Shown in pieces: positions 1 through 64,000 of a DNA stretch of 64,000 nucleotides (its first letter is position 1; each line of letters starts with the position of its first letter). Below the pieces are notes generated by a model that was not told the origin of the DNA, ran no database searches, and worked only from the letters and a program-made list of their open reading frames with translations. The translations under genes were made by a program, and so were the position numbers. This DNA comes from Bradyrhizobium sp. CCGUVB1N3 (GTDB taxonomy: Bacteria; Pseudomonadota; Alphaproteobacteria; Rhizobiales; Xanthobacteraceae), in contig NZ_JANADR010000001.1 of NCBI RefSeq assembly GCF_024199925.1, positions 310,001-374,000 of the forward strand. The letters are read 5' to 3'.

Positions 1-1027
1 GAGGATGGCGTCCCGGAGCGCGGTACGGAATTCCGCTGTGCCGGGCTTTGCGGTCTTCAGCGCCCGCTCGGCGGCGTTGGCAAAGATCAGCCAGGCGTCG
101 AAGGAGTAGGCGGAGAACCCGTCGGTGGTCGGAATGTTGTGGGTCTTCTGGTAGATCGCGCGGAAATCGAGCGCGATCTTCTTGGCAAAGTGCTCGTCCG
201 GAAGCTGCTCGGCCACGATCACGGGGCCGGCGGAGACCTGGATGCCATCGGCGGCCTTGCCGCCCACATTGACGAAGTCCGGATTGACGAGCGCCACAGT
301 GCCGTAGGTATTTCCCTTGAAGCCGCGCTCGGAGAGCGTGAGGAGAGGCAGCGCGCCCTGCGTGCCGGAGCCACCGATCAGCACGGCGTCGGGACGTGCG
401 GCCATGACCTTGAGGATCTGCGCGGTCACCGAGGTATCGGTGCGGGCATAGCGCTCGTTGGTCTGGACCTTGATTTCGTCAAGGGGCTCGGCGGCCTTGG
501 CACCGTTATAGACGAGGTCGCCCCACGCATCGGAGAAGCCGATATAGCCGATGTTCTTCATGCCGTCGCGCTTCATGCGATCTTGCGACGATCTTGACGA
601 GGAGTGAAGCCGGCTGCGGCACCGAGACGACCCATTGCTCCGGCGATTCCGGAAGCTTGCCGATCGGCGAGACCGCGATCATCGGCACCTTCAATTCGCT
701 GGCGACGGCCGCCATGGCGATGGTCGAGGGCGCCGTCGCCGTGCCGATCAGGAGGTCGACCTTCTCTTCTTCGACGAGCTTGCGCGCGTTGCGCGTCGCG
801 GCCGACGGATCGGAGCCGTCGTCGAGCTGGATCAGGCGGACGGTCTCGCCGTTGATCGTCTTCTTGTATTCATAGGCGGCATTGATGCCGCGCCCATAGG
901 GGATGCCGATCGACGAGCCGTTGCCGCTCAGCGAGGTGACAAAGCCGATGGTGATGTCGGCCTGCGCAGCCGGCGCTGCGAAGACGCCGGCGACCAGTGC
1001 GATTAGGCTAAGAGTCTTCTGCCGCAT
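1..1027 (-). pseudogene. Branched-chain-type ABC substrate-binding protein, frameshifted, cut by window start
   Basis: Periplasmic type-1 binding protein (LivK-like) that would deliver a solute to an inner-membrane ABC importer. The ATG at 1027 follows a GGAGGA ribosome site and opens a signal peptide ending ...PAAQA before DITIGFVTSLSG. The reading frame matches the intact paralogue at 6209-7366 closely until about 583. There an extra T on the plus strand (AA instead of A on the coding strand, after codons for KIVA) shifts the frame, and the original frame ends early at 506. The rest of the protein, DRMKRDGMKNIGYIGFSDAW and onward, continues without stops in the next frame down to base 1 (...AEFRTALRDAIL). 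About 30 C-terminal residues lie outside the window. It is transcribed away from the 1647-9031 operon. A sequencing error is possible; otherwise it is a recent pseudogene. Confidence 0.85.
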
Positions 1028-1646
1028 TTGCGTTGTCCTCCATAGATGCTGGGTACGAATGTCTGGAAGCCGGGCAGGGAGCCCGAGCCGCGAACGAACC
1101 GATTGAAGGCATTGCTGCAGCGCCAGACGCGGCGAAAGAAAGTTCGCTCGGCCGGGCGTCAGCGGCCATGGCGAGGCGTGCCGCTCAAATGGCGGGTGGG
1201 TCGGTGGAAGCCGGCGGGCATCTGTCGAAGCGAAGGAAGGCAAATGCCGCAGCCGCGTTGCGCGACCGGCGATGTTGCTGCCGGCCATTCAGGCCTGACG
1301 ATAGTCCACGCGATCGAGTCTCTCAAAATCGGTGCCCTGCAACATCATTGTCATGGCCACCGGCCAGCTGCCGGGGGCGGATTACTTAAAGCCTAAAGTA
1401 TTATCCGTGGCGTCGTCAACACGTGTCACGGCGCTGTCAGAAAAAAATGTTGTTGCATACAATTCCGTCAGAGTGCGCCATTTCCTTGGTCTCTTTGACC
1501 CACGAAATCCTCCTCCTCGTCGCGATCAGGAGGTGCGCTTGGCCGGCTCCGCCGCGCGCATTTGACGCGACAATTAGTTTATGGTTGAAATATCTCCATC
1601 GGCAGCCGGCGGCCGATCCTCCCGTCACCGTTTGAGGAGAAGGGCG
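1028..1646. other. Divergent intergenic region, no gene seen
   Basis: Region of 619 bases between the divergent binding-protein pseudogene and the racemase-fold gene. It should hold promoters for both directions. The stretch from about 1380 to 1580 is more AT-rich than the flanks and contains an ACACGTGT palindrome at 1419-1426. Open frames across it are low-complexity arginine/alanine-rich shadows without plausible ribosome sites. No RNA gene or mobile element was recognised. Confidence 0.5.
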
Positions 1647-2429
1647 ATGCGCATCTTCTGGCAAAGTTTCGTCGATGCGAGCGTGAATGCGCCCTATATG
1701 GCGCTGCTGTCGGAGTATCTCAACAACATCGCCGCGCCCGGTACGACGGTTCATGTCGAGGGCATTTCGCCGCCGGATCGGGAGTTCGGCCGGCTCGCTG
1801 AATTGCGCTGTGCCGTTCAGGCGATCGACAACGGCATTGCAGCCGAGGAGGCCGGGTTCGACGCGTTCGTGATGGGTCACTTCCAGGATCCCGGACTTTA
1901 CGAGCTCCGTTCGACGCTCGCCATTCCCGTGATCGGAACTGGCGAGGCGACGTTGCTTGCGTCCTCGCAACTCGGCCGGCGCCTCGGCCTCGTGACGCTC
2001 GATCCCGTCTTCGAGGTCTGGCACTACGAACAGGCCGAACGTTACGGCCTTGCGGATCGCGTCGTCCACGTGACCGGCCTCGGCTGCAAGCCGGAGGACT
2101 TCGCAAGTGCGTTCGCGGGCGATCAGGTGGCCCATGCCCGGATGATCGCGGATTTTATCGCCTGCGCCCTTCCGCTGGTGGAGCGCGGGGCCGACGTGGT
2201 GATCCCTGCCGGTGTGCTGCCGGGTCTGCTGATTGGGCGGGAGCACGGCATGAAGGTCGGACACGCGCCTGTGGTGAATTGCGCCGCGATGGCGTTGAAG
2301 AGCGCTGAGATGTGGGTACAGCTCAGGCGGCTCAATGGCACCGAGCCGAGCCGAGGGCCGAGCTTCAAGCGTGCCAGCGCACTCGCCCGCGACGATTTCC
2401 GCGCGCTGCTCGCGCGTAACGAGCGTTAG
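1647..2429 (+). CDS. Asp/Glu/hydantoin-racemase-fold protein without the usual cysteines
   Basis: 260 residues from the ATG at 1647, preceded by GAGGAGAAGG; upstream in-frame codons carry no conserved sequence. The overall pattern resembles the Asp/Glu/hydantoin racemase superfamily: MRIFWQSF start, a PVIGTGEA segment near residue 95, and a VVIPAGVLPGLL segment near 190. In true racemases those two segments carry the catalytic cysteines (G-x-C-E-A and a G-C-x-G type loop). Here they read GTGEA and PAGVLPG, so cysteine-based racemisation is unlikely. Members of this fold also include decarboxylases and isomerases. It is the first gene of the operon running to 9031 and is 35 bases from ohr. Cytoplasmic; the substrate is unknown. 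Confidence 0.75.
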   Translation: MRIFWQSFVDASVNAPYMALLSEYLNNIAAPGTTVHVEGISPPDREFGRLAELRCAVQAIDNGIAAEEAGFDAFVMGHFQDPGLYELRSTLAIPVIGTGEATLLASSQLGRRLGLVTLDPVFEVWHYEQAERYGLADRVVHVTGLGCKPEDFASAFAGDQVAHARMIADFIACALPLVERGADVVIPAGVLPGLLIGREHGMKVGHAPVVNCAAMALKSAEMWVQLRRLNGTEPSRGPSFKRASALARDDFRALLARNER

Positions 2430-2464
2430 CGCCGGGGGCACCGACCAGTTCTGGAGAGCAAGAC

Positions 2465-2893
2465 ATGATGAGACCCGAGAAGATCCTTTACGAGACCGAA
2501 GTGACGGCAACCGGAGGCCGCGACGGCAAGGCCGCGAGTGCCGACGGCCTGCTGGCGGTGTCGCTGTCCTTGCCGAAATCGCTGGGCGGACCCGGCGGCG
2601 AGGGGACCAACCCGGAGCAACTCTTTGCGGCCGGTTATGCCGCGTGCTTTCTTGGCGCCGTCAAGCTCGTGGCGCGCACCCGGAAGATCGTGCCGTCGGC
2701 CGAGCCGTCCGTCACTGCGAAGGTTGCCATGGGACCGGTCCCTGTCGGCTACGCGCTCGCGGTTGAACTGAAGGTGAGCCTGCCCGGCGTCGAGAAATCG
2801 GTGGCGGAGGAAATCGTCGCAGGCGCGCACGAGCGGTGCCCTTATTCGAACGCGACTCGCGGCAATATCGATGTGAAGCTGGCGGTGATCTGA
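2465..2893 (+). CDS. ohr: Ohr/OsmC-family peroxiredoxin
   Basis: 142 residues, the usual length of organic hydroperoxide resistance proteins. Ohr reduces organic hydroperoxides with a reactive cysteine pair and is regenerated by lipoylated proteins. The pair is visible: Cys61 in GYAACFLGA and Cys125 in HERCPYSNATRGN, the Ohr-type spacing and context. GGAGAGCAAGAC precedes the start. Ohr is normally next to a MarR-type OhrR gene, but here it sits inside a catabolic operon, 25 bases before the thiolase-fold gene; the nearest MarR gene is at 9146-9652. This suggests protection against peroxides formed during catabolism, or an OsmC-type accessory role. The family assignment is firm; the physiological role is inferred. 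Confidence 0.9.
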   Translation: MMRPEKILYETEVTATGGRDGKAASADGLLAVSLSLPKSLGGPGGEGTNPEQLFAAGYAACFLGAVKLVARTRKIVPSAEPSVTAKVAMGPVPVGYALAVELKVSLPGVEKSVAEEIVAGAHERCPYSNATRGNIDVKLAVI

Positions 2894-2918
2894 GGCGGGT
2901 AAGCAAGGCAGGCAGCCG

Positions 2919-4097
2919 GTGAAAAATTCGCTTCGCACGCCGTACGACGGCATCGTGATGGCGGCTCCCGTCACGATCCCCTATGTGCGCTATTCCATCG
3001 ACAGCGCGCAATGGTGGATCGGCCGGGCGCTGAGCGCGCTCGTTGCGCAGGCCGGCATCAAGGCTTCCGACATCGACGGTCTGTGCGTCTCCAGCTTCAC
3101 CATGGGAACCGACAGCGGGATCGGACTGACGCAGCATTTTGGGTTGTGCGTGAGATGGCTGGACACGATCCCGCTCGGCGGGGCCAGCGCCATCGCAGCG
3201 TTGCGGAAGGCCGCGCGCGCGGTTCAGGCGCACGATGCCGACATCGTGGCTTGCGTGGCCGGCGACACCAACCACGTCGATTCCTTCCGCCTGACGCTCG
3301 AGAATTTCTCGCGCTTCAACCAGGATGCGGTCTATCCCTATGGTGCGGGCGGCGCCAATGCGAGCTTCGCGCTGATTGCGCGCAACTATATGCGGACGTT
3401 TGGCGTCACGCGCGAGGATGTTGGCAGGATCGCGGTCGCCCAGCGCGCCAACGCGCTGCGCAACCCGCATGCGCTGATGAAGGCGCCGCTGACGATCGAG
3501 CAATATCTGGCGGCCCGTCCGATTTCCGATCCCATTCATCTCTTCGATTGCGTAATGCCCTGCGCCGGCGCCGAGGCCTTCCTTGTGATGCGGGACGAGA
3601 CCGCGGCATCGCTCGGATTGCCGGCCGCGCGATTGCTGTCGACGATCGAGCGGCACAACGCTTTCGCCGACGACCAGATGCAGGTGAGGGGCGGTTGGGC
3701 GATGGACGTCGGTGAGCTCTACGCGATGGCCGGCGTGAGGCCTGACGATCTCGATATCGTCCAGACCTATGACGACTATCCGGTCATCACGATGATGCAG
3801 TTCGAGGATCTCGGCTTCTGCAACAAGGGCGAGGGCGCAGAATTCGTGCGCCAGCACGATCTCACGATTGACGGCGACTTCCCGCACAATACCTCGGGCG
3901 GACAGCTGTCGGTCGGACAGGCCGGTGCAGCCGGCGCCTATCTCGGTCTCGTCGAAGGGCTGCGGCAGGTCCTGGGAGCAGCCGGTCCCACACAAGTGAA
4001 GGATGCAAAGCTCGGTTTGACCTCGGGATTCGGTATGATCAACTATGACCGCGGCCTGGCCTCGGGTGCCGCGATCTTTGCAGGGCCTTCGCGATGA
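2919..4097 (+). CDS. Thiolase-fold protein (lipid-transfer/SCP-x type) lacking catalytic residues
   Basis: 392 residues from a GTG at 2919; an internal ATG at 2958 is an alternative start. The fold is thiolase of the SCP-x/lipid-transfer group: GFCNKGEGAEF and NTSGGQLS near the C-terminus, a VAQRANA segment and C-terminal TSGFG. The thiolase nucleophile position (G-A-C-x-G) reads GGASAI, with Ser90. The His motif (GGxxxxGHP) reads GGQLSVGQ, and the second Cys (C-x-G-x-G) reads TSGFG. All three catalytic residues are therefore missing. It overlaps the next gene, a DUF35 protein, by ATGA. Thiolase-like plus DUF35 pairs are known from steroid side-chain retro-aldolases (Ltp2 with ChsH2), so a C-C lyase working on a CoA ester is a reasonable hypothesis. 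Classical thiolysis is unlikely. Confidence 0.8.
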   Translation: MKNSLRTPYDGIVMAAPVTIPYVRYSIDSAQWWIGRALSALVAQAGIKASDIDGLCVSSFTMGTDSGIGLTQHFGLCVRWLDTIPLGGASAIAALRKAARAVQAHDADIVACVAGDTNHVDSFRLTLENFSRFNQDAVYPYGAGGANASFALIARNYMRTFGVTREDVGRIAVAQRANALRNPHALMKAPLTIEQYLAARPISDPIHLFDCVMPCAGAEAFLVMRDETAASLGLPAARLLSTIERHNAFADDQMQVRGGWAMDVGELYAMAGVRPDDLDIVQTYDDYPVITMMQFEDLGFCNKGEGAEFVRQHDLTIDGDFPHNTSGGQLSVGQAGAAGAYLGLVEGLRQVLGAAGPTQVKDAKLGLTSGFGMINYDRGLASGAAIFAGPSR

Positions 4098-5335
4098 TCG
4101 ATCCGATTGAACCGCCTCGGCGCAAGAACCCGCTGCTGCGGACGCGGCTACCTGCATCGCCGCCGCGGCCGCGCAGCAGAACATCGCACGGGTTCACGCG
4201 CGCCGCCGCCGAAGGACGCTTCATGCTCCAGCGCTGCGAGGGCTGCGGCGCCTTCGCGTATCCGGCACGCGAGGCGTGCCCCGCCTGCCTGTCGGCCGGT
4301 CTTGCGTTCGTCGATGCGCCGCGTCGCGGCACCCTCCTGGCTGAGACGACGGCGCGCGTGCCGAGCGACGTCTACTTCCGCGAGCGGGTGCCCTGGCGCA
4401 TTGGGCTCGTCAAGATGGACGTCGGTCCGACGATGGTGGCGCATCTGCATGCCGACTGTAGCGAGGGCGCGCCCGTCCTCATGTCGTTTCAGCTCGACAA
4501 GAGCGGTCAGGCGGTGGCCTTTGCCCGACCCGAGGGGGAGACCCCCAACATGGCAGATGACAGGCAGTGGCGGGAAATGACGGCCGATCCGAAGTTCCGG
4601 CGGGTGCTGGTGACCAACGGCCGCAGCGTGGTCGGCCAGGAGGCCGTTGCGGCGCTGAAGGCTGCGGGCGCAAAGACGGTGTTCGTCGGCGTCGCCGAAC
4701 CGTGGCGGCCGTTTGCCGGCGAGAAGCTGCTGCGCGGGCAGGAGGGGATCGAAGTCGTGACGCTCGATGCGGCCGACGAAAAGTCGGCGACTGATCTCGC
4801 AGCCGACATCGGCGGCAAGGTCGATATCCTCGTCAACACGACGGAATATGTGCGGCCCGGCGGCCTCCTGGACCGCAGGGGCACGAGCATCGCGCGCGAC
4901 GAGATCGACCAGGCCTATCTCGGCTTCATCAATCTCGCGCAGGCCTTCGGGCCCGCGATGCGGATGCGCGGCGCTGATGGCATCAACAACAGCGTCGCCT
5001 GGGCCAACATCCTCTCGGTCTACGCGCTGGCGAACTGGCCCGCTTTCGGCGCCTACTCGGCGTCGCAAGCGGCCTGCCTGTCGCTGTCTCACTGTCTTCG
5101 CGCGGAGCTGAGGCCCGGCGGCATCAAGGTGATGAACCTGTTCACGGGACCCGTTGACACCGAGTGGTTCCAGACCGTGCCACCACCGAAGGTCGCGCCG
5201 CGCGCGGTCGCGCAGGCGATCGTGTCCGGGCTCAGAGGCGGACTCGAGGAGATGTATGTCGGGGACGTCGCGGAGGAAATCCGGCAGCGTCTCGCCGCCA
5301 ATCCGAAAGCGCTCGAGCGCGAGCTCGACAGGTGA
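4094..5335 (+). CDS. DUF35 OB-fold/zinc-ribbon protein fused to a degenerate SDR domain
   Basis: 413 residues. Residues about 35-150 form a DUF35 unit: rubredoxin-like zinc ribbon with Cys48, Cys51, Cys62 and Cys65 (CEGCG and CPAC), then an OB-fold. Residues about 165-410 are a short-chain dehydrogenase/reductase domain (VLVTNGRSVVGQ nucleotide loop, ILVNTTEY, GPVDT). The SDR Y-x-x-x-K motif reads Tyr321-SAS-Gln325, so the catalytic lysine is replaced; the glycine loop is also atypical. The start overlaps the thiolase-fold gene by ATGA, implying coupled translation and a complex. DUF35 partners usually help thiolase-fold enzymes bind acyl-CoA. The SDR half may be structural, may bind nucleotide without redox activity, or may act with another base. 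The fusion is unusual and I know no named family for it. Confidence 0.8.
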   Translation: MIDPIEPPRRKNPLLRTRLPASPPRPRSRTSHGFTRAAAEGRFMLQRCEGCGAFAYPAREACPACLSAGLAFVDAPRRGTLLAETTARVPSDVYFRERVPWRIGLVKMDVGPTMVAHLHADCSEGAPVLMSFQLDKSGQAVAFARPEGETPNMADDRQWREMTADPKFRRVLVTNGRSVVGQEAVAALKAAGAKTVFVGVAEPWRPFAGEKLLRGQEGIEVVTLDAADEKSATDLAADIGGKVDILVNTTEYVRPGGLLDRRGTSIARDEIDQAYLGFINLAQAFGPAMRMRGADGINNSVAWANILSVYALANWPAFGAYSASQAACLSLSHCLRAELRPGGIKVMNLFTGPVDTEWFQTVPPPKVAPRAVAQAIVSGLRGGLEEMYVGDVAEEIRQRLAANPKALERELDR

Positions 5336-5369
5336 AGCTAAGGTTTTAACCAAGCCGGAGGACGTGACA

Positions 5370-6152
5370 ATGCAGAGCAAGAAACTCCTGGAGCTGGCGG
5401 GCGCGATTTCTTCCGGCGCGGTGCGCGTCGTCGATCTGACCTTTACGCTCAGTCCCGATTTTCCGGTCATCGTGTTGCCGCCGGAATTCGGGCAGGCGGC
5501 GCCGGTCCGCATCCAGGAGATTTCGCGCTATGACGGTCGCGGTCCAGCCTGGTACTGGAACAACGTGACGTTCGGCGAACACACCGGCACGCATTTCGAC
5601 GCGCCGATTCACTGGTTCACCGGCAAGGATCTGCCGAACAATGCCGTCGACTCCATGCCGACGAAGGACATGATCGCGCCGGCTTGCGTCATCGACTGCT
5701 CCGCGGAGGCGGCGAAGGATCCGGACTTCTTGCTGACGGTCCCGCTTGTCGAAGCCTGGGAGGCAAAGCACGGACGCATCCCCGAGCGTCACTGGGTTCT
5801 GCTGCGTACCGATTGGTCGAAGAAGGGTTGGCGCGATTACTCCAACCTCAGGGACGACGGCGCGCACACGCCGGGCCCGAACCCGGCCGTCATGAAATGG
5901 TTGGTGGAGGAGCGCGGCATCATCGGCTTCGGCACCGAGACCATCGGCACCGATGCGGGGCAGGCCGGCCATTTCCAGCCACCGTATCCTGCGCATCATT
6001 TCCTGCATGGCGGCGGCCGGTACGGCCTTCAGTGCCTCTGCAACCTCGATCTGCTTCCCGCTACCGGCGCGGTCATCGTGGCTTCGCCCCTGAAGATTCA
6101 GAACGGCTCCGGCAGTCCGCTACGCGTGATCGCGCTGGTGGCGTCGAGCTGA
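5370..6152 (+). CDS. Cyclase-family metal-dependent hydrolase (kynurenine-formamidase-like)
   Basis: 260 residues from the ATG at 5370, 34 bases after the DUF35-SDR gene; longer in-frame translation upstream overlaps that gene and is not conserved in character. The cyclase-family metal motif HTGTHFDAPIHW (H-x-G-T-H-x-D-x-P-x-H) is complete near residue 70. A late PAHHFLHGGG segment supplies further histidines. The family includes kynurenine formamidase, isatin hydrolase and polyketide-cyclase-like hydrolases, all hydrolysing amide, lactam or lactone bonds with Zn or Mn. It is probably cytoplasmic, since no signal peptide is present. In this operon it could open a lactone or amide formed upstream of CoA activation. 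The exact substrate cannot be read from the sequence. Confidence 0.85.
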   Translation: MQSKKLLELAGAISSGAVRVVDLTFTLSPDFPVIVLPPEFGQAAPVRIQEISRYDGRGPAWYWNNVTFGEHTGTHFDAPIHWFTGKDLPNNAVDSMPTKDMIAPACVIDCSAEAAKDPDFLLTVPLVEAWEAKHGRIPERHWVLLRTDWSKKGWRDYSNLRDDGAHTPGPNPAVMKWLVEERGIIGFGTETIGTDAGQAGHFQPPYPAHHFLHGGGRYGLQCLCNLDLLPATGAVIVASPLKIQNGSGSPLRVIALVASS

Positions 6153-6181
6153 CACGGCGGATGGCGCTTGCCGTATAGAAG

Positions 6182-6199
6182 AAACGAAAGAAACGAAAG
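6182..6199 (+). repeat. Short tandem repeat in leader of binding-protein gene
   Basis: Two perfect copies of the 9-mer AAACGAAAG lie directly upstream of the binding-protein start at 6209, between the cyclase gene and its ribosome site. Likely a chance purine-rich leader; no binding protein can be named. Confidence 0.4.
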
Positions 6200-6208
6200 A
6201 CAGGTGCC

Positions 6209-7366
6209 ATGATCTCGATGAAAAATCTGCTGGCTTCAGTTGCGCTGCTCGTCGCCGTTCCGGAGGTCGCGCAGGCAGACATCCTCGTCGGGTTCATCAC
6301 CGGCCTCAGCGGGCCGGTGTCCTCGATCGGGATCCCGAACGCGAAGGGGATTGCGGCGGGCGAGGCCTATGTCGGCGAGATCGGCGGCGAGAAGCTTCGC
6401 GTCATTTCGCTCGACGACGGCTCCGATCCGACGGCGTCTGCGCGCAACGCGCGCAAGCTCGTCGAGCAGGAGAAGGTCGATATTCTGATCGGCACGTCAG
6501 GCGCGCCGCAGACGCTGGCGATGGCAACCGCCGCTATCGAAATGAAGATTCCGATGATCGCGGTATCTCCGATCGCGCCGGTGCCGCCCGGCGATGGCGG
6601 TCCCTGGGTCGTGCAGACGCCGCAACCGACGCCGCTCCTCGTCCAGGGCATCGTCGATCATATGAAGGCGCGAGGGCTGAAGACCGTCGCATTCATCGGT
6701 TTCTCCGACGCCTTTGGCGACCTGATGTACGATTCGCTCGCGCAGAGCGCCAAGGCGGCCGACATCAAGATCATCGCCAATGAGCGATACGCCCGGTCGG
6801 ATTCCTCGGTGACGGCCCAGGTGCTGCGCGCGCTCGCGGCGCGGCCGGACGCCATTATGCTCGGGGGTACGGGAACGCCGGGGGCGCTACCGGTGATCGC
6901 TCTGTCCGAGCGCGGATATAAGGGACCACTGTATGGCAATCACGGCCTCATCAGTGCCGATTTCCTGCGCCTCGCCGGCAAGACTGCCAACGGCATCATC
7001 TGCCCGACCGGGCCGGTGACCGCGGCGGAGCAGCTTTCGGCCGACAATCCGATCCAGAAGGTTGCGCTGGCTTTCCGCGCGGCCTTCGAGAAGGCGAATG
7101 GCGAGGCGCCAACCGACTCGTTCTCTTCCTATTCCTTCGACGGCTGGCTGATATTCACAGATGCGGCCAAGCGCGCGATGGCGACTGGCGCCAAGCCGGG
7201 CTCGCTGGAATTCCGCACTGCGCTTCGCCAGGCGCTGTTCACCACTAAGGAGGTTGTCGGAACGCAGGGCGTCTACTCCTACACACCAGCGGATCGGCAC
7301 GGCGTCGATGACCGCTCGCGAATCCTGGTTCAAATCGAGGACGGAAAATACAAGCTACTGCCCTGA
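6209..7366 (+). CDS. Branched-chain-type ABC substrate-binding protein
   Basis: 385 residues with a signal peptide (MISMKNLLASVALLVAV...AQA) cleaved before DILVGFITGLSGP. It is a type-1 periplasmic binding protein of the LivK/HAAT group, with the usual S-x-I-G-I-P-x-A-K-G ligand region and the LDDGSDP and NARKLVEQEKVD segments. It captures a solute in the periplasm for an ABC importer. No permease or ATPase gene accompanies it here, so those partners must lie beyond base 1 or elsewhere. The protein is a close paralogue of the frameshifted gene at 1-1027 and may replace it. It sits 56 bases after the cyclase gene and 12 bases before the CoA ligase, so the ligand is likely the acid activated by that ligase or its precursor. 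Confidence 0.9.
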   Translation: MISMKNLLASVALLVAVPEVAQADILVGFITGLSGPVSSIGIPNAKGIAAGEAYVGEIGGEKLRVISLDDGSDPTASARNARKLVEQEKVDILIGTSGAPQTLAMATAAIEMKIPMIAVSPIAPVPPGDGGPWVVQTPQPTPLLVQGIVDHMKARGLKTVAFIGFSDAFGDLMYDSLAQSAKAADIKIIANERYARSDSSVTAQVLRALAARPDAIMLGGTGTPGALPVIALSERGYKGPLYGNHGLISADFLRLAGKTANGIICPTGPVTAAEQLSADNPIQKVALAFRAAFEKANGEAPTDSFSSYSFDGWLIFTDAAKRAMATGAKPGSLEFRTALRQALFTTKEVVGTQGVYSYTPADRHGVDDRSRILVQIEDGKYKLLP

Positions 7367-7378
7367 TCGGGCGCGATC

Positions 7379-9031
7379 GTGACGGAGAGCAACGTGCAGG
7401 CAAAAGCCGGCAAGACGGTAGAGCAGGGCAATGCGATGCTGCTGCCCTGGGCGCGCGCTGTCGAGCTGTTTCCACCGTCGGACAGGATCCTCTCCACGAT
7501 TCTGACGCGGCAGGCCGAGCGCTACGGCGATCGCGTCCTGCTAGTCGCCGGAAAGGCGCGCTGGACCTATGCACAGACGGCCGCGATCGCGGCCGCATCG
7601 GCCCAAACGCTCATCGACGCCGGCATCAAGCCCGGCGACCGGGTCGCGCTGATGTGCTCGAACCGGCCGGAATTTCTCCAGGTGTATCTGGGCTGCGCAT
7701 GGCTCGGCGCGATCGTGGTGCCGATCAACACCGCGCTACGGGGCTTCCAGCTTTCCCATATTTTTCGTAACTCGCGTCCCGCGCTGCTCGTCGTCGAAGC
7801 TCCGTTTCTTACGGCCATCGAGACCGTCGACGCTGACGTCGAACTGCCATCTCAGACATGGACGATCGGGTCTACGACTGGGACGAAGATGTCGTCGATA
7901 CCATTGCCCGCCCTCAGGATTGGCGCTTCCCCAGGCGCGGTGCGTCCAGGCGATGCCGTTGCCATCCTCTATACGTCAGGCACCACGGGTCCTGCCAAAG
8001 GCGTGTGCTGTCCGCAGGCGCAGCTGTTCTGGTGGGGCATCTATTCGGCGCGGGCGCTGGGCATCGGCGAGGGCGACGTGCTGTTCACGACGCTGCCGCT
8101 GTTCCACACCAATGCGCTGAACGCATTCTATCAGGCGCTGTTGAACGGGTGCACATACGTCCTGGAGCCGAAATTCTCGGCGTCAGGTTTTTGGGCGGGC
8201 GCGCGAGCGCACGATGCGACTGTTGGTTATCTGCTCGGCGCCATGGCGTCGATGCTGCTGGCGCAGCCCAAAACCGAAGATGACAGGGGTCATCGGCTTC
8301 GCGTCGCGCTTGGTGGCGGCGTGCCGCCACAGATCCACCAGCCGTTCCTCGAACGGTTCGGAGTGCCGCTGGTCGACGGCTATGGGTCGACGGAGACCAA
8401 CTTCGTGTTCGCGGGGACGATCCCGTCCGATCGCCCGGGGACCATGGGGTACCTTGCCGACGGCGTCGAAGCCCGCATCGTCGATGAAAACGATTCAGAG
8501 GTGCCTGATGGGCAGGCCGGCGAGCTCGTCCTTCGCGCCAGAGAGCCCTTTGCGTTCGCCACCGGCTATTTTGGCATGCCGGAGAAGACGGTCGAGGCCT
8601 GGCGAAATCTGTGGTTTCACTCTGGCGATCGCGTGGTCCGGGATTCCGATGGGCATTATCGCTTCATCGACCGCATGAAGGACTCGATCCGGAGGCGCGG
8701 CGAAAACGTATCCTCCTGGGAGGTCGAACAGACTATCCTGTCGCACCCCGCCGTTGCGGCTTGCGCCATTTACCCGTTGCCGTCCGAACTGGGGGAGGAC
8801 GAGGTCGCGGCCGCGATTCTGCTCGAGCCTGGCCAATCATTGGAGCCCGTCGACATCGTCAGGCATTGCGAAGGGCAGATCGCCTATTTTGCCATTCCCC
8901 GCTACGTGCGCATCGTGAGCCAGATGCCGCTGACGGAGAACGGCAAGATCAAAAAGGCTGTGTTGCGCGATGCGGGCGTGACGGCGGATACGTGGGACCG
9001 CGAGGTGGCCGGCATTCGGGTGCGGCGCTAG
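7379..9031 (+). CDS. AMP-forming acyl-CoA synthetase (CaiC/fatty-acid CoA ligase type)
   Basis: 550 residues from a GTG at 7379, 12 bases after the binding-protein stop. It is an ANL-superfamily ligase that makes an acyl-AMP and then an acyl-CoA. The P-loop motif ILYTSGTTGPAKGV lies near residue 200, YGSTETN near 340, the hinge region RFIDRMKDSIRRRGEN near 435, and the C-terminal ENGKIKK lysine motif near 525. The arrangement is that of medium-chain or carnitine/crotonobetaine-type CoA ligases. As last gene of the operon it would activate the imported acid for the thiolase-fold/DUF35 step. Its stop codon is directly abutted by the repeat at 9031-9130, which may act as the 3' end of the transcript. 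Chain specificity is unknown. Confidence 0.92.
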   Translation: MTESNVQAKAGKTVEQGNAMLLPWARAVELFPPSDRILSTILTRQAERYGDRVLLVAGKARWTYAQTAAIAAASAQTLIDAGIKPGDRVALMCSNRPEFLQVYLGCAWLGAIVVPINTALRGFQLSHIFRNSRPALLVVEAPFLTAIETVDADVELPSQTWTIGSTTGTKMSSIPLPALRIGASPGAVRPGDAVAILYTSGTTGPAKGVCCPQAQLFWWGIYSARALGIGEGDVLFTTLPLFHTNALNAFYQALLNGCTYVLEPKFSASGFWAGARAHDATVGYLLGAMASMLLAQPKTEDDRGHRLRVALGGGVPPQIHQPFLERFGVPLVDGYGSTETNFVFAGTIPSDRPGTMGYLADGVEARIVDENDSEVPDGQAGELVLRAREPFAFATGYFGMPEKTVEAWRNLWFHSGDRVVRDSDGHYRFIDRMKDSIRRRGENVSSWEVEQTILSHPAVAACAIYPLPSELGEDEVAAAILLEPGQSLEPVDIVRHCEGQIAYFAIPRYVRIVSQMPLTENGKIKKAVLRDAGVTADTWDREVAGIRVRR

Positions 9032-9130
9032 AGCATGATCCGGAAAAGTGTGAAGCGGTTTTCCGAAAAGATCATGCTCAAACAACAACCTAAAGCGCGA
9101 TGACGATTCATCCCAATCTCATCGCGCTTT
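9031..9130. repeat. Bradyrhizobium-type double-hairpin intergenic repeat, copy 1
   Basis: Two adjacent inverted repeats. GAGCATGATC (9031-9040) pairs perfectly with GATCATGCTC (9070-9079), with a nested CGGAAAA/TTTTCCG. AAAGCGCGATGA (9092-9103) pairs perfectly with TCATCGCGCTTT (9119-9130). The linker is AAACAACAACCT. A second diverged copy is at 59150-59249. Similar elements are widespread between genes in Bradyrhizobium. Here it lies between the convergent ligase and marR genes and may also terminate transcription. Confidence 0.85.
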
Positions 9131-9145
9131 GGTCGCGGCGTCGGC

Positions 9146-9652
9146 TCATGGCTTCTGCATTGTGTCCCTGACGGCGCCCTTGAGCTCGTCGAGCTCGCTG
9201 GTCAACCCATCGAGCCGATCAGCCGGGAATCCGGCCAGCAGCTCGGCCAGCCATGAGCCATGCCTCTTGGCCATGCGTCTAAACGCTTTCCGGCCTTCGA
9301 CGGTCATGCAAACGATCTGAACGCGCCGGTCCAGCTTTGAAGGCGTGCGGGTGATGTAACCATCCTCGACCAGGCGATCGACGATGGGGGTGAGGTTTCC
9401 GGCGGAAACCATCAGGCGCTTGGGCAGCTCTCCCAGAACCAATCCGCTCGGCTCGCGGTCAAGCTGGGCCAGAACGTCGAAGCGTGGCATCGTGAAATCG
9501 AATTCCTCGCGGAACCGGCGCCGCAGCTCGCCCTCGATCAGGGTCGTGCACGCGAGCAGCCGGAGCCAAAGCCGTGTCTGAGCCCTATACTCGACCTCCT
9601 GATCAACCCCGTTCTTGGGCGAAACAGGTGGGGACTCCTTCGCGAGTGCCAA
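9146..9652 (-). CDS. MarR-family transcriptional regulator
   Basis: 168 residues, typical MarR size. The winged helix-turn-helix spans about residues 55-125: FTMPRFDVLAQL, GELPKRLMVSAGNLTPIVD (recognition region), and a wing with DRRVQIVCMTVEGR. The order LDRRVQ before the final helix is the classic MarR D-x-R motif. MarR dimers bind short palindromes and release on binding phenolic or acyl-CoA ligands, or on cysteine oxidation; the only cysteines here (CTTLIE, VCMTV) are not in the OhrR position. A 22-base near-palindrome lies 36 bases upstream of its start (9688-9709), suggesting autoregulation. It is convergent with the CoA-ligase operon and upstream of nothing on its own strand, so its target could be that operon or atoE. 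Confidence 0.9.
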   Translation of the reverse strand: MALAKESPPVSPKNGVDQEVEYRAQTRLWLRLLACTTLIEGELRRRFREEFDFTMPRFDVLAQLDREPSGLVLGELPKRLMVSAGNLTPIVDRLVEDGYITRTPSKLDRRVQIVCMTVEGRKAFRRMAKRHGSWLAELLAGFPADRLDGLTSELDELKGAVRDTMQKP

Positions 9653-10029
9653 ATCGAATCTCCTAGGGCATCTAGGCCTGTTGAAAGGCGACGACTTCGA
9701 CGTCGTCGCAAGATAGTTTATGCCAAAAGTAAATTCAAGGCTCGTTCAGGACGCGCCGAGGCGGCTCTCAGTATAAAGAATTTGCGTCACTCGGATGGAT
9801 CACGCACCGAACGGCAATCACTGCGGCTTGCCGACAGGCCTCCTTGACAATCCCTTGGCGAGTATAAATATTTTATACGTAAAATAACTTGGTGGTGCGA
9901 AGGCCTCTGCCGCGACATCCGGGTCTATTTGGGCAATCGGCTCGGACACGATCCGATTGGACACTATCCCGTCGGGGATGTCAGGTCGGTTAGATTCCGA
10001 CATCCCGCCTTGTCAGGCTCGTCGTTCGA
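9653..10029. other. Intergenic region upstream of marR
   Basis: 377 bases between marR and the end of the AtoE gene, both on the minus strand. Besides the 9688-9709 palindrome it contains an AT-rich inverted repeat GTATAAA-TAT-TTTATAC at 9862-9878, unlike the high-GC flanks. A minus-strand frame at 9818-10003 could encode 61 residues but lacks a convincing ribosome site and any recognisable domain; I do not call it a gene. Confidence 0.45.
9688..9709. promoter_or_regulatory. Candidate MarR operator
   Basis: GCGACGAC (9688-9695) and GTCGTCGC (9702-9709) form an inverted repeat; the whole 22 bases are self-complementary except for one mismatched pair. It lies 36 bases before the marR start, where an autoregulatory operator would be. 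A codon-like GAC repeat could produce this by chance. Confidence 0.4.
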
Positions 10030-11484
10030 TCATGGCAGAATGGGTGCGTGGTAGGTGAAAGTCATCATCAAGAGCGCAGCCAGGATCATGACGATCGGGA
10101 AGTGCACGAAGAATTGCACAGAGGTGTAGCCGATCAAGTCCTTTGACTTCAATCCGAGCACGCCAAGCAGAGGCAGCATCCAGAACGGGTTGATGAAATT
10201 CGGCAGCGTCTCGGCGATGTTGTAGACCATGGTGGTCCAGCCCAGATGAGCTCCGATTTCGTTGGCCGCCTTCATGATGTAGGGCGCCTCGATGATCCAT
10301 TTACCACCGGCTGACGGGATGAAGAAGCCGAGCACCGCGGAATAGATTCCGATCAGGAACGAGAAAACGGTCGAGTTGACCGAGACGTGTGCGAACCAGT
10401 GAGCAATGGTATCGGAAAGCGTCAAGCCGCTGCCGTTTGGCACCTTGGTCAGCATGTGTGCGATGCCGGCGTAGAAAGGAAACTGCAGCAGCAGGCCCGA
10501 AATGCTCGGCGTTCCCTTGGAGAAGGCCTCGAGGAGGCTGCGGGGACGCCAGTGCAGGAGAATGCCAAGCACCAGAAACACGAAATTATAGGTGTTCAGG
10601 CCTGACAGGGTGATCAGCGGATTGCCGGATTGAAAGGTTTGCCAGAGCCAACCCGATGCCAGTGCCACGATCAGAATGGTCAGAACGGGGCTGAACTCGA
10701 GAAAATCGCCAGGCCGTGCCGGCTTCTTTGGCTCGATCCGGTCGTCATCAAGAGACACGCCGAGATCCTCTGCCGTTCTCGTCAGTGCCTCATTTGGTGC
10801 GGTCAAATAGCAGATCGCGGCAGAAAGAGCTGTCACGACGATAATCGTGACGAGGTTTTGCCACGTCAGGATCGTCTCGGAGAAGCCGATGACCCCGGTG
10901 ATCGGCAACAGCGAGCTCGGAATGCTTGCCGCGTTGGCCTGAAGCTGGGCGACCGATGAGGTGATGCCCAGCGTGAAGCCGCACCCGAGGCCAAGATAGC
11001 CCGCCGCACCGGCTGCGCGATAGTCGAGCTTGATGTCCTTGCGTCGCGCGATCTCGCGCACCAAGAGGCCCGAGAAGATCAGGCTCAGACTCCAGTTCAG
11101 CAGCGACAGAAGGATGCTCAGGACGCCGACGAAGACCACGGCGCCGCGCGCGCTGGAGGGTACGCCGGCCAGCCATCGCATCAATGCTGAGATCGGCGGC
11201 GACATCGCAACCACATAGCCACCTACGGCGGCCAGCGCCAACTGCATGGTGAAGGGAATGAGATTCCAGAAGCCGTCGCCAAAGGCGCGGCTGACCGCAA
11301 GCGGTGAGCCGCCATGCGCGATCGTACCGAGCGCGATTACGACCACGGCGATCAGCACGAACACATAAGCATCGGGAAACCAGCGCTCTGCGAAGCTGAC
11401 CATGTACTGCGAGAATCTCGCAAGCGGGTTGGCCTGTGTCGGCACCTTCTCCAGGAAGACGGCTTTATGTGTCGTATCGGTCAT
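10030..11484 (-). CDS. atoE: AtoE-type short-chain fatty acid transporter
   Basis: 484 residues from the ATG at 11484, which follows GGGGGCCGCA; an ATG at 11496 is the alternative, and the longer arginine-rich N-terminus is a GC artefact. It is a membrane protein with about ten or more hydrophobic helices and strong resemblance to AtoE/TIGR00366 permeases: RFSQYMVSFAERWFPDAY at the start, FIPSAGGKWIIEAPYIM and NFINPFWMLPLLG late. AtoE carries short-chain fatty acids such as acetoacetate or butyrate across the inner membrane. The gene is 50 bases downstream of the molybdoenzyme gene and is likely co-transcribed with it, suggesting that the enzyme acts on a small carboxylate or supplies one. 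The normal companions atoDAB (CoA transferase, thiolase) are absent. Confidence 0.88.
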   Translation of the reverse strand: MTDTTHKAVFLEKVPTQANPLARFSQYMVSFAERWFPDAYVFVLIAVVVIALGTIAHGGSPLAVSRAFGDGFWNLIPFTMQLALAAVGGYVVAMSPPISALMRWLAGVPSSARGAVVFVGVLSILLSLLNWSLSLIFSGLLVREIARRKDIKLDYRAAGAAGYLGLGCGFTLGITSSVAQLQANAASIPSSLLPITGVIGFSETILTWQNLVTIIVVTALSAAICYLTAPNEALTRTAEDLGVSLDDDRIEPKKPARPGDFLEFSPVLTILIVALASGWLWQTFQSGNPLITLSGLNTYNFVFLVLGILLHWRPRSLLEAFSKGTPSISGLLLQFPFYAGIAHMLTKVPNGSGLTLSDTIAHWFAHVSVNSTVFSFLIGIYSAVLGFFIPSAGGKWIIEAPYIMKAANEIGAHLGWTTMVYNIAETLPNFINPFWMLPLLGVLGLKSKDLIGYTSVQFFVHFPIVMILAALLMMTFTYHAPILP

Positions 11485-11534
11485 TGCGGCCCCCATAGTC
11501 GCGTTGGTGTTGCGTTCAGTTGATGATTTGCCGA

Positions 11535-14500
11535 TCAGAGCGCGAGCGTTAGTTCCGAGAGCGGAACGGATTGACAGGTCAGGCACTGGTCGGTCGCGCT
11601 GTCGCCGTCGTTGAGCTGAGCGACGTTGCCGTCGACGACGCGCATGAGGCAGCTCTCGCACTGGCCGACGCGGCAGCCGCTAGGCAAGGACAGGCCCGCC
11701 GCTTGGGCCGCATCGAGAATCGTCCCGAGTTCCGGCGTCCAGGTGAAGCTGCTGTCACTGTCGGCAATGTGGACGGTCTGCGGCTTCAGCGTTCGCGGTA
11801 CGATCGGCGGCGAGGCGAAAGATTCCGTGAATATGTCGAAGCGCGGGACGCCTCGCTCGACCAGCTGAGTCGTCATCGACGTCGTGAAGTCCGGCGAACC
11901 GCAGAGATAGGCGAGGGGCCTCAGCGGCAGTAACGGTTCGATCGCCGACAGATCCAGCCGGCCAGCGTAGTCGTAGTCCGCGGGGCAACCATCTTGCGCG
12001 CGCGGTGCCGAATATGCCGTGACAAGCTCGAGCTCCGACAGCAGGTCAGCGAGCTCCCGCAACCGCCGGGCGAAGGCATGCTCGCTGCCGTTGCGGCAGC
12101 CATAAAGCAGCAGAACCTTGGTAACGCGCTCCGCCGGCTCCCGTCGCGCCAGCGCTTCGAGATGACTAATAAAGGGCGTGATGCCGATTCCGGCGGCAAG
12201 AAAGATCAGCGGCCGGGGTCCCTTGAGCGGTGGAGCAAAAATGCCCTTGGGCGACCCGATCTGAACCTCATCGCCGACGGCGAGACGATGGACGTGATCG
12301 GAAAGGCGAACCGCATCGCCGATAAGGCTTGAATCGCCGGACCGCCGCTTCTTGACAGCGATTGACAGTACATCCCGGCCGTCATGGCCGGTCAGTGAAT
12401 ATGCGCGGGCGACATCGAGCCCCGGCACGCTGAGCAGAATGTGTTGCCCTGGGCGAAACGCGGGGATCGCGCCGCCATCGCGCGGTGCAAGATCCAGCCC
12501 GACGACATCGTTGGCCTCGGTACGAACGGCGACGACCACAAAGCCGCGCTTGCCGGTCCAGTGACCGCGGCTCGCGGTCTCGTCCTTGCGGATGTCGCAA
12601 GTCGTGGCGCGCAGCGGCACTGAACCGCTCACTGGATCGCGCGTCGCATCGCTCAAGGCATCGTTCATATTCGACGTCGGCGATCCGGCGGGCGGAATCG
12701 CATCGCGTCCCAGCGGGGGACAATCTTCCCACCAGCCGAATTCGGCGACGGCGACGCGATCGTCGAGCGCATCATTCAGCCGCACGCGCAGCCGGACTTC
12801 GCCGGTTGGGGTTTTGACGATCGCCCAGTCGCCGTCACTGAGGCCGCGCCCCGCTGCGAGCGTCGGGTTGATTTCGATGGCCGGATCGGGCGTCTTCTTG
12901 CGAAGGGAGGCAACGTGACGATGCGAGCTGTGGACGAACCAGCCGCTCTTGGCCGTCGTGAGCACCAGCGGAAAGCGACTGTCGGAAGGCTCTGTCAGCG
13001 GACTTTCGGCAGGCTCGATATGGCCCGGCAATGGCGCGTAGCCATGTTCAAGCATCAATTCCGAATAGATCTCGACGCGGCGGGTGGGGGTGGCGAAGCC
13101 CGCAACCGCGCCGTCCTGTCCTGGCAGAGCGTATTTCTCATGACGAAGGAGCTGGGGGAAACGCAGGCCCTCGGGATGCCGGCGCAACTCTTCGACCGTC
13201 ACACCGAGGGGGGCGAGCTGATAATTCCAACCGGCGTGGATATCGCCGCCGCCGAAGAACTCATCGACGTGGCCCAGCCTGACCGCGAGTTCGGTTGCGA
13301 TTTCATAGTCTGCCTTGCTGGCGCCGAGCCGTGGCAACATCTGCGGGCGAAACTGGATGGTCTCGACGGCCTCCTGCGTGATCTCGAAGCCGATTTTCAG
13401 GGCGTCCCGTTCCCACGGCATGTTTGCCGGCAGCACGATGTCGGCGTTCGCGCCCGTCGGATTCATGAACATGTCGACGTGGACGTGGAAGTCGAGCGCG
13501 CGCAGCGCCTCGCGATTGCGCGAAGAATGCCCCTGCGACACCATGAAATTGGTGCCGAAGCTCATCAGTGCCTGGACCCGGTAAGGCTCGCCGGTCAGAA
13601 CTGCACGGCTGAAATCCCGAGCCGTGATCCATCCCCGGCTTGGCGGCCCGAGCGGCAGGTCGTTGAGGCCGAGCGCCTTGGCCTGTTGCTCCGGTGGCAA
13701 CAAGGCATAGTCGTTGACGGTGCGCGTCGGAGGCGGTGCCAGCCAGACATTGCCGCCAGGCCTGTCGCACGCGCCGGTGAGCGCGTAAAGCGTCGCAATG
13801 ACCCGCTCGATCATCGTCGCGTTTGTGTGCTGACCAACGCCGGTCCAAGAATGATACGCGAGCCGTGGGCTGTTCTCGAACAGCTCGTAGAAGGCCGCGA
13901 TCTTGCTCTCGTCGAGCCAAGTCAATTCGGCCACGCGAGTGATCGTATAGGGCGTTGCCTCGGCGGTTAGAAGGCAGAAGGCTGTTGCCGCCGTGATCGC
14001 ACGGCCATTTTGTGCGGTGAGTATGATCCGACCGTCCAGCCTGCAGCAGGCAGGATCGAGTTCCGCGACGCGAGTATCGACAGCGCGCGCCGCTCCGGAC
14101 CGGTCCAGCGCGACGAAACTGTCCGTCGGTTGATCGGCCCAGAGTTCGCTTGCACGAACGAAGCGGCCCGTGTCGGTGTCGATCAGCAGCGGTCCGTTGG
14201 TCCAGCGCGTCACGAAATCCGTGTCGTATGATGTCGTTGTGATGAGGTGCCGGATCGCGCCCATCGCGAGCGCGCCGTCCGCGCCGGGGCGGACACGCAA
14301 CCAGATGTCGGCCTGTTGTCCGGATCCGTTCGGTTTGGGATCGACCACCGCGACGCGCGCACCGCGCCGCCGTGCATCGGCGACACGCGTTGCCTGGGCC
14401 AGCCAGGTGCGGGCCGGATTATGACCCCACAGCACGATGACGTCGGCACGTTCATAATCGGGAACGCCGATGCCGCGTCCGAAGGTCAGGGCATGGGCAA

Positions 14501-14954
14501 AGTCCTTGTGCCAGCCGCAGATTTCGATCGCGTAGATCAGATTTGGACTGCCGAAGCAGCGGATGAAGCGCTCGACCCATTCGAAGCTGTCGACCATCGG
14601 CGTGCCGCTCGGCGTGGTGACGGCGAAGGCCACGGCTTCGGCACCGGACGTCTTGCGAATGTCGCCGAGCTTTTGGGCGATCTCGCCCAGCGCCTCGTCC
14701 CAGGAGATTTCGATCCAGCCGGGATCGGTGGAGTCACGGGGCGCCGTCCGGCGAAGGGGTTGGGTCAGGCGGCGCGGACTTTGCACCATCTCGGGTGCGG
14801 CGCGGCCTTTCGCACACAGCGCTCCGCCGGTCGGATGTCTGGGCAGCGGCTCGACACCGATCAGCTGCCCGTTCTTGATGACCATGGTCGAGCCGCATCG
14901 GGATCGACAGAGCGTGCAATAGCCGGGTACGCGCTGCGCCATAAGGAAGGCCAT
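11535..14954 (-). CDS. Molybdopterin oxidoreductase-flavin reductase-2Fe-2S ferredoxin fusion
   Basis: 1139 residues, three modules. Residues 1 to about 760 are a bis-MGD molybdenum enzyme of the DMSO-reductase family: 4Fe-4S ligands Cys13, Cys16, Cys20 and Cys47, a probable Mo-ligand Cys146 in IEICGWHKD, and a C-terminal molybdopterin-dinucleotide domain (LVLTTAKSGWFVHSSHRH). Residues about 810-1030 are a ferredoxin-reductase-like FAD/NAD module (RAYSLTGHD flavin motif, FLAAGIGITPF pyridine-nucleotide motif). The last 90 residues form a plant-type 2Fe-2S ferredoxin (CRVGQCESC plus a later Cys in QCLTC). No Tat signal is seen, so it should be cytoplasmic. A single chain could pass electrons between substrate at Mo and NAD(P)H. 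Its start is weakly supported (ATG 14954 or 14942). Downstream is atoE; a GntR gene diverges upstream. The substrate is unknown. Confidence 0.88.
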   Translation of the reverse strand: MAFLMAQRVPGYCTLCRSRCGSTMVIKNGQLIGVEPLPRHPTGGALCAKGRAAPEMVQSPRRLTQPLRRTAPRDSTDPGWIEISWDEALGEIAQKLGDIRKTSGAEAVAFAVTTPSGTPMVDSFEWVERFIRCFGSPNLIYAIEICGWHKDFAHALTFGRGIGVPDYERADVIVLWGHNPARTWLAQATRVADARRRGARVAVVDPKPNGSGQQADIWLRVRPGADGALAMGAIRHLITTTSYDTDFVTRWTNGPLLIDTDTGRFVRASELWADQPTDSFVALDRSGAARAVDTRVAELDPACCRLDGRIILTAQNGRAITAATAFCLLTAEATPYTITRVAELTWLDESKIAAFYELFENSPRLAYHSWTGVGQHTNATMIERVIATLYALTGACDRPGGNVWLAPPPTRTVNDYALLPPEQQAKALGLNDLPLGPPSRGWITARDFSRAVLTGEPYRVQALMSFGTNFMVSQGHSSRNREALRALDFHVHVDMFMNPTGANADIVLPANMPWERDALKIGFEITQEAVETIQFRPQMLPRLGASKADYEIATELAVRLGHVDEFFGGGDIHAGWNYQLAPLGVTVEELRRHPEGLRFPQLLRHEKYALPGQDGAVAGFATPTRRVEIYSELMLEHGYAPLPGHIEPAESPLTEPSDSRFPLVLTTAKSGWFVHSSHRHVASLRKKTPDPAIEINPTLAAGRGLSDGDWAIVKTPTGEVRLRVRLNDALDDRVAVAEFGWWEDCPPLGRDAIPPAGSPTSNMNDALSDATRDPVSGSVPLRATTCDIRKDETASRGHWTGKRGFVVVAVRTEANDVVGLDLAPRDGGAIPAFRPGQHILLSVPGLDVARAYSLTGHDGRDVLSIAVKKRRSGDSSLIGDAVRLSDHVHRLAVGDEVQIGSPKGIFAPPLKGPRPLIFLAAGIGITPFISHLEALARREPAERVTKVLLLYGCRNGSEHAFARRLRELADLLSELELVTAYSAPRAQDGCPADYDYAGRLDLSAIEPLLPLRPLAYLCGSPDFTTSMTTQLVERGVPRFDIFTESFASPPIVPRTLKPQTVHIADSDSSFTWTPELGTILDAAQAAGLSLPSGCRVGQCESCLMRVVDGNVAQLNDGDSATDQCLTCQSVPLSELTLAL

Positions 14955-14976
14955 ACCGTCTGAAGGGTCAACAATA

Positions 14977-15001
14977 GTAGCGCATTACTGTAAAGCGCTA
15001 C
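14977..15001. promoter_or_regulatory. Candidate GntR operator between the molybdoenzyme gene and gntR
   Basis: GTAGCGC (14977-14983) and GCGCTAC (14995-15001) form a perfect 7-base inverted repeat in the 156-base divergent region, close to the molybdoenzyme start. Two direct copies of TATTGTGC-x-G follow nearer the gntR start. The position fits control of both genes by the GntR protein. Confidence 0.45.
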
Positions 15002-15110
15002 ATAATGTCATCTGCGGCGTATCCGTCGTCAAGCCCTTTTATTGTGCGGTAGCCAAACCTGACTATTGTGCCGCCGACGAACCGGATGATTCCGGAGACG
15101 ACGAAGCGGG

Positions 15111-15797
15111 ATGGGAATGGACCAGAATTTACGGGAGCAGGTGCTGCAGCAGGTGCGCGCGGAGATCATTTCCGGTCAGAGCATGCCGGGGTCGATGTAT
15201 TCCGTGCCGACGCTTGCCGCGAGCCTCGGCGTATCGACGACGCCCGTCCGCGAAGCGCTGCTCGAATTGGCGCGCAGCGGGTTGATCGAGCCGATGCGCA
15301 ACCGCGGCTTCAAGGTGGTCGAGCCGACCTTGACCGAGCTTCGCAACCTCTTTGATCTCCGCGAGGTGCTGGAGCTCCACGCGGCAACGATCGTCGCGCG
15401 CAAAAAGAAGGACCTCAAGGAGCTGGTTCGCTTCGCCGATGAGGTCGCCCGTGCGGTCAAGAACGAGGACATCAGGCTGTACCTCGAAGCCGATCGAACC
15501 TTTCACCAACTGCTGACGGCGGCGGCGGACAATGCGCGCCTGACCGAAATGGTGATGGGATTGCGCGACCAGATGCGGCTTTACGGCATCAAGTCGCGCG
15601 CGGGCCTTGCACGTCAGAATGAATCCGCCGCGGAGCACTATCAGATTATCGAACTCGCGATGGCCGGCGAGGAGGTAGCCCTCACCAGCCTTTTGAGGCG
15701 TCATATCAGAGCCTGGGAGCCGATCTTCATTGAGGCACTGTCGCGGATGACAAATCCGCGCGAGCCGATCGTCGCCAGCCGCGATCGTGGACGGTAG
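15111..15797 (+). CDS. GntR-family (FCD-domain) transcriptional regulator
   Basis: 228 residues; MGMDQ start with two close ATG codons (15111 and 15117). The N-terminal winged helix-turn-helix (residues about 8-72) has the GntR signature LAASLGVSTTPVREALLELA. It is followed by an all-helical FCD ligand-binding domain (residues 78-215), including the LFDLREVLELHAA segment and histidines in FHQLL and LLRRHIRAW that usually bind a metal and a carboxylate effector. FadR/VanR-subfamily members repress catabolic genes and release on binding a small organic acid. It is divergent from the molybdoenzyme-atoE pair, so a carboxylate connected to that pair is the likely effector. Confidence 0.92.
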   Translation: MGMDQNLREQVLQQVRAEIISGQSMPGSMYSVPTLAASLGVSTTPVREALLELARSGLIEPMRNRGFKVVEPTLTELRNLFDLREVLELHAATIVARKKKDLKELVRFADEVARAVKNEDIRLYLEADRTFHQLLTAAADNARLTEMVMGLRDQMRLYGIKSRAGLARQNESAAEHYQIIELAMAGEEVALTSLLRRHIRAWEPIFIEALSRMTNPREPIVASRDRGR

Positions 15798-15827
15798 GCG
15801 CAGCCTCTCACGGGATTCTTCGCGCTT

Positions 15828-17057
15828 TCACGAGAGTTGCGCAGTTGCGTGTGCGATACGCTTGCATGCATCTTCGAGTTCGACAGCGGAGGTCGCGTAG
15901 GAAATCCTGAAATATGGTGAGAGGCCGAACGCCGAACCCGGAACGACTGCGACGCCCGCTGCGTGCAGAAGATGCGCAGCAAAGTCGTTGTCGCTCTCCA
16001 GTGTTCTCCCCTCAGGAGTGATTTTGCCGATCACGCCGGCGCAGCTCGCGAACGTGTAGAAGGCGCCCTCGGGCACGCGGCAGGTGATGCCGTCGATCCT
16101 GTTCAATGCGCCGACGACAAGATCGCGCCGCTCTTGAAACGACCGACAGCGATCGCGGACAAAATCCTGCGGGCCATTCAGCGCTTCGATGGCTGCGGCC
16201 TGACTGACCGACGAAGGGCAGGAGGTCGACTGGCTCTGCACGAAGGCCATGGCCCGGATCAGGGCGCTTGGCCCGCCGCCATAGCCGATGCGCCAGCCAG
16301 TCATCGCGTAGGCCTTCGACACGCCGTTGACGGTCAGCGTCCGGTTGCGCAGAGCCGGCTCGATTGCTGCCGGCGTAACGAAGCGAAAGCCGTCGTAGAC
16401 GATATGCTCATAGATATCGTCGACCATCAGCCAGACGTGCGAATGCTCGAGGAGCACGTCGAGGATCGACCGGTAGTCGGCCTCCGAGTAGGCTGCGCCG
16501 GACGGGTTGGACGGCGAGTTCAGCATGACCCATCGCGTGCGAGGCGTGATGGCGCGCTCAAGATCGTCGGTCGACAGCCGAAAGCCATTGGCCTCGGAAC
16601 ATGGCACCAGCACCGGCGTGCCGCCAGCGATGGCGACGATGTCGGCGTACGTCACCCAGAACGGCGTCGGGATGATGACCTCGTCGCCAGGATTGATGGT
16701 GGCCATCATGGCGTTGAAGAGCACCTGCTTGGCGCCGGCTGACACGGTGATCTCGTCCTGCGCGAACTCGAGCCCGTTGTCGCGCTTGAACTTTGTGCGA
16801 ATGGCGGCCTTGAGTTCCGGCGCGCCGTCCAATGTGGTATACTTGGTCGCGCCGGCGCGCATCGCGCGCTCGGCTGCATCTTTGATCGGGTCCGGCGTGT
16901 CGAAATCAGGCTCGCCCGCGCCGAGGATGATGACGTCCCGGCCCTGGCGCTTCATCTCCGCAGCGAGCCCGCTGATCTTCAGGATCTCCGACACGCCAAT
17001 CGACGCAAGGCGGTGGGAGGGGCGGAATGACGCCGAGCCGTCGAGGGGTGCGTTCAT
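15828..17057 (-). CDS. Class I PLP aminotransferase, probable 2-aminoadipate aminotransferase
   Basis: 409 residues from the ATG at 17057 with a perfect AAGGAGTGGACGC leader; the upstream frame overlaps the dehydrogenase gene. Fold-type I aminotransferase of the AspC/aromatic group: SPSNPSG (Asn184), MVDDIYEH (Asp213 for the pyridine nitrogen), VNGVSKAYAMTGWRIGY with PLP Lys248 and Arg256, and the carboxylate arginine near the C-terminus (FRISYA). It would move the amino group of a dicarboxylic amino acid to 2-oxoglutarate. Its ribosome site overlaps the stop of the aminoadipate-semialdehyde dehydrogenase gene, and HglS is first in the same operon. The context therefore points to 2-aminoadipate giving 2-oxoadipate. 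By sequence alone it could equally be an aspartate aminotransferase. Confidence 0.88.
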   Translation of the reverse strand: MNAPLDGSASFRPSHRLASIGVSEILKISGLAAEMKRQGRDVIILGAGEPDFDTPDPIKDAAERAMRAGATKYTTLDGAPELKAAIRTKFKRDNGLEFAQDEITVSAGAKQVLFNAMMATINPGDEVIIPTPFWVTYADIVAIAGGTPVLVPCSEANGFRLSTDDLERAITPRTRWVMLNSPSNPSGAAYSEADYRSILDVLLEHSHVWLMVDDIYEHIVYDGFRFVTPAAIEPALRNRTLTVNGVSKAYAMTGWRIGYGGGPSALIRAMAFVQSQSTSCPSSVSQAAAIEALNGPQDFVRDRCRSFQERRDLVVGALNRIDGITCRVPEGAFYTFASCAGVIGKITPEGRTLESDNDFAAHLLHAAGVAVVPGSAFGLSPYFRISYATSAVELEDACKRIAHATAQLS

Positions 17058-17068
17058 GCGTCCACTCC

Positions 17069-18631
17069 TTACGCCACGTCGAACTTGACGCCTTGGGCGA
17101 GCGGCAATGTCCGGCCGAAATTGATCGTATTGGTCGCGCGGCGCATGTAAGCCTTCCAGGCATCCGAGCCCGACTCGCGCCCGCCGCCGGTTTCCTTCTC
17201 GCCGCCGAAAGCGCCGCCGATTTCGGCGCCGGAGGGGCCGATATTGACGTTGGCGATGCCGCAATCCGATCCGCGCGTCGATAGGAAAGCTTCGGCTTCG
17301 CGGAGATCGTTGGTGAAGATCGAGGACGAGAGTCCCTGCGGGACCGCGTTGTGCAGGTCGAGCACCGCATCGAAGTCACGATATTTGATCACGTAGAGAA
17401 TGGGCGCGAAGGTCTCGTGCTCGACGGGGCCGATTTGTCCTGCGATCTCGACCAGCGCCGGGCGGACATAATAGGCCTCATCGGCGCCGTCGGAGAGGAG
17501 CCGCTCGCCGCCGAATACCGTGCCGCCCGCGGCGCGCGCCTCGCTCAGCGCTTTCTGCATCGCGGTGAAGGCTGCTGCGTCGATCAGCGGGCCGACCAGG
17601 GTGCCGTCCTTGAGCGGGTCGCCGACGGTCACGGACGCATAGGCGTGCTTCAGGCGCGGCACCAACGTCCCGTAGATGCTTTCGTGAACGAAGAGACGTC
17701 GCAAGGTCGTGCAGCGTTGACCTGCCGTGCCCATGGCAGCGAACGCGGCTCCGCGCAATGTCAGGTCGAGGTCGGCCGTCGGCGCGACGATTGCGGCGTT
17801 GTTGCCGCCCAGTTCGAGGATCGCGCGCGCAAAGCGTTTTGCGAGTCGCGGTCCGACGACACGACCCATTGCCGTCGAGCCGGTCGCCGACACCAGAGGC
17901 ACCTTTGCGTGATCGACGAGGATTTCACCGATCTCGCGGCCGCCAAACAGAACGGTGGAAAGCGCGTCCGGCGCCTTGCCGCCGTCCGCCCTGAAGCGCT
18001 CGAGCGCGCGATCGAACAGCGCTTCCGTCGCAAGCGCCGTCAGCAGCGTTTTCTCGGACGGTTTCCAGGCGATGCTGTTGCCGCAAATGAGCGCCAGCGC
18101 CGCGTTCCAGGACCATACGGCGACGGGGAAGTTGAATGCCGAGATGATCCCGGTGACGCCGAGCGGATGCCAGCTTTCCATCATCCGGTGCTCGCTGCGC
18201 TCCGTCGCGATGGTTAGGCCGTAGAGCTGACGCGACAGGCCTACCGCGAAATCGCAGATGTCGATCATCTCCTGGACTTCGCCGAGGCCCTCGGACGCAA
18301 TCTTGCCGGCCTCGATCGATACGAGCTTGCCGAGCGCCTGTTTGTTGGCGCGCAATTCCTCGCCAAGCAGGCGAACGAGCTCGCCGCGTTTCGGGGCGGG
18401 GACAAGTCGCCATTCGAGGAAGGCCGCGTGCGCCTTGTCGATTGCGGCCCGCGCATCTGCGGCACCGATTTCGTTCACATGGCCCGTGATCTCGCCGGTG
18501 ATCGGCGATCGTGCAATCAGCTGGCCGCCGGTGTAGCGGCTCCGCTTGACGCCAAGTGTGCTCAGGAGCGTGTCTGCCTCGCCCGCCAGGGATTTGATGG
18601 CGCGTGTTGGAATCCGGGTCGTGATGGTCAT
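17069..18631 (-). CDS. ALDH7-type L-aminoadipate-semialdehyde dehydrogenase
   Basis: 520 residues. NAD-dependent aldehyde dehydrogenase of the ALDH7 (antiquitin/AmaB-like) branch. It has SAFNFPVAVWSWNAALALIC, the general base Glu273 in LELGGNNA, the nucleophile Cys307 in GTAGQRCTTLRR, and the C-terminal NVNIGPSGAEIGGAFGGEK, which differs from the more common ALDH ending and is characteristic of this branch. It oxidises 2-aminoadipate-6-semialdehyde (in equilibrium with piperideine-6-carboxylate) to 2-aminoadipate in lysine breakdown. It is second in the minus-strand operon, 34 bases after hglS and 11 bases before the aminotransferase. The pathway position matches the family function well. Confidence 0.9.
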   Translation of the reverse strand: MTITTRIPTRAIKSLAGEADTLLSTLGVKRSRYTGGQLIARSPITGEITGHVNEIGAADARAAIDKAHAAFLEWRLVPAPKRGELVRLLGEELRANKQALGKLVSIEAGKIASEGLGEVQEMIDICDFAVGLSRQLYGLTIATERSEHRMMESWHPLGVTGIISAFNFPVAVWSWNAALALICGNSIAWKPSEKTLLTALATEALFDRALERFRADGGKAPDALSTVLFGGREIGEILVDHAKVPLVSATGSTAMGRVVGPRLAKRFARAILELGGNNAAIVAPTADLDLTLRGAAFAAMGTAGQRCTTLRRLFVHESIYGTLVPRLKHAYASVTVGDPLKDGTLVGPLIDAAAFTAMQKALSEARAAGGTVFGGERLLSDGADEAYYVRPALVEIAGQIGPVEHETFAPILYVIKYRDFDAVLDLHNAVPQGLSSSIFTNDLREAEAFLSTRGSDCGIANVNIGPSGAEIGGAFGGEKETGGGRESGSDAWKAYMRRATNTINFGRTLPLAQGVKFDVA

Positions 18632-18665
18632 GGCGGTTTCTCTTGGATGATTGAAAGGCGTTCGA

Positions 18666-20063
18666 TCAGGCCATCGCCCGGCGCGCGAGGTGTGGCGAGC
18701 CTAGCTGGGCCAGAGCTTGCTCCAGGGAGTCTCTTTCTGCCTGCGCGTAAAGCTTCATTTCATCGTGAACCTTGGCGCCGAGGGCGGTCTCGAACGCAAC
18801 CTGGTTCGAGCGCGCGGCGTAGTTCTGCTGCTGGTTGGTGCCGAGATTCGACTGGAAGATTCCTGCCGCACTGACGGGGAGGAAATCCTCGTAAACGATC
18901 GGATCGTAGCGCAGAAAACCTGCCGCCACCAAATCATCGAGGCTGGAGGACAGAGTGTGGCCCTCGCGGGCCTGAAGGCCAACGGGCGTTGCCGAATAGC
19001 GGAAGAAGGCCAGGCCTTGCGAGCGAAGCTCCGACCAATCATCCGGGAACACCTTGAAGCGCTCGGCCAGTTCGCTGTCGTAGTCGCGCACGGTCGCGCC
19101 TACCTGCCGCACGGAGGCGAGCAGTCGGTCGTAGAGCTCGCGGCCTTTGGGCGTGAGCGCAACGCCACGCTGCTCGATCTCGCCGAACCGAGCCGTATGC
19201 GTCCCTGGAGTACTCTTGGCATTCGCTTGCCTGAAGAGAATCGGCTCTTCCAGCGCCTTGAAGCTGGTCTGGCGCAACAGGATCGGGCAGTCGCGGCGTG
19301 GTGGGCCTTCGATCACTGCCTTCGGCGCAATGCCGCGTTGGGGCATACCGGCCTGCACGGCGTCGATGTCGAGCGTGCGCGGCGTCAGATGGTTGATATG
19401 AGGGCCTTTGAAACTCACGACGTCGGCGATCAGTCGATGAGCGTCGTGCAGCCGTTTGTAGACCTCGAGACCGACGGTTGCCTCGCTGTGCCAGCGGAAG
19501 GTCTCGAGGGCCTCGCGAACGAACTGCTCGGCCTGCGTAATGGTCAGGTGACCTTCCATCTCGAATATGCGCGTGAGTTCGAGGGCCCGCGGCGTGAAGA
19601 TGCGACGCCCGGCGAGAATGCGCTCAGCATCCAGGCGAAGAGTGTCGTCCTCGATCAGGTCGAGGCGCAGCAGCGAGGTGAACACCCGGAAGGGGTTGCG
19701 GCGGAGCGCTGTATCGCCGATCGGCCGAAACGCCGTCGCGTGGACGGGCACGCCGGCCACGGACAGATCATAGTAGCCCACCGGGTGCATACCCATCACC
19801 GCAAAGACGCGACGCATGTTGAACAATTCGTCCGCACGCCCCAAGCGGATGGCGCCATGGCGCTCGACGTTCAACCGCTCGAGTTCATCGCTTCGTTCGA
19901 GGCTCGCACGGAGCTGCTCGTGCCGCCGCAACGCTTCGCGATTGATATCGTTGACGAGTTCTATCAGGGTGCCGTATTGCGGCACTTCGGCCCGATACAT
20001 TTCCGACATGGCGCGGGAAAACAGAGTGCGGATCTCGTCTGCGTTCGCCCGCAGCGCTGGCAT
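18666..20063 (-). CDS. hglS: 2-oxoadipate dioxygenase/decarboxylase (HglS, DUF1338)
   Basis: 465 residues. DUF1338 enzyme that converts 2-oxoadipate to D-2-hydroxyglutarate with O2 and Fe(II), the step established for Pseudomonas putida lysine catabolism. The metal and substrate residues are in place: His69 and Arg73 in ERHGAIRLG, His225 in HINHLTPRTLD, and a glutamate near 295 in RFGEIEQRG, positions within one or two residues of the P. putida enzyme as I remember it. SNLGTNQQQNYAARSN near the C-terminus is also typical. It is cytoplasmic and the first gene of the operon hglS-aldehyde dehydrogenase-aminotransferase. It is divergent from a LysR gene that probably controls it. Confidence 0.92.
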   Translation of the reverse strand: MPALRANADEIRTLFSRAMSEMYRAEVPQYGTLIELVNDINREALRRHEQLRASLERSDELERLNVERHGAIRLGRADELFNMRRVFAVMGMHPVGYYDLSVAGVPVHATAFRPIGDTALRRNPFRVFTSLLRLDLIEDDTLRLDAERILAGRRIFTPRALELTRIFEMEGHLTITQAEQFVREALETFRWHSEATVGLEVYKRLHDAHRLIADVVSFKGPHINHLTPRTLDIDAVQAGMPQRGIAPKAVIEGPPRRDCPILLRQTSFKALEEPILFRQANAKSTPGTHTARFGEIEQRGVALTPKGRELYDRLLASVRQVGATVRDYDSELAERFKVFPDDWSELRSQGLAFFRYSATPVGLQAREGHTLSSSLDDLVAAGFLRYDPIVYEDFLPVSAAGIFQSNLGTNQQQNYAARSNQVAFETALGAKVHDEMKLYAQAERDSLEQALAQLGSPHLARRAMA

Positions 20064-20184
20064 TGGAATTCTCCGTTGACGGATCGGCCGTCATATCCGG
20101 CTCGACCATGGTCATGCATTTTCATCATGATCGTGCGATTAAATCTTGCATAAGTCGCCAATTCAAACGATGTTTGCTCAGAAG

Positions 20185-20205
20185 ATCATTCTGAATTGGA
20201 ATGAT
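20185..20205. promoter_or_regulatory. Inverted repeat overlapping the lysR leader
   Basis: ATCATTC (20185-20191) and GAATGAT (20199-20205) are a perfect 7-base inverted repeat immediately before the lysR start at 20209. In the 145-base region divergent from hglS, this is a plausible LysR autoregulatory site. It would also affect the ribosome site GGAATGATGAA. Confidence 0.4.
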
Positions 20206-20208
20206 GAA

Positions 20209-21111
20209 ATGGACCCGCAAACACCTCGTCGCTTCCTTCCGTCGACCGCCATCTTGGCGGCGTTTGAGGCCACCGCGCGGACCGGCAGCATGACGCTGGC
20301 TGCGCGCGAGCTTCAGCTGACTCAGAGTGCTGTCAGCCGGCAGATCAAGATTCTGGAGGAGCAGCTCGAGGTCGAGCTCTTCGTCCGCGAGCGCCAGACC
20401 GTTCGACTGACCTTGGTCGGTGAATCCTATGCCCGCGAGGTTCGCGAGGCGCTGCACAAGATCAGCACGGCCTCCTTCAATCTCCATGCGAACCCGAGGG
20501 GTGGCACGCTCAATCTCGTCATCCTGCCGACGTTCGGCACGCGCTGGCTCGCGCCGCGCCTGCCCAGGTTTCTGGCTGCGAATCCCGGGATCACGATCAA
20601 TCTCACGACCCGCTTGTCCTATTTTGATTTCCGGGCCGAGTCCCTGGACGCGGCGATTCACTTCGGTCAGCCGGAGTGGCCTGGGGCCGAGATGGCTCTC
20701 TTGCGATCCGAACAGGTCGTCCCTGCGTGCAGCCCCGGCGTGAAGCGGCAATATCGCTTCAGTGTTGCAGGCGATCTTCGAAAGGCCCCGCTGCTCAGCA
20801 TCTCGACCCGCTTTCATGCGTGGGATCGGTGGTTTTCCGTTCACGATGTGTCGGGCAGAACCGCTCAGGGGATGGTGTTCGACCAGTTCGCGACCGCAGC
20901 CCAGGCGGCGATCGCCGGCCTCGGTGTAGCGCTGCTGCCGACCTTCCTGATCCAGGATGAGCTCGCAAGCCGCAAGCTGGTCCGCGCCCTCAACCTGCCG
21001 ATGGAAAGTCCCGAACGCTATTACCTCGTCTGGCCTTCCGAACGGGCGAAGTACCCGCCGCTCGCGGCGTTTCGGGAATGGCTGGTCACGGAAACCGCGC
21101 CTGACCGCTGA
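20209..21111 (+). CDS. LysR-family regulator (GcvA-like), divergent from hglS
   Basis: 300 residues from the ATG at 20209; earlier in-frame codons lack a ribosome site. The N-terminal helix-turn-helix reads MTLAARELQLTQSAVSRQIK and is followed by the LEEQLEVELFVRERQTVRLT linker helix typical of the GcvA/AmpR branch. The C-terminal effector domain (residues 95-295) has the RWLAPRLPRFLAANPGI motif of that branch. It reads away from hglS with a shared 145-base promoter region, so it likely activates the hglS-aldehyde dehydrogenase-aminotransferase operon in response to a lysine-pathway intermediate. The effector cannot be told from the sequence. Confidence 0.9.
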   Translation: MDPQTPRRFLPSTAILAAFEATARTGSMTLAARELQLTQSAVSRQIKILEEQLEVELFVRERQTVRLTLVGESYAREVREALHKISTASFNLHANPRGGTLNLVILPTFGTRWLAPRLPRFLAANPGITINLTTRLSYFDFRAESLDAAIHFGQPEWPGAEMALLRSEQVVPACSPGVKRQYRFSVAGDLRKAPLLSISTRFHAWDRWFSVHDVSGRTAQGMVFDQFATAAQAAIAGLGVALLPTFLIQDELASRKLVRALNLPMESPERYYLVWPSERAKYPPLAAFREWLVTETAPDR

Positions 21112-21162
21112 TCAAGATGCACTGGACCTTTTCCCGGCGGAGCGCAATAATTTCCCGTCGTT

Positions 21163-21176
21163 TTGTTCGGAAACAA
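21163..21176. promoter_or_regulatory. Candidate Lrp-type site before the lrp-like gene
   Basis: TTGTT-CGGA-AACAA is a short inverted repeat 19 bases before the Lrp-family start, in an otherwise AT-richer stretch. Lrp-family proteins often autoregulate from such sites. The arms are only five bases, so support is weak. Confidence 0.3.
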
Positions 21177-21195
21177 GCAATTTGGAGGGTTGAAA

Positions 21196-21636
21196 ATGGC
21201 ACGCCCGGCGGATGTGAGGAAGGATCAGGATCTCCTCAACATCCTGATCGCAAATGCGCGGACGTCGATCTCCGATATCGCCAAGGCGCTTGGCGTGTCC
21301 CGCGCGACCGCGCAGGGCCGCATGGCGAGGCTGGAAAAGGAGGGAACGATCGCCGGCTACACCGCCGTTCTCGGCAAGCAGGAACATGTCACGGCGATCT
21401 CGGCGATCATCCTGATCGAGCTTGAGGTCAAGCAGCAAGGCAACGTGATTGCAGCCCTGCGCAAGAAGGCCGAGGTCGTCCATTGCTACACGTTGAGCGG
21501 TCCGTTCGATCTGTTCGTGAAGATCAATTGCGCGACCTCAACTCATCTCGACGAGATCATCGACTGGATCGCTGAGATGGACGGTGTACGCCGCACCACG
21601 TCATCCATTCTTCTCGCCAGAAAATTCGAAAGGTGA
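21196..21636 (+). CDS. Lrp/AsnC-family transcriptional regulator
   Basis: 146 residues from the ATG at 21196, after GGAGGGTTGAAA. The helix-turn-helix (residues about 15-45) reads ISDIAKALGVSRATAQGRM. The RAM ligand domain follows, with ISAIILIELEVKQQG, a YTLSGPFDLFVKI central segment and a final beta strand before RTTSSILLARK. Lrp-family octamers or dimers sense amino acids and often control lysine, branched-chain or aromatic amino-acid catabolism. It precedes the ThDP-enzyme/dehydrogenase operon on the same strand by 191 bases and is the obvious candidate regulator for it. The effector is probably lysine or a derivative (inference). Confidence 0.9.
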   Translation: MARPADVRKDQDLLNILIANARTSISDIAKALGVSRATAQGRMARLEKEGTIAGYTAVLGKQEHVTAISAIILIELEVKQQGNVIAALRKKAEVVHCYTLSGPFDLFVKINCATSTHLDEIIDWIAEMDGVRRTTSSILLARKFER

Positions 21637-21827
21637 ATAGGGCGCAGGCAAAACTCTGCCTCAAAGGTGTTGTCGCTGCCCGATTTTCCGGCAAAATTGC
21701 TCATTTCCCATCGAAATAGAACTTGACCCGGCGGATTGTAACAAAGTTAGCGTGATAGCCGGCGGTTTGGCTATTCATGTCGTCCCGATGCTCCCGGATA
21801 AAACATTCAAGAAGGAGCAATCGAAAA

Positions 21828-23609
21828 ATGAATGGTGCGTCCGCTCTCGTGAGCATGCTGTCCGGATACGGCGTCGAAGTCATTTTTGGCGTCCCCGGCG
21901 ATACCAACGTCGCCTTCTACGAGGCTTTGCGAACGACGAGGGATGCGCCGCGTCATATCATGTGCCGCGATGAGCGCTCCGCGGTGTTCATGGCGGACTG
22001 CTATGCGCGCTTGTCCGGCAAGCCGGGCGTGGCGGAGGTGCCGAGTGGCGCGGGCGCGCTTTATGGTCTGCCCGGCGTAGCCGAAGCGAACAAATCGTCG
22101 GTACCGCTGATCCTTCTCGTCAACGACATTCCCCAGCCCGGCGTCGGCCGCGGCACCCTGACCGAGCTGCCCGTCGAGGAGTTGTTCAAGCCGATCAGCA
22201 AGCGCGCAGAGACGCTCGCTCATATTGGAAAACTGCCCGAGCTGGTGCGGCGTGCCTTCCGCGAGGCGACAGGCGGTCGTCCGGGCGCCGTCGTGCTCGC
22301 ATTGCCGGAGGACGTTCTCTATCAGGAGCTTCCGGAAGCAGCCGTGTCGCTGCACGTCGAGCCGCAGTGCCGACAGGCGCCGTCGTTCCGAAGCAGGCCG
22401 CCGGATGGCGATCTCGACGCTGCCTGCAAGGCCATCCTTGCCGCCGAGCGTCCGCTGATCGTCGCTGGCGGTGGCGCCAATCGCTCCGGCGCGGCGGCCG
22501 CCATCACGGCGTTTGGCGAGCGGCTCAGCATACCCGTTGTCACCACCATCACAGGGCAGGGCGTCATTCGCGATGACCACAAGCTCGGCATTGGGATCAT
22601 CGGCGACAATGGCTTCCATCCGCACGCGGTGTGGGCTCTCGGACGTGCCGACCTCGTGATCTATGTCGGCTGCCGCATGGGTTCGGTCGCCACCATGAAT
22701 TGGCAATGGCCGGTGCCGAACGGGGAGACGCGCATCGTCCAGATCGATCTCGAGCCGGAGGTCATCGGCAACACCTACGCCATCGACCATCCGCTCGTAG
22801 GCGACGCGCGAGCCGTGATCGATGCTCTACATGCCAAAGTACCCGTGGACCATGTGCCCGCCACGGCGGGATGGGTTGGCAACATCAACAGCCGGCGTGC
22901 GGAGTTCTGGGATGTCATGGCGCCGCATCTCGAGAGCGACGCAGTTCCGCTTCGTCCCGAGCGGGTCATTGAGACGCTCAACCGCTTCATGCCGGTGCCC
23001 TGCAATGTGGTGTCGGATGCCGGCACGCCGACACCCTACGCGACGCGCTTCCTGCGGCTGCGCGATCCGCAATCCAAGCTCGTGATCCCGCGATTTTACG
23101 GAGGGCTCGGTTATGCCATTCCAGCAGTGATAGGGGCATATTTTGCAGCGCCACATCTGCGGCCCGTCGGCTTGTTCGGCGACGGTTCGCTCGGCATGTC
23201 GGCGGGTGAACTGGAGACGTTGTCGCGGCTGCAGATCCCGGCCGTGCTGGTTCATTTCAACAACGCCTGCTTTGGCTGGATCAAGGCGCTGCAGCGGGTC
23301 GTCGACCGCGACCATGCCCGCAAGGCGCCCGGGCACGGCGAGGCCGTTCCGGTCAACGACCCGAATTTCAGCGTGGACTTCGGCAACTACGACATGAGCA
23401 AGCTCGCCGCCGTCTACGGGATCCGCGGCTTTCGCGTCGAGACGCCCGCGCAACTGGAGACCGCTCTTCGTGAAGCATTCGCGCTTAGCGAGCCGGTTTT
23501 CGTCGACGTCGCGATCGAATCCATCGCCGATCGCCTGCCGCCGGTGTTCTCGTGGCTGAAGAAAGTGGGCGCCGATCCGGCGGCGATTGGCGTCCAGGCA
23601 GCTCTCTAG
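21828..23609 (+). CDS. ThDP-dependent acetolactate-synthase-like enzyme
   Basis: 593 residues from the ATG at 21828 with AAGGAGCAATCGAAAA before it. Three ThDP-family domains are visible. The N-terminal PYR domain has the activating Glu in CRDERSAVFMADCYAR. The central DHP-type domain includes ERPLIVAGGGANRSGA. The PP domain has the ThDP/Mg motif GDGSLGMSAGELETLSRLQI ending in HFNN. It resembles acetolactate synthase, oxo-acid decarboxylases and glyoxylate carboligase without matching any one of them clearly. It decarboxylates or ligates a 2-oxo acid. It is the first gene of an operon with a lysine-dehydrogenase-like protein 12 bases downstream and an amino-acid ABC transporter, so a 2-oxo acid derived from lysine or a related amino acid is possible. 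No regulatory subunit is nearby. Confidence 0.85.
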   Translation: MNGASALVSMLSGYGVEVIFGVPGDTNVAFYEALRTTRDAPRHIMCRDERSAVFMADCYARLSGKPGVAEVPSGAGALYGLPGVAEANKSSVPLILLVNDIPQPGVGRGTLTELPVEELFKPISKRAETLAHIGKLPELVRRAFREATGGRPGAVVLALPEDVLYQELPEAAVSLHVEPQCRQAPSFRSRPPDGDLDAACKAILAAERPLIVAGGGANRSGAAAAITAFGERLSIPVVTTITGQGVIRDDHKLGIGIIGDNGFHPHAVWALGRADLVIYVGCRMGSVATMNWQWPVPNGETRIVQIDLEPEVIGNTYAIDHPLVGDARAVIDALHAKVPVDHVPATAGWVGNINSRRAEFWDVMAPHLESDAVPLRPERVIETLNRFMPVPCNVVSDAGTPTPYATRFLRLRDPQSKLVIPRFYGGLGYAIPAVIGAYFAAPHLRPVGLFGDGSLGMSAGELETLSRLQIPAVLVHFNNACFGWIKALQRVVDRDHARKAPGHGEAVPVNDPNFSVDFGNYDMSKLAAVYGIRGFRVETPAQLETALREAFALSEPVFVDVAIESIADRLPPVFSWLKKVGADPAAIGVQAAL

Positions 23610-23621
23610 AAGGGGTTCGAA

Positions 23622-24752
23622 ATGGCTCATCCATTGCAGAAGATCGCAGTCCTTGGCGCCGGGCAGATCGGCGCCGTGATCGCCGGGATGCTGGCGGCGC
23701 ACGGGCACGAAGTTACGTTGGCCGACGCCTCGGAAGCGCAACTCGGCTTGAGCGCAGGACAAACCTTCGCTACCAAGGTCGTGGACGCTGGAGAACTCCA
23801 TGCGGTGCGCGGTTTCCTGAAGGACCAGGATATCGTCGTCAGCGCCTGTCCGTATTTTCTCAATCAGGGTATCGCGCGAGTCGCTGTGGAGACCGGAACG
23901 CACTATTTCGACCTCACGGAGGACGTGGCGACGACGGCCTATATCAAGGAGATCGCGGCGGCTGCCGACGTGATGCTGGCGCCGCAGTGCGGGCTCGCGC
24001 CGGGGTTCATCTGCGTGCTCGGAGCCGACATGGCGGCCCGTTTCGATACGGTGAAGGCCATCAAGATGCGGGTCGGTGCGCTGCCGCTCTACCCCACCAA
24101 TGCCTTGCGTTACAACGTCACCTGGTCCGTCGACGGACTGATCAACGAATACTGCAATCCCTGCGAGATCGTGTTCGACGGCAAGTCGATTTTGGTGCCG
24201 GCGCTCGAGGGCGTCGAGAGCGTGATGATCGACGGCGTCGCCTACGAGGCGTTCAACACCTCGGGCGGGCTTGGCACATTGACGGAGACGCTGGCCGGTA
24301 AGGTCCGCGACATGAGCTACAAGACGCTGCGCTATCCCGGTCATGCCGAGATCATGAAGCTCCTGCTGCAGGGCTTGGGGCTGGCCGACGATCGCGAGAC
24401 CATGCGTCGTATCCTCAACCGCGCCGCGCCGTTCACCCGAAAGGACGTCGTCGTGATCTTCGTGACGGGCATTGGCGAGCGCAACGGGCGCATGGAGGAG
24501 GACAGCATCGTGCTCCGCTACGACGGCAGGCCGGAGCTCGGTGCGATCCAGCTCACCACGGCTGCCGGTTGCGTCGCGATGGTGGAGCTGTTCCTCGCGG
24601 GCAAGCTGCCGGCAAAGGGGTTCGTGCGGCAGGAGGATGCGAGCCTTGCCGATTTCCTCGCGACACGCGAGGGCGGCCGGCTCGCGAGAGAGGCGCGCAG
24701 CTCCGAGACGAACGATTTTGCAGGACGGTTCTCCACCAAGAGAGCCGCTTAG
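23622..24752 (+). CDS. Lysine 6-dehydrogenase / saccharopine-dehydrogenase-family enzyme
   Basis: 376 residues. An N-terminal Rossmann domain (IAVLGAGQIGAVIAGMLA, residues 8-25) and a C-terminal saccharopine-dehydrogenase-like catalytic domain, with CGLAPGFICVLGADMAARFD, VGALPLYPTNALRYNVTWS and GGLGTLTETLAG. Length and motifs fit the L-lysine 6-dehydrogenase group, which oxidatively deaminates lysine to 2-aminoadipate semialdehyde with NAD(P)+. That product is exactly the substrate of the ALDH7 enzyme encoded at 17069-18631. Other carbonyl-forming dehydrogenases of the family cannot be excluded. It lies 12 bases after the ThDP gene and 75 bases before the binding-protein gene. Confidence 0.82.
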   Translation: MAHPLQKIAVLGAGQIGAVIAGMLAAHGHEVTLADASEAQLGLSAGQTFATKVVDAGELHAVRGFLKDQDIVVSACPYFLNQGIARVAVETGTHYFDLTEDVATTAYIKEIAAAADVMLAPQCGLAPGFICVLGADMAARFDTVKAIKMRVGALPLYPTNALRYNVTWSVDGLINEYCNPCEIVFDGKSILVPALEGVESVMIDGVAYEAFNTSGGLGTLTETLAGKVRDMSYKTLRYPGHAEIMKLLLQGLGLADDRETMRRILNRAAPFTRKDVVVIFVTGIGERNGRMEEDSIVLRYDGRPELGAIQLTTAAGCVAMVELFLAGKLPAKGFVRQEDASLADFLATREGGRLAREARSSETNDFAGRFSTKRAA

Positions 24753-24827
24753 GGAGCGCAGAGACCGATAGACCGGTCGCGTCAGAATCAGGGTTTGAGG
24801 AATTCAACTGGAGAGGGGAGGCCTGGT

Positions 24828-25682
24828 ATGGTCAATCGTCGTGAAATCGGATCGCTCGTTGGGCTCGGGGCCGCTGCGGTGGCTATGGCGGCCGGCTCCG
24901 CTGTGTCCCAGGCCGTTGCCCAGACGCAGCCAGCCGAGAGCACGTTTGCTCAAATTCGCAGAACGAAAAGGCTTCGTATCGCCGGAATAGTCGGGACCGA
25001 GCCCTATTATCACAAGGATATCGCCACGGGGCAGTGGTCGGGCTTCTGCGTGAGCATGGCAACCGATCTCGCCAAGGCACTCGAGGCCGAGGTCGAGATC
25101 ATCGAGTCGACCTGGGGCACCTCGGTGCTGGATCTTCAGAGCAACAAGATCGACATCATGTTCGGCCTCAGCCCGACGCCGTCGCGCGCCCTGATCCTCG
25201 AATTCACGCGCCCGATCATGAACAACACCTTCACGATCATCGCCAAGTCCGGTTTCGAACCGAAGACATGGGAAGATCTCAACAAGCCGGAGGTGCGGGT
25301 TGCCGTCGATATCGGCTCCACCCACGATCTCTACGCGCGCCGTACGCTGCCCAAGGCAACGCTGGTCGCATTGAAGACGCCCGATGAGGCCGTGCTGGCG
25401 GTGCAGGCCGGGCGGGCAGATTGCCTGATCCAGGTTGCGATGCTCTCGCTGGTCACGGTCAAGAAGAATGCGAAAGTGGGCAAGGTCATCATCCCGACTC
25501 CGATTGCCGCGCAACCGACCTGCTGCGGCGTACGCGTGGACGTCGATACCCGCTTCCGCACCTATGTCGACAACTGGCTCGAATACAGTCGCTCCCTTGG
25601 CGCGTTGCGGGAGTGGATTCTCACGAGCCTGTCGCTGGTCAATATCCAGGAGCAGGACATTCCTCCCGGGCTCCAATTTTGA
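24828..25682 (+). CDS. Polar amino-acid ABC substrate-binding protein
   Basis: 284 residues from the ATG at 24828, after GGAGAGGGGAGGCC. The N-terminus MVNRREIGSLVGLGAAAV...AVAQ has a Tat-like double-arginine start and a hydrophobic stretch ending AQ. The type-2 binding fold has RIAGIVGTEPYYHKD, GFCVSMATDLAKALEAEVEI, FGLSPTPSRALILEFTRP and VAVDIGSTHD. It binds a polar amino acid in the periplasm for the permease and ATPase at 25848-27335. A strong stem-loop (25687-25721) follows directly, so the binding protein is probably made in excess over the membrane parts. Lysine or another basic or dicarboxylic amino acid is the likely ligand by context. Confidence 0.9.
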   Translation: MVNRREIGSLVGLGAAAVAMAAGSAVSQAVAQTQPAESTFAQIRRTKRLRIAGIVGTEPYYHKDIATGQWSGFCVSMATDLAKALEAEVEIIESTWGTSVLDLQSNKIDIMFGLSPTPSRALILEFTRPIMNNTFTIIAKSGFEPKTWEDLNKPEVRVAVDIGSTHDLYARRTLPKATLVALKTPDEAVLAVQAGRADCLIQVAMLSLVTVKKNAKVGKVIIPTPIAAQPTCCGVRVDVDTRFRTYVDNWLEYSRSLGALREWILTSLSLVNIQEQDIPPGLQF

Positions 25683-25686
25683 TTTC

Positions 25687-25721
25687 AAACTGCCCGCGTC
25701 TTCAGATGACGCGGGCAGTTT
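25687..25721 (+). terminator. Stem-loop between binding-protein and permease genes
   Basis: AAACTGCCCGCGTC (25687-25700) pairs perfectly over 14 bases with GACGCGGGCAGTTT (25708-25721) around a seven-base loop, starting five bases after the stop codon. A short T-containing tail follows. It could be a partial terminator or a 3' mRNA stabiliser that lets the binding-protein transcript outnumber the permease transcript. Confidence 0.75.
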
Positions 25722-25847
25722 CGTCTCAATAGCGTCGTTGAATTTGGGCCAACCAGCGTACGACGAATCAGGGAACATCGGATCGATGCAACATGGGCGA
25801 CATCCTCCGCTGGGCTATTCGCAATCGCTGAGCATGGGATAGCTGTG

Positions 25848-26507
25848 ATGCATTATGACTGGAGTTTCGGTTTCCTTCTGCAATACAGCAAGCTGATCGG
25901 TGTCGGGACCGCCTACACGATCGGCTTTACGATCCTGACCGCGGTGAGCGGATTTGTAATTGGATGCGTGGTCGCAATCGCAAGCCTGTCCAAAATGCGG
26001 TTCGTCTCGACCCCGCTCGTAACGCTGGTCGAGGTGTTTCGCTGTACGCCGGTATTGGTGCAATTGGTGTGGATCTATTACGCGCTTCCAGTGCTCATTG
26101 GCGTAGAACTTTCGCCCGCGGTGGCTGCGTTCATCGCGCTCAGCTTCTACGGTGGCGCCTTCTATTCGGAAATCATTCGTGGCGGCATCGTATCGATCGA
26201 CATGGGGCAATGGGATGCTGGCCGCGCGCTGGGCATGCGTCGCTTCGATCTGATGAAGCGCATCGTCATGCCGCAAGCCCTAAAGCGGATGATTCCTCCG
26301 CTCGTCAACCAAGCGGTGCTGCAACTGAAGAATACTTCGCTGCTCTCGGTCCTGGCGGTCCCGGACCTGCTTTACCAAGGTCAGCTCATCACATCCGCGA
26401 CCTATCGGCCGCTTGAGACCTACACCATGATCGCAGTCATCTACTTCCTCATCTTGTTCCCGATGACGCGCGCTGCGAGCGTGCTCGAAGCGCGGCTGGC
26501 GCGGTGA
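25848..26507 (+). CDS. Polar amino-acid ABC permease (HisM/GlnP type)
   Basis: 219 residues from the ATG at 25848 (a GTG lies one codon earlier). Five hydrophobic segments and the amino-acid transporter permease pattern: TLVEVFRCTPVLVQLVWIYY, FYGGAFYSEIIRGGI, and the coupling loop GRALGMRRFDLMKRIVMPQA near residues 125-145. It is an inner-membrane subunit that probably acts as a homodimer because no second permease gene is present. It lies 165 bases after the binding-protein gene, past a strong stem-loop, and nine bases before the ATPase gene. Confidence 0.92.
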   Translation: MHYDWSFGFLLQYSKLIGVGTAYTIGFTILTAVSGFVIGCVVAIASLSKMRFVSTPLVTLVEVFRCTPVLVQLVWIYYALPVLIGVELSPAVAAFIALSFYGGAFYSEIIRGGIVSIDMGQWDAGRALGMRRFDLMKRIVMPQALKRMIPPLVNQAVLQLKNTSLLSVLAVPDLLYQGQLITSATYRPLETYTMIAVIYFLILFPMTRAASVLEARLAR

Positions 26508-26516
26508 GGCACGGCG

Positions 26517-27335
26517 ATGTCCATCAAAGAGGGAAGCGCTCCCGTGTCTGATGTCCCGATGATCGAGCTGGCTCACGTGAAGAAGGCGTTTGGCCCCGTC
26601 AGCGTCCTGAAGGACATATCGCTGCGGGTGCCCCGCGGCGGTGTCGTCGCGCTGATCGGTCCGAGCGGATCGGGTAAGTCGACGCTGCTGCGGTGCCTCA
26701 ATCTGCTGACCATCCCCGAGAGTGGTTTTATCCGGGTCGGCCAAAGCACCATGGATTTTACCAATGGGCACAAGCTGCCGGCTGACAGGGAGCTCGCGGC
26801 ATTCCGCGCGCGGACCGGCATGGTGTTCCAGAACTTCAACCTGTTTCCGCATATGTCGGCCATCCAGAATGTGATGGAGGGACCCGTCACGGTTCTGAAG
26901 GTCGAGCCGGAGATGGCCCGCGAGACGGCACTTGGGCTCTTGGACAAGGTGGGGTTGAAGGACAAGGCGGAGGTCGCCCCCGACAAGCTGTTCGGCGGCC
27001 AGAAGCAGCGCGTGGCAATCGCGCGTGCTTTGGCGATGAAGCCGCAAGTGATGCTGTTCGACGAGGCGACGTCCGCGCTCGATCCCGAGTTGGTCGGCGA
27101 GGTTCTCGCCGTAGTCCGCCAACTCGCGGCGGAGGGAATGACCATGGTGCTCGTGACTCATGAAATGGCATTTGCGCGCGAGGTCGCGGACACCGTCGTC
27201 TTCATGCGCGATGGCGTCGTCGTGGAAGAGGGGCCCGCTCGGCAGGTGATCGACACGCCGCGTCAGCCCGCAACGCGAACGTTTCTCAGCCACTTCCATA
27301 GCAGTGGCTTGCCGTCAGTTGCCGCGAACGGATGA
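26517..27335 (+). CDS. Polar amino-acid ABC ATPase with altered signature motif
   Basis: 272 residues. Walker A GPSGSGKST near residue 52, Q-loop MVFQNFNLFPHMSA, Walker B VMLFDEATSALDPE and the H-loop VLVTHEM are all normal for the GlnQ/HisP group. The signature motif, normally LSGGQ, reads LFGGQKQRVAIARALA; the serine that contacts ATP gamma-phosphate is replaced by phenylalanine. It energises the permease encoded at 25848-26507, nine bases upstream. The next gene, a DadA-like oxidoreductase, begins 32 bases later and is probably in the same transcript. The substitution is worth testing for reduced activity or a sequence error. Confidence 0.9.
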   Translation: MSIKEGSAPVSDVPMIELAHVKKAFGPVSVLKDISLRVPRGGVVALIGPSGSGKSTLLRCLNLLTIPESGFIRVGQSTMDFTNGHKLPADRELAAFRARTGMVFQNFNLFPHMSAIQNVMEGPVTVLKVEPEMARETALGLLDKVGLKDKAEVAPDKLFGGQKQRVAIARALAMKPQVMLFDEATSALDPELVGEVLAVVRQLAAEGMTMVLVTHEMAFAREVADTVVFMRDGVVVEEGPARQVIDTPRQPATRTFLSHFHSSGLPSVAANG

Positions 27336-27367
27336 TTGCCTGACGAGCTGCGGCCGGGTCGAGGGGA

Positions 27368-28645
27368 ATGAATCAAGACAGGACAGCACTCCGCATCGCC
27401 GTGATCGGTGCCGGCATCGTCGGCGCTGCGACCGCATGGGAGCTCATCAAGGACGGCCACGAGGTCACGCTGATCGAGCCGGGCGAGCCGGGCGGACGCC
27501 AGTCGGCAAGCTATGGCAACGGCTCGTGGATCAGCCCGGCTTCGATCATCCCCATGTCGATGCCCGGCCTGTGGCGCAAGGTGCCGGCCTATCTCTTCGA
27601 CCCGAACGGACCGCTCGTGCTGCGCTGGACGGCACTGCCCGTGTTGGTGCCCTGGCTGCTGCGATTTCTTGCCGCCGGATGGACGGTTGCGAAGGTCGAG
27701 CGGACCGCGCGCGCGCTCGCATCGATCCTGCGCGACGGTCCCGCGCGCCACGCCGCGCTCGCGAAGGAAATCGGCAAGCCGGATTGCATACGCCGGACCG
27801 GTCTGCTCTATGCCTACCCCGATCGCAAGGCGTTCGAGGATGAATCGCTCGCGTGGCGGCTTCGTAAGGACAACGGGCTGCGATGGGTCGAGCTGGATGC
27901 CGGCGAGTTGCGTCGTGGCGAACCCGATCTGAGTTCCGACTATCAGTTTGGTGCATTCGTTCCCGAAGGCGCCCACTGTATCGATCCCGGCGCCTATGTA
28001 TCTGACATCGTCGATGCCGCGCGGGTGCGGGGCGCCGTCATTGTCAAGGCGAACGCAACCGGCTTTGTCATGGCCGGCGACCGTCTTGCAGCTGTCGTCA
28101 CAGATCATGGCCGCGTCGAGTGTGATCGGGCCGTGATCTGCGCCGGCATCTGGTCAAAGGTTCTTGCCGAGGCCGCAGGCAATCGCGTGCCGCTGGCGAG
28201 CGAGCGCGGCTATCACGGCGTGATTGCATCGCCCGCGGCCGGCCCGAGGCTTCCGATCATGCCGAGCGATGGACGGATGGCGAACACGCCGACCCCAGCC
28301 GGCCTGCGGCTTTCGGGACAAGTCGAACTCGCGCAAGTCGAGGCCGAGCCGGACTGGGCGCGCGTCGAAATTCTCGTCGGTCACGCTTTGCGGACCTATC
28401 CCGGTCTCGGATCACGTGCGGAGCTGACGATCGATCGCTGGATGGGGCATCGGCCATCGACGCCGGACGGCCGTCCCGTCATCGGCAAAGCATCGGCGTC
28501 GGAAGACATCTTCCACGCCTTCGGACACGGACACATCGGCCTGGCGTCAGGCCCGATTACGGGCCGGATCGTCGCCGATCTCATTGTCGGCAGGGATGCC
28601 GGCATCGATCTCGCACCGTTTTCCGCGACACGTTTTCACAACTGA
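27368..28645 (+). CDS. DadA-like FAD-dependent D-amino acid dehydrogenase/oxidase
   Basis: 425 residues. N-terminal FAD Rossmann motif IAVIGAGIVGAATAWELIKD with LIEPGEPGGRQSASYGN, the DadA-type GG-x-x-SxxN loop. A C-terminal FAD contact block GHRPSTPDGRPVIG and AFGHGHIGLASGP is characteristic of DadA and related DAO-family enzymes. It oxidises a D-amino acid (or a secondary amine) to the 2-oxo acid, passing electrons to a quinone or O2. It follows the amino-acid ABC transporter by 32 bases and precedes a racemase-like gene by 13 bases, which suggests use of a D-amino acid or an amino acid needing epimerisation. The substrate is unknown. Confidence 0.9.
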   Translation: MNQDRTALRIAVIGAGIVGAATAWELIKDGHEVTLIEPGEPGGRQSASYGNGSWISPASIIPMSMPGLWRKVPAYLFDPNGPLVLRWTALPVLVPWLLRFLAAGWTVAKVERTARALASILRDGPARHAALAKEIGKPDCIRRTGLLYAYPDRKAFEDESLAWRLRKDNGLRWVELDAGELRRGEPDLSSDYQFGAFVPEGAHCIDPGAYVSDIVDAARVRGAVIVKANATGFVMAGDRLAAVVTDHGRVECDRAVICAGIWSKVLAEAAGNRVPLASERGYHGVIASPAAGPRLPIMPSDGRMANTPTPAGLRLSGQVELAQVEAEPDWARVEILVGHALRTYPGLGSRAELTIDRWMGHRPSTPDGRPVIGKASASEDIFHAFGHGHIGLASGPITGRIVADLIVGRDAGIDLAPFSATRFHN

Positions 28646-28658
28646 CCTGGAGACCACA

Positions 28659-29387
28659 ATGAAGCTGCGAGGCGGCTGCACGAACTACGGAGAGACGATC
28701 GGAGTCCTGATGCTGGACACGAGGTTTCCGCGCCCACGTGGCGACATCGGGAATGCGCTGTCCTACGACTTTCCCTTACGCTACAAGATCGTGCGCGGGG
28801 CCCATGCGACCAAGATCATGGGCGACCATCCCGACTCGAGCCTTCTCGAGCCGTTCGTGGTGGCGGCCCGGGAATTGGAAGCCGAGGGTGTCAAGGCGAT
28901 CACGACGAGCTGCGGGTTCCTGGCCCCGTTCCAGAAGCAGCTCGCCGCGGCGGTGAATGTTCCGGTCTTCACCTCCAGCCTGATCCAGGCGCCGCTGATC
29001 CATGCGATGCTGCCGCCGGGCAAGATTATCGGCGTCTTTACCGAGCGCGGACATCACATGAATGACGACCATTTCCGCGGTGTTGGCTGGTCGGCGAATG
29101 ACATCCCCGTCCAGATCCAGGGCATGAAGCCTGATGCGCAGTTTCCGGCGACCTATATTGTTGGCCGGGAGGAGCTGGACACCGATGTGCTGCGAGCCGA
29201 GATGATCGAAATGACCGAAGCCTTCATGGCCTCCTGCAAGAACCCGGGTGCCATCCTCTTCGAATGTACCAACATGTGCCCGTTCTCGAAAGACGTCGCG
29301 GAAGTGTCGGGACTCCCTGTCTTTGATATCAACACGATGATCAACTTCTTCTATCGCGCGGCCAATCCGGTCCCGTTTCTGAGATAA
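28659..29387 (+). CDS. Asp/Glu-racemase-family protein with both cysteines
   Basis: 242 residues from the ATG at 28659, with GGAG seven bases before. Asp/Glu racemase superfamily: GVLMLDTRFPRPRGDIGN at the start, first catalytic cysteine in ITTSCGFLAPFQ near residue 87, second in LFECTNMCPFS near 207. Unlike the 1647-2429 protein, both cysteine positions are retained, so racemisation or epimerisation is possible. It ends the operon that starts at 21828. Together with the DadA-like enzyme it would let the cell channel either enantiomer of an amino acid into oxidation. It may alternatively belong to the aspartate-racemase-like hydantoin group. Confidence 0.82.
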   Translation: MKLRGGCTNYGETIGVLMLDTRFPRPRGDIGNALSYDFPLRYKIVRGAHATKIMGDHPDSSLLEPFVVAARELEAEGVKAITTSCGFLAPFQKQLAAAVNVPVFTSSLIQAPLIHAMLPPGKIIGVFTERGHHMNDDHFRGVGWSANDIPVQIQGMKPDAQFPATYIVGREELDTDVLRAEMIEMTEAFMASCKNPGAILFECTNMCPFSKDVAEVSGLPVFDINTMINFFYRAANPVPFLR

Positions 29388-29538
29388 GACACGAGATGGC
29401 GTTACTTGGGTTTACCGGCCCGTATGGTTTGGCTCGCTTATTCGTTCCGATCCCGGTTCACACGCGATACTTGGCGGACTTCATCATCACTACGTCCAAG
29501 TTTAGGTTCTCGGTACACACAGGTGGCTGAATTTCCAA

Positions 29539-30579
29539 TCAACTGCTCTGCCGATGGAGCAGGGTGAAACGCGTATCGATGACGGCCTGTTCCGGCTCGC
29601 CGTCTGGGTGCGAGATCCTTGCGATGATCAGCCGCGCGGCTTCCTTCCCGATCAGGTCGCCAGGCGGGCGGATGGTTGTCAACGACGGATTGGAGGCCGC
29701 GCTGAAGCTCAAGTCGCCGAAGCCCACCACGGACAGGCGCTCGGGGATTGCAATGCCGAGGCGCTGGCACTCGAAGATCACGCCGAGGGCGATATGGTCG
29801 TTGGAGCAGGCAATCCCGTTCACGTTCGGAAAGCGATGAAGGGCCTCGCCGAGCAGCATGGCGCCGACCTCGGCGCTCGACGGCGCAGGATGCTGGATGA
29901 TCTCCGCAGTGACGTCCGGCACGTTCCGCGCCGTCTCGACGAAGCCCTGGGCGCGCCGTGCAGCGCGACGATCCTCGTGCAGGCGGGCGCCAAGAAACAG
30001 CAATCGCTTGCGTCCTCGCTGAACGAGATGCGACGCGGCGGCGTGACCGACCTGGTCGTGGTGAAAGCCGACCGCCATGTCCATAGTCTGGGAACCGAGC
30101 TCCCAGATTTCGACAACCGGCACGTTGCTTTCACGCAACAGCCTGCGTGTCGCAGCGCTGTGGGAGAGGCCGGTCAGAACGATAGCGGCGGGGGCCCAGG
30201 ACAGTGCCGTGCGCACCAGACTTTCCTCGTCGTGCTCTTTGTACTCGGTGTGGCCGAGCATCACCTGCAGTCGCTGCTTGCCGAGTTCTTCCTGCATGGC
30301 CGCGACGGTCTCGGCAAAGAAAGCATTGCGGACGGATGGCACAATGATGCTCACGACGCGCGATGAGGCCGCAGCCAGGCCGCCGGCCATCAGGTTCGGC
30401 ACGTAGTCGAGCGCTTCGATGGCGCGTGCGATCGAGTCGCTCGCCGCCGCTGAAACCGCATCGGGCTTCCTGAAATAGAGGGACACCGTGGACGGCGAGA
30501 GCTCGGCGCGCGCCGCCACATCCATGATCGTGACCCGTTGCATCTTGCGCCGGGTGCGTGTGGGCTTTGGTGCCGCCAT
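29539..30579 (-). CDS. LacI-family transcriptional regulator of the sulfosugar cluster
   Basis: 346 residues. The LacI helix-turn-helix lies at residues 16-40 (VTIMDVAARAELSPSTVSLY), with the hinge helix in PNLMAGGLAAASS. The periplasmic-binding-like effector domain runs from residue 70 to the end, with VSIIVPSVRNAFFAETV and SNDHIALGVIFECQRLGI. The R-x-x-Q segment typical of sugar binders is present in modified form. It diverges from the sugar ABC operon. Two matching operator-like sites at 30597-30612 and 30762-30777 lie next to each start, so it probably represses both itself and the transporter-glycosidase operon until a sugar, perhaps sulfoquinovose, binds. Confidence 0.9.
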   Translation of the reverse strand: MAAPKPTRTRRKMQRVTIMDVAARAELSPSTVSLYFRKPDAVSAAASDSIARAIEALDYVPNLMAGGLAAASSRVVSIIVPSVRNAFFAETVAAMQEELGKQRLQVMLGHTEYKEHDEESLVRTALSWAPAAIVLTGLSHSAATRRLLRESNVPVVEIWELGSQTMDMAVGFHHDQVGHAAASHLVQRGRKRLLFLGARLHEDRRAARRAQGFVETARNVPDVTAEIIQHPAPSSAEVGAMLLGEALHRFPNVNGIACSNDHIALGVIFECQRLGIAIPERLSVVGFGDLSFSAASNPSLTTIRPPGDLIGKEAARLIIARISHPDGEPEQAVIDTRFTLLHRQSS

Positions 30580-30596
30580 TCCCTTGGTGGTCCAAA

Positions 30597-30612
30597 ATAA
30601 TAGCGCTGCAAT
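30597..30612. promoter_or_regulatory. Candidate LacI operator, regulator-proximal
   Basis: ATAATAGCGCTGCAAT, centred on the AGCGCT palindrome with a central CG as in LacI-family operators. It lies 17 bases upstream of the lacI start and matches, in opposite orientation, the site at 30762-30777 (12 or more of 16 positions). Confidence 0.55.
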
Positions 30613-30761
30613 CTAGCCGAGGTTCTGTCCGCAATACAATCGCATTCTTCTTGTCAGAAAAATATGATATGATGATCAAATAGATACGCGAAGATCCCAT
30701 CTCCTGGCCCGCCGGATCGAGTTGGAGCCGGCGGACGTTTTCTTGGCCTTTGATTTCAGAA

Positions 30762-30777
30762 ATCGTAGCGCTATTGT
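30762..30777. promoter_or_regulatory. Candidate LacI operator, transporter-proximal
   Basis: ATCGTAGCGCTATTGT; its reverse complement ACAATAGCGCTACGAT shares AATAGCGCT and further bases with the site at 30597-30612. It lies 53 bases before the ABC ATPase start, a good place to block its promoter. The 149-base gap between the sites would allow looping. Confidence 0.55.
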
Positions 30778-30830
30778 CGGCTGCAGCGGCTTCACCGGCC
30801 GTAGGGATGCGGGACGGGAGAACAGGCCTC

Positions 30831-31904
30831 ATGGCTTCGGTCAGCCTGCGCAAGCTTGAGAAGAGCTATGGCGCGTTTCGCGTCGTCAAGGCCATCGACC
30901 TCGAGATCATCGACGGCGAGTTCGTGGTGCTGGTTGGTCCGTCGGGCTGCGGCAAATCGACGACGCTGCGCATGATCGCCGGACTCGAAAGGATCAGCAG
31001 CGGTGAGATCCGGATCGGCGATCGTATCGTCAACGATCTGCCGCCGCGCGAGCGCGACATTGCCATGGTTTTCCAGGACTACGCGCTCTACCCGCACAAG
31101 ACGGTACGCGAGAACATGGGGTTCAGCCTGAAGGTGCGGGGCGCGAGCGCGGCGGAAGTGGACGCAAAGATCAGGGTCGCGGCGGAGATGCTTGGCATCA
31201 CCCATCTTCTCGACCGGCGGCCGGGACAGCTCTCCGGTGGACAGCGCCAGCGGGTTGCGATGGGCCGGGCCATCGTTCGGCGGCCGCAGGTGTTCCTGTT
31301 CGATGAGCCGTTATCCAATCTCGACGCGAAGCTGCGCGGTCAGGTGCGCACGGAAATCAAGAAGCTACACCAGACAATAGGGACCACCATCGTCTATGTG
31401 ACCCACGATCAGGTCGAGGCGATGACGTTGGCCGATCGCATTGTCATTCTTCGCGGCGGCGACATCGAGCAGATCGGAACGCCCGATGACGTCTACAACA
31501 ATCCGGCGAGTGTGTTCGTCGGCGGCTTCGTCGGCTCTCCGTCGATGAACTTCGCCAAGGCCAGGGTTGCCCATGGCTGTCTCGATTTCGCCGACGGCAA
31601 TCGTCTGCCGCTTACGGCTTTGACCGGCACCGGGATCTCGGCGGCTGATGGGCGCGATTTTATCGTCGGCATCAGGCCCGAGCATTTCACATCCGGGACG
31701 TCCGATGTCGGCCTGAATTGCGAGGTTCAGGTCGTCGAGCCGCTCGGCTCCGATACGCTGGTGCATTTTTCGGTGGGCGGCGCGACATTGACCGCGCGGC
31801 TGCCGCCCGAGTTGCGCCCGCAAACCGGCGAAACGTTCAAGCTGGGCCTCGACCCTGCGAAGATTCATCTGTTTGATGCGGAGACGGAGCGTGCCTTGCA
31901 GTGA
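30831..31904 (+). CDS. Sugar ABC transporter ATPase (UgpC/MsmK type)
   Basis: 357 residues from the ATG at 30831 (GGGAG and AGG upstream); the upstream extension is not conserved. Walker A GPSGCGKST, Q-loop MVFQDYALYPHKTV, signature LSGGQRQRVAMGRA, Walker B VFLFDEPLSNLDAKLR and H-loop VTHDQVEAM are all intact. The C-terminal regulatory OB-fold (residues 240-357) contains VGIRPEHF, typical of MalK/UgpC proteins. It energises the importer formed with the two permeases at 33322-35120. First gene of the operon under the LacI operators. By context it corresponds to the SmoE role in Agrobacterium-type sulfoquinovosyl glycerol import. Confidence 0.92.
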   Translation: MASVSLRKLEKSYGAFRVVKAIDLEIIDGEFVVLVGPSGCGKSTTLRMIAGLERISSGEIRIGDRIVNDLPPRERDIAMVFQDYALYPHKTVRENMGFSLKVRGASAAEVDAKIRVAAEMLGITHLLDRRPGQLSGGQRQRVAMGRAIVRRPQVFLFDEPLSNLDAKLRGQVRTEIKKLHQTIGTTIVYVTHDQVEAMTLADRIVILRGGDIEQIGTPDDVYNNPASVFVGGFVGSPSMNFAKARVAHGCLDFADGNRLPLTALTGTGISAADGRDFIVGIRPEHFTSGTSDVGLNCEVQVVEPLGSDTLVHFSVGGATLTARLPPELRPQTGETFKLGLDPAKIHLFDAETERALQ

Positions 31905-33224
<1,320 letters not shown>

Positions 33225-33321
33225 GGCACGTTCCGGCGACGAGTGGGTGTGTTTCTGTCCGCATCCCGCTCGTGGTCGCGAATTCCTGCGGTCGCCTTGT
33301 GCGCAATCCGGATCGGACTTA

Positions 33322-34269
33322 ATGACGATGACATTCACGTTCAAGAACGCTGCCGGTCGCGTGGGTGCGCGACGTGCGAGGCTGTCGCGCTGGTTTGATC
33401 CGGACGAAACGACGCTCGCCGTGCTGCTCTTGGCACCCGCCGCGATCCTGCTCAGTGTGATGATCGTCTATCCGGTGGGCCGGCTCATCTACACGAGTTT
33501 TCTCGACCTGTCGCTGACGTCGGGCCTGCCGGCGCGATTCGCCGGGTTCGCGAACTTTCAGCAGATGCTGGAAGATCCGGTCTTTTGGCAGGCGACCTGG
33601 AACACGATCCTGATCACGCTCATCACCGTGCCCGGCGCGCTGATCGTCGGGCTCGGGCTTGCGCTGCTCGCCAATCTGCCGTTCCAGATGCGATGGCCGG
33701 TGAGGCTCTCGCTCCTGATTCCGTGGGCGCTGCCGCTCGCGTTCACGGGCCTGATCTTTGCCTAGTTCTTCCATTCGGAATACGGCGTCGTCAACGACGT
33801 GCTCAATCGGGTCGGCCTGCCGGGCGTGATCTGGTTCAATTCGCCGCGTCTCGCGTTCGCCGCGATCTGCCTCGCCATCATCTGGAAGGCCTCGTCCTTC
33901 ATGGCGATGATCATTCTCGCCGGATTGCAGACTATTCCGCGTTCGCTTTACGAGGCCGCGGACGTCGACGGGGCAGGGCGCGTGCGGCAGTTCTTCGAGA
34001 TCACGCTGCCGCTGCTGAAGCCCACGATCGTGGTCGCGCTGATCTTCCGCACCATTACCGCGCTGCAGACCTTCGATATTCCCTACATGATGACGGGCGG
34101 CGGGCCGGGCACCGCAACTGCGACGTTGGCTATGTACATCCATCAGAACACTGTGTCGTTCCTCGACCTTGGCTATGGATCCGCGCTTGCGGTGATGATG
34201 TTCGGCCTTTCGATGTGCGTCACGGCGCTTTACCTGCGCGTGATCCGCGGCAATGGGCCCGCATCATGA
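33322..34269 (+). pseudogene. Sugar ABC permease (MalF/UgpA type) interrupted by an in-frame amber codon
   Basis: The frame from the ATG at 33322 reads as a complete 315-codon MalF-type permease except for TAG at 33763-33765 (codon 148). Translation is normal on both sides: ...LPLAFTGLIFA, stop, [17 protein letters not shown].... Related permeases have tryptophan at this point (FAWFFHSEYG), so one TGG-to-TAG change explains it. The EAA coupling motif ([20 protein letters not shown]) and later helices lie after the stop. The 3' end overlaps the next permease by ATGA. Either the importer is broken, the stop is suppressed, or the base is wrong. An ATG or GTG restart after the stop would lack the first helices. 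Confidence 0.85.
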
Positions 34270-35120
34270 GCACGGCTGTCTTCTCCGCTCTCGGCTCGGC
34301 CTTGTCCGGCAAACCGTTGCGGGCCATTGCCGCGCTCATTCTCGTCGTGAACGGCCTGTTCCCGGCGCTGTGGATTCTGCTGACCTCGTTCAAGCCTGAG
34401 GCGGAGCTTACGCTGAAGCCGATCACCTGGCTGCCGCAAGCGGCGACGCTGCGGAATTACATCCAGGCGTTCTCCGATCAACCTCTACTCACGTTCCTAT
34501 TCAACAGCTTCATGGTTGCGCTGTTGTCGACCGTACTGACGCTGCTTGTTTCCGTCCTCGCGGCCTATGCCTTGGCACGGCTGAATCTGAGATTTCGCGG
34601 CCTCATCATGTCGCTGATCATCGCGGTCTCGACCTTCCCACTGGTCACGCTCCTGGTGCCGCTGTTCGAGACCATGCGCGCGCTCGATCTGCTCAACACC
34701 TGGACAGCGCTGATCCTGCCTTACACGGTGCTGAGCCTGCCGGTATGCACGTTGGTGCTGACGTCGTTCTTCGAAGGCATTCCGCGCGATCTGGAGAATG
34801 CCGCCATGATCGACGGCTGCACGCGCTTTGGCGCGTTGTTCAAAGTGGTGGTGCCGCTGTCTGCGCCCGGCGTATTTACCGCGGGAATCCTCGCCTTCGT
34901 CAATTCATGGGACGAGTTTTTGCTCGCGCTCTCGTTCAATTCCAATCCAGCACTGCGCACGCTGCCGGTCGGAATCCAGCTTTATCAGGGCGAGTTTGCC
35001 TTCCCCTGGCCGGTGATCTCGGCCGCGCTCGTCGTCGGCATCGTACCGGTGGCGATCCTGATCGTGATCTTCCAGGAGCGTGTGGTCTCGGGGCTGACGG
35101 CGGGCGGCCTCAAGGGATGA
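34266..35120 (+). CDS. Sugar ABC permease (MalG/UgpE type)
   Basis: 284 residues; the start ATG overlaps the previous permease stop (ATGA). Six hydrophobic segments, with the MalG-type [33 protein letters not shown] and the EAA-like loop [20 protein letters not shown] near residues 178-198. C-terminal [16 protein letters not shown] is a standard ending for this subunit. It pairs with the MalF-type permease encoded upstream, which is interrupted, so the transporter as sequenced would have one intact and one truncated membrane subunit. Confidence 0.92.
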
Positions 35121-35132
35121 GGAGCCAAGACC

Positions 35133-35285
35133 GTGCCGGCTATAGCTATAGATCGCGGCGGCACGACGGCTACAGCGGGGTGTGCCGATGACGAGTTGGT
35201 CCAGTATCCATTGAGCGGTGATTTGCTTGTGATGCGGGTCGATGTCCCGGGTCTCGGGAAATCGCTCTTCAATCGTTTCGTCTAA
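35133..35285 (+). CDS. 50-residue ORF resembling a ROK-kinase N-terminus (possible gene remnant)
   Basis: A GTG at 35133 follows GAGGAGCCAAGACC, a strong ribosome site, 12 bases after the permease stop. The frame runs 50 codons to TAA at 35283-35285. The beginning, VPAIAIDRGGTTATAGCADD, resembles the phosphate-1 motif (D-x-G-G-T-K/T) that opens ROK-type sugar kinases. Nothing after about residue 22 (MRVDVPGLGKSLFNRFV) matches such a kinase well. It may be the start of a deleted kinase gene, or an unrelated small protein. It is in the operon orientation between the permease and SDR genes, 25 bases before the latter. Confidence 0.4.
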   Translation: MPAIAIDRGGTTATAGCADDELVQYPLSGDLLVMRVDVPGLGKSLFNRFV

Positions 35286-35310
35286 GCAGAAACATTACGA
35301 GGTTCATGAG

Positions 35311-36066
35311 ATGACGACCTACGACAGCGTTCGCTACGCCTCCCTTGCGGGTCGCAATGTGCTGATCAGCGGTGGCGCCTCCGGCATTGGCGCCGAGATG
35401 GTGAAGGCTTTCGCATCGCAAGGATCGGCCGTATCGTTCATCGACATCGCTGAGCAAGCAGGCGCTGCGACCGCGGCCTCAACGGGGGCGGAATTCATCG
35501 CTTGCGACGTCACGGACATTGCTGCACTCCGTGTGGCGATTGCGCGCGTGGAAGAAAAGCGTGGTCCCCTTGCGGTGCTGGTCAACAACGCGGCCCGCGA
35601 CGATCGCCATGCCATGGCCGATGTCGAGCCCGAGGCCTGGCGGCGCACGTTGTCGCTCAACCTTGACCATCAGTTCTTTGCAACCCAGGCGGTGAGCAAG
35701 CGGATGGCCGAGGCCGGCGGGGGAGCGATCATCATGCTCGGCTCGGTTTCATGGATGCGCGGAATCCCGGGGATGGTCGGCTATACCGCGGCGAAAGCTG
35801 CGATCAACGGCATGACCAAGACGCTTGCCCGCGAGTTCGGTCCGGCCGGAATTCGCGTCAATTGCATTGTGCCCGGTGCGATCGTGACCGAGCGCCAGCT
35901 GCGGCTCTGGACGACGCCCGAGGTCAATCAGCGGTTCATCGATAGCCAGGCGCTCAAATTCCGGCTCGATGCCACGCACGTGGCGCGCCTGGCGTTGTTT
36001 CTCGGCTCGGACGAAAGCTCCGGCTGCACCGGCGCGAACTTCGTGGTCGATGCCGGCCTCACATGA
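35311..36066 (+). CDS. Short-chain dehydrogenase, candidate sulfoquinovose/sugar dehydrogenase
   Basis: 251 residues from the ATG at 35311, after ACGAGG. Classical SDR: NAD(P) loop VLISGGASGIGAEM, ACDVTD, VLVNNAARDDRH, catalytic Ser in MLGSVSW, Tyr and Lys in YTAAKAAINGM, and NCIVPGAIVT. The arrangement with an acidic residue after the second beta strand (FIDIAE) favours NAD+. It overlaps the sulfoquinovosidase gene by ATGA, implying coupled synthesis. In the sulfo-Entner-Doudoroff pathway an SDR oxidises sulfoquinovose to its lactone, and that is the likeliest role here. A general aldose dehydrogenase is the alternative. Confidence 0.85.
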   Translation: MTTYDSVRYASLAGRNVLISGGASGIGAEMVKAFASQGSAVSFIDIAEQAGAATAASTGAEFIACDVTDIAALRVAIARVEEKRGPLAVLVNNAARDDRHAMADVEPEAWRRTLSLNLDHQFFATQAVSKRMAEAGGGAIIMLGSVSWMRGIPGMVGYTAAKAAINGMTKTLAREFGPAGIRVNCIVPGAIVTERQLRLWTTPEVNQRFIDSQALKFRLDATHVARLALFLGSDESSGCTGANFVVDAGLT

Positions 36067-38075
36067 TCACCGAAAGAATGGACATGAAACTCGAGACCAC
36101 ACCGGCCGGCTTCACGCTCTCGCTCAATGGCCGGCCGATCCTCAATCACAGCGTGACGAGCCCGTGCGTCTTCGTCGGGCGAGGCGACGACCGCATCGAG
36201 ATGCATCGCGGCCGCTTCGAGATCGAGGACCGCCTGGTCGAGCGCTGTCCGCTCGCGCATGCCGAGATCGATGGCGAGCGCATCACGCTTGCGGCCGGGA
36301 AGGGGCAGGCGCCGCGGCTCATCATCACGCTCAAGGGAGATGCGATGGTGCTGCAAGCAGCCGATCCATCGGTGAACCGGTTCTGGATCCGCATTGCGGC
36401 CGATCCGGATGAGCACGTCTGGGGCTGTGGCGAACAGTTTTCCTATTTCGATCTGCGCGGCCGTCGTTTTCCGCTGTGGACGTCCGAGCCGGGCGTCGGG
36501 CGTGACAAGAGCACTGAAATCACGTTCAAGGCGGACGTCACCGACAAGGCGGGCGGCGATTATTACCACACCTACTATCCGCAGCCGACCTATGTCTCCT
36601 CGGCACATTATGCGCTGCATGTCGCGACGTCAGCCTTCAGCGTGTTCGATTTTCGCGACGGCTCGTTTCACGAGATCGAGGTCTGGGCTGTTCCGGAGCG
36701 CATCGAACTGTTCGCTGCGCCGTCGTTCGTCGCGTTGGTCGAGATCCTGTCCGACCGCTTCGGGCGCCAGGCGCCGTTGCCCGAGTGGGTCTATGACGGC
36801 GCGATTATTGGATTGAAGGATGGGGCGAATTCGTTCGAGCGCCTCGACAAGATGCGCGAAGCGGGCGTCAAGGTCTCCGGTCTCTGGTGCGAGGACTGGG
36901 TGGGCATCCGGCCGACCACCTTCGGCGCGCGGCTATTCTGGAACTGGCAGGCGAACGAAACGCGCTATCCGGGCCTGCGCCAGCGCATCGCCGAATTGAA
37001 CAGCGACGGCATTCGCTTTCTCGGCTATGTGAACCCGTATCTCTGCGACGACGGGTCCTTGTTCAAAGAAGCCGAGGCCGCGGACTATTTCGTCAAGGAT
37101 GGCGCCGGCCGAACCGCCCTGATCGATTTCGGCGAATTTCACTGCGGCATTGTCGATTTTAGCAATCCAGACGCCGCGGGATGGTTCTCCGAAGAGATCG
37201 TCGGCGCGAGGATGCTCGATTACGGCCTGTCTGGCTGGATGGCCGATTTTGGCGAGTACCTGCCGACCGACGTGCGTCTCGCCAACGGCGTCGATGCGAA
37301 GCTCATGCACAATCAGTGGCCGACGCTGTGGGCAGAGGTGAACTCAAAGGCGGTGGCGAGCCGAGGCAAGACCGGCGAAGCGCTGTTTTTCATGCGCGCC
37401 GGCTTCACGGGCGCGCAGAGATATTGCCCTTTGCTCTGGGCCGGCGACCAATCGGTCGACTTCTCGCGTCATGACGGGCTAGTCACCGTGATTTGCGCCG
37501 CCTTGTCGTCCGGCCTGCTCGGCAATGCGTATCATCATTCCGATATCGGCGGTTACACGAGCCTGTTCGGCAATGTCCGCACGCCCGAGCTTCTCATGCG
37601 CTGGGCGGAGATGGCGGCATTCACGCCGGTCATGCGCAGCCACGAGGGCAACCGGCCGCGCGACAACGTTCAGCTCGACGGCGATCCCGTAGTGCTGTCG
37701 CACTTTGCCAGGATGACCGCGATCTACGTTTATCTCGCACCCTATCTCAGGACATTGGCGCAAGAAGCGGCGCGCCGCGGCCTTCCAGTGCAGCGCCCGT
37801 TGTTCTTGCACCACGAAGCCGATGGGCGAACCTACAGTATTCAGGATAGCTATCTGTATGGTCCCGATGTGCTGGTTGCACCCATCTGGCAGGCATCTCA
37901 AACCGAGCGGACGCTGTATCTGCCAACCGGAACCAATTGGAGTCACGTCTGGACTGGCCAGTCGTTCGCTGGGGGCGAAGAAATCACGGTCGGTGCTCCG
38001 CTGGGGCAGCCTGCGGTCTTTTACAGGGCGGATTCCCCGTTTGCGTCGCTATTCGTTGCTCTTCGGGACGTGTAG
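36063..38075 (+). CDS. GH31 sulfoquinovosidase (YihQ/SmoI type)
   Basis: 670 residues; the start ATG overlaps the SDR stop. GH31 alpha-glycosidase very close in pattern to YihQ. The catalytic nucleophile is Asp395 in GWMADFGEYLPTD and the acid is Asp462 in LLWAGDQSVDFS; their spacing equals that of E. coli YihQ (Asp405/Asp472). The sulfonate-recognition residues are Lys252 (IIGLKDG), Glu277 (LWCEDWVG), Arg290 and Trp293 (FGARLFWNW), and Tyr498 (SDIGGYT). This is the KERWY set described for the Agrobacterium enzyme, where E. coli has QQRWY. It releases sulfoquinovose from sulfoquinovosyl glycerol, the sulfolipid head group. No signal peptide, so it is cytoplasmic. Last gene of the operon; a convergent ABC gene follows. 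Confidence 0.9.
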   Translation: MITERMDMKLETTPAGFTLSLNGRPILNHSVTSPCVFVGRGDDRIEMHRGRFEIEDRLVERCPLAHAEIDGERITLAAGKGQAPRLIITLKGDAMVLQAADPSVNRFWIRIAADPDEHVWGCGEQFSYFDLRGRRFPLWTSEPGVGRDKSTEITFKADVTDKAGGDYYHTYYPQPTYVSSAHYALHVATSAFSVFDFRDGSFHEIEVWAVPERIELFAAPSFVALVEILSDRFGRQAPLPEWVYDGAIIGLKDGANSFERLDKMREAGVKVSGLWCEDWVGIRPTTFGARLFWNWQANETRYPGLRQRIAELNSDGIRFLGYVNPYLCDDGSLFKEAEAADYFVKDGAGRTALIDFGEFHCGIVDFSNPDAAGWFSEEIVGARMLDYGLSGWMADFGEYLPTDVRLANGVDAKLMHNQWPTLWAEVNSKAVASRGKTGEALFFMRAGFTGAQRYCPLLWAGDQSVDFSRHDGLVTVICAALSSGLLGNAYHHSDIGGYTSLFGNVRTPELLMRWAEMAAFTPVMRSHEGNRPRDNVQLDGDPVVLSHFARMTAIYVYLAPYLRTLAQEAARRGLPVQRPLFLHHEADGRTYSIQDSYLYGPDVLVAPIWQASQTERTLYLPTGTNWSHVWTGQSFAGGEEITVGAPLGQPAVFYRADSPFASLFVALRDV

Positions 38076-38167
38076 TCAGTCCAACTAACCCGCAATGAGC
38101 CGCGCTGTTTCCTCACGATGCGCTTTGCTATGCGGGAGGCGTGTGCACTGGGAATCCGCTCCTCCGG

Positions 38168-39973
38168 CTAGTTGTCCAAGACCCAATGGTCTTGGCCGGC
38201 CGCACGATAGCTACGTTGCGGAGGCAGGTAATCAGCAGGCCGCCACGGGTTGTTGACCTCCTCATTCAACAGCAGGCGAGTGCGATGGCGCGACGGGTCT
38301 GCAATCGGGACAGCCGCCATCAGCCGTTTCGTGTAGTCGTGCTGCGGATTCTCGAACACGGCCCGACGGGGGCCGATCTCGACGATCTCGCCGAGATACA
38401 TCACCGCGACGCGGTGGCTGATGCGTTCGACCACCGCCATGTCGTGGGAGATGAAGAGATAGCCGAGGCCATATTTCTCCTGCAGATCAAGCATGAGGTT
38501 GATGATCTGCGCCTTGACCGAGACGTCCAGCGCCGAAACAGCCTCGTCCGCGATGATCAGCTTGGGTTCGAGCGCCAGCGCGCGGGCGATGCAGACGCGC
38601 TGACGTTGTCCGCCTGAGAACTCGTGAGGAAAGCGGTCGGCCATCGACGCCGAAAGTCCTACGCGCTCCAGCAGTTTGCCGGCCCGTTCTGGCGCCTCCA
38701 CGCGGCTTGCAAGGCCATGCGCCACCATTGGCTCGGCGATGGCGGCCCCGACGCGGATGCGCGGATTGAGGCTGTCGAATGGATCTTGGAAGATCATCTG
38801 CGCTTCGCGGCGGATCTCGGCGAGCTGAGACTTTCCGGATCCGATCACGTTCTTCCCGTCGATCCTGATCTCGCCCGAGGTTGGATCGGTCAGCCGGAAG
38901 ATCGAGCGACCGGTTGTGGATTTGCCGCAGCCGGATTCGCCGACGAGCGACAGCGTCTCGCCGCGCCGCAATCTCAGCGAGACGCCTTCGACGGCATGGA
39001 TGCGGCCGACGGTCCGGCGCAGCAGCCCCTTCTTGACCGCGAAGCGGGTGACGAGCTTGTCGATCTCGAGAATTGGCGCGGATGCGTGATCGACCGTATC
39101 TGCGGTCGGTGTGGTCGGGCGGATTTCGCCGGTCGCCATGTCGACCTCCGGGAAGCGCAGAGGCCGCTCGAGTCCCCTCATGGACCCGAGATGCGGAACC
39201 GCGGAAAGGAGCGCGCGGGTATAAGGGTGCTTCGCGGCGACGAAGATGTCGCGGGTCATCCCGGTCTCGACCACGTCGCCGCGATACATCACCACCGTCC
39301 GGTCCGAGATCTCGGCGACAACGCCCATGTCGTGGGTGATGAAGAGGACGGACATGCCTTCCTCTTCCTGCAGCGACTTGATGAGTTCGAGGATCTGCGC
39401 CTGGATCGTCACGTCGAGCGCCGTCGTCGGCTCATCCGCGATCAATAGCTTCGGGCTGCAGGCCAGTGCGATCGCGATGACGACGCGCTGGCGCATGCCC
39501 CCGGAAAAGTTCATCGGGTATTCGTCGAGGCGCGAGCGCGCCGCCGGGATGCGGACCTTCTCCAGCAGCCGGACGGCTTCCGCCCGCGCCTGCGCGTGCG
39601 ACATGCCGCGATGGTGCACTAGGACCTCGGTGATCTGTTCGCCGATCCTGAGCACCGGGTTCAGGCTCGTCATCGGCTCCTGAAAGATCATGCCGATGCG
39701 GTTGCCGCGAATGGACTGCATCTTTGACAGCGGCAGCTCGATCAGGTTCCGACCTTCAAAGTCGATCCGCCCCGTGACCCGCGCGTTCGACGGGGATAGA
39801 AGCCGCATGATCGACATCGCCATCACGCTCTTGCCGGAGCCGGATTCGCCGACGACCGCCACGGTTTCGCGCGCGCCGATGTCGAAACTGACGTTACGTA
39901 CGACATTGCGCCACTCCTCGCCAACGCGGAAGGAGGTCTCGAGCCCGGATATCGAAAGGACGGGCGAAGTCAT
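38168..39973 (-). CDS. Fused dipeptide-type ABC ATPase (two nucleotide-binding domains)
   Basis: 601 residues, a DppD-DppF-type fusion as in GsiA. First domain (residues 1-270): Walker [38 protein letters not shown], Walker [14 protein letters not shown]. Second domain (residues 305-565): Walker [52 protein letters not shown]. The second Walker B reads DEAVSALD rather than DEPVSALD. It powers the importer formed by the permeases at 39977-41889, being last in that minus-strand operon, three bases after the DppC-type gene. Substrate by context: a peptide, nucleoside or related compound. Confidence 0.92.
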   Translation of the reverse strand: MTSPVLSISGLETSFRVGEEWRNVVRNVSFDIGARETVAVVGESGSGKSVMAMSIMRLLSPSNARVTGRIDFEGRNLIELPLSKMQSIRGNRIGMIFQEPMTSLNPVLRIGEQITEVLVHHRGMSHAQARAEAVRLLEKVRIPAARSRLDEYPMNFSGGMRQRVVIAIALACSPKLLIADEPTTALDVTIQAQILELIKSLQEEEGMSVLFITHDMGVVAEISDRTVVMYRGDVVETGMTRDIFVAAKHPYTRALLSAVPHLGSMRGLERPLRFPEVDMATGEIRPTTPTADTVDHASAPILEIDKLVTRFAVKKGLLRRTVGRIHAVEGVSLRLRRGETLSLVGESGCGKSTTGRSIFRLTDPTSGEIRIDGKNVIGSGKSQLAEIRREAQMIFQDPFDSLNPRIRVGAAIAEPMVAHGLASRVEAPERAGKLLERVGLSASMADRFPHEFSGGQRQRVCIARALALEPKLIIADEAVSALDVSVKAQIINLMLDLQEKYGLGYLFISHDMAVVERISHRVAVMYLGEIVEIGPRRAVFENPQHDYTKRLMAAVPIADPSRHRTRLLLNEEVNNPWRPADYLPPQRSYRAAGQDHWVLDN

Positions 39974-39976
39974 GTC

Positions 39977-40915
39977 TCAGCTCTCTCGCCGCGGATTGAG
40001 GATGTCGCGCAGCGCATCACCGATCAGGTTGATCGCCACGATGAGCAGCAGCAGTGCCAAACCAGGAAAAAGGCTGATCCAGTAGTCGCCGGACAGCAGG
40101 TATTCGAAACCGTTCGAGATCAACAAGCCCAGTGACGGCTCCGTTACAGGCAGCCCGATGCCGAGGAAGGATAACGTTGCCTCCAGCATGATCGCATAGG
40201 CGACGCGCATCGTCGCCACGACGATCAGGGGCGGCAGGCAGTTCGGCAGGATGTGCCGGAATAGGATCGCCCGGTCCGGCAGCGCCATGGAGCGAGCCGC
40301 GTCGACGTAGGCCCGCTTGCGCTCGACCAGTGCCGAGCCTCGGATCGTGCGGGCGTAGTAGGCCCACTGAGTGACGATCAGGGCGAAGATGATCTTGTCG
40401 ATGCCTTGTCCCAGGATCGCGAGGAAGATCAGGGCGATCAGGATCGCTGGAAAGCTGAGCTGGATGTCGACGATGCGCATCAGGAAGGAGTCGACCCGGC
40501 CGCCGGCATAGGCGCTCACCAAACCGATCAAGGCGCCGAGGACGAGCGCGGCGGCGGCGCTGCTGAAGCCGACCAGAATGCTGGTGCGCAATCCGTAGAG
40601 AATGGCGCTCAGGAGGTCGCGCCCCTGGCCGTCCGTACCGATGAGGTAGACCAGGCCTGCAACGCTCCGCGAGCCGGGTGGCAGGCGGCTGTCGAGAATG
40701 TCGAGCTGCGACAGGTCGTACGGGTTCTGTGGCGCCGTGATCGGGGCGAGCGCGGCGGCGAGCACGAAGACCGCCACCGTCACGAGGCCGATCAGCGCCA
40801 GCCTGTCCCGCAGCAGCGCCGAGACGACCTGCCGGAAGGGCGAGCGGGAGGATCGCCTCGGCGCCGCCGACGCATCCGTATGCACCGAAGCCGTGACCTC
40901 GCTCTCCCGGCTCAT
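39977..40915 (-). CDS. Dipeptide-type ABC permease (DppC/NikC type)
   Basis: 312 residues. N-terminal cytoplasmic stretch, then the OppC_N hydrophobic segment (RLALIGLVTVAVFVLAAAL), PQNPYDLSQLDILDSRLPPG, the IGTDGQGRDLLSAILYGLRT motif, and the coupling loop VDAARSMALPDRAILFRHIL near residue 200. It forms the membrane channel together with the DppB-type permease encoded upstream. The ATG overlaps that permease's stop by one base (TGATG), so translation is probably coupled. No unusual residues noted. Confidence 0.92.
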   Translation of the reverse strand: MSRESEVTASVHTDASAAPRRSSRSPFRQVVSALLRDRLALIGLVTVAVFVLAAALAPITAPQNPYDLSQLDILDSRLPPGSRSVAGLVYLIGTDGQGRDLLSAILYGLRTSILVGFSSAAAALVLGALIGLVSAYAGGRVDSFLMRIVDIQLSFPAILIALIFLAILGQGIDKIIFALIVTQWAYYARTIRGSALVERKRAYVDAARSMALPDRAILFRHILPNCLPPLIVVATMRVAYAIMLEATLSFLGIGLPVTEPSLGLLISNGFEYLLSGDYWISLFPGLALLLLIVAINLIGDALRDILNPRRES

Positions 40916-41889
40916 CAGGAATTCCCCTCGAGGCGAACGCGCGGATCGGCAAGCGAGTACAGGATGTCGACCAGCAGATTGATGACACTGAACATCACGA
41001 CGGTCATGAGCAGGTAGGCCAGGATCACCGGGCGATCGAGGACGCCGATGGCGTCGATGATGAGCTTACCCATCCCGGGCCAGGCGAAGATCGTCTCCGT
41101 CACCACGGCGAAGGCGATCAGCGAGCCGAGCTCCAGGCCGATGACGGTGATCAACGGGATCAATGTGTTCTTTAGCACGTGCACGAAAACAATCCGGCGC
41201 TCTGGTATGCCCTTGGCCCGCGCGAAGCGCACGAAATCGAGCTGCATCGTCTCCATGACGCCGGCGCGGGTCAGGCGGATGATGAGCGAGACCTTGAACA
41301 TGGCCAGATTGAGCGCCGGCAAGATCAGATGGGCGAGACCGTCCCGCGTCAGGAAACTGAATGGCACGCCGAAGATTGCCACCGTCTCACCGCGCCCCGA
41401 TGCCGGCAACCAGCCGAGACGGACACTGAACAGCATGATCATCATCAGCCCGATCCAGAAGGTCGGCAGGCTGAAGCCGAGGATCGAGAAGGTCATCACC
41501 GACTTCGCGGCAAGGCTCTTCGGTTGCAAGCCGGCGTAGACGCCAAGCGGTATGCCGAAGACGAGCCCGATGATCAGCGCGAAGAAGGCGAGTTCGAGCG
41601 TCGCCGGCATGCGGTGGAGGATCAGCGAGAGCGCCGGCTGGTTGAAGACGAAGGAGTTGCCGAGATCGCCCGACAGGGCGCGGGTCAGGAACAGCCAATA
41701 TTGCTCCCAGACAGGCTTGTCGAGTCCGAAGGACTGGATGATCTGAACACGCTCCGCGGACGTCGCCGTCGGGCTCAGCAGGACGTCGACCGGATTTCCG
41801 ACCAGATAGAGGCCGGCGAAGACCAGCACCGACATGACGAAGAGCGTCAGGACTGTCTGGACCAATCGGCTGAGGAGATAGCCACTCAC
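40915..41889 (-). CDS. Dipeptide-type ABC permease (DppB type)
   Basis: 324 residues from a GTG at 41889 that overlaps the stop of the 38-residue ORF (GTGA). DppB family: YLLSRLVQTVLTLFVMSVLVF first helix, LGLDKP-like SFGLDKPVWEQYWLFL, DLGNSFVFNQPALSLI, and the coupling loop VRFARAKGIPERRIVFVHVL, ending ILYSLADPRVRLE. Inner membrane. Together with the DppC-type protein it forms the pore of the importer served by the binding protein at 43050-44594. Confidence 0.92.
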   Translation of the reverse strand: MSGYLLSRLVQTVLTLFVMSVLVFAGLYLVGNPVDVLLSPTATSAERVQIIQSFGLDKPVWEQYWLFLTRALSGDLGNSFVFNQPALSLILHRMPATLELAFFALIIGLVFGIPLGVYAGLQPKSLAAKSVMTFSILGFSLPTFWIGLMMIMLFSVRLGWLPASGRGETVAIFGVPFSFLTRDGLAHLILPALNLAMFKVSLIIRLTRAGVMETMQLDFVRFARAKGIPERRIVFVHVLKNTLIPLITVIGLELGSLIAFAVVTETIFAWPGMGKLIIDAIGVLDRPVILAYLLMTVVMFSVINLLVDILYSLADPRVRLEGNS

Positions 41890-42002
41890 GGCTTTGGGCC
41901 TCCCCGCGGCATGACGTCGGACGCGGCGTTTCCGAAAGACGCGATGCGGGTGCTGGCCGGTGCGGTGCCGCCGAACTGTACCTCGATGACGTGCCGGTTC
42001 AT
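41886..42002 (-). CDS. 38-residue ORF coupled between nucleoside hydrolase and permease genes
   Basis: ATG at 42002 overlaps the nucleoside hydrolase stop (ATGA), and its TGA at 41886-41888 overlaps the GTG start of the DppB-type permease. It exactly fills the gap with no spare bases. The product begins MNRHVIEVQFGGTAP and ends PRGGPKP; no membrane segment, cysteine pair or known motif is visible. The double overlap argues for translation, either as a real small protein or as a bridge that carries ribosomes across the gap. It could also be what remains of a longer gene. I do not recognise it. Confidence 0.5.
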   Translation of the reverse strand: MNRHVIEVQFGGTAPASTRIASFGNAASDVMPRGGPKP

Positions 42003-42958
42003 GCCCGCTCCCGGTCGGCGTAGCGGGACAACCGATCGAGCAGCAGAGCTATGACGCCGTCGGCATCGACCTTCGTCACAATGTCGGCATTCGGTTCGAG
42101 CCCGCTCTTGCCGTACCAATCGGCGACTGTCTGCCCCATGCAGAGCTCGCTCTCGTGCTCGACGAAGATGCGGGCACGCTGCGTCTCGAACAGATGCGGC
42201 GCCAGCAGATAGGCGATGACGAGGGGGTCGTGCAGGGGCCCGCCCCGTGAGCCGTAGCGGCGGACGTCGTTGCGGTCCCAGAAAGCCATCAGCTCGGTCA
42301 AGGCCTCGGAAATCCGGCCGCTGACGCTCGCGAACTGCGCCACATGCTCCGGCTTGAGAATAACCTGATGCGTCGCGTCGAGCGGCAGCGCAACGATCGG
42401 AATCTCACTCGAGAAGACGATATGCGCGGCGTGCGGATCGGCCAGGACGTTGAATTCCGCCGTCATCGTGCGATTGCCGGGCTCACGATAGGCGCCGCCC
42501 ATCATCACGATCCGCTCGACCCCCTCCGCGATCTGCGGCTTCATGCGAAGCGCGACGGCAAGGTTCGTCATCGGCCCGAGGCAGCAGATCGTGACCCGCT
42601 CGTTCCGCTCTGCGGCCCTGGACAGAGTCGCGACCAGGAACTCGACCGCTGACAAGGGCTCGGCGGTCTTCACGGGGTCCGACAGGCTGGTGTTTCCCAA
42701 CCCACTTTTGCCGTGGAACTGGCCGTGGATCGGCTCACGAAGGATCGGTCTGAAGCACCCTGCAAAGACAGGAATATCAGCCCGCCTCCCGAGTTCGCAG
42801 ACCTGGAGCGTGTTCCGCACCGTCCGCGCGAGTGGCTGGTTGCCGCAGACCGGCGTGATGCCGAGGATGTCGAGCTCCGGCGATACGAAAGCCGTCAACA
42901 GCGCGATCGTGTCATCGATCCCCGGGTCACAATCGACGACAATCGGAATGGTTTTCAT
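41999..42958 (-). CDS. Nucleoside hydrolase (IunH/RihA type)
   Basis: 319 residues. Inosine-uridine-preferring nucleoside hydrolase family: the calcium-binding N-terminus IVVDCDPGIDDTIALL, with Asp9, Asp11, Asp15 and Asp16, is complete. Other family segments follow: NTSLSDP, VTICCLGPMTNLAVALRMKP, IVMMGGAYREPGN and TAEFNVLADPHAA, with the late Asp in HDPLV. It cleaves the N-glycosidic bond of ribonucleosides to base and ribose. It sits between the binding-protein and permease genes of a peptide-type ABC transporter, 91 bases after the former. The transporter may therefore import nucleosides, or the operon may handle a nucleoside-peptide type compound. No signal peptide, so cytoplasmic. Confidence 0.92.
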   Translation of the reverse strand: MKTIPIVVDCDPGIDDTIALLTAFVSPELDILGITPVCGNQPLARTVRNTLQVCELGRRADIPVFAGCFRPILREPIHGQFHGKSGLGNTSLSDPVKTAEPLSAVEFLVATLSRAAERNERVTICCLGPMTNLAVALRMKPQIAEGVERIVMMGGAYREPGNRTMTAEFNVLADPHAAHIVFSSEIPIVALPLDATHQVILKPEHVAQFASVSGRISEALTELMAFWDRNDVRRYGSRGGPLHDPLVIAYLLAPHLFETQRARIFVEHESELCMGQTVADWYGKSGLEPNADIVTKVDADGVIALLLDRLSRYADRERA

Positions 42959-43049
42959 AGTCAGCGACGCCTCTGGTCGATGGGACAGGTTGTGCTCGCG
43001 CAGGAGGGCCAGCCGTCAGCGCGGCAGATGACCGGCTTTTCGAACCCGA

Positions 43050-44594
43050 TCAATTGGATTTCACATAATAGGGCAGAGTGTAGCCGTCCGACCGGCCCTC
43101 ATAGGCGAGCTCCTTCCTGATCGCCCAGGTGTTTGCCAGATAGAAGACCGGGATGACGCCGAGGTCGCCCATGGCGATTTGGGTCGCCTGTCGCAGAAGC
43201 GCTTCGCGCCGGCCGCTATCGAGCGTGGCCCGCGCCTGCGTCAGCGCCTCGTCAAACGGGACGCTCGAATAGCGGCCGCGATTGCCTTGCCCCGCCTTCT
43301 CGCCATAGGTCTCGAGGATCGGGCCGAGCACGCCGGAGGCTTCTCCGGTTTCGACCGCCGCGCCGCCAATGATGAAGCTGAATTCCAGCGCTGAGGCGCG
43401 TGTGAAGTAGACGCTGCCCGGAAGCGTGACCACCTCCGTCTTGACGCCGATGCGGCTGAAGAACTGCCCGATGGCCTGCGCGACCTTCGAGTCATTCGGG
43501 TAGCGATCGTTGGAGGCGTGGAAGGTCAGTGAGAAGCCGTTTGGATACCCTGCGGCGGCGAGCAGCTGCTTGGCCTTTTGGGGATCATAGGGATCGACCT
43601 TGATGCCCGGATCATAGCCGAAATAGCCCTCGGGAACGAGCTGGCCGGCCGGAACGCCTTGTCCGTCCATGATGCGGTCGACGAGCAGCTCGCGGTTGAT
43701 CGAGACCGACAGCGCGCGACGGACCTCCGGCTTCAGCAGCGGGTTCTTTCCGTCCGCTCCCTTCGCGAACGGCGATTCAGTCCGAGCCTGATCCATGTGC
43801 AGGTACATGATGCGGTTGCCAGCGACACTGACTACCTTGAGCTTGTCGGATGCTTGAAGCTTGCGTGTGTCGGCTGTCGGGATGCTTTCGATCATGTCGA
43901 CGTCGCCGGCGAGCATCGCAGCCACGCGGGCGCTGCTGTTCTTGAAGACCCGAAACGTGACTTTGTCCCACGGCGCCTTCTCGCCCCAGTAGGCATCGTT
44001 GCGCTCGACGACAACGTTGTCGTCCGGCAACCACGATACGAACCTGAAGGGACCGGTTCCAATAACCCCCTTGCCGGCGTTCAGCTCCTCGGTACCGATC
44101 TTCTCCATCTTCGCCGGCAGAATGGCGATGCGGCTGAGGTTGTTGAGGAGAAGCGGGGTGGGACCGTCGGTCTTGATCCGAACGGTGAGCGGATCGACCG
44201 CCGTCACATCGACGATCGACTTGACGTAGGCGGCGAAGGAGCTCGGGCTATTCCTGGACGCCAGCGACACGCGCCTGATGCTCGCGGCGACATCCTCGGC
44301 GGTGAAGTCGCTCCCGTCGTGGAACTTCACATTCGGGCGCAGCTTGAACTCCCAGGTCGTGTCGTCGAGCGTCGTCCAGGACAATGCGAGCGCCGGTTGG
44401 ATCTGCTGCTTGGCATCCTGATTGACGAGACCGTCGAAGATGTTGCGGGCCATCGCGCTGTTGGGGCCAACCACGTAGAACTGAGGGTCCATCGACGTGG
44501 TCGAGGCCGCCAAGCCGACGGTCAGGTCCTTCGCGCCGGCCAGCGGCATTGCGAAGAGGGAAGCCGCGAGCGCGGCCGCGACGACGGATTTCAT
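43050..44594 (-). CDS. ABC substrate-binding protein, family 5 (peptide/nickel/opine type)
   Basis: 514 residues. Signal peptide MKSVVAAALAASLFAMPLAGA, then family-5 (SBP_bac_5) sequence: LTVGLAASTTSMDPQFYVVG, FDGLVNQDAKQQIQPALALS, WEFKLRPNVKFHDGSDFTAEDV, FVSWLPDDNVVVERNDAYWG, GYFGYDPGIKVDPYDPQKAK. It binds a peptide-like or other polar ligand in the periplasm. It opens the operon that includes the nucleoside hydrolase, two permeases and the fused ATPase, and is divergent from a LysR gene with 130 bases between. Confidence 0.92.
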   Translation of the reverse strand: MKSVVAAALAASLFAMPLAGAKDLTVGLAASTTSMDPQFYVVGPNSAMARNIFDGLVNQDAKQQIQPALALSWTTLDDTTWEFKLRPNVKFHDGSDFTAEDVAASIRRVSLASRNSPSSFAAYVKSIVDVTAVDPLTVRIKTDGPTPLLLNNLSRIAILPAKMEKIGTEELNAGKGVIGTGPFRFVSWLPDDNVVVERNDAYWGEKAPWDKVTFRVFKNSSARVAAMLAGDVDMIESIPTADTRKLQASDKLKVVSVAGNRIMYLHMDQARTESPFAKGADGKNPLLKPEVRRALSVSINRELLVDRIMDGQGVPAGQLVPEGYFGYDPGIKVDPYDPQKAKQLLAAAGYPNGFSLTFHASNDRYPNDSKVAQAIGQFFSRIGVKTEVVTLPGSVYFTRASALEFSFIIGGAAVETGEASGVLGPILETYGEKAGQGNRGRYSSVPFDEALTQARATLDSGRREALLRQATQIAMGDLGVIPVFYLANTWAIRKELAYEGRSDGYTLPYYVKSN

Positions 44595-44724
44595 GGCCGA
44601 TCCTCTCCCTTACCTATCCACCGGCACTGTCGACGGCTTGCACACGAAATATTATGACTTTGGTCGACGGGGAAATTGTATTAACTGCTCGAGCCATGCC
44701 TAAATGTTATGAGGAGAGTTCGCC

Positions 44725-45606
44725 ATGCGCCTAAAGCCGCGGCAGGTCGAAGCCTTCCGGTGTGTGATGATGACCGGCGGCATCACAGCGGCAGCCGACG
44801 CCATGAACATCACGCAGCCCGCCGTGAGCCGGCTGATCCGCGACCTCGAGGAGGCGACCGCGCTCACCCTGTTCGAGCGTCAAGGCGCACGGCTCGTCCC
44901 CACACTCGAGGCGACGCACTGGTATCGCGAGGTCGAACGACTCTATCTGGGCCTCGACCAGCTCACCCGCGCGGCGGACGATATCCGCAAGCACAAGAAC
45001 GTCGTGCTCCGGATCGCGAGCGTGACCTCGCTGGTACGCCCCTACTTGCATCGCGCTATCCTCGACGTCATCGGCGGCCGTTTCGACCTGCCGCTGGTGA
45101 TCGACGTCGAGAACAGCCGCCACATCTGGGATATGGTGGAGAACCACCGCTACGATCTTGGCTTCGCGTTCGGTTCGCCGCAGATGTCGGACAAAACGGC
45201 GTTGCCCCTGCACAATTCACAGGCCGTTGCCGCCGTCGCACCGGGTCACAGGCTGGCATCACGCGACGTGATCACGCCGGCGGAGCTGAGGAAGGAGCGC
45301 GTGCTGATGCCGGGGCGGAACTCGCCGCTGAGGCTCGCGCTCGATCGGGCCTTTGCGAGCGAGGACCATGCTCCGGCGAGTACGATGGAGACATCGATGC
45401 TGAACTGTTGCTGTTTCGCGGCTTCGGGCATGGGGGTCGGCATCGTCGACCGGACCAGCATCGTCGCATCCGGCGCTGACCTCGTCGCCGTCCCCTTCCG
45501 CCCCGGCATCGAGGTATCCTATTTCGCCATCCGGCCGTCCGGGACTGTGCGGATGCCTGTGCTCGAACAGCTCGTCAGCAGAATGCGAGAACTTTTGGTG
45601 TCCTGA
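44725..45606 (+). CDS. LysR-family regulator of the nucleoside-hydrolase/ABC operon
   Basis: 293 residues, start ATG at 44725 after GAGGAGAGTTCGCC. N-terminal helix-turn-helix GGITAAADAMNITQPAVSRLIRDLE, then an effector domain (residues 90-290). The pattern resembles OccR/NocR-type regulators of opine or peptide uptake (AFRCVMMTGGITAAA). It is divergent from the binding-protein gene and probably activates it. The shared region holds AT-rich stretches (AAATATTATGACTTT, TAAATGTTATGAGG) but no clean palindrome I could defend as the box. Confidence 0.9.
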   Translation: MRLKPRQVEAFRCVMMTGGITAAADAMNITQPAVSRLIRDLEEATALTLFERQGARLVPTLEATHWYREVERLYLGLDQLTRAADDIRKHKNVVLRIASVTSLVRPYLHRAILDVIGGRFDLPLVIDVENSRHIWDMVENHRYDLGFAFGSPQMSDKTALPLHNSQAVAAVAPGHRLASRDVITPAELRKERVLMPGRNSPLRLALDRAFASEDHAPASTMETSMLNCCCFAASGMGVGIVDRTSIVASGADLVAVPFRPGIEVSYFAIRPSGTVRMPVLEQLVSRMRELLVS

Positions 45607-45703
45607 TCCACCGTGGCGCGCGATATTCACCTGCATAGCGAGGGCTTTCATGCGGGATCTCCACGGATCAATGCGGGGGAGGCGGTTGCGACCAAGCGCC
45701 TCA

Positions 45704-46882
45704 TCAAGTCACCGCGGTGCGCACCAGCCGCGTGAAGGCAACGACTTCGTCGCGACGATGGTGATCGTTTGGCGGGGCGTATGCCGGTTCGGGAAAAGCC
45801 CCGAGCGTTACGACGATCAACTGCTCCTTGCGGAATAAATCGACCCGCTGACCCGCGTGCCCAAGCGCTGACATGACCCCGTCGCCCAGCCACCAGCTGT
45901 AGCCGTAGTGCGTAATGTCTGCGGCGGAAGGCGCGGGCACCTCGAACGCAGGTTTGGCGGTTTCGTCAACCCAACCTTCCGGCAGGACGCGGCGGCCATC
46001 GATCACGCCATCATCCAAGACAAATAGGCCAAACCGGCCGAAATCGCGCAAGATCATGCCCGCACGGCTGCCGCCAATTTCCTGTCCGTCCTCATTTTCC
46101 AGCGTGTAGAAAGCGTCGCGTTCCATTCCGGCAGGCTGCCATATCCGCTCCGACATGTAGTCGGCGAGCGTCGTGCCGATAGCCTTGCTGAGCGCTGCGC
46201 CCAATAGGTACGTATCGCCGGAATTGTAGAGGAACGTTGTGCCAGGAGCATGCGCACGCGTGAGGGACGCCATCAATTTCAGTACGCCGCCCGGCACGCG
46301 ATTGGCCAAGGACTTGCTGTAGCGGTTCACGTCCGATGTGGAGTCGGCGTAGTTCTCGTTCCAGCGAACCCCGGACGACATTGTCAGCAGATGGCGAAGC
46401 GTCACCCCGTCATAGGCCGAGCCCTTGAGCTCTGGCAGGTAGCGGGTCAGCGCCTCGTCCAGAGACTTGATGGCACCGTCGTGGATTGCTGCGCCGACGA
46501 GCATGGTCGTCATGGATTTAACGGTCGACATCGTCGACCAGCGGTCGTGCTCCTGCAGACCCAGAGCATAGCGTTCCAGTACCACGCGGCCGCGGTGGAT
46601 CACCAGAATTCCGACCATGGCATTGCGATCCATGAAGGCGCCGACGTCGAACTCCGATCCGTCGGCGATATCGCGCAGCGAGAGCTCGGGTCCCCGCGGC
46701 AGCGACCGCGGTTGGGGCCCGCAACGGATGGTTCGATGGGCAAAGAGCTTGTCGACAACGCGGTACGCGTAAGGTTGGGCCCAGGGCGGCAGATAAAGAA
46801 ACTCCTCAGCGCGTGGTAGATGATGACGCGGCAGCGAGAGCGAAGCCGCGGTATCGCTCGACAGAACATCCGATCTGCCCAA
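45704..46882 (-). CDS. Serine hydrolase of the beta-lactamase/NylB (6-aminohexanoate-dimer hydrolase-like) family
   Basis: 392 residues, the same length as NylB. The penicilloyl-serine family motif S-x-x-K is Ser119-TV-Lys122 in STMSTVKSMT. The catalytic tyrosine is Tyr219 in TFLYNSGDTYLLG, and a WWLGDG...LGHAGQR block is near the C-terminus. The segments LPELKGSAYDG and SGVRWNENYAD closely resemble NylB and its esterase-like relatives. Such enzymes hydrolyse carboxylic esters or amides; NylB cleaves nylon oligomers as a side activity. No signal peptide is obvious. Last gene of the nine-gene minus-strand operon, 41 bases after the carboxylesterase. The real substrate is probably an ester or amide imported by the adjacent transporter. 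Confidence 0.85.
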   Translation of the reverse strand: MGRSDVLSSDTAASLSLPRHHLPRAEEFLYLPPWAQPYAYRVVDKLFAHRTIRCGPQPRSLPRGPELSLRDIADGSEFDVGAFMDRNAMVGILVIHRGRVVLERYALGLQEHDRWSTMSTVKSMTTMLVGAAIHDGAIKSLDEALTRYLPELKGSAYDGVTLRHLLTMSSGVRWNENYADSTSDVNRYSKSLANRVPGGVLKLMASLTRAHAPGTTFLYNSGDTYLLGAALSKAIGTTLADYMSERIWQPAGMERDAFYTLENEDGQEIGGSRAGMILRDFGRFGLFVLDDGVIDGRRVLPEGWVDETAKPAFEVPAPSAADITHYGYSWWLGDGVMSALGHAGQRVDLFRKEQLIVVTLGAFPEPAYAPPNDHHRRDEVVAFTRLVRTAVT

Positions 46883-46923
46883 GATTGTCTCCTTCGTTCC
46901 GACGCGATGCCAGGCCCTTTGGC

Positions 46924-48420
46924 CTAGCGCCGGTCCGCTCCTTCAAAGGTTGTCAGCAATAGATCGTCCAACGCGGCGATTTCTTCGCCGCCGCCGAAGA
47001 TTTTCGACAGAGGGGAGGGGGCTGCAACGGCTGGCCAACCAGGGGCGCCGTTGCGTGCGAACGCGACGAGTGCGTCGGACATTTGTCGAGCGACCATCGC
47101 CGCATTGTGTGATCCGGCCATGAGCGGCAGCTTATCCGATGGTTCCACGCCCCAGACGAAAGGCTCGTCGAAGCCATGCGCGGCTCCGAAACTGGAAAGC
47201 TCGCCGGCAGGTGCCCAGTCGAACCGAAAGAGATAGGCCGCGCCGCCGGAATGTGCATGCGCCAACGCGGTGCGGACGGCCGGCAAGCGGTACACCACGT
47301 CGGTCAGAAACTGCTCCCGCAGTTGCGCGAGATCTGCGCCGGGGGCGCGTGCACGATAGGACGCAAAGATTGCGTCTCCCTTGCCTTGGAAGAACCGGTC
47401 CATCTCGGCTGCCAGCGCTTCTCTCCTCTCGGGGATGGCCATCACGCCAAGCGAGAACCACATGCGCGATTCATCGCGGGTCGAGCCGAGCACGATCGGC
47501 TTGTCGCGACAGATGCCGCGACGAAAGACCTCCAGCGGATGTTCAACAAGTGTGGTTCCGTCCTCGACGATGCCGAGCGCGCGACCACCCGGGGCGTTGC
47601 GCGCACCGAGGTCGCTCGCGAGGATTTTTGCCTCGGCATCGAGAATGCGATCGGGCGGCAGCGCCTCCAGCGCTCGACGATCGCCGATCGCGACGCCGGC
47701 GGCAGCAAGAAACTCCCGTGCGCGATCGGTGGCGCTCGTTCGATCGAAGACGCGTGAAGCGGAGCCGGATTGCAGGAACGCGCGTTGGAAGAGCGACCGG
47801 GCGGCAGGGATCGCGAACAGCGCCGTCGCCATGAACGCGCCGGAGGAAATGCCGAAGATAGTAACATTGTCCGGATCGCCACCGAGTGCGCTGATGTTCT
47901 CGGCTACCCATTCCAGCGCAGCGACGACATCCAGGAGCCCGACATTGCCAGCGCCATAGGGCTCTCCCCACACGTCACCCAGATGCAGGAACCCTAGCAC
48001 GCCAACACGAAAGCCGACACGAACAATGACGCAGTCGCTCTTGTTCGAGAGTGCCGCAGCATCCTCGACGCCTTCGGTGGCACTGCCGCGCTGAAAGCCC
48101 CCGCCGAAGAGATGCACGAGGACCGGTCGCCGCGCCACGTCGGGGGCCGGCGTCCAGACGTTGAGATAAAGGCAATCCTCCGAGACGGATTTCGGAGAGG
48201 TGTCGCCAAACAAGCCGAGGGTCGGGCCCACGGCCTGGAGCGGTGCGGGCCGCGGTTCCGTGGCATCCACTGTGGCCGTCGTCCGTCGGCGCGCGATCGG
48301 CTTGCAGAACCGAAGCGGACCAATCGGTGGCTCGGCATAGGGGATTCCGAGAAACGAGTAGCCGTCCCTTGTTTGTCGACCGACCAGCGTGCCGAATGGT
48401 GTGTGTCTCGCGAATTCCAT
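46924..48420 (-). CDS. Type-B carboxylesterase
   Basis: 498 residues from the ATG at 48420, preceded by GGAGGAGTAGCC; the longer upstream frame overlaps the ATPase gene. Alpha/beta-hydrolase of the carboxylesterase type-B family: YSFLGIPYAEPPIGPLRF, SEDCLYLNVWTP, oxyanion hole HLFGGGFQRG, and nucleophile Ser192 in FGISSGAF. The usual nucleophile context GESAG is altered to GISSG. The acid lies in the GSTRDESRMWF region and the histidine in GAAHGFDEPFVWG. It hydrolyses carboxylic esters. No signal peptide, so intracellular. It starts two bases after the stop of the DppF-type ATPase gene, so it belongs to the transporter operon and probably acts on the imported compound. Confidence 0.9.
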   Translation of the reverse strand: MEFARHTPFGTLVGRQTRDGYSFLGIPYAEPPIGPLRFCKPIARRRTTATVDATEPRPAPLQAVGPTLGLFGDTSPKSVSEDCLYLNVWTPAPDVARRPVLVHLFGGGFQRGSATEGVEDAAALSNKSDCVIVRVGFRVGVLGFLHLGDVWGEPYGAGNVGLLDVVAALEWVAENISALGGDPDNVTIFGISSGAFMATALFAIPAARSLFQRAFLQSGSASRVFDRTSATDRAREFLAAAGVAIGDRRALEALPPDRILDAEAKILASDLGARNAPGGRALGIVEDGTTLVEHPLEVFRRGICRDKPIVLGSTRDESRMWFSLGVMAIPERREALAAEMDRFFQGKGDAIFASYRARAPGADLAQLREQFLTDVVYRLPAVRTALAHAHSGGAAYLFRFDWAPAGELSSFGAAHGFDEPFVWGVEPSDKLPLMAGSHNAAMVARQMSDALVAFARNGAPGWPAVAAPSPLSKIFGGGEEIAALDDLLLTTFEGADRR

Positions 48421-48422
48421 GG

Positions 48423-49349
48423 CTACTCCTCCGCGAGATGACAGGCGACACGATGAGAGGAGGCGACCACGCGTGCTTTCGGAACTTCGATTGCGCAACG
48501 ATCGAATGCGCGCGGGCAGCGCGATCGGAACACACATCCAGCAGGCAGGTTTGCCGCGCTCGGGATATCGCCCTTCAGAGGCGCGCCCTTGCGCGCGCGA
48601 CCCGGCGCGGAGTCCAGAAGAGCCTTGGTGTAGGGATGTCGTGGCGCGGCATAGACGGACGCCTTCGGCCCCTCCTCGACAATGTTGCCGAGATACATGA
48701 CGGCGATCCGGTCGCACATGAATTCCACGACACGCAGATCGTGGGAAATGAAGAGCAGCGCAAGACCGTGGAGTTGTTGCAGGTCGAGCAGGAGGTTGAG
48801 CACCTGGGCCTGGACCGACACATCCAGAGCGGACACCGGCTCATCGGCGACAATCAATTGAGGCCCGGTCGCGAGTGCCCGCGCGATGGCGATGCGTTGA
48901 CGCTGGCCGCCGGAAAACTCGTGCGGAAAGCGGTGCCTTGCTGCCTCAGGCAAGCCCACCTCGGCAAGGAGCTGCGCGACGCGGCGGCTCCGTTCAACGG
49001 AATCACCGATACTATGAACCTCCATCGGTTCGGCGATCAGTTGCTCAATGGTCATCCGGCCGTTGAGCGAGCCGAATGGATCCTGGAAAATCATCTGCAT
49101 GTGCCGGCGCTCGCGCCTCAACGCCTCCTTCGAGAGCGTTGCCAGATCCTGGCCGCGAAAGCGGATGGCTCCCGCGGTCGGCTCCACCAGCCGCAGCACC
49201 AGGCGCGCTGTGGTCGATTTGCCCGAGCCGCTTTCGCCCACGATGCCGTATGTCTCACCTCGACCGATTGTGAAGCCGACGTCACGCACGGCATGGACCT
49301 GATGAAAGCTCTTGGACAATCCGGCAACGTCGAGAAGCGCATCCGTCAC
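48423..49349 (-). CDS. Dipeptide-type ABC ATPase (DppF/OppF type)
   Basis: 308 residues from a GTG at 49349 that overlaps the previous ATPase stop (GTGA); an ATG at 49379 would add ten residues and a longer overlap. Walker A GESGSGKSTT, MIFQDPFGSLNGRM, signature FSGGQRQRIAIARAL, Walker B LIVADEPVSALDV, H-loop LFISHDL. The C-terminal oligopeptide-type cysteine cluster is present (CVFRSRCPRAFDRC), which in this family may bind an Fe-S cluster. It works with the DppD-type ATPase at 49346-50323. Confidence 0.92.
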   Translation of the reverse strand: MTDALLDVAGLSKSFHQVHAVRDVGFTIGRGETYGIVGESGSGKSTTARLVLRLVEPTAGAIRFRGQDLATLSKEALRRERRHMQMIFQDPFGSLNGRMTIEQLIAEPMEVHSIGDSVERSRRVAQLLAEVGLPEAARHRFPHEFSGGQRQRIAIARALATGPQLIVADEPVSALDVSVQAQVLNLLLDLQQLHGLALLFISHDLRVVEFMCDRIAVMYLGNIVEEGPKASVYAAPRHPYTKALLDSAPGRARKGAPLKGDIPSAANLPAGCVFRSRCPRAFDRCAIEVPKARVVASSHRVACHLAEE

Positions 49350-50323
49350 GATGCTTCTCCCGCCAGTGGATGCCAGCATCGAACCTCCGAGCGCGCGATC
49401 GTAGTGAGTGCCGGCCGGGTCGCGCAGCGATCGTTCTGCTGCGGGCAGCGTGGCTGGAATCGGCAGCCGCTCGGCCATGACCCCAGCGACGGCACCTGGC
49501 CCGGGATGGGCGAGAGTCGGGCTCTTGCCTCGCCCGCATGGGGAATCGCGTCGACCAGACCGCGCGTATAGGGATGGTGCGGCGCCTTCAGGCATTCGAC
49601 CGGTGTGCCGGCCTCCACCTGGTCTCCGGCGTACATCACGACGGCGCGGTCGCAGAACTCCGCAACAACTTCGAGGTCATGGCTGATGTAAAGCATGGCG
49701 AGACCGATCTCGGCGCGCATGGCGATGAGAAGATCGAGCACCTGCGCTTGGATTGTGACGTCGAGCGCAGTGGTCGGCTCATCGGCGATAACGAGCTTGG
49801 GATTGCACGAGATGGCAATCGCGATCATCACCCGCTGCCGCATGCCGCCGGAGAGTTCGTGAACGTAGGCGTTGAGAAGATCGCGATCCTTCGGCAGACC
49901 GACCCGGGTGAGCAATTCGCGAGCACGATCCCGGGCGGCGCGCGCCGAGAGATCGAGATTATAGCGAAGCGAGTCCATCATCTGCTGGCCGATGGAGAGC
50001 GTCGGATGCAACGAGGTCATCGGCTCTTGAAATATGAAACCGATGCCACGTCCCCCCACACGCCGGCGCTCTTGGGGTGAGAGCGCAGTCAGTTCGCGGC
50101 GATCCAGCTTGATCGAACCGGAGACGGCGGCGCCTGGTGGGGGCAGGCCGATGATCGCTCGCGCGGTCATCGACTTGCCACAGCCGCTCTCGCCGACCAG
50201 CGCCACGGCCTCGCCGGGGCCGATCGAGAATGAGAGGTCGGTGACCACGGGCACCATGCGGCCCGAGATCGGCAACGAAACGGAGAGGTTCTGCACCTGG
50301 AGTATCGGAGGGCGCTCGGTCAT
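49346..50323 (-). CDS. Dipeptide-type ABC ATPase (DppD/OppD type)
   Basis: 325 residues. Walker [25 protein letters not shown], signature [15 protein letters not shown], Walker [15 protein letters not shown]-loop YISHDL, and a C-terminal cysteine set [14 protein letters not shown]. The start overlaps the DppB-type permease stop by ATGA, and the stop overlaps the DppF-type start by GTGA. It forms the ATPase heterodimer with the following gene product. Confidence 0.92.
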
Positions 50324-51264
50324 CCCAGCCTCACACGCGGATCGAGCAGTGCGTAGATAACGTCGATGATCAGGTTCAGCGCCGCGAGCATCAGGGCGAT
50401 GAGCAGCACAGCGCCCTCGACGACCGGATAGTCACGTCGGGCAACCGCGTCGATGAGAAGCTTGCCGAGGCCGGGAAGCGAGAAAATCAGCTCGATGCTG
50501 ACTGCGCCCGACAACAGATAGCTGGCCGAAAGACCGGCGACCGTGACCACTGGAATGGCGGCCGTGCGCACCGCATAGCGGCCGATCACCATGACCTCCG
50601 GAAGGCCCTGAGCGCGGGCGGTAACGATATAGGGCTCGCCGAGGACGTCGAGCATGGAGGAGCGCATCATCCGGGTAATCAAGGCAGATTGGCGGATGCC
50701 AAGCGCGAGCGCCGGCAATGCGATGGTGGCGGCCGAGGCAAACAGTCCATCAGTGGGCGGAACGTAGCCCGATACGGGGAACCACTTGAGGGTTACCGCG
50801 AACAGAAAGATTAGGAGCAGCGCCAGCCAGAACTCCGGCAGCGAAATGCCGAGCACGGCGACGCCGACGAGCCCGCGGTCGATCACCGTATCCTTGTTGA
50901 TCGCGGCCATCACGCCAAGGATGCTGCCGAGCGCCACCGCCAGGAAGAGCGCCGCCAGCGCCACTTGCAGGGTCACGAGCGCATATTGCGGCAATAGATC
51001 GATGACGGGTTGCTTGAAGAAGAAGGAAGTGCCGAGCTTGAGTGTCACCACATTCTTTGCCCAGAACAGGAATTGCACAGGCAACGGCTGGTCGAGACCC
51101 ATCTCGGACCGAAGCGCGGCGATCTCGCCCGGCGTTGCTTGATCGCCAAGGATCTGGGCAGCCGGATCGCCAGGCGCAAGCCGCAGCAGCAGAAACACAA
51201 GGACCAGCGGAACAACGATGGTCGGGATCATCAGGAGGAGGCGGTGGCCAAGGAAGCGCAGCAT
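50320..51264 (-). CDS. Dipeptide-type ABC permease (DppB type), second system
   Basis: 314 residues. LGHRLLLMIPTIVVPLVLVFL first helix, GDPAAQILGDQATPGEIAAL, MGLDQPLPVQFLFW, DRGLVGVAVLGISLPEFW, the coupling region VTARAQGLPEVMVIGRYAVR, ending [13 protein letters not shown]. Inner-membrane half of the importer; the partner is the DppC-type protein encoded two bases upstream. Overlaps the DppD-type gene by ATGA. Confidence 0.92.
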   Translation of the reverse strand: MLRFLGHRLLLMIPTIVVPLVLVFLLLRLAPGDPAAQILGDQATPGEIAALRSEMGLDQPLPVQFLFWAKNVVTLKLGTSFFFKQPVIDLLPQYALVTLQVALAALFLAVALGSILGVMAAINKDTVIDRGLVGVAVLGISLPEFWLALLLIFLFAVTLKWFPVSGYVPPTDGLFASAATIALPALALGIRQSALITRMMRSSMLDVLGEPYIVTARAQGLPEVMVIGRYAVRTAAIPVVTVAGLSASYLLSGAVSIELIFSLPGLGKLLIDAVARRDYPVVEGAVLLIALMLAALNLIIDVIYALLDPRVRLG

Positions 51265-51266
51265 AC

Positions 51267-52142
51267 CTACCTCCGCGCCAATCGTGGATCGAGACTGTCA
51301 CGTAGCGCATCGCCAAGCAGATTGAGCGACAGAATGGTGAGCACCAGTGCCGCGCCGGGGAAGACCACGATCCACCAGGCGTTCTGGATGTAGTTGCGCG
51401 CTTCCGCAAGGGCGCTCCCCCAGCTTACGTCCCTGGCGCCGACGCCGAGCCCGACAAAGGAGAGCGCGGCCTCGCCGAGGACGGCCGCCGAGAAGATGAA
51501 AGAGGCCTGGACCAACAGCGGCGACATGATGGCGGGAAGCAGGTAGCGCGCAAGGATGCGCCGGTCCGGGACTCCGACGGCGCGAGCCGCCTCGATCATC
51601 GGCAGCTCGCGCAACACCAGGATCTGGCCGCGCACGACGCGAAGCACCGGCGCAACGAGGACGATCGAGAGCGCGACGATGACCGTGGTGACGCTCGGGC
51701 CAAGATAGCCCGCGGCAGCGGTGGCGAGCACGATGGAAGGAAACGCCATCAGCCCGTCAACCAGCCGCATCAGCACAACGTCCACGCGCCGGTAGAATCC
51801 GGCGGCGAGCCCCAGCACGATTGCGACGGACATCGAGATTGAGGAGACGAGAAGTCCGACCAGCAGCGACGTCCGGCCACCGAAGAGAACCATCGCGAAC
51901 ATGTCGCGGCCGAGATGATCAGTGCCGAACCAGTTCTGCGGCCGCGGCGGCTTGAGGCGGATGCCCGGCGAAATGCGCAGCGGCTGGGCGTTGGTGAGAT
52001 AGGGGGCAGCGAGGGCAAGCACCACAAGCGCAACGAGGACAAGGATGGCAAAGATCGCCGTGCGATTGCGCAGCAAGCGGCGCCAGGGCCCCGGTGGCGC
52101 CGGCGGCGTATCGAGCATTGCGTCCGTAGCAGCAGCGGTCAC
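51267..52142 (-). CDS. Dipeptide-type ABC permease (DppC type), second system
   Basis: 291 residues from a GTG at 52142 with GAGGATTGGCAC before it; ATG at 52118 is an alternative, and the longer frame overlaps the binding-protein gene. N-terminal segment, then RLLRNRTAIFAILVLVALVV, PPRPQNWFGTDHLGRDMFAM, DGLMAFPSIVLATAAAGYLG and the coupling loop EAARAVGVPDRRILARYLLP. Pairs with the DppB-type permease. 13 bases after the binding-protein stop. Confidence 0.92.
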   Translation of the reverse strand: MTAAATDAMLDTPPAPPGPWRRLLRNRTAIFAILVLVALVVLALAAPYLTNAQPLRISPGIRLKPPRPQNWFGTDHLGRDMFAMVLFGGRTSLLVGLLVSSISMSVAIVLGLAAGFYRRVDVVLMRLVDGLMAFPSIVLATAAAGYLGPSVTTVIVALSIVLVAPVLRVVRGQILVLRELPMIEAARAVGVPDRRILARYLLPAIMSPLLVQASFIFSAAVLGEAALSFVGLGVGARDVSWGSALAEARNYIQNAWWIVVFPGAALVLTILSLNLLGDALRDSLDPRLARR

Positions 52143-52155
52143 GTGCCAATCCTCG

Positions 52156-53706
52156 TCACTTCGCGACAGGCACGACGTTGTAAAAGACCTGGGTGTTGGC
52201 TGGGCTCGTCTGCAGGTTTCCGACACCCTTTCGCGCAACGTAGAACGAGGCTTCGGTGCCGAATTTGACATACGGCATTTGATCGTAAACGAGCTTCTGG
52301 ATGTTCGACCAGATCTCGACGCGGGCCTTCTGATCGCTGGTCGTCGCCAGCTTCTTCACCAGCTCTTCCTTGTTTGGATCGTTCCAGAAGCCGGGATAGG
52401 TCGCATTGAGATAGGGGATCACCACGGGGTCGACGTAGGTCGGCAGGAATGAGGAGAAGATGTCGAACTTGTCGGCGTCCGACCGCGTCTGGATGTAGGT
52501 CGCCGCGGGCATGACCTGAAGGTCGATCTTGATGCCGTATTCCTCGAGTTGCTGCTGGGCCGTGAGCGCCGGCAGGTAATGGCCCTGATAGAAATCCTTG
52601 GACGTCAGCCAGCGCAGGGGCTCGCCCTTGTAGCCGGCTTCCGCGAGCAGCTTCTTCACCAAATCCTTCTTCGGCGTACCGAAGCTGTCTGCGCCGGCCT
52701 TCGTGTACCAGATCGACTTGCGGTCCGGCACCCAACTCGGATCGATGACGTAGAAGGCCTGATCGCCCTCGGCGGCCAGCATGATCGGATCCATCTCCAG
52801 AGCGTGATAGATCGCTCGCCGCATGGCCACATTGGCCATGGGACCCTTCTTGGTGTTGAAGACGGCAGTCAATGACTGGTTGTCATTGATGACAACGGGC
52901 TGGACTGACGCATTCGCCTTCAAGTCGGCATGGAAGTCGAAGGGGAGCGTTGTCGCGATGTCGGCTGCCCCGGTGAGAACGTTGTCGCGCCGCACGGACG
53001 GCTCGGCCTGAGGAAGGAACACCAGCCGGTCAGATGGTGCCTTCTTGGCTCCGGCAGAGCCCGACATCGCCTCGGTGCGCGGCTTGTAGTCCGCAAAGCG
53101 CGTGAGCACCGCCTGCCGGTCGGCCTGGAACTCGGTGACCTTGTAGGGGCCGGTGCAGTCGAGCGTGTCGACGGCCTGGGTCGCGCTCTTACCTGCCAGG
53201 GCCGACTTGGACATGATCACGGCCGGCGTCAATGTCAGAAGGCCCGGAATAATTCCGGTCGGGCCGGTGAGTTTGAGAACAACCGCATCCGGTCCGTCCG
53301 CAGCAATGTCGGACGTAAGATTCTTCAATACAGCACCGGTGCCAGCGCTCTCGCGATAGCGCTTCAGCGAGGCGATCACATCGTCGGACGTCATGGTCGC
53401 GCCCGAGTGGAATTTAATGCCGGACCTCAGCTTGAAGGTCAGCGTCAGAGCCTTCTCATCGTAGCTCCAGCTATCGGCCAGCATCGGCTGTGGCTGCCAA
53501 TTGTCGTCAAGGCCGGTCAGGCCCTCGCAGACATTGCTGGCGACGAGCCAGTTGGTGCCGAGCGTCGTGATCGTGGGGTCCAGGGCCGATGGCAGTTGCG
53601 GAACGACGATGCGCAGATCTGCCGCTCGCGCCGGACCGGTATGAAGAGTAGCGGCTGCAAGTGTCGAGCCCAGCAAGATCGCGGCGCATCTCAAGATGCT
53701 GTTCAT
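52156..53706 (-). CDS. ABC substrate-binding protein, family 5, second system
   Basis: 516 residues. Signal peptide MNSILRCAAILLGSTLAAAT ending near ARA, then DLRIVVPQLPSALDPTITTL. Family-5 markers: LTFKLRSGIKFHSGATMTSD, LTGPTGIIPGLLTLTP, DCTGPYKVTEFQADRQAVL, AMRRAIYHALEMDPIM and LLAEAGYKG. It binds a peptide-like or other organic ligand. It lies 78 bases downstream of the AtuA-like pair and leads the transporter part of the operon. Confidence 0.92.
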   Translation of the reverse strand: MNSILRCAAILLGSTLAAATLHTGPARAADLRIVVPQLPSALDPTITTLGTNWLVASNVCEGLTGLDDNWQPQPMLADSWSYDEKALTLTFKLRSGIKFHSGATMTSDDVIASLKRYRESAGTGAVLKNLTSDIAADGPDAVVLKLTGPTGIIPGLLTLTPAVIMSKSALAGKSATQAVDTLDCTGPYKVTEFQADRQAVLTRFADYKPRTEAMSGSAGAKKAPSDRLVFLPQAEPSVRRDNVLTGAADIATTLPFDFHADLKANASVQPVVINDNQSLTAVFNTKKGPMANVAMRRAIYHALEMDPIMLAAEGDQAFYVIDPSWVPDRKSIWYTKAGADSFGTPKKDLVKKLLAEAGYKGEPLRWLTSKDFYQGHYLPALTAQQQLEEYGIKIDLQVMPAATYIQTRSDADKFDIFSSFLPTYVDPVVIPYLNATYPGFWNDPNKEELVKKLATTSDQKARVEIWSNIQKLVYDQMPYVKFGTEASFYVARKGVGNLQTSPANTQVFYNVVPVAK

Positions 53707-53784
53707 GGACGTTTCTCCTGTCGATTGTCCCGCCGATTCTTGCCGGCGTCTTTGTGATTCACTGCCGTTTGATCGCGCGCCCCT

Positions 53785-54093
53785 TCACGAAGGCGTCAGG
53801 TCCATGTCGAGAAGAATGGAGCTCAGCGCCTTTCCGTGCGCGTCAAGCGCAAGCGATCGGGTGACGCCGCCGCCAAGTGCACCTTCGATGACGAAGTTGA
53901 GTGCTCCAAGCTTCGGCAGTTCATATCGTGTTACGCGGGCCGGGTTCAGTCCTGCCAATTGCGTCCGTACCCGCTCTTCCGTGACAAATTCGCAGATGCG
54001 CGGAAAATCCTCCGCGCGATAAGCGATGACCGAAATGTTCGAGGTGTTGCCCTTGTCGCCTGTCCTCGAATGGGCGACGTCACGTAGCTTCAT
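53785..54093 (-). CDS. Small AtuA-like ferredoxin-fold domain protein
   Basis: 102 residues. Resembles the C-terminal domain that is fused to or follows AtuA/DUF1446 proteins: MKLRDVAHSRTGDKGNTSNI at the start, FVIEGALGGGVTRSLALDAH near the end. Starts by ATGA overlap with the AtuA-like gene, so the two halves are probably one functional unit split in two genes. The function of this domain is not established; it contains no cofactor motif that I can name. Confidence 0.82.
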   Translation of the reverse strand: MKLRDVAHSRTGDKGNTSNISVIAYRAEDFPRICEFVTEERVRTQLAGLNPARVTRYELPKLGALNFVIEGALGGGVTRSLALDAHGKALSSILLDMDLTPS

Positions 54094-55424
54094 GTTGTCA
54101 CCTCCAGCATCTCGACGCGCGGCTGGGCCCGCTCACGCGGAATCAAAACCGATACGACACCGATTGTGCGCCGCGTGGTCTTCGATGCGCCGCCGCCACC
54201 AGCCGGGCCGTTGGTGTAGAGCGTCTCAACCTCATTGCCGATGCAAAGCGCCTCGGCCTGACTCCGGGTGCGTCCGGCGATCCGGATCCTGACCTCTGCG
54301 GGTTCGCCGCGCGACGCACCGGGGTATAGCGAGTCGACGCCGATGAGGTCGGCGCGGATTTCGCTCACGGCTACTCCGGTGATCGCCAGCCGCTCGCGTA
54401 CGATCTCGATGGCCAGGCGTCCGCGCGCGACCGCACCGGGCCCGGCATAGGAGATCTCTCCTTCGCCAATCCAGCCATCATTGTACCCGACCGAGACCTT
54501 CAAAGAGCCGTTGTGCGGCCTGCCGCGTCCGCCGACGATGCGCACCCTGTCAGGTGCGATCTCCTCGACTGACGCATCGCTGAAGTCAGCGACAAGATCG
54601 GGCTGGAAATACGCGGCGGGATCGTGGATCTCGTACAGAAGCTGCTCCTTGCAGGTGCCAACTGTGACGGCGCCGCCGGTGCCGGAAAGTTTGGTGATCA
54701 CGGCTTCGCCATCGTCACGGATCTCGGCGATCGGAAAACCGAGCCGGGCGAGATCCGACACGTCCTTTTTGCCGGGATCGGCGAAATAGCCGCCCGTCAC
54801 CTGGCCGGCGCATTCCATGAGGTGGCCGACAAGCGTGCCCTGGCCGAGGTTGTCCCAGGCATCCACGGTCCAGCCGAACTCGTGGATCATGGGGGCGAGG
54901 AAGAGCGCCGGGTCGGCAACGCGGCCGGTCACGACGACGTCGGCTCCTGCCGCCAGAGCCTCAACAATTGGTGCTGCACCCAGATAGGCATTGGCGGAGA
55001 GAATCCGATCGCCAAGATCCGAGACATGTCCGCCGGTTTCTTCAATCGGCCAGTTACCGGACTTGACCACGTCGAGAACGTCATCACCGGTCACAGCCGC
55101 CACCTTCAACGAGAGGCCGAGTTCCCTCGCGATTCCGCCAATGCGGCGGGCTGCGGCGAGCGGGTTGGCTGCGCCCATGTTGGAGATGATCCGCGTCCCG
55201 TTGCCGAATGCGGCCGGCAGCACCGCCCTGATGCGTTGCTCCAGAAGCGGATCATATCCGGCATCCGGATCGGTCTGGCGCGCGCCCTGGGCGAGCGCGA
55301 TGGTCCGCTCGGCGAGGCACTCGAAGACGAGATAGTCGAGGTCGCCGGACGTGGCGAGGTCGACTGCCGGTTCAATGCGGTCGCCCGAATAGCCGGCTCC
55401 CGCTCCGAGCCTGATGCTGCGCAT
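54090..55424 (-). CDS. AtuA-like protein (DUF1446)
   Basis: 444 residues. DUF1446 protein of the type first described as AtuA in acyclic terpene (citronellol/geraniol) degradation in Pseudomonas. IRLGAGAGYSGDRIEPAVDL, YLVFECLAERTIALAQ, ISNMGAANPLAAARRI, ADVVVTGRVADPALFLAPMI and NEVETLYTNGPAGGGGASK are all characteristic. The biochemical activity of AtuA is unknown. The other terpene genes (geranyl-CoA carboxylase and others) are absent, so a terpene role is not supported; DUF1446 genes also occur with ABC transporters and amidohydrolases. First gene of the nine-gene operon, divergent from a LysR gene. Confidence 0.85.
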   Translation of the reverse strand: MRSIRLGAGAGYSGDRIEPAVDLATSGDLDYLVFECLAERTIALAQGARQTDPDAGYDPLLEQRIRAVLPAAFGNGTRIISNMGAANPLAAARRIGGIARELGLSLKVAAVTGDDVLDVVKSGNWPIEETGGHVSDLGDRILSANAYLGAAPIVEALAAGADVVVTGRVADPALFLAPMIHEFGWTVDAWDNLGQGTLVGHLMECAGQVTGGYFADPGKKDVSDLARLGFPIAEIRDDGEAVITKLSGTGGAVTVGTCKEQLLYEIHDPAAYFQPDLVADFSDASVEEIAPDRVRIVGGRGRPHNGSLKVSVGYNDGWIGEGEISYAGPGAVARGRLAIEIVRERLAITGVAVSEIRADLIGVDSLYPGASRGEPAEVRIRIAGRTRSQAEALCIGNEVETLYTNGPAGGGGASKTTRRTIGVVSVLIPRERAQPRVEMLEVTT

Positions 55425-55482
55425 GCCCTGATTCCGTTTCCCCGGCCCGGACTTCGACGATCCGGCTCACAGCGCAATAAAC

Positions 55483-55519
55483 ATCCGAGAGATCGATTAG
55501 TATAATGAATTTATCGGAT
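55483..55519. promoter_or_regulatory. Candidate LysR-type binding region
   Basis: ATCCGA (55483-55488) and TCGGAT (55514-55519) form an inverted repeat around an AT-rich core (GATTAGTATAATGAATTTATC) in the 115-base divergent region between the AtuA-like gene and lysR. Its place 20 bases before the lysR start and about 60 before the AtuA-like start suits LysR control of both. Confidence 0.45.
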
Positions 55520-55539
55520 CGCAGTGATAGAGCAACATT

Positions 55540-56508
55540 ATGGATCTCTCGCTTCGCCAGATCAGGGCGTACCTTGCAGTTGCGCGCTCGCTTAGCTTCA
55601 CGCGTGCAGCTGCAGAGACGAATCTGTCGCAGCCGGCGCTCACCGTGCAGATCCGGTCCTTGGAAGAGCAGCTTGGCATCAAGCTGTTCGACCGCAATAG
55701 CCGCTCGGTCGAATTGACGAGGTTGGGGCGCGAGCTCGTGCCGGCCTTCCAGCGCATCCTTCGCGAGTTCGACGAGACGGTGACGGGGGTCCGCGACATC
55801 GCACGTCACGGTGGTGGTTCGGTCCGGCTTGGCGCACTGCCGTCGTTTGCGGCGGGCATACTGCCCGACATTATCGTGCGCTTCCGGACGCGTTTTCCTC
55901 GGGTCGCGCTGACCATTAAGGATGCGATCGCCAGTCGCGTAATGGACCTGGTGCTCTCAGAGGACGTGGACCTCGGCGTAGTTGGCGGAGAGCCAATTCA
56001 TGCCGATCTTGATGTCGTGCATCGTGCCGAAGATCGGCTCAACGTCATCTTTCCGGCCGGTCATGCCCTGGCGCGAATGAAGCACATCGGCGTCGAACAA
56101 TTGGCGACCTTTCCGCTGATCTTGATGGATCCGGCGACCAGCGTTCGCGCGACTGTTGATACCGCTCTAGCTGCTGGAGGCCATCGTATCGAGGCCGCAT
56201 GTGAGGTGACCTACATGATGACAGCAGTCGGCATGGTGCGTGCCGGCCTCGGCATTACGATCTTGCCCGCATCCGCTCAGGAAATCCGAGCCGAACCGGC
56301 TCTGGTGGCCCGTGCCATCGACGACCCGCGCTTCGTGCGGTCCATCGCCGTTGTCCGAAAACGCCGTCGCACTCTTCCACCAGCGGCGGAAAATTTCATG
56401 GCCACGCTGGTGGAGTTTCTCGGTGATCGAGGGCTCGAGCCGAAACGAAGTGACCATCGCAGTGCTCGTGCGAAACGGCGACGGACCCGCCAGTCGGACT
56501 CGGCATAG
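55540..56508 (+). CDS. LysR-family regulator of the nine-gene operon
   Basis: 322 residues, start MDLSLRQIRAYLAVA. Helix-turn-helix SLSFTRAAAETNLSQPALTVQIRSLEEQ split over residues 17-45, then LFDRNSRSVELTRLGREL. Effector domain from residue 92. The C-terminus is extended and basic (KRSDHRSARAKRRRTRQ), which is unusual and may be a read-on past the normal end. It diverges from the AtuA-like gene and likely activates the operon when its ester or amide substrate is present. Confidence 0.9.
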   Translation: MDLSLRQIRAYLAVARSLSFTRAAAETNLSQPALTVQIRSLEEQLGIKLFDRNSRSVELTRLGRELVPAFQRILREFDETVTGVRDIARHGGGSVRLGALPSFAAGILPDIIVRFRTRFPRVALTIKDAIASRVMDLVLSEDVDLGVVGGEPIHADLDVVHRAEDRLNVIFPAGHALARMKHIGVEQLATFPLILMDPATSVRATVDTALAAGGHRIEAACEVTYMMTAVGMVRAGLGITILPASAQEIRAEPALVARAIDDPRFVRSIAVVRKRRRTLPPAAENFMATLVEFLGDRGLEPKRSDHRSARAKRRRTRQSDSA

Positions 56509-56581
56509 AGACATCACCGAACCCTTTTTAGCTTGACCGGGTTGTCGCGGTTTGGCCCCTTGCGCAAGTCAGGAGCGCACG

Positions 56582-56600
56582 CCTCTCGACGTACGAGAGG
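56582..56600. terminator. Small hairpin between lysR and the ABC ATPase gene
   Basis: CCTCTCG (56582-56588) pairs with CGAGAGG (56594-56600) over seven bases with a five-base loop, in the 230-base gap between two convergent genes. No T-run follows on either strand, so it is at most a weak terminator. The rest of the gap shows no gene. Confidence 0.35.
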
Positions 56601-56738
56601 ACTGACGAGAGGAAAATTCAATTTGGGATGGCCTCGGTCTTGTATCGCCAAGCATGGACGTAGTTGATCGGTGACGGGACGGCTTGTGGTTGCGACGGCG
56701 ACAGGCACCTCTAGCGCCCAAAGTCGCTCACGGTCAGA

Positions 56739-57494
56739 TCAACCCAGCACCTTGTCGAGAAATTCGCGGGTGCGTTCCTCGCGTGGTGCGCCGAAGAATG
56801 CATTTGGCACGCCGTGCTCGACGATGACGCCGCCGTCGGTGAAGTAGACGTGATCCGCCACCTCGCGGGCGAAACCCATTTCGTGAGTGACGAGAATGCA
56901 TGTCATGCCTTCTGCGGCGAGGTCACGAATGGTGACGAGCACCTCCTTCTTGGTTTCGGGATCCAGCGCAGCGGTGATCTCGTCAAACAGCATCACCTTG
57001 GGATTCATGGCGAGTGAACGAGCAATGGCTACGCGTTGCTGCTGCCCGCCGGAGAGTTCACCCGGGTAGGCATTGAGCTTGTGCGAAAGGCCGACCTTCG
57101 CAAGCAATCGTAAGGCGCGTTCCTCAACGCCGGTGCGTGCCTGTTTCAGAACGTGGATCGGTGCCATCATCACGTTCTGCAGGACGGTCCGGTGCGGGAA
57201 GAGGTTGTACTGCTGGAAGACCATACCAACGTCGCGGCGCAGCGCCAGCCTGTCGAGCTTTGGATCGTGAACTTCGCGGCCAGCAACGGTGATTGAACCC
57301 TGATTGATCGGGACGAGAGCATTGATGCAGCGCAACAGGGTGGATTTGCCCGATCCGGACGGTCCGATGATGCAGATCGTTTCGCCGCGGCGAATTGTAA
57401 GGCTCACATCTTTCAGAACTACGAGAGCACCAAAATGCTTCTCGACGCCCTGAACGACGACGACGGGTTCGCCAAGTTGATGTTGGCTCGTCAT
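56739..57494 (-). CDS. Polar amino-acid ABC ATPase (GlnQ/HisP type)
   Basis: 251 residues. Walker A GPSGSGKSTL, MVFQQYNLFPHRTVLQNVM, signature LSGGQQQRVAIARSLA, Walker B VMLFDEITAALDPE, H-loop VTHEMGFAREV. Complete and normal; unlike the 26517-27335 ATPase its signature motif is canonical. Last gene of the minus-strand operon 60088-56739, three bases after the permease. It energises the two different permeases encoded upstream. Confidence 0.93.
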   Translation of the reverse strand: MTSQHQLGEPVVVVQGVEKHFGALVVLKDVSLTIRRGETICIIGPSGSGKSTLLRCINALVPINQGSITVAGREVHDPKLDRLALRRDVGMVFQQYNLFPHRTVLQNVMMAPIHVLKQARTGVEERALRLLAKVGLSHKLNAYPGELSGGQQQRVAIARSLAMNPKVMLFDEITAALDPETKKEVLVTIRDLAAEGMTCILVTHEMGFAREVADHVYFTDGGVIVEHGVPNAFFGAPREERTREFLDKVLG

Positions 57495-57497
57495 GGA

Positions 57498-58349
57498 TCA
57501 GCCCTTTAGATGATAGCGCCGCTCCAGAGCCAACGTCGCCCGCGCGATCGGATAGCAATAGGCAAAGAACAGCAGGAGGAGAAGGAGGTACATCGGGATC
57601 AGGAGCTCAGGGCGGCTTTCCGCAATGAGCGCCGCTCGTGTGACGGTCAGCCCGTCCTGGATGCCAACAATGGAGATCGTCGTCGTCGCCATGGTCAGGA
57701 TGGCGTAGAGGTTCATCCAGGGCGGAATCATCCGCTTCACGGCCTGAGGCAAGATGATCATCCACATTGTCTGGTGCCGGTTAAATGCAAGCGCCTCGGC
57801 CGATTCCCATTGGGCGCTCGGAATCGACTTTATCCCGCCGCGAATGATCTCCGAGATGTTGGCGGCCACAGGTAGCGCAAGGCCGATGACAGCCTTTGCC
57901 CAAGCCGGAAACGTGAGCGTAAATCCGGCGACGCGGAATTCGAATGGCAATAGGAACATCGCGTAGAACAGCAATACGAGCCAGGGCGCATTGCGAAAGA
58001 ACTGGGTTATTGCCCACGCAATCTTCCGGACTGCTCCAATCAGCGAGACTTGTGCGACGCCGATCAGCGTGCCGACCACGGTGCCGAGTGCCATGGAGAG
58101 GAAGCTGATTGTCACGTTGAACAGGAAACCCTGGAAGATCAAGGGTGCCCAGCGCAAGAGGATCGTCAACGCATCGTCTCGGCCGGCCGGCGTATTGGCT
58201 TGCGCCAAGGCCAGCGACGCCGCGAAGAGCATCGCGATGGCCGCGAAGACGCCGGCACTCAGCAGCGTCCGTACGCCGAGACGAGTGGGGGCGATTGGCT
58301 TTGCGCGGAACGGCTTTAGAACTGGGAGATCGGTCACGCTCGTCTTCAC
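57498..58349 (-). CDS. Polar amino-acid ABC permease, subunit 1
   Basis: 283 residues, with an extra N-terminal helix ahead of the usual amino-acid permease core. Core motifs: LIFQGFLFNVTISFLSMALG, FFRNAPWLVLLFYAMFLLPF, NISEIIRGGIKSIPSAQWES and the coupling loop EALAFNRHQTMWMIILPQAV. ATGA overlap with the preceding permease gene. It forms a heterodimer with that protein in the inner membrane. Confidence 0.92.
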   Translation of the reverse strand: MKTSVTDLPVLKPFRAKPIAPTRLGVRTLLSAGVFAAIAMLFAASLALAQANTPAGRDDALTILLRWAPLIFQGFLFNVTISFLSMALGTVVGTLIGVAQVSLIGAVRKIAWAITQFFRNAPWLVLLFYAMFLLPFEFRVAGFTLTFPAWAKAVIGLALPVAANISEIIRGGIKSIPSAQWESAEALAFNRHQTMWMIILPQAVKRMIPPWMNLYAILTMATTTISIVGIQDGLTVTRAALIAESRPELLIPMYLLLLLLFFAYCYPIARATLALERRYHLKG

Positions 58350-59086
58350 CAGGAGTATCCCGGGATACGCATTGCTCGCTCCCAGCGACCCATGATCCAG
58401 ACCAGTACGGCGACGAGGAGCACGTAGGTGACGAGCAGCAAGTTCATCATCTCGCGGATGTTGAGTGTTTCTGACCAGATCTGCGAAGCCGCATAAAGCA
58501 ATTCCGGCACGCCGATGGCGTAGGCGAGCGTCGTCGTCTTCACGAGGTTCACCAGGTTGTTGTTGAGCGCCGGCAGGCAGATGCGGAAGGCCAGAGGTAT
58601 TACTATCTCACGGTAAAGCCGAAGTCTCGTATAACCGAGAGATTCGGCCGCCTCGATCATGGTGGATGGCACGGCCTCAATACCGGCACGGAAGATCTCG
58701 ACGTTGAAGGCACCGGCAAAGAGCGACAATGCGACGATTGCCCATGCCGTGCCGGAAAGAATCGGGGTCTGCCCACCATGACCATCTGAGATCGTCGGAA
58801 GCAGTCCTCCAACGGCAAAATAGAAGAAAGAGAGCTGCACCAACGGTGGCGTATTACGGAATAATTGGACGTAGGCGCGCACGAGAAGCCGTACGATGCG
58901 CGACCGGCTGCCGGCGAACCAGACCCCAATCAGCCCCAATAGGAGTGAAGCCAGGATCGATACGATCGAGATGTAGATCGTCGTCCACAGGCCTGTCAGG
59001 AATCGAGCGCGGTCGAACTCGTCGTAGAAGACGGAGAAATTGATCCCCTGCGCATCGTTCAAGCGCTCAAAGAAGGCGGCGATCAC
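58346..59086 (-). CDS. Polar amino-acid ABC permease, subunit 2
   Basis: 246 residues. FLTGLWTTIYISIVSILASLL, LFRNTPPLVQLSFFYFAVGG, FNVEIFRAGIEAVPSTMIEA, and the coupling loop ESLGYTRLRLYREIVIPLAF are typical of GltJ/K-type amino-acid permeases. It lies 180 bases downstream of the binding-protein gene, with the Bradyrhizobium-type repeat 59150-59249 between them, and overlaps the following permease by ATGA. Confidence 0.92.
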   Translation of the reverse strand: MIAAFFERLNDAQGINFSVFYDEFDRARFLTGLWTTIYISIVSILASLLLGLIGVWFAGSRSRIVRLLVRAYVQLFRNTPPLVQLSFFYFAVGGLLPTISDGHGGQTPILSGTAWAIVALSLFAGAFNVEIFRAGIEAVPSTMIEAAESLGYTRLRLYREIVIPLAFRICLPALNNNLVNLVKTTTLAYAIGVPELLYAASQIWSETLNIREMMNLLLVTYVLLVAVLVWIMGRWERAMRIPGYSW

Positions 59087-59149
59087 AGAGGAAACCCTTC
59101 AGAAGAAGCGTCCAAGCGGTGCGGATCGGGCAGCTCTTGTCGGAGCACA

Positions 59150-59249
59150 GAGCATGATCCGGAAAAATGTGGAGCGGCTTTCCGAGAAGATGATGCTCAA
59201 ACAACAACCTGATGCGCGACAACGATTCATCCTAATCTCATCGCGCGCG
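59150..59249. repeat. Bradyrhizobium-type double-hairpin intergenic repeat, copy 2
   Basis: Diverged copy of the 9031-9130 element: GAGCATGATC (59150-59159) against GATGATGCTC (59189-59198, one mismatch), the same AAACAACAACCT linker, and a decayed second hairpin ending ATCTCATCGCGCG. It lies inside an operon, between the binding-protein and permease genes, where it could damp downstream expression. Confidence 0.85.
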
Positions 59250-59266
59250 CCAAGGGGAGGGGTCGC

Positions 59267-60088
59267 TTACCCGCCCGCCTTGAATTTCTTGTTCGTCTCG
59301 ATCAGATAGGGGCTCTGCTTGATTCCCCATTTGGTCTCCAGCTCGAGCAGCTTGCCGCTCTTGTGCCACTCCACCGACATCTCCTTCAGCAGCTTGCCGA
59401 AGGAGCCATCGAGGTCATCCAGCCGCACGCCGATCGCCCAGAGCTGTGGGTCCTCAGAGGCAAGCGGCATTTCGTAGTCTGCCCACTTCGGATCACCGCC
59501 GGCGAGCGTCGAGACGATCAGCGTGTCATCGAACACAAAGGCGACGCAGTTATTGCCCTGCAGCGCGTTTAGCGCATCCGGGACCGACGGGAACACAACC
59601 AGTTCCGGATTGTACAATTGAGAAACCCGGCGATTAAAGTAGGCGCCTTGGACGGCACAAACTTTGCGGCCTTTGAGGTCAGTCCATTGCTTCAGATTGG
59701 CACTCTTCTGCGCCAAGATATTGGTGGCGCTCGCGTAGTAGTTGGGCTCGATCATGCCCACGATCTTGCGGCGCTCTGGAGTGTCGCCCATGGTCGCAAG
59801 GATGACATCGATGCGCCCCTGCTTGAGGAACTCCATACGATTGGCGCCGGTGACCGGCACCAGCTCGAGCTTGACGCCGATCTTGTCGGCAACTGCCTTG
59901 GCAAGATCGATCTCCAGACCAATGATTTGCCCGGACGGCTCCAGGAAGCCCCATGGCTTGTAGTCGTTCTTGACGCCGACGGCGACCACGCCCTTCTTCT
60001 TGATTTCGGCGAGAGTATCCTGCGCCATTGCCGGCGCCGCGGCCAGGATGGCGGTGAAAGCGAGAGCAATCGCGGTCAGTCGTCTCAT
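59267..60088 (-). CDS. Polar amino-acid ABC substrate-binding protein
   Basis: 273 residues from the ATG at 60088, where GAGGGGGACAGTTCCG precedes; a second ATG at 60109 is less likely. Signal peptide MRRLTAIALAFTAILAAAPA ending AMA before QDTLAEIKKKG. Type-2 fold: VGVKNDYKPWGFLEPSGQII, LEIDLAKAVADKIGVKLELV, RMEFLKQGRIDVILATMGDT, CAVQGAYFNRRVS. It binds a polar amino acid for the permease pair encoded downstream. By order it leads the operon and should be the most abundant product, which the following repeat might reinforce. Confidence 0.92.
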   Translation of the reverse strand: MRRLTAIALAFTAILAAAPAMAQDTLAEIKKKGVVAVGVKNDYKPWGFLEPSGQIIGLEIDLAKAVADKIGVKLELVPVTGANRMEFLKQGRIDVILATMGDTPERRKIVGMIEPNYYASATNILAQKSANLKQWTDLKGRKVCAVQGAYFNRRVSQLYNPELVVFPSVPDALNALQGNNCVAFVFDDTLIVSTLAGGDPKWADYEMPLASEDPQLWAIGVRLDDLDGSFGKLLKEMSVEWHKSGKLLELETKWGIKQSPYLIETNKKFKAGG

Positions 60089-60175
60089 CGGAACTGTCCC
60101 CCTCAACATCCGAAAGCGTGAGGATTCCAGCTAAGGGGGCCAAGGTTTTGTCTGCCTGCGACGTTCTTTTGCCCG

Positions 60176-61213
60176 TCAGCGTCGCCGTTCCTGCATTTGT
60201 TGCACTCGGTCGATCCTTGGCGCCCGACCGAAGCGTGCGCGATAGGTCCGAGAAAAATGACTTGCGCTCGAAAAACCGCAGGCCAACGCGATCTCGAGGA
60301 CCGAGAGACTGGTTTGCCGGGCCAGGTCACGCGCGCGGTCAAGTCTCAAGGCAAGATAGTGCTCGCCGAGCGAGCAACCGAGATGTTGGCGGAAAAGTCG
60401 CTCGAGGTGTCGCAGCGAGACGTCGGCAAGTCGTGCCAATTCGTCCCGCGGTACCGGATTTTCAACAGTCTGCTCCATGCGGCCGATGACGCGTAGCAGG
60501 GGTGCGTGCGCGATACCAAGGCGTTCTCGTAATGGCATTCGCTGAGGGCCGGTCCCTTCGCGAACATGGGTCTGCAGGAACCATTCGCTGACCGCCACCG
60601 CCAACTCGCTCCCGTGTTCGCGAGCGATGACGGCATGCATCATGTCAAGCGGAGCGGTGCCGCCGCTCGACGTCAATCGATCACGGTCAATTTCGTAAAG
60701 CGAACGTCGCAGATCGAGTTCGGGGTAGTCCTCGACGAAGGCCGGTGCATGCTCCCAATGAATGGTAAAGCGGTAGCCCGTGAGAACTTTCGCACGCGCC
60801 AAAATATAGGGCCCACCTGATATGCCACCTATCTTGACGCCTCGCCGAGCGAGTTGCCGCAACCAGGCGAAGGTCGGCGGATGCTTGAACAGGGCTGGAT
60901 TGCCACCAGCGCAGACGAAGACATAGTCGAAATGCGCGTCTGTCCCCACGCGAAATTCCGTTTGAATGCGCACACCGCTAGAGGCGGCAGCCGGTTCACC
61001 GTCAATCGAGATATGGCTCCAGCTATAGAGTGCATGACCGGACAGACGGTTTGCCGCGCGCAGTGGTTCAATGACTGACGCATAGGGCAGCATGGCGAAT
61101 TCGGGGATGAGCAGGAAGCCGACATGAGCCGTCGGCTTCCGACGGGTGTCGCTTTTAGGCAATCGTGAGTCGCTGAGGATCATGCCGCCGAGACTATGTC
61201 GTTCAATCTGCAT
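60176..61213 (-). CDS. GlxA-family (DJ-1/PfpI + AraC) transcriptional regulator, GbdR/CdhR-like
   Basis: 345 residues (ATG 61213; ATG 61183 possible). N-terminal DJ-1/PfpI-like domain (residues 28-200), with GFLLIPEFAMLPYASVIEPL, FVCAGGNP and ISGGPYILARA; the nucleophile-elbow cysteine of the protease family is absent, as usual in GlxA regulators. C-terminal AraC DNA-binding domain (residues 240-340) with two helix-turn-helices, LARLADVSLRHLERLFRQHL and VLEIALACGFSSASHFSRTY. GbdR and CdhR of this family activate glycine-betaine, dimethylglycine and carnitine catabolism genes. Its divergence from the sarcosine oxidase genes fits that role. The soxB start at 61263 lies 49 bases from this gene's start. 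Confidence 0.9.
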   Translation of the reverse strand: MQIERHSLGGMILSDSRLPKSDTRRKPTAHVGFLLIPEFAMLPYASVIEPLRAANRLSGHALYSWSHISIDGEPAAASSGVRIQTEFRVGTDAHFDYVFVCAGGNPALFKHPPTFAWLRQLARRGVKIGGISGGPYILARAKVLTGYRFTIHWEHAPAFVEDYPELDLRRSLYEIDRDRLTSSGGTAPLDMMHAVIAREHGSELAVAVSEWFLQTHVREGTGPQRMPLRERLGIAHAPLLRVIGRMEQTVENPVPRDELARLADVSLRHLERLFRQHLGCSLGEHYLALRLDRARDLARQTSLSVLEIALACGFSSASHFSRTYRARFGRAPRIDRVQQMQERRR

Positions 61214-61262
61214 CAGACAAGCGGGACTTCTACTGCCGCTGTCGTCATCCTTGGATCCGCCG

Positions 61263-62513
61263 ATGCGTTATTCTGTCTTCTCCCTCATCGCCCAAGCCTT
61301 CAGCGGTCATAGCGGTTGGCAGCCGGCCTGGCGCGACGCTGCGCCTAAACCCGAATACGACGTGTTGATCATCGGCGGTGGTGGCCATGGTCTCGCGACC
61401 GCGCATTATCTCGCCAGCCGATACGGCATCAGCAACGTTGCGGTGGTCGAGAAAGGATATATCGGCTCCGGCAACGTTGGTCGCAACACGACGATCATCC
61501 GCTCGAACTATCTCCTGCCTGGAAACACCCCGTTCTACGAACTGTCGATGAAGCTCTGGGAGGGATTGGAGCAGGACCTGAACTACAACGCGATGGTCAG
61601 CCAGCGCGGGGTACTCAACCTCTTTCATTCGGATGCTCAGCGCGACGCCTTCGCACGCCGCGGTAACGCGATGCGCCTCGCAGGGGTCGACGCCGAGCTG
61701 ATCGACCGCGCACAGGTGCGCGCGATGCTGCCGTTTCTCGACTACGAGACAGGCCGCTTTCCTATCCGGGGTGGGCTGTTGCAGAGGCGCGGCGGCACTG
61801 CCCGCCACGACGCGGTCGCCTGGGGCTATGCGCGGGCTGCCGACAGCCGTGGCGTCGACATCGTGCAGAATTGCGAGGTGACCGGTCTAACCATCTCGGA
61901 TGGCCGCATCTTCGGTGTCGAGACCACGCGCGGTCCGATCAAGGCGAAAAAGGTCGCACTCGCTGTGGCGGGCAACTCCTCGCGTTTGGCCGCGATGGCC
62001 GGGATGCGGCTGCCGATTGAAAGCCATGTGCTGCAGGCCTTCGTCTCCGAGGGGCTCAAACCCCTGATCGACTGCGTGGTGACGTTCGGCGCTGGCCATT
62101 TCTACATCAGTCAGTCGGACAAGGGGGGCCTCGTCTTCGGAGGCGATATCGATGGCTACAATTCCTATGCCCAGCGCGGCAACCTCCCGGTGATCGAGGA
62201 TGTCATGGAAGCCGCGATGGGCCTGTGGCCCGGCTTGGGCCGGGTGCGGCTGTTGCGCCATTGGGGCGGCATCATGGACATGTCGATGGACGGATCCCCG
62301 ATCATCGATCAAGTGCCGGTTCAAGGGCTCTACCTCAACGCCGGCTGGTGCTATGGCGGCTTCAAAGCCACACCGGCCTCCGGCCTCTGCTTCGCCCATC
62401 TCATCGCCAAGGACGAGCCGCATCCCGTCGCGGCCGCCTATAGGCTCGACCGTTTCGCCACTGGTCGACTGATCGACGAAAAGGGTGTCGGCGCGCAGCC
62501 GAACCTGCACTGA
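61263..62513 (+). CDS. soxB: Sarcosine oxidase beta subunit
   Basis: 416 residues from the ATG at 61263 (MRYSVFSLIAQAFSGHSGWQ, the usual SoxB start). FAD motif DVLIIGGGGHGLATAHYLAS, VGRNTTIIRSNYL, His182 in TARHDAVAWG (the region carrying the covalent FMN histidine), and the C-terminal CYGGFKATPASG. The heterotetrameric enzyme oxidises sarcosine to glycine, passing the methyl group to tetrahydrofolate. Cytoplasmic. Followed by soxD and soxA with minimal spacing, the standard operon order. Confidence 0.95.
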   Translation: MRYSVFSLIAQAFSGHSGWQPAWRDAAPKPEYDVLIIGGGGHGLATAHYLASRYGISNVAVVEKGYIGSGNVGRNTTIIRSNYLLPGNTPFYELSMKLWEGLEQDLNYNAMVSQRGVLNLFHSDAQRDAFARRGNAMRLAGVDAELIDRAQVRAMLPFLDYETGRFPIRGGLLQRRGGTARHDAVAWGYARAADSRGVDIVQNCEVTGLTISDGRIFGVETTRGPIKAKKVALAVAGNSSRLAAMAGMRLPIESHVLQAFVSEGLKPLIDCVVTFGAGHFYISQSDKGGLVFGGDIDGYNSYAQRGNLPVIEDVMEAAMGLWPGLGRVRLLRHWGGIMDMSMDGSPIIDQVPVQGLYLNAGWCYGGFKATPASGLCFAHLIAKDEPHPVAAAYRLDRFATGRLIDEKGVGAQPNLH

Positions 62514-62534
62514 CGGACTTTGAGGGATACCCAA

Positions 62535-62810
62535 ATGCGCATCTCCTGCCCCCATTGTGGCGTGCGCGACGTCCAGGAATTTACGTATCTGGGCGATGCC
62601 GCTCCGCAGCGCCCAGATGGCATGGCCGCGGCGGAAGCTGCGATGTTCGACTACGTCTACCTGCGCGACAATCCACGCGATCTCCATGAGGAGCTCTGGT
62701 ATCACGGCGCCGGCTGCCACGCCTGGCTCGTCGTGGGCCGTGACACGCTCACCCATGCTATCGCCTCGGTGGTGCCGGCCAAAGGTCGCAAGGCGGGAGT
62801 GGAAGCATGA
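62535..62810 (+). CDS. soxD: Sarcosine oxidase delta subunit
   Basis: 91 residues from the ATG at 62535 after GAGGGATACCCAA. Zinc-binding delta subunit: CPHCG at residues 5-9 and the ELWYHGAGCHAWL segment, providing the zinc ligands. Structural role in holding the alpha and beta subunits. 21 bases after soxB and overlapping soxA by ATGA. Confidence 0.95.
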   Translation: MRISCPHCGVRDVQEFTYLGDAAPQRPDGMAAAEAAMFDYVYLRDNPRDLHEELWYHGAGCHAWLVVGRDTLTHAIASVVPAKGRKAGVEA

Positions 62811-64000
62811 GAAAGCAGCCCTTCCGCCTCAGCGGTGAGAGCCTTGTCGATCGCGCCCGGCCAATCTCCTTTCGGTTCGACGGCAAGTATTACGAGGGTT
62901 GTCTCGGCGACACCCTGGCCTCGGCGCTGCTCGCCAACGGCGTGCGCCTCGCCGGCCGTTCCTTCAAATATCACCGGCCTCGCGGGATCCTTTCAGCTGG
63001 CCCCGAGGAGCCGAACGCGCTGGTGGAGCTGCGTACCGGCGTGCGCCGCGAGCCAAATACTCGGGCAACCACGGTCGAGCTGTTCGACGGTCTTGACGCG
63101 AAAAGCCAGAACCGTTGGCCGTCGCTCACCTTGGATCTGCTGTCACTTAACGGACTGGCGTCGCCAGCCTTCGTTGCCGGTTTCTACTACAAGACCTTCA
63201 TGTGGCCGGCAGCGCTCTGGGAGAAACTGTATGAGCCGTTGATCCGCCGTGCCGCAGGACTCGGGCGCGCCGCTGGGGCGGAGGACCCAGATCATTATGA
63301 GAAAGCCTTCGCGTTCTGCGACGTTCTGGTGATCGGTGGAGGGGCGGCGGGCCTGTCCGCGGCCCTCGCGGCCGGCCGTAGTGGCGCCCGCGTCATCCTC
63401 TGTGATGAAGACTTCCGGCTTGGCGGCCGTTTGCTCGCCGAAAGGCGCGAGATCGGCGGTCGCCCGGCGGCCGAATGGCTTGCCGCCATGCTGGCCGAGC
63501 TCGCCAGCCTGTCCGAGGTGCGTATCATGCCGCGTACCAGCGTGTTCGGGCTCTACGACCACGGCATCTACGGCGCGGTTGAACGTGTCAACGACCACGT
63601 CGTCGTGCCGCCGGCGCATCAGCCGCGCCAGCGCGGTTGGCGAATCTACGCGAAGCGCGCGATCCTTGCCTCCGGTGCGCTCGAGAGACCGATCGTCTTC
63701 CCCGGAAACGACCGGCCGGGCGTCATGCTCGCCGGCGCCGTGCGCACCTACATCAACCGCTTCGGCGTATTGCCTGGCCGCGAGGCGGTCGTTTTCACCG
63801 CCGGCGACGAGGGCTGGGCGACGGTGCGCGATCTTGCTGCAGCCGGCGCGAGCGTGGCCGCGATCGTCGATTCCCGCAGCGACATCGATCCAGAGCTCAG
63901 GGCGCTCGCCCAGCGTCTCAGTGCGCCGCTGTTTGCGGGCGGCGCTGTCGAGGCGACGCAGGGTGGTCGCGAGCTGCGTGGCGTCGTCATCCGAGATGTT
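62807..64000 (+). CDS. soxA: Sarcosine oxidase alpha subunit, N-terminal part (cut by window end)
   Basis: Frame open from the ATG at 62807, which overlaps the soxD stop, to the last base (398 codons of about 1000). The N-terminal domain has ISFRFDGKYYEGCLGDTLAS and RSFKYHRPRGILSAGPEEPN, the small-domain signature of SoxA. The pyridine-nucleotide/FAD Rossmann segment CDVLVIGGGAAGLSAALAAG follows near residue 170, then RAILASGALERPIVFPGNDR. The C-terminal folate-binding domain lies beyond the window. It catalyses the NAD- and folate-linked half of sarcosine oxidation. soxG is expected after it. Confidence 0.95.
   Translation, partial: MRKQPFRLSGESLVDRARPISFRFDGKYYEGCLGDTLASALLANGVRLAGRSFKYHRPRGILSAGPEEPNALVELRTGVRREPNTRATTVELFDGLDAKSQNRWPSLTLDLLSLNGLASPAFVAGFYYKTFMWPAALWEKLYEPLIRRAAGLGRAAGAEDPDHYEKAFAFCDVLVIGGGAAGLSAALAAGRSGARVILCDEDFRLGGRLLAERREIGGRPAAEWLAAMLAELASLSEVRIMPRTSVFGLYDHGIYGAVERVNDHVVVPPAHQPRQRGWRIYAKRAILASGALERPIVFPGNDRPGVMLAGAVRTYINRFGVLPGREAVVFTAGDEGWATVRDLAAAGASVAAIVDSRSDIDPELRALAQRLSAPLFAGGAVEATQGGRELRGVVIRDV

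Follow-up and report, generated by a model that had tools for sequence, protein, structure and literature searches.

The cluster at 29539..38075 of the window, the 64,000-nucleotide stretch of Bradyrhizobium sp. CCGUVB1N3 DNA analysed here, encodes a LacI regulator, an ABC sugar importer, an SDR and a GH31 enzyme, and with a probability of about 0.8 it is what remains of a rhizobial sulfo-Entner-Doudoroff (sulfo-ED) operon after deletion of its core, not a newly built pathway. This reading is drawn from sequence comparison. A fossil of the sulfogluconolactonase gene lies in the gap before the SDR gene, which argues for an eroded operon over a pathway newly assembled and, together with the graded loss of the SDR, points to erosion of a complete sulfo-ED operon. 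Sulfoquinovose (SQ) is a plant sulfosugar and a very large pool of organic sulfur, and the genus Bradyrhizobium is common in soils.

Organization of the cluster

The ATPase, substrate-binding protein, two permease, SDR and GH31 genes all run in the same direction, and the LacI gene diverges from them.

29539..30579, minus strand: LacI-family regulator, divergent from the operon, with LacI HTH and sugar-binding domains
30598..30611, no strand: probable operator 1, window sequence TAATAGCGCTGCAA
30763..30776, no strand: probable operator 2, window sequence TCGTAGCGCTATTG, ahead of the ATPase gene
30831..31904, plus strand: ABC importer ATPase (UgpC type), 78% identical to the sulfo-ED ATPase of L085
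31980..33224, plus strand: SmoF-like substrate-binding protein
33322..34269, plus strand: importer permease 1, with a TAG stop in its frame; beyond the stop the same frame reads on, highly conserved
33763-33765, plus strand: the in-frame TAG in permease 1
34266..35120, plus strand: importer permease 2, 85% identical to sulfo-ED permease 2 of L085
35163..35285, plus strand: fossil of the sulfogluconolactonase C-terminus, ending at a stop codon
35311..36066, plus strand: SDR, probable sulfoquinovose 1-dehydrogenase, contact residues kept
36063..38075, plus strand: GH31 sulfoquinovosidase (predicted), with KERWY and both catalytic Asp

The proteins are 72-85% identical to those of the sulfo-ED operon of Rhizobium sp. 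WSM4643 (L085). The closest solved structures are SmoF for the binding protein, a sulfoquinovose dehydrogenase for the SDR and GH31 sulfoquinovosidases for the GH31 protein, and these matches bear out the first-pass annotation's description of a sulfoquinovosidase-centred uptake cluster. The set compared below comprises 12 Bradyrhizobium genomes with this GH31, the window genome included; Bradyrhizobium is monophyletic in both the transporter tree and the GH31 tree, which are given without support values. When the window flanks were compared with those of L004-L008, no shared gene above 50% identity was found beyond the LacI-to-GH31 block except one generic ABC ATPase common to the window and L005, and on these window comparisons the idea of conserved partner genes was rejected.

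The sulfoquinovosidase and the SDR

The GH31 protein matches 5ohy and 5ohs, which we take to be the Agrobacterium enzyme, over its whole length at 1119 and 1117 bits; the top six chains all reach about 760 bits or above, and the next GH31 only 142. Read from 36063, it carries K252, E277, R290, W293, Y498, D395 and D462, all seven at the positions that the first-pass annotation had named; KERWY or QQRWY with two catalytic Asp is presumably the sulfonate-recognition and catalytic set of GH31 sulfoquinovosidases. By these features the protein is a predicted sulfoquinovosidase. The motif proved useless as a discriminator within the group, as the full set occurs in 95 of the 95 GH31 entries above 45% identity, three of which repeat another entry (L001 repeats the window, L091 repeats L005 and L092 repeats L006). 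The window genome also holds a second GH31 relative, at 8906742-8908457, which was considered as a possible second sulfoquinovosidase; it has a signal-like N-terminus and Gln in place of the sulfonate-binding Arg.

The best solved match of the SDR is 9gwu, titled sulfoquinovose 1-dehydrogenase, at 293 bits (next, 232). When the PpSQDH residues were mapped onto it by motif spacing, D45, D99, R101, S147, R152, Y160, K164 and Q198 were found to be kept, including the tetrad residues S147, Y160 and K164 and all four SQ-contacting residues tested (D99, R101, R152 and Q198), while R154 is replaced by Ile. The roles of these residues, such as the water-mediated contact of R154, are taken from PMC12133307. 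The SDR is thus a probable sulfoquinovose 1-dehydrogenase, and the earlier proposal that it acts on free sulfoquinovose gains support at that strength.

Importer and regulation

The ATPase scores 496 bits on the UgpC subfamily model (cut-off 432), and the binding protein matches SmoF (7nbz) at 674 bits, the next solved structure reaching 221. In all 12 Bradyrhizobium binding proteins, every one of them intact, SmoF His13 is replaced by Gly and Asn41 by Ala or Thr, changes by which the imported ligand could have shifted; the Gly is found in Burkholderia and Pandoraea sulfo-ED loci too. The importer is intact in 9 of the 12 clusters and damaged in three: the window, where permease 1 is interrupted; G009, from which the ATPase gene is missing; and G120, which alone has a frame break early in permease 2. 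The permease 1 TAG, which had escaped the first-pass annotation, is carried by the window copy alone among 43 hits (several partial) and the 12 clusters. It could be a sequencing error; if genuine, it probably halts import in the window strain.

The LacI protein, intact in 12 of 12 clusters, is 80% identical to that of the L085 operon, and the operators are common to the reduced Bradyrhizobium clusters and full sulfo-ED operons. Operator 1 is the exact palindrome TAATAGCGCTATTA in nine of the 12 Bradyrhizobium clusters and in one of the seven sulfo-ED loci looked at (L085); L011 differs from it by one mismatch, and its right half is weakened in the window and L004. Operator 2 reads TCG(T/C)AGCGCTA in all 11 Bradyrhizobium loci and all six sulfo-ED loci of an alignment that left out G009 and L041, in both of which a palindrome scan shows no second site of this kind.

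Probable erosion of a sulfo-ED operon

The rhizobial sulfo-ED operon of L085, Ensifer adhaerens (L084) and Shinella HZN7 (L086) shares with the window its LacI gene, operators, importer, SDR, GH31 and their order; the window order is that of this operon minus the dehydratase, aldolase and lactonase inside it and the TauE and SLA dehydrogenase genes after GH31. PMC10599462 places the same operon in R. leguminosarum SRDI565 as well.

Of the missing core, the operon retains only the C-terminus of the sulfogluconolactonase, with no complete gene. This fossil, also overlooked by the first-pass annotation, aligns over 37 residues to positions 255-291 of the L085 lactonase with a score of 84, a value reached by none of 300 dinucleotide shuffles (maximum 47); the best of 40 lactonases scores 109 (L032). 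L004 keeps the same stretch (score 51, best 82; 0/300 shuffles, maximum 46), along with a dehydratase match scoring 50 that one of 300 shuffles reached. A single shared core deletion would be the parsimonious account, which is not proof with a fossil of 37 residues kept in only 2 of the 12 clusters. Remnants of TauE or SLA dehydrogenase behind GH31 were rejected, none being found in the six flanks tested, and no SLA dehydrogenase or sulfite/sulfonate exporter is present in the 12 Bradyrhizobium cluster regions.

Loss of the SDR came later, in sister lineages, and in steps. The SDR is intact in four clusters (window, L004 of B. cajani, L005 and G043), carries an internal deletion in G120, is reduced in G009 to its first 15 residues, in frame into GH31, and is absent from L006, L007 (B. 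zhengyangense), L008, G057, G059 and G131.

Other systems resemble the window in part. The Agrobacterium smo (sulfo-SMO) cluster (L024), whose Smo gene names we assigned by eye, uses the same importer and sulfoquinovosidase families; however, its regulator is of the GntR type, and the window has no SmoA, SmoB or SmoC nearby, nor its genome a SmoC ortholog. Aurantimonas and Jiella (L046, L047 and L059), which have a true split sulfo-ED, likewise show an SDR-GH31 pair without adjoining dehydratase and aldolase, but a KDSG aldolase (67-70%) lies on another contig in 3/3 of these genomes, and the window genome has no ortholog of it. The partial sulfo-ED cluster of Elstera (PMC13372026; L040) pairs GH31 with an incomplete sulfo-ED set; in L040 the core has dehydratase and aldolase and misses only the lactonase, whereas the window misses all three core genes.

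Search for the missing steps

The absence of monooxygenase genes, dehydratase, lactonase and aldolase that had been noted earlier is real in the cluster region, where nothing above 45% identity to SmoA or SmoB was found in any of the 12 Bradyrhizobium genomes. The genome search that the first-pass annotation had called for, covering KDSG aldolase and SmoC and here extended to SquD and YihS, returned no ortholog in 12/12 genomes: (i) the best KDSG aldolase hits are 30-32% identical, none exceeding 34% over most of the length, whereas the two positive control genomes give 96% and 79%; (ii) the best SmoC/SquD hits are 30-37% (controls 52% and 75%); and (iii) the YihS sulfoquinovose isomerase gives only partial matches of 21-25%, in a search that included no positive control genome. 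A pathway relocated within the window genome was therefore rejected, KDSG aldolase, SmoC, SquD and YihS all lacking an ortholog. A full sulfo-ED operon in other members of the genus was rejected too: aldolase matches at E <= 1e-60 (44-51% identity) occur in 7 of 265 genomes of the genus, and these are not the nine GH31-bearing ones, three of the seven (G172, G234 and G242) lying outside the GH31 screen.

The dehydratase query found in the window genome only an L-arabinonate dehydratase-type protein and weaker paralogs. This IlvD/Edd protein (G000:C1:6546812-6548542) shares 60% identity with sulfogluconate dehydratase, and the L-arabinonate dehydratase model gives it 1097 bits, above the cut-off of 882; relatives of 60-61% occur in 9/9 Bradyrhizobium genomes searched, with the operon copy absent.

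Fate of sulfoquinovose

We propose that a sulfoquinovose compound would cause LacI to release the promoter, that the SmoF-like importer would take in sulfoquinovosyl glycerol, and that GH31 would cleave it to sulfoquinovose and glycerol. In SDR-bearing strains, sulfoquinovose and NAD+ would then yield sulfogluconolactone, a point after which the searches turned up no dedicated enzyme; from there the carbon may pass to housekeeping sugar-acid enzymes, take another route or reach a dead end. Most likely, then, the Bradyrhizobium cluster is a reduced module for uptake and hydrolysis that hands its product to housekeeping enzymes, to some other route or to none.

Plain decay, in which the operon is disused in the window strain and perhaps in the genus and its remaining genes are being lost, is a tentative reading that we hold below even odds. 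The core genes are gone, operator 1 is weakened, the permease 1 stop is unique to the window and the G120 SDR is cut; the damage to three of 12 importers raises the odds of decay and lowers those of an undescribed route. However, all 12 genomes have undamaged genes for LacI, the binding protein and GH31, and all window frames except permease 1 are open. Mean dN/dS is 0.066-0.126 across all seven cluster genes (0.114 for GH31), with window pairs inside the spread of the others. What is left of the operon is under purifying selection by this pairwise measure, which averages over history and is blind to very recent loss of function.

A working split sulfo-ED pathway is somewhat unlikely. Here the sulfogluconolactone made by the SDR would open unaided or by another lactonase, and the remaining steps would fall to the L-arabinonate dehydratase of housekeeping metabolism and to a class II aldolase of generic type, making the lost genes redundant. 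The dehydratase relatives described above, SDR paralogs of 46-52% in 9/9 genomes searched and purifying selection on the SDR wherever it is kept are consistent with this, but the aldolase hits are distant, eight of the 12 genomes have no SDR or only a cut one, and the cluster has neither SLA dehydrogenase nor sulfite exporter, nor, in the six flanks tested, a downstream relic of them. Of the split or shortened pathway suggested in the first-pass annotation, the coherent split finds no support in the aldolase hits, the fossil and the SDR loss; a shortened housekeeping route is possible, if unproven.

It is doubtful that hydrolysis is kept for scavenging, whether of glycerol or of sulfur through an SsuD-type monooxygenase, with sulfoquinovose or sulfogluconate otherwise a by-product for other bacteria. 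Glycerol kinase and glycerol-3-phosphate dehydrogenase genes adjoin GH31 in the Microvirga ossetica and Burkholderia multivorans clusters, and SsuD-type proteins (36-37% to SquD) occur in nine of 12 Bradyrhizobium genomes, that of the window in what by eye is an apparent ssu-like operon. Yet in G009, G057 and L007 the relatives of SquD reach only 30%, the window flanks hold no conserved partner gene, and no sulfoquinovose exporter was seen in Bradyrhizobium flanks that are annotated in part.

Quite improbable is an undescribed sulfoquinovose route that allowed the loss first of the sulfo-ED core and afterwards of the SQ dehydrogenase, a reading under which sulfoquinovosidase (12/12) and importer (9/12) would be retained under strong selection because the sugar is consumed despite the missing sulfo-ED, sulfo-SMO and sulfo-EMP pathways.

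Implications

Surveys that call SQ degraders by a complete gene cluster would overlook these Bradyrhizobium strains, and surveys that call them by sulfoquinovosidase would overcount them. The clusters form an erosion series, with the lactonase as a fossil, the SDR cut, reduced to a stub or gone, and some importers damaged, which suggests that a sulfoglycolytic operon decays first in its core, then in the dehydrogenase and parts of the importer, and lastly in the sulfoquinovosidase, binding protein and regulator. What uptake and hydrolysis are worth alone thereby becomes a directly testable question in Bradyrhizobium.

Composition of the cluster

In Bradyrhizobium sp. CCGUVB1N3 (genome of 10.44 Mb in three contigs), a putative sulfoquinovose (SQ) uptake cluster is arranged as follows:

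29539-30579, minus strand: LacI regulator, first gene of the cluster
to 38075, plus strand: ATPase, binding protein, permease 1, permease 2, short-chain dehydrogenase (SDR) and GH31, in that order

Homology makes it near certain that these parts include a sulfoquinovosidase, a SmoF-like binding protein and an SQ dehydrogenase. The top solved relatives of the GH31 protein are chains 5ohy (1119 bits) and 5ohs (1117 bits), which we take to be the Agrobacterium sulfoquinovosidase; those of the binding protein and the SDR are SmoF 7nbz (674 bits; runner-up 221) and sulfoquinovose 1-dehydrogenase 9gwu (293 bits; runner-up 232). Among named genomes, the closest GH31 proteins, 80-82% identical to the window copy, occur in five of Bradyrhizobium. 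All seven residues that the first-pass annotation had assigned to substrate recognition and catalysis (Lys252, Glu277, Arg290, Trp293, Tyr498, Asp395 and Asp462) were found in place. The same seven are present in all 95 GH31 entries with more than 45% identity, of which three are duplicates, and therefore back family membership without discriminating inside the family. For the SDR, the account of PpSQDH gives D99, R101, R152 and Q198 as direct SQ contacts and R154 as water-mediated (PMC12133307). The window SDR keeps the equivalents of the four direct contacts and the catalytic residues checked, while the R154 equivalent is Ile, and in places Asn, Met or Val at other loci.

Elsewhere in the genome, a second sulfoquinovosidase-like GH31 protein (37%; locus L002, G000:C1:8906742-8908457) has a signal-like N-terminus and reads Gln-Gln-Gln-Trp-Tyr at the recognition positions. 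Further features, within the window itself, are:

11535-14954: 1139-residue reading frame, resembling by eye a fusion between a molybdopterin oxidoreductase and a flavin and 2Fe-2S reductase module
23622-29387: amino-acid cluster with a saccharopine-dehydrogenase-like protein, a family 3 solute-binding protein with ABC importer, a DAO-family FAD-dependent oxidoreductase and a weak Asp/Glu racemase match
41999-42958: inosine-uridine nucleoside hydrolase, adjoining a minus-strand peptide-type ABC importer (by eye)

Probable origin from a sulfo-ED operon

In Ensifer, Rhizobium and Shinella, the complete sulfo-ED operon has the gene order LacI / ATPase, binding protein, permease 1, permease 2, dehydratase, aldolase, lactonase, SDR, GH31, TauE, sulfolactaldehyde (SLA) dehydrogenase. 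The window has the same order but is without the dehydratase, aldolase, lactonase, TauE and SLA dehydrogenase, which bears out the local absence of the first three reported by the first-pass annotation. The 190 bp between permease 2 and SDR, scored against 300 dinucleotide shuffles, hold a remnant of the missing core:

35163-35273: lactonase C-terminus relic, 37 aligned residues, with a stop at 35283-35285

Its score of 84 against the lactonase of Rhizobium sp. WSM4643 was reached by 0 of 300 shuffles (shuffle maximum 47), and the best of 40 lactonases gave 109; scores for six other proteins tried on this gap were matched by 11 to 237 of the 300. The same relic is held by B. cajani (score 51, best 82, 0/300 shuffles), whose gap also scores 50 with the dehydratase, a value that one shuffle in 300 attains. 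The relics of the two strains begin at one and the same position of the lactonase (residue 254-255), which fits a single shared deletion. The remaining 10 Bradyrhizobium clusters contain no recognisable lactonase relic. Descent of the cluster from an eroded sulfo-ED operon is thus well supported. The nearest published parallel found is Elstera, for which an incomplete sulfo-ED cluster without lactonase is described (PMC13372026). The open PMC literature searched, a collection that mostly leaves out subscription journals, yielded no description of Bradyrhizobium using SQ.

Probable erosion across Bradyrhizobium

Of 147 genomes sampled from the genus, nine contain GH31 at E <= 1e-150; with B. 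cajani (L004), B. zhengyangense (L007) and L008 these make 12 distinct genomes, since loci L005 and L006 duplicate G007 and G122. All 12 have intact genes for LacI, the binding protein and GH31, and the importer is complete in nine. The damaged importers are those of G009, which has no ATPase gene, of G120, where the permease 2 frame is broken near its start, and of the window:

33763-33765: in-frame TAG in permease 1

Among 43 hits (several partial), only the window copy has this TAG; if it is not an assembly error, the importer is inactive in this strain. Four of the 12 genomes have an intact SDR (window, L004, L005 and G043); the gene has an internal deletion in G120 and is missing altogether from L006, L007, L008, G057, G059 and G131. 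G009 retains only the first 15 residues of the SDR, in frame with GH31, so that this GH31 (locus L167; frame of 686 aa) may have a small SDR-derived N-terminal extension. In the binding protein, SmoF His13 and Asn41, presumably near the SmoF sulfonate site, are replaced in 12/12 genomes by Gly and by Ala or Thr, respectively; Burkholderia and Pandoraea sulfo-ED loci also have Gly at the His13 position.

Fate of the sugar

A genome search for KDSG aldolase and SmoC homologues, proposed in the first-pass annotation, returned low-identity relatives only. Best aldolase matches were 30-32% in 12/12 genomes, with none above 34% across most of the length, against 96% and 79% for controls in two pathway-bearing genomes; three truly split genomes (Aurantimonas, Jiella), in contrast, have a 67-70% KDSG aldolase on other contigs. 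Seven of 265 Bradyrhizobium genomes contain 44-51% aldolase relatives, none of the seven being among the nine known GH31 bearers. SmoC/SquD matches peaked at 30-37% in all 12 (controls 52% and 75%), and YihS, run without a positive control, gave partial 21-25% matches in all 12.

In the Aurantimonas and Jiella loci (L046, L047, L059), SDR-GH31 adjoin a different ABC importer and more large reading frames, with KDSG aldolase on another contig; L047 is without lactonase, whose place seems occupied by an aldose-epimerase-like gene (by eye). In Rhizobium WSM4643, a SquD-like LLM monooxygenase (L085:905-1963; 75% to sphingomonad proteins beside GH31) adjoins the complete sulfo-ED operon, so this strain may own two SQ routes.

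Scavenging by the remaining module is a possible explanation of what persists. Its decay is another, whose odds the damage to 3/12 importers raised from three in ten to just over one in three. Housekeeping enzymes could possibly complete a sulfo-ED route; a search with the dehydratase hit a protein of 60-61% in 9/9 genomes, and the one from the window genome scores above the cut-off of the NCBI L-arabinonate dehydratase model. Consumption of SQ through unfamiliar enzymes is a less likely alternative, having dropped with the same importer damage from one in five to about one in six.

Regulation and selection

Two AGCGCT-centred palindromes lie in the LacI-ATPase gap, and LacI would bind both. 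Site 1 is exactly TAATAGCGCTATTA in 9/12 Bradyrhizobium and in the Rhizobium WSM4643 operon (one of seven sulfo-ED loci inspected), and is weakened in the window and B. cajani. Site 2, TCG(T/C)AGCGCTA, is present in 11/11 Bradyrhizobium and 6/6 sulfo-ED loci aligned; in G009 and L041, outside this alignment, a palindrome scan revealed no second site. The old control circuit thus seems to have been retained.

Nucleotide identity between the window and B. cajani is 87-96% from LacI into the first part of permease 2, at ~34.6 kb, and 69-84% thereafter, dS climbing along the operon from about 0.2 to 0.7-1.2, and G120 has a 91-92% identity patch within GH31 (37030-37630). This mosaic points to recombination within the operon. 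Beyond LacI..GH31, the window flanks have no match above 50% to L004-L008 among the matches listed, save one generic ABC ATPase.

Mean pairwise dN/dS was 0.102 for LacI, 0.106 for the ATPase (11 genomes), 0.112 for the binding protein, 0.126 and 0.066 for permeases 1 and 2, 0.104 for the SDR (4 genomes) and 0.114 for GH31. Bradyrhizobium form one clade in both the transporter tree (35 loci) and the GH31 tree, read without support values, which suggests that the core deletion is shared by the clade. If so, the selection measured by these ratios acted after the core was lost.
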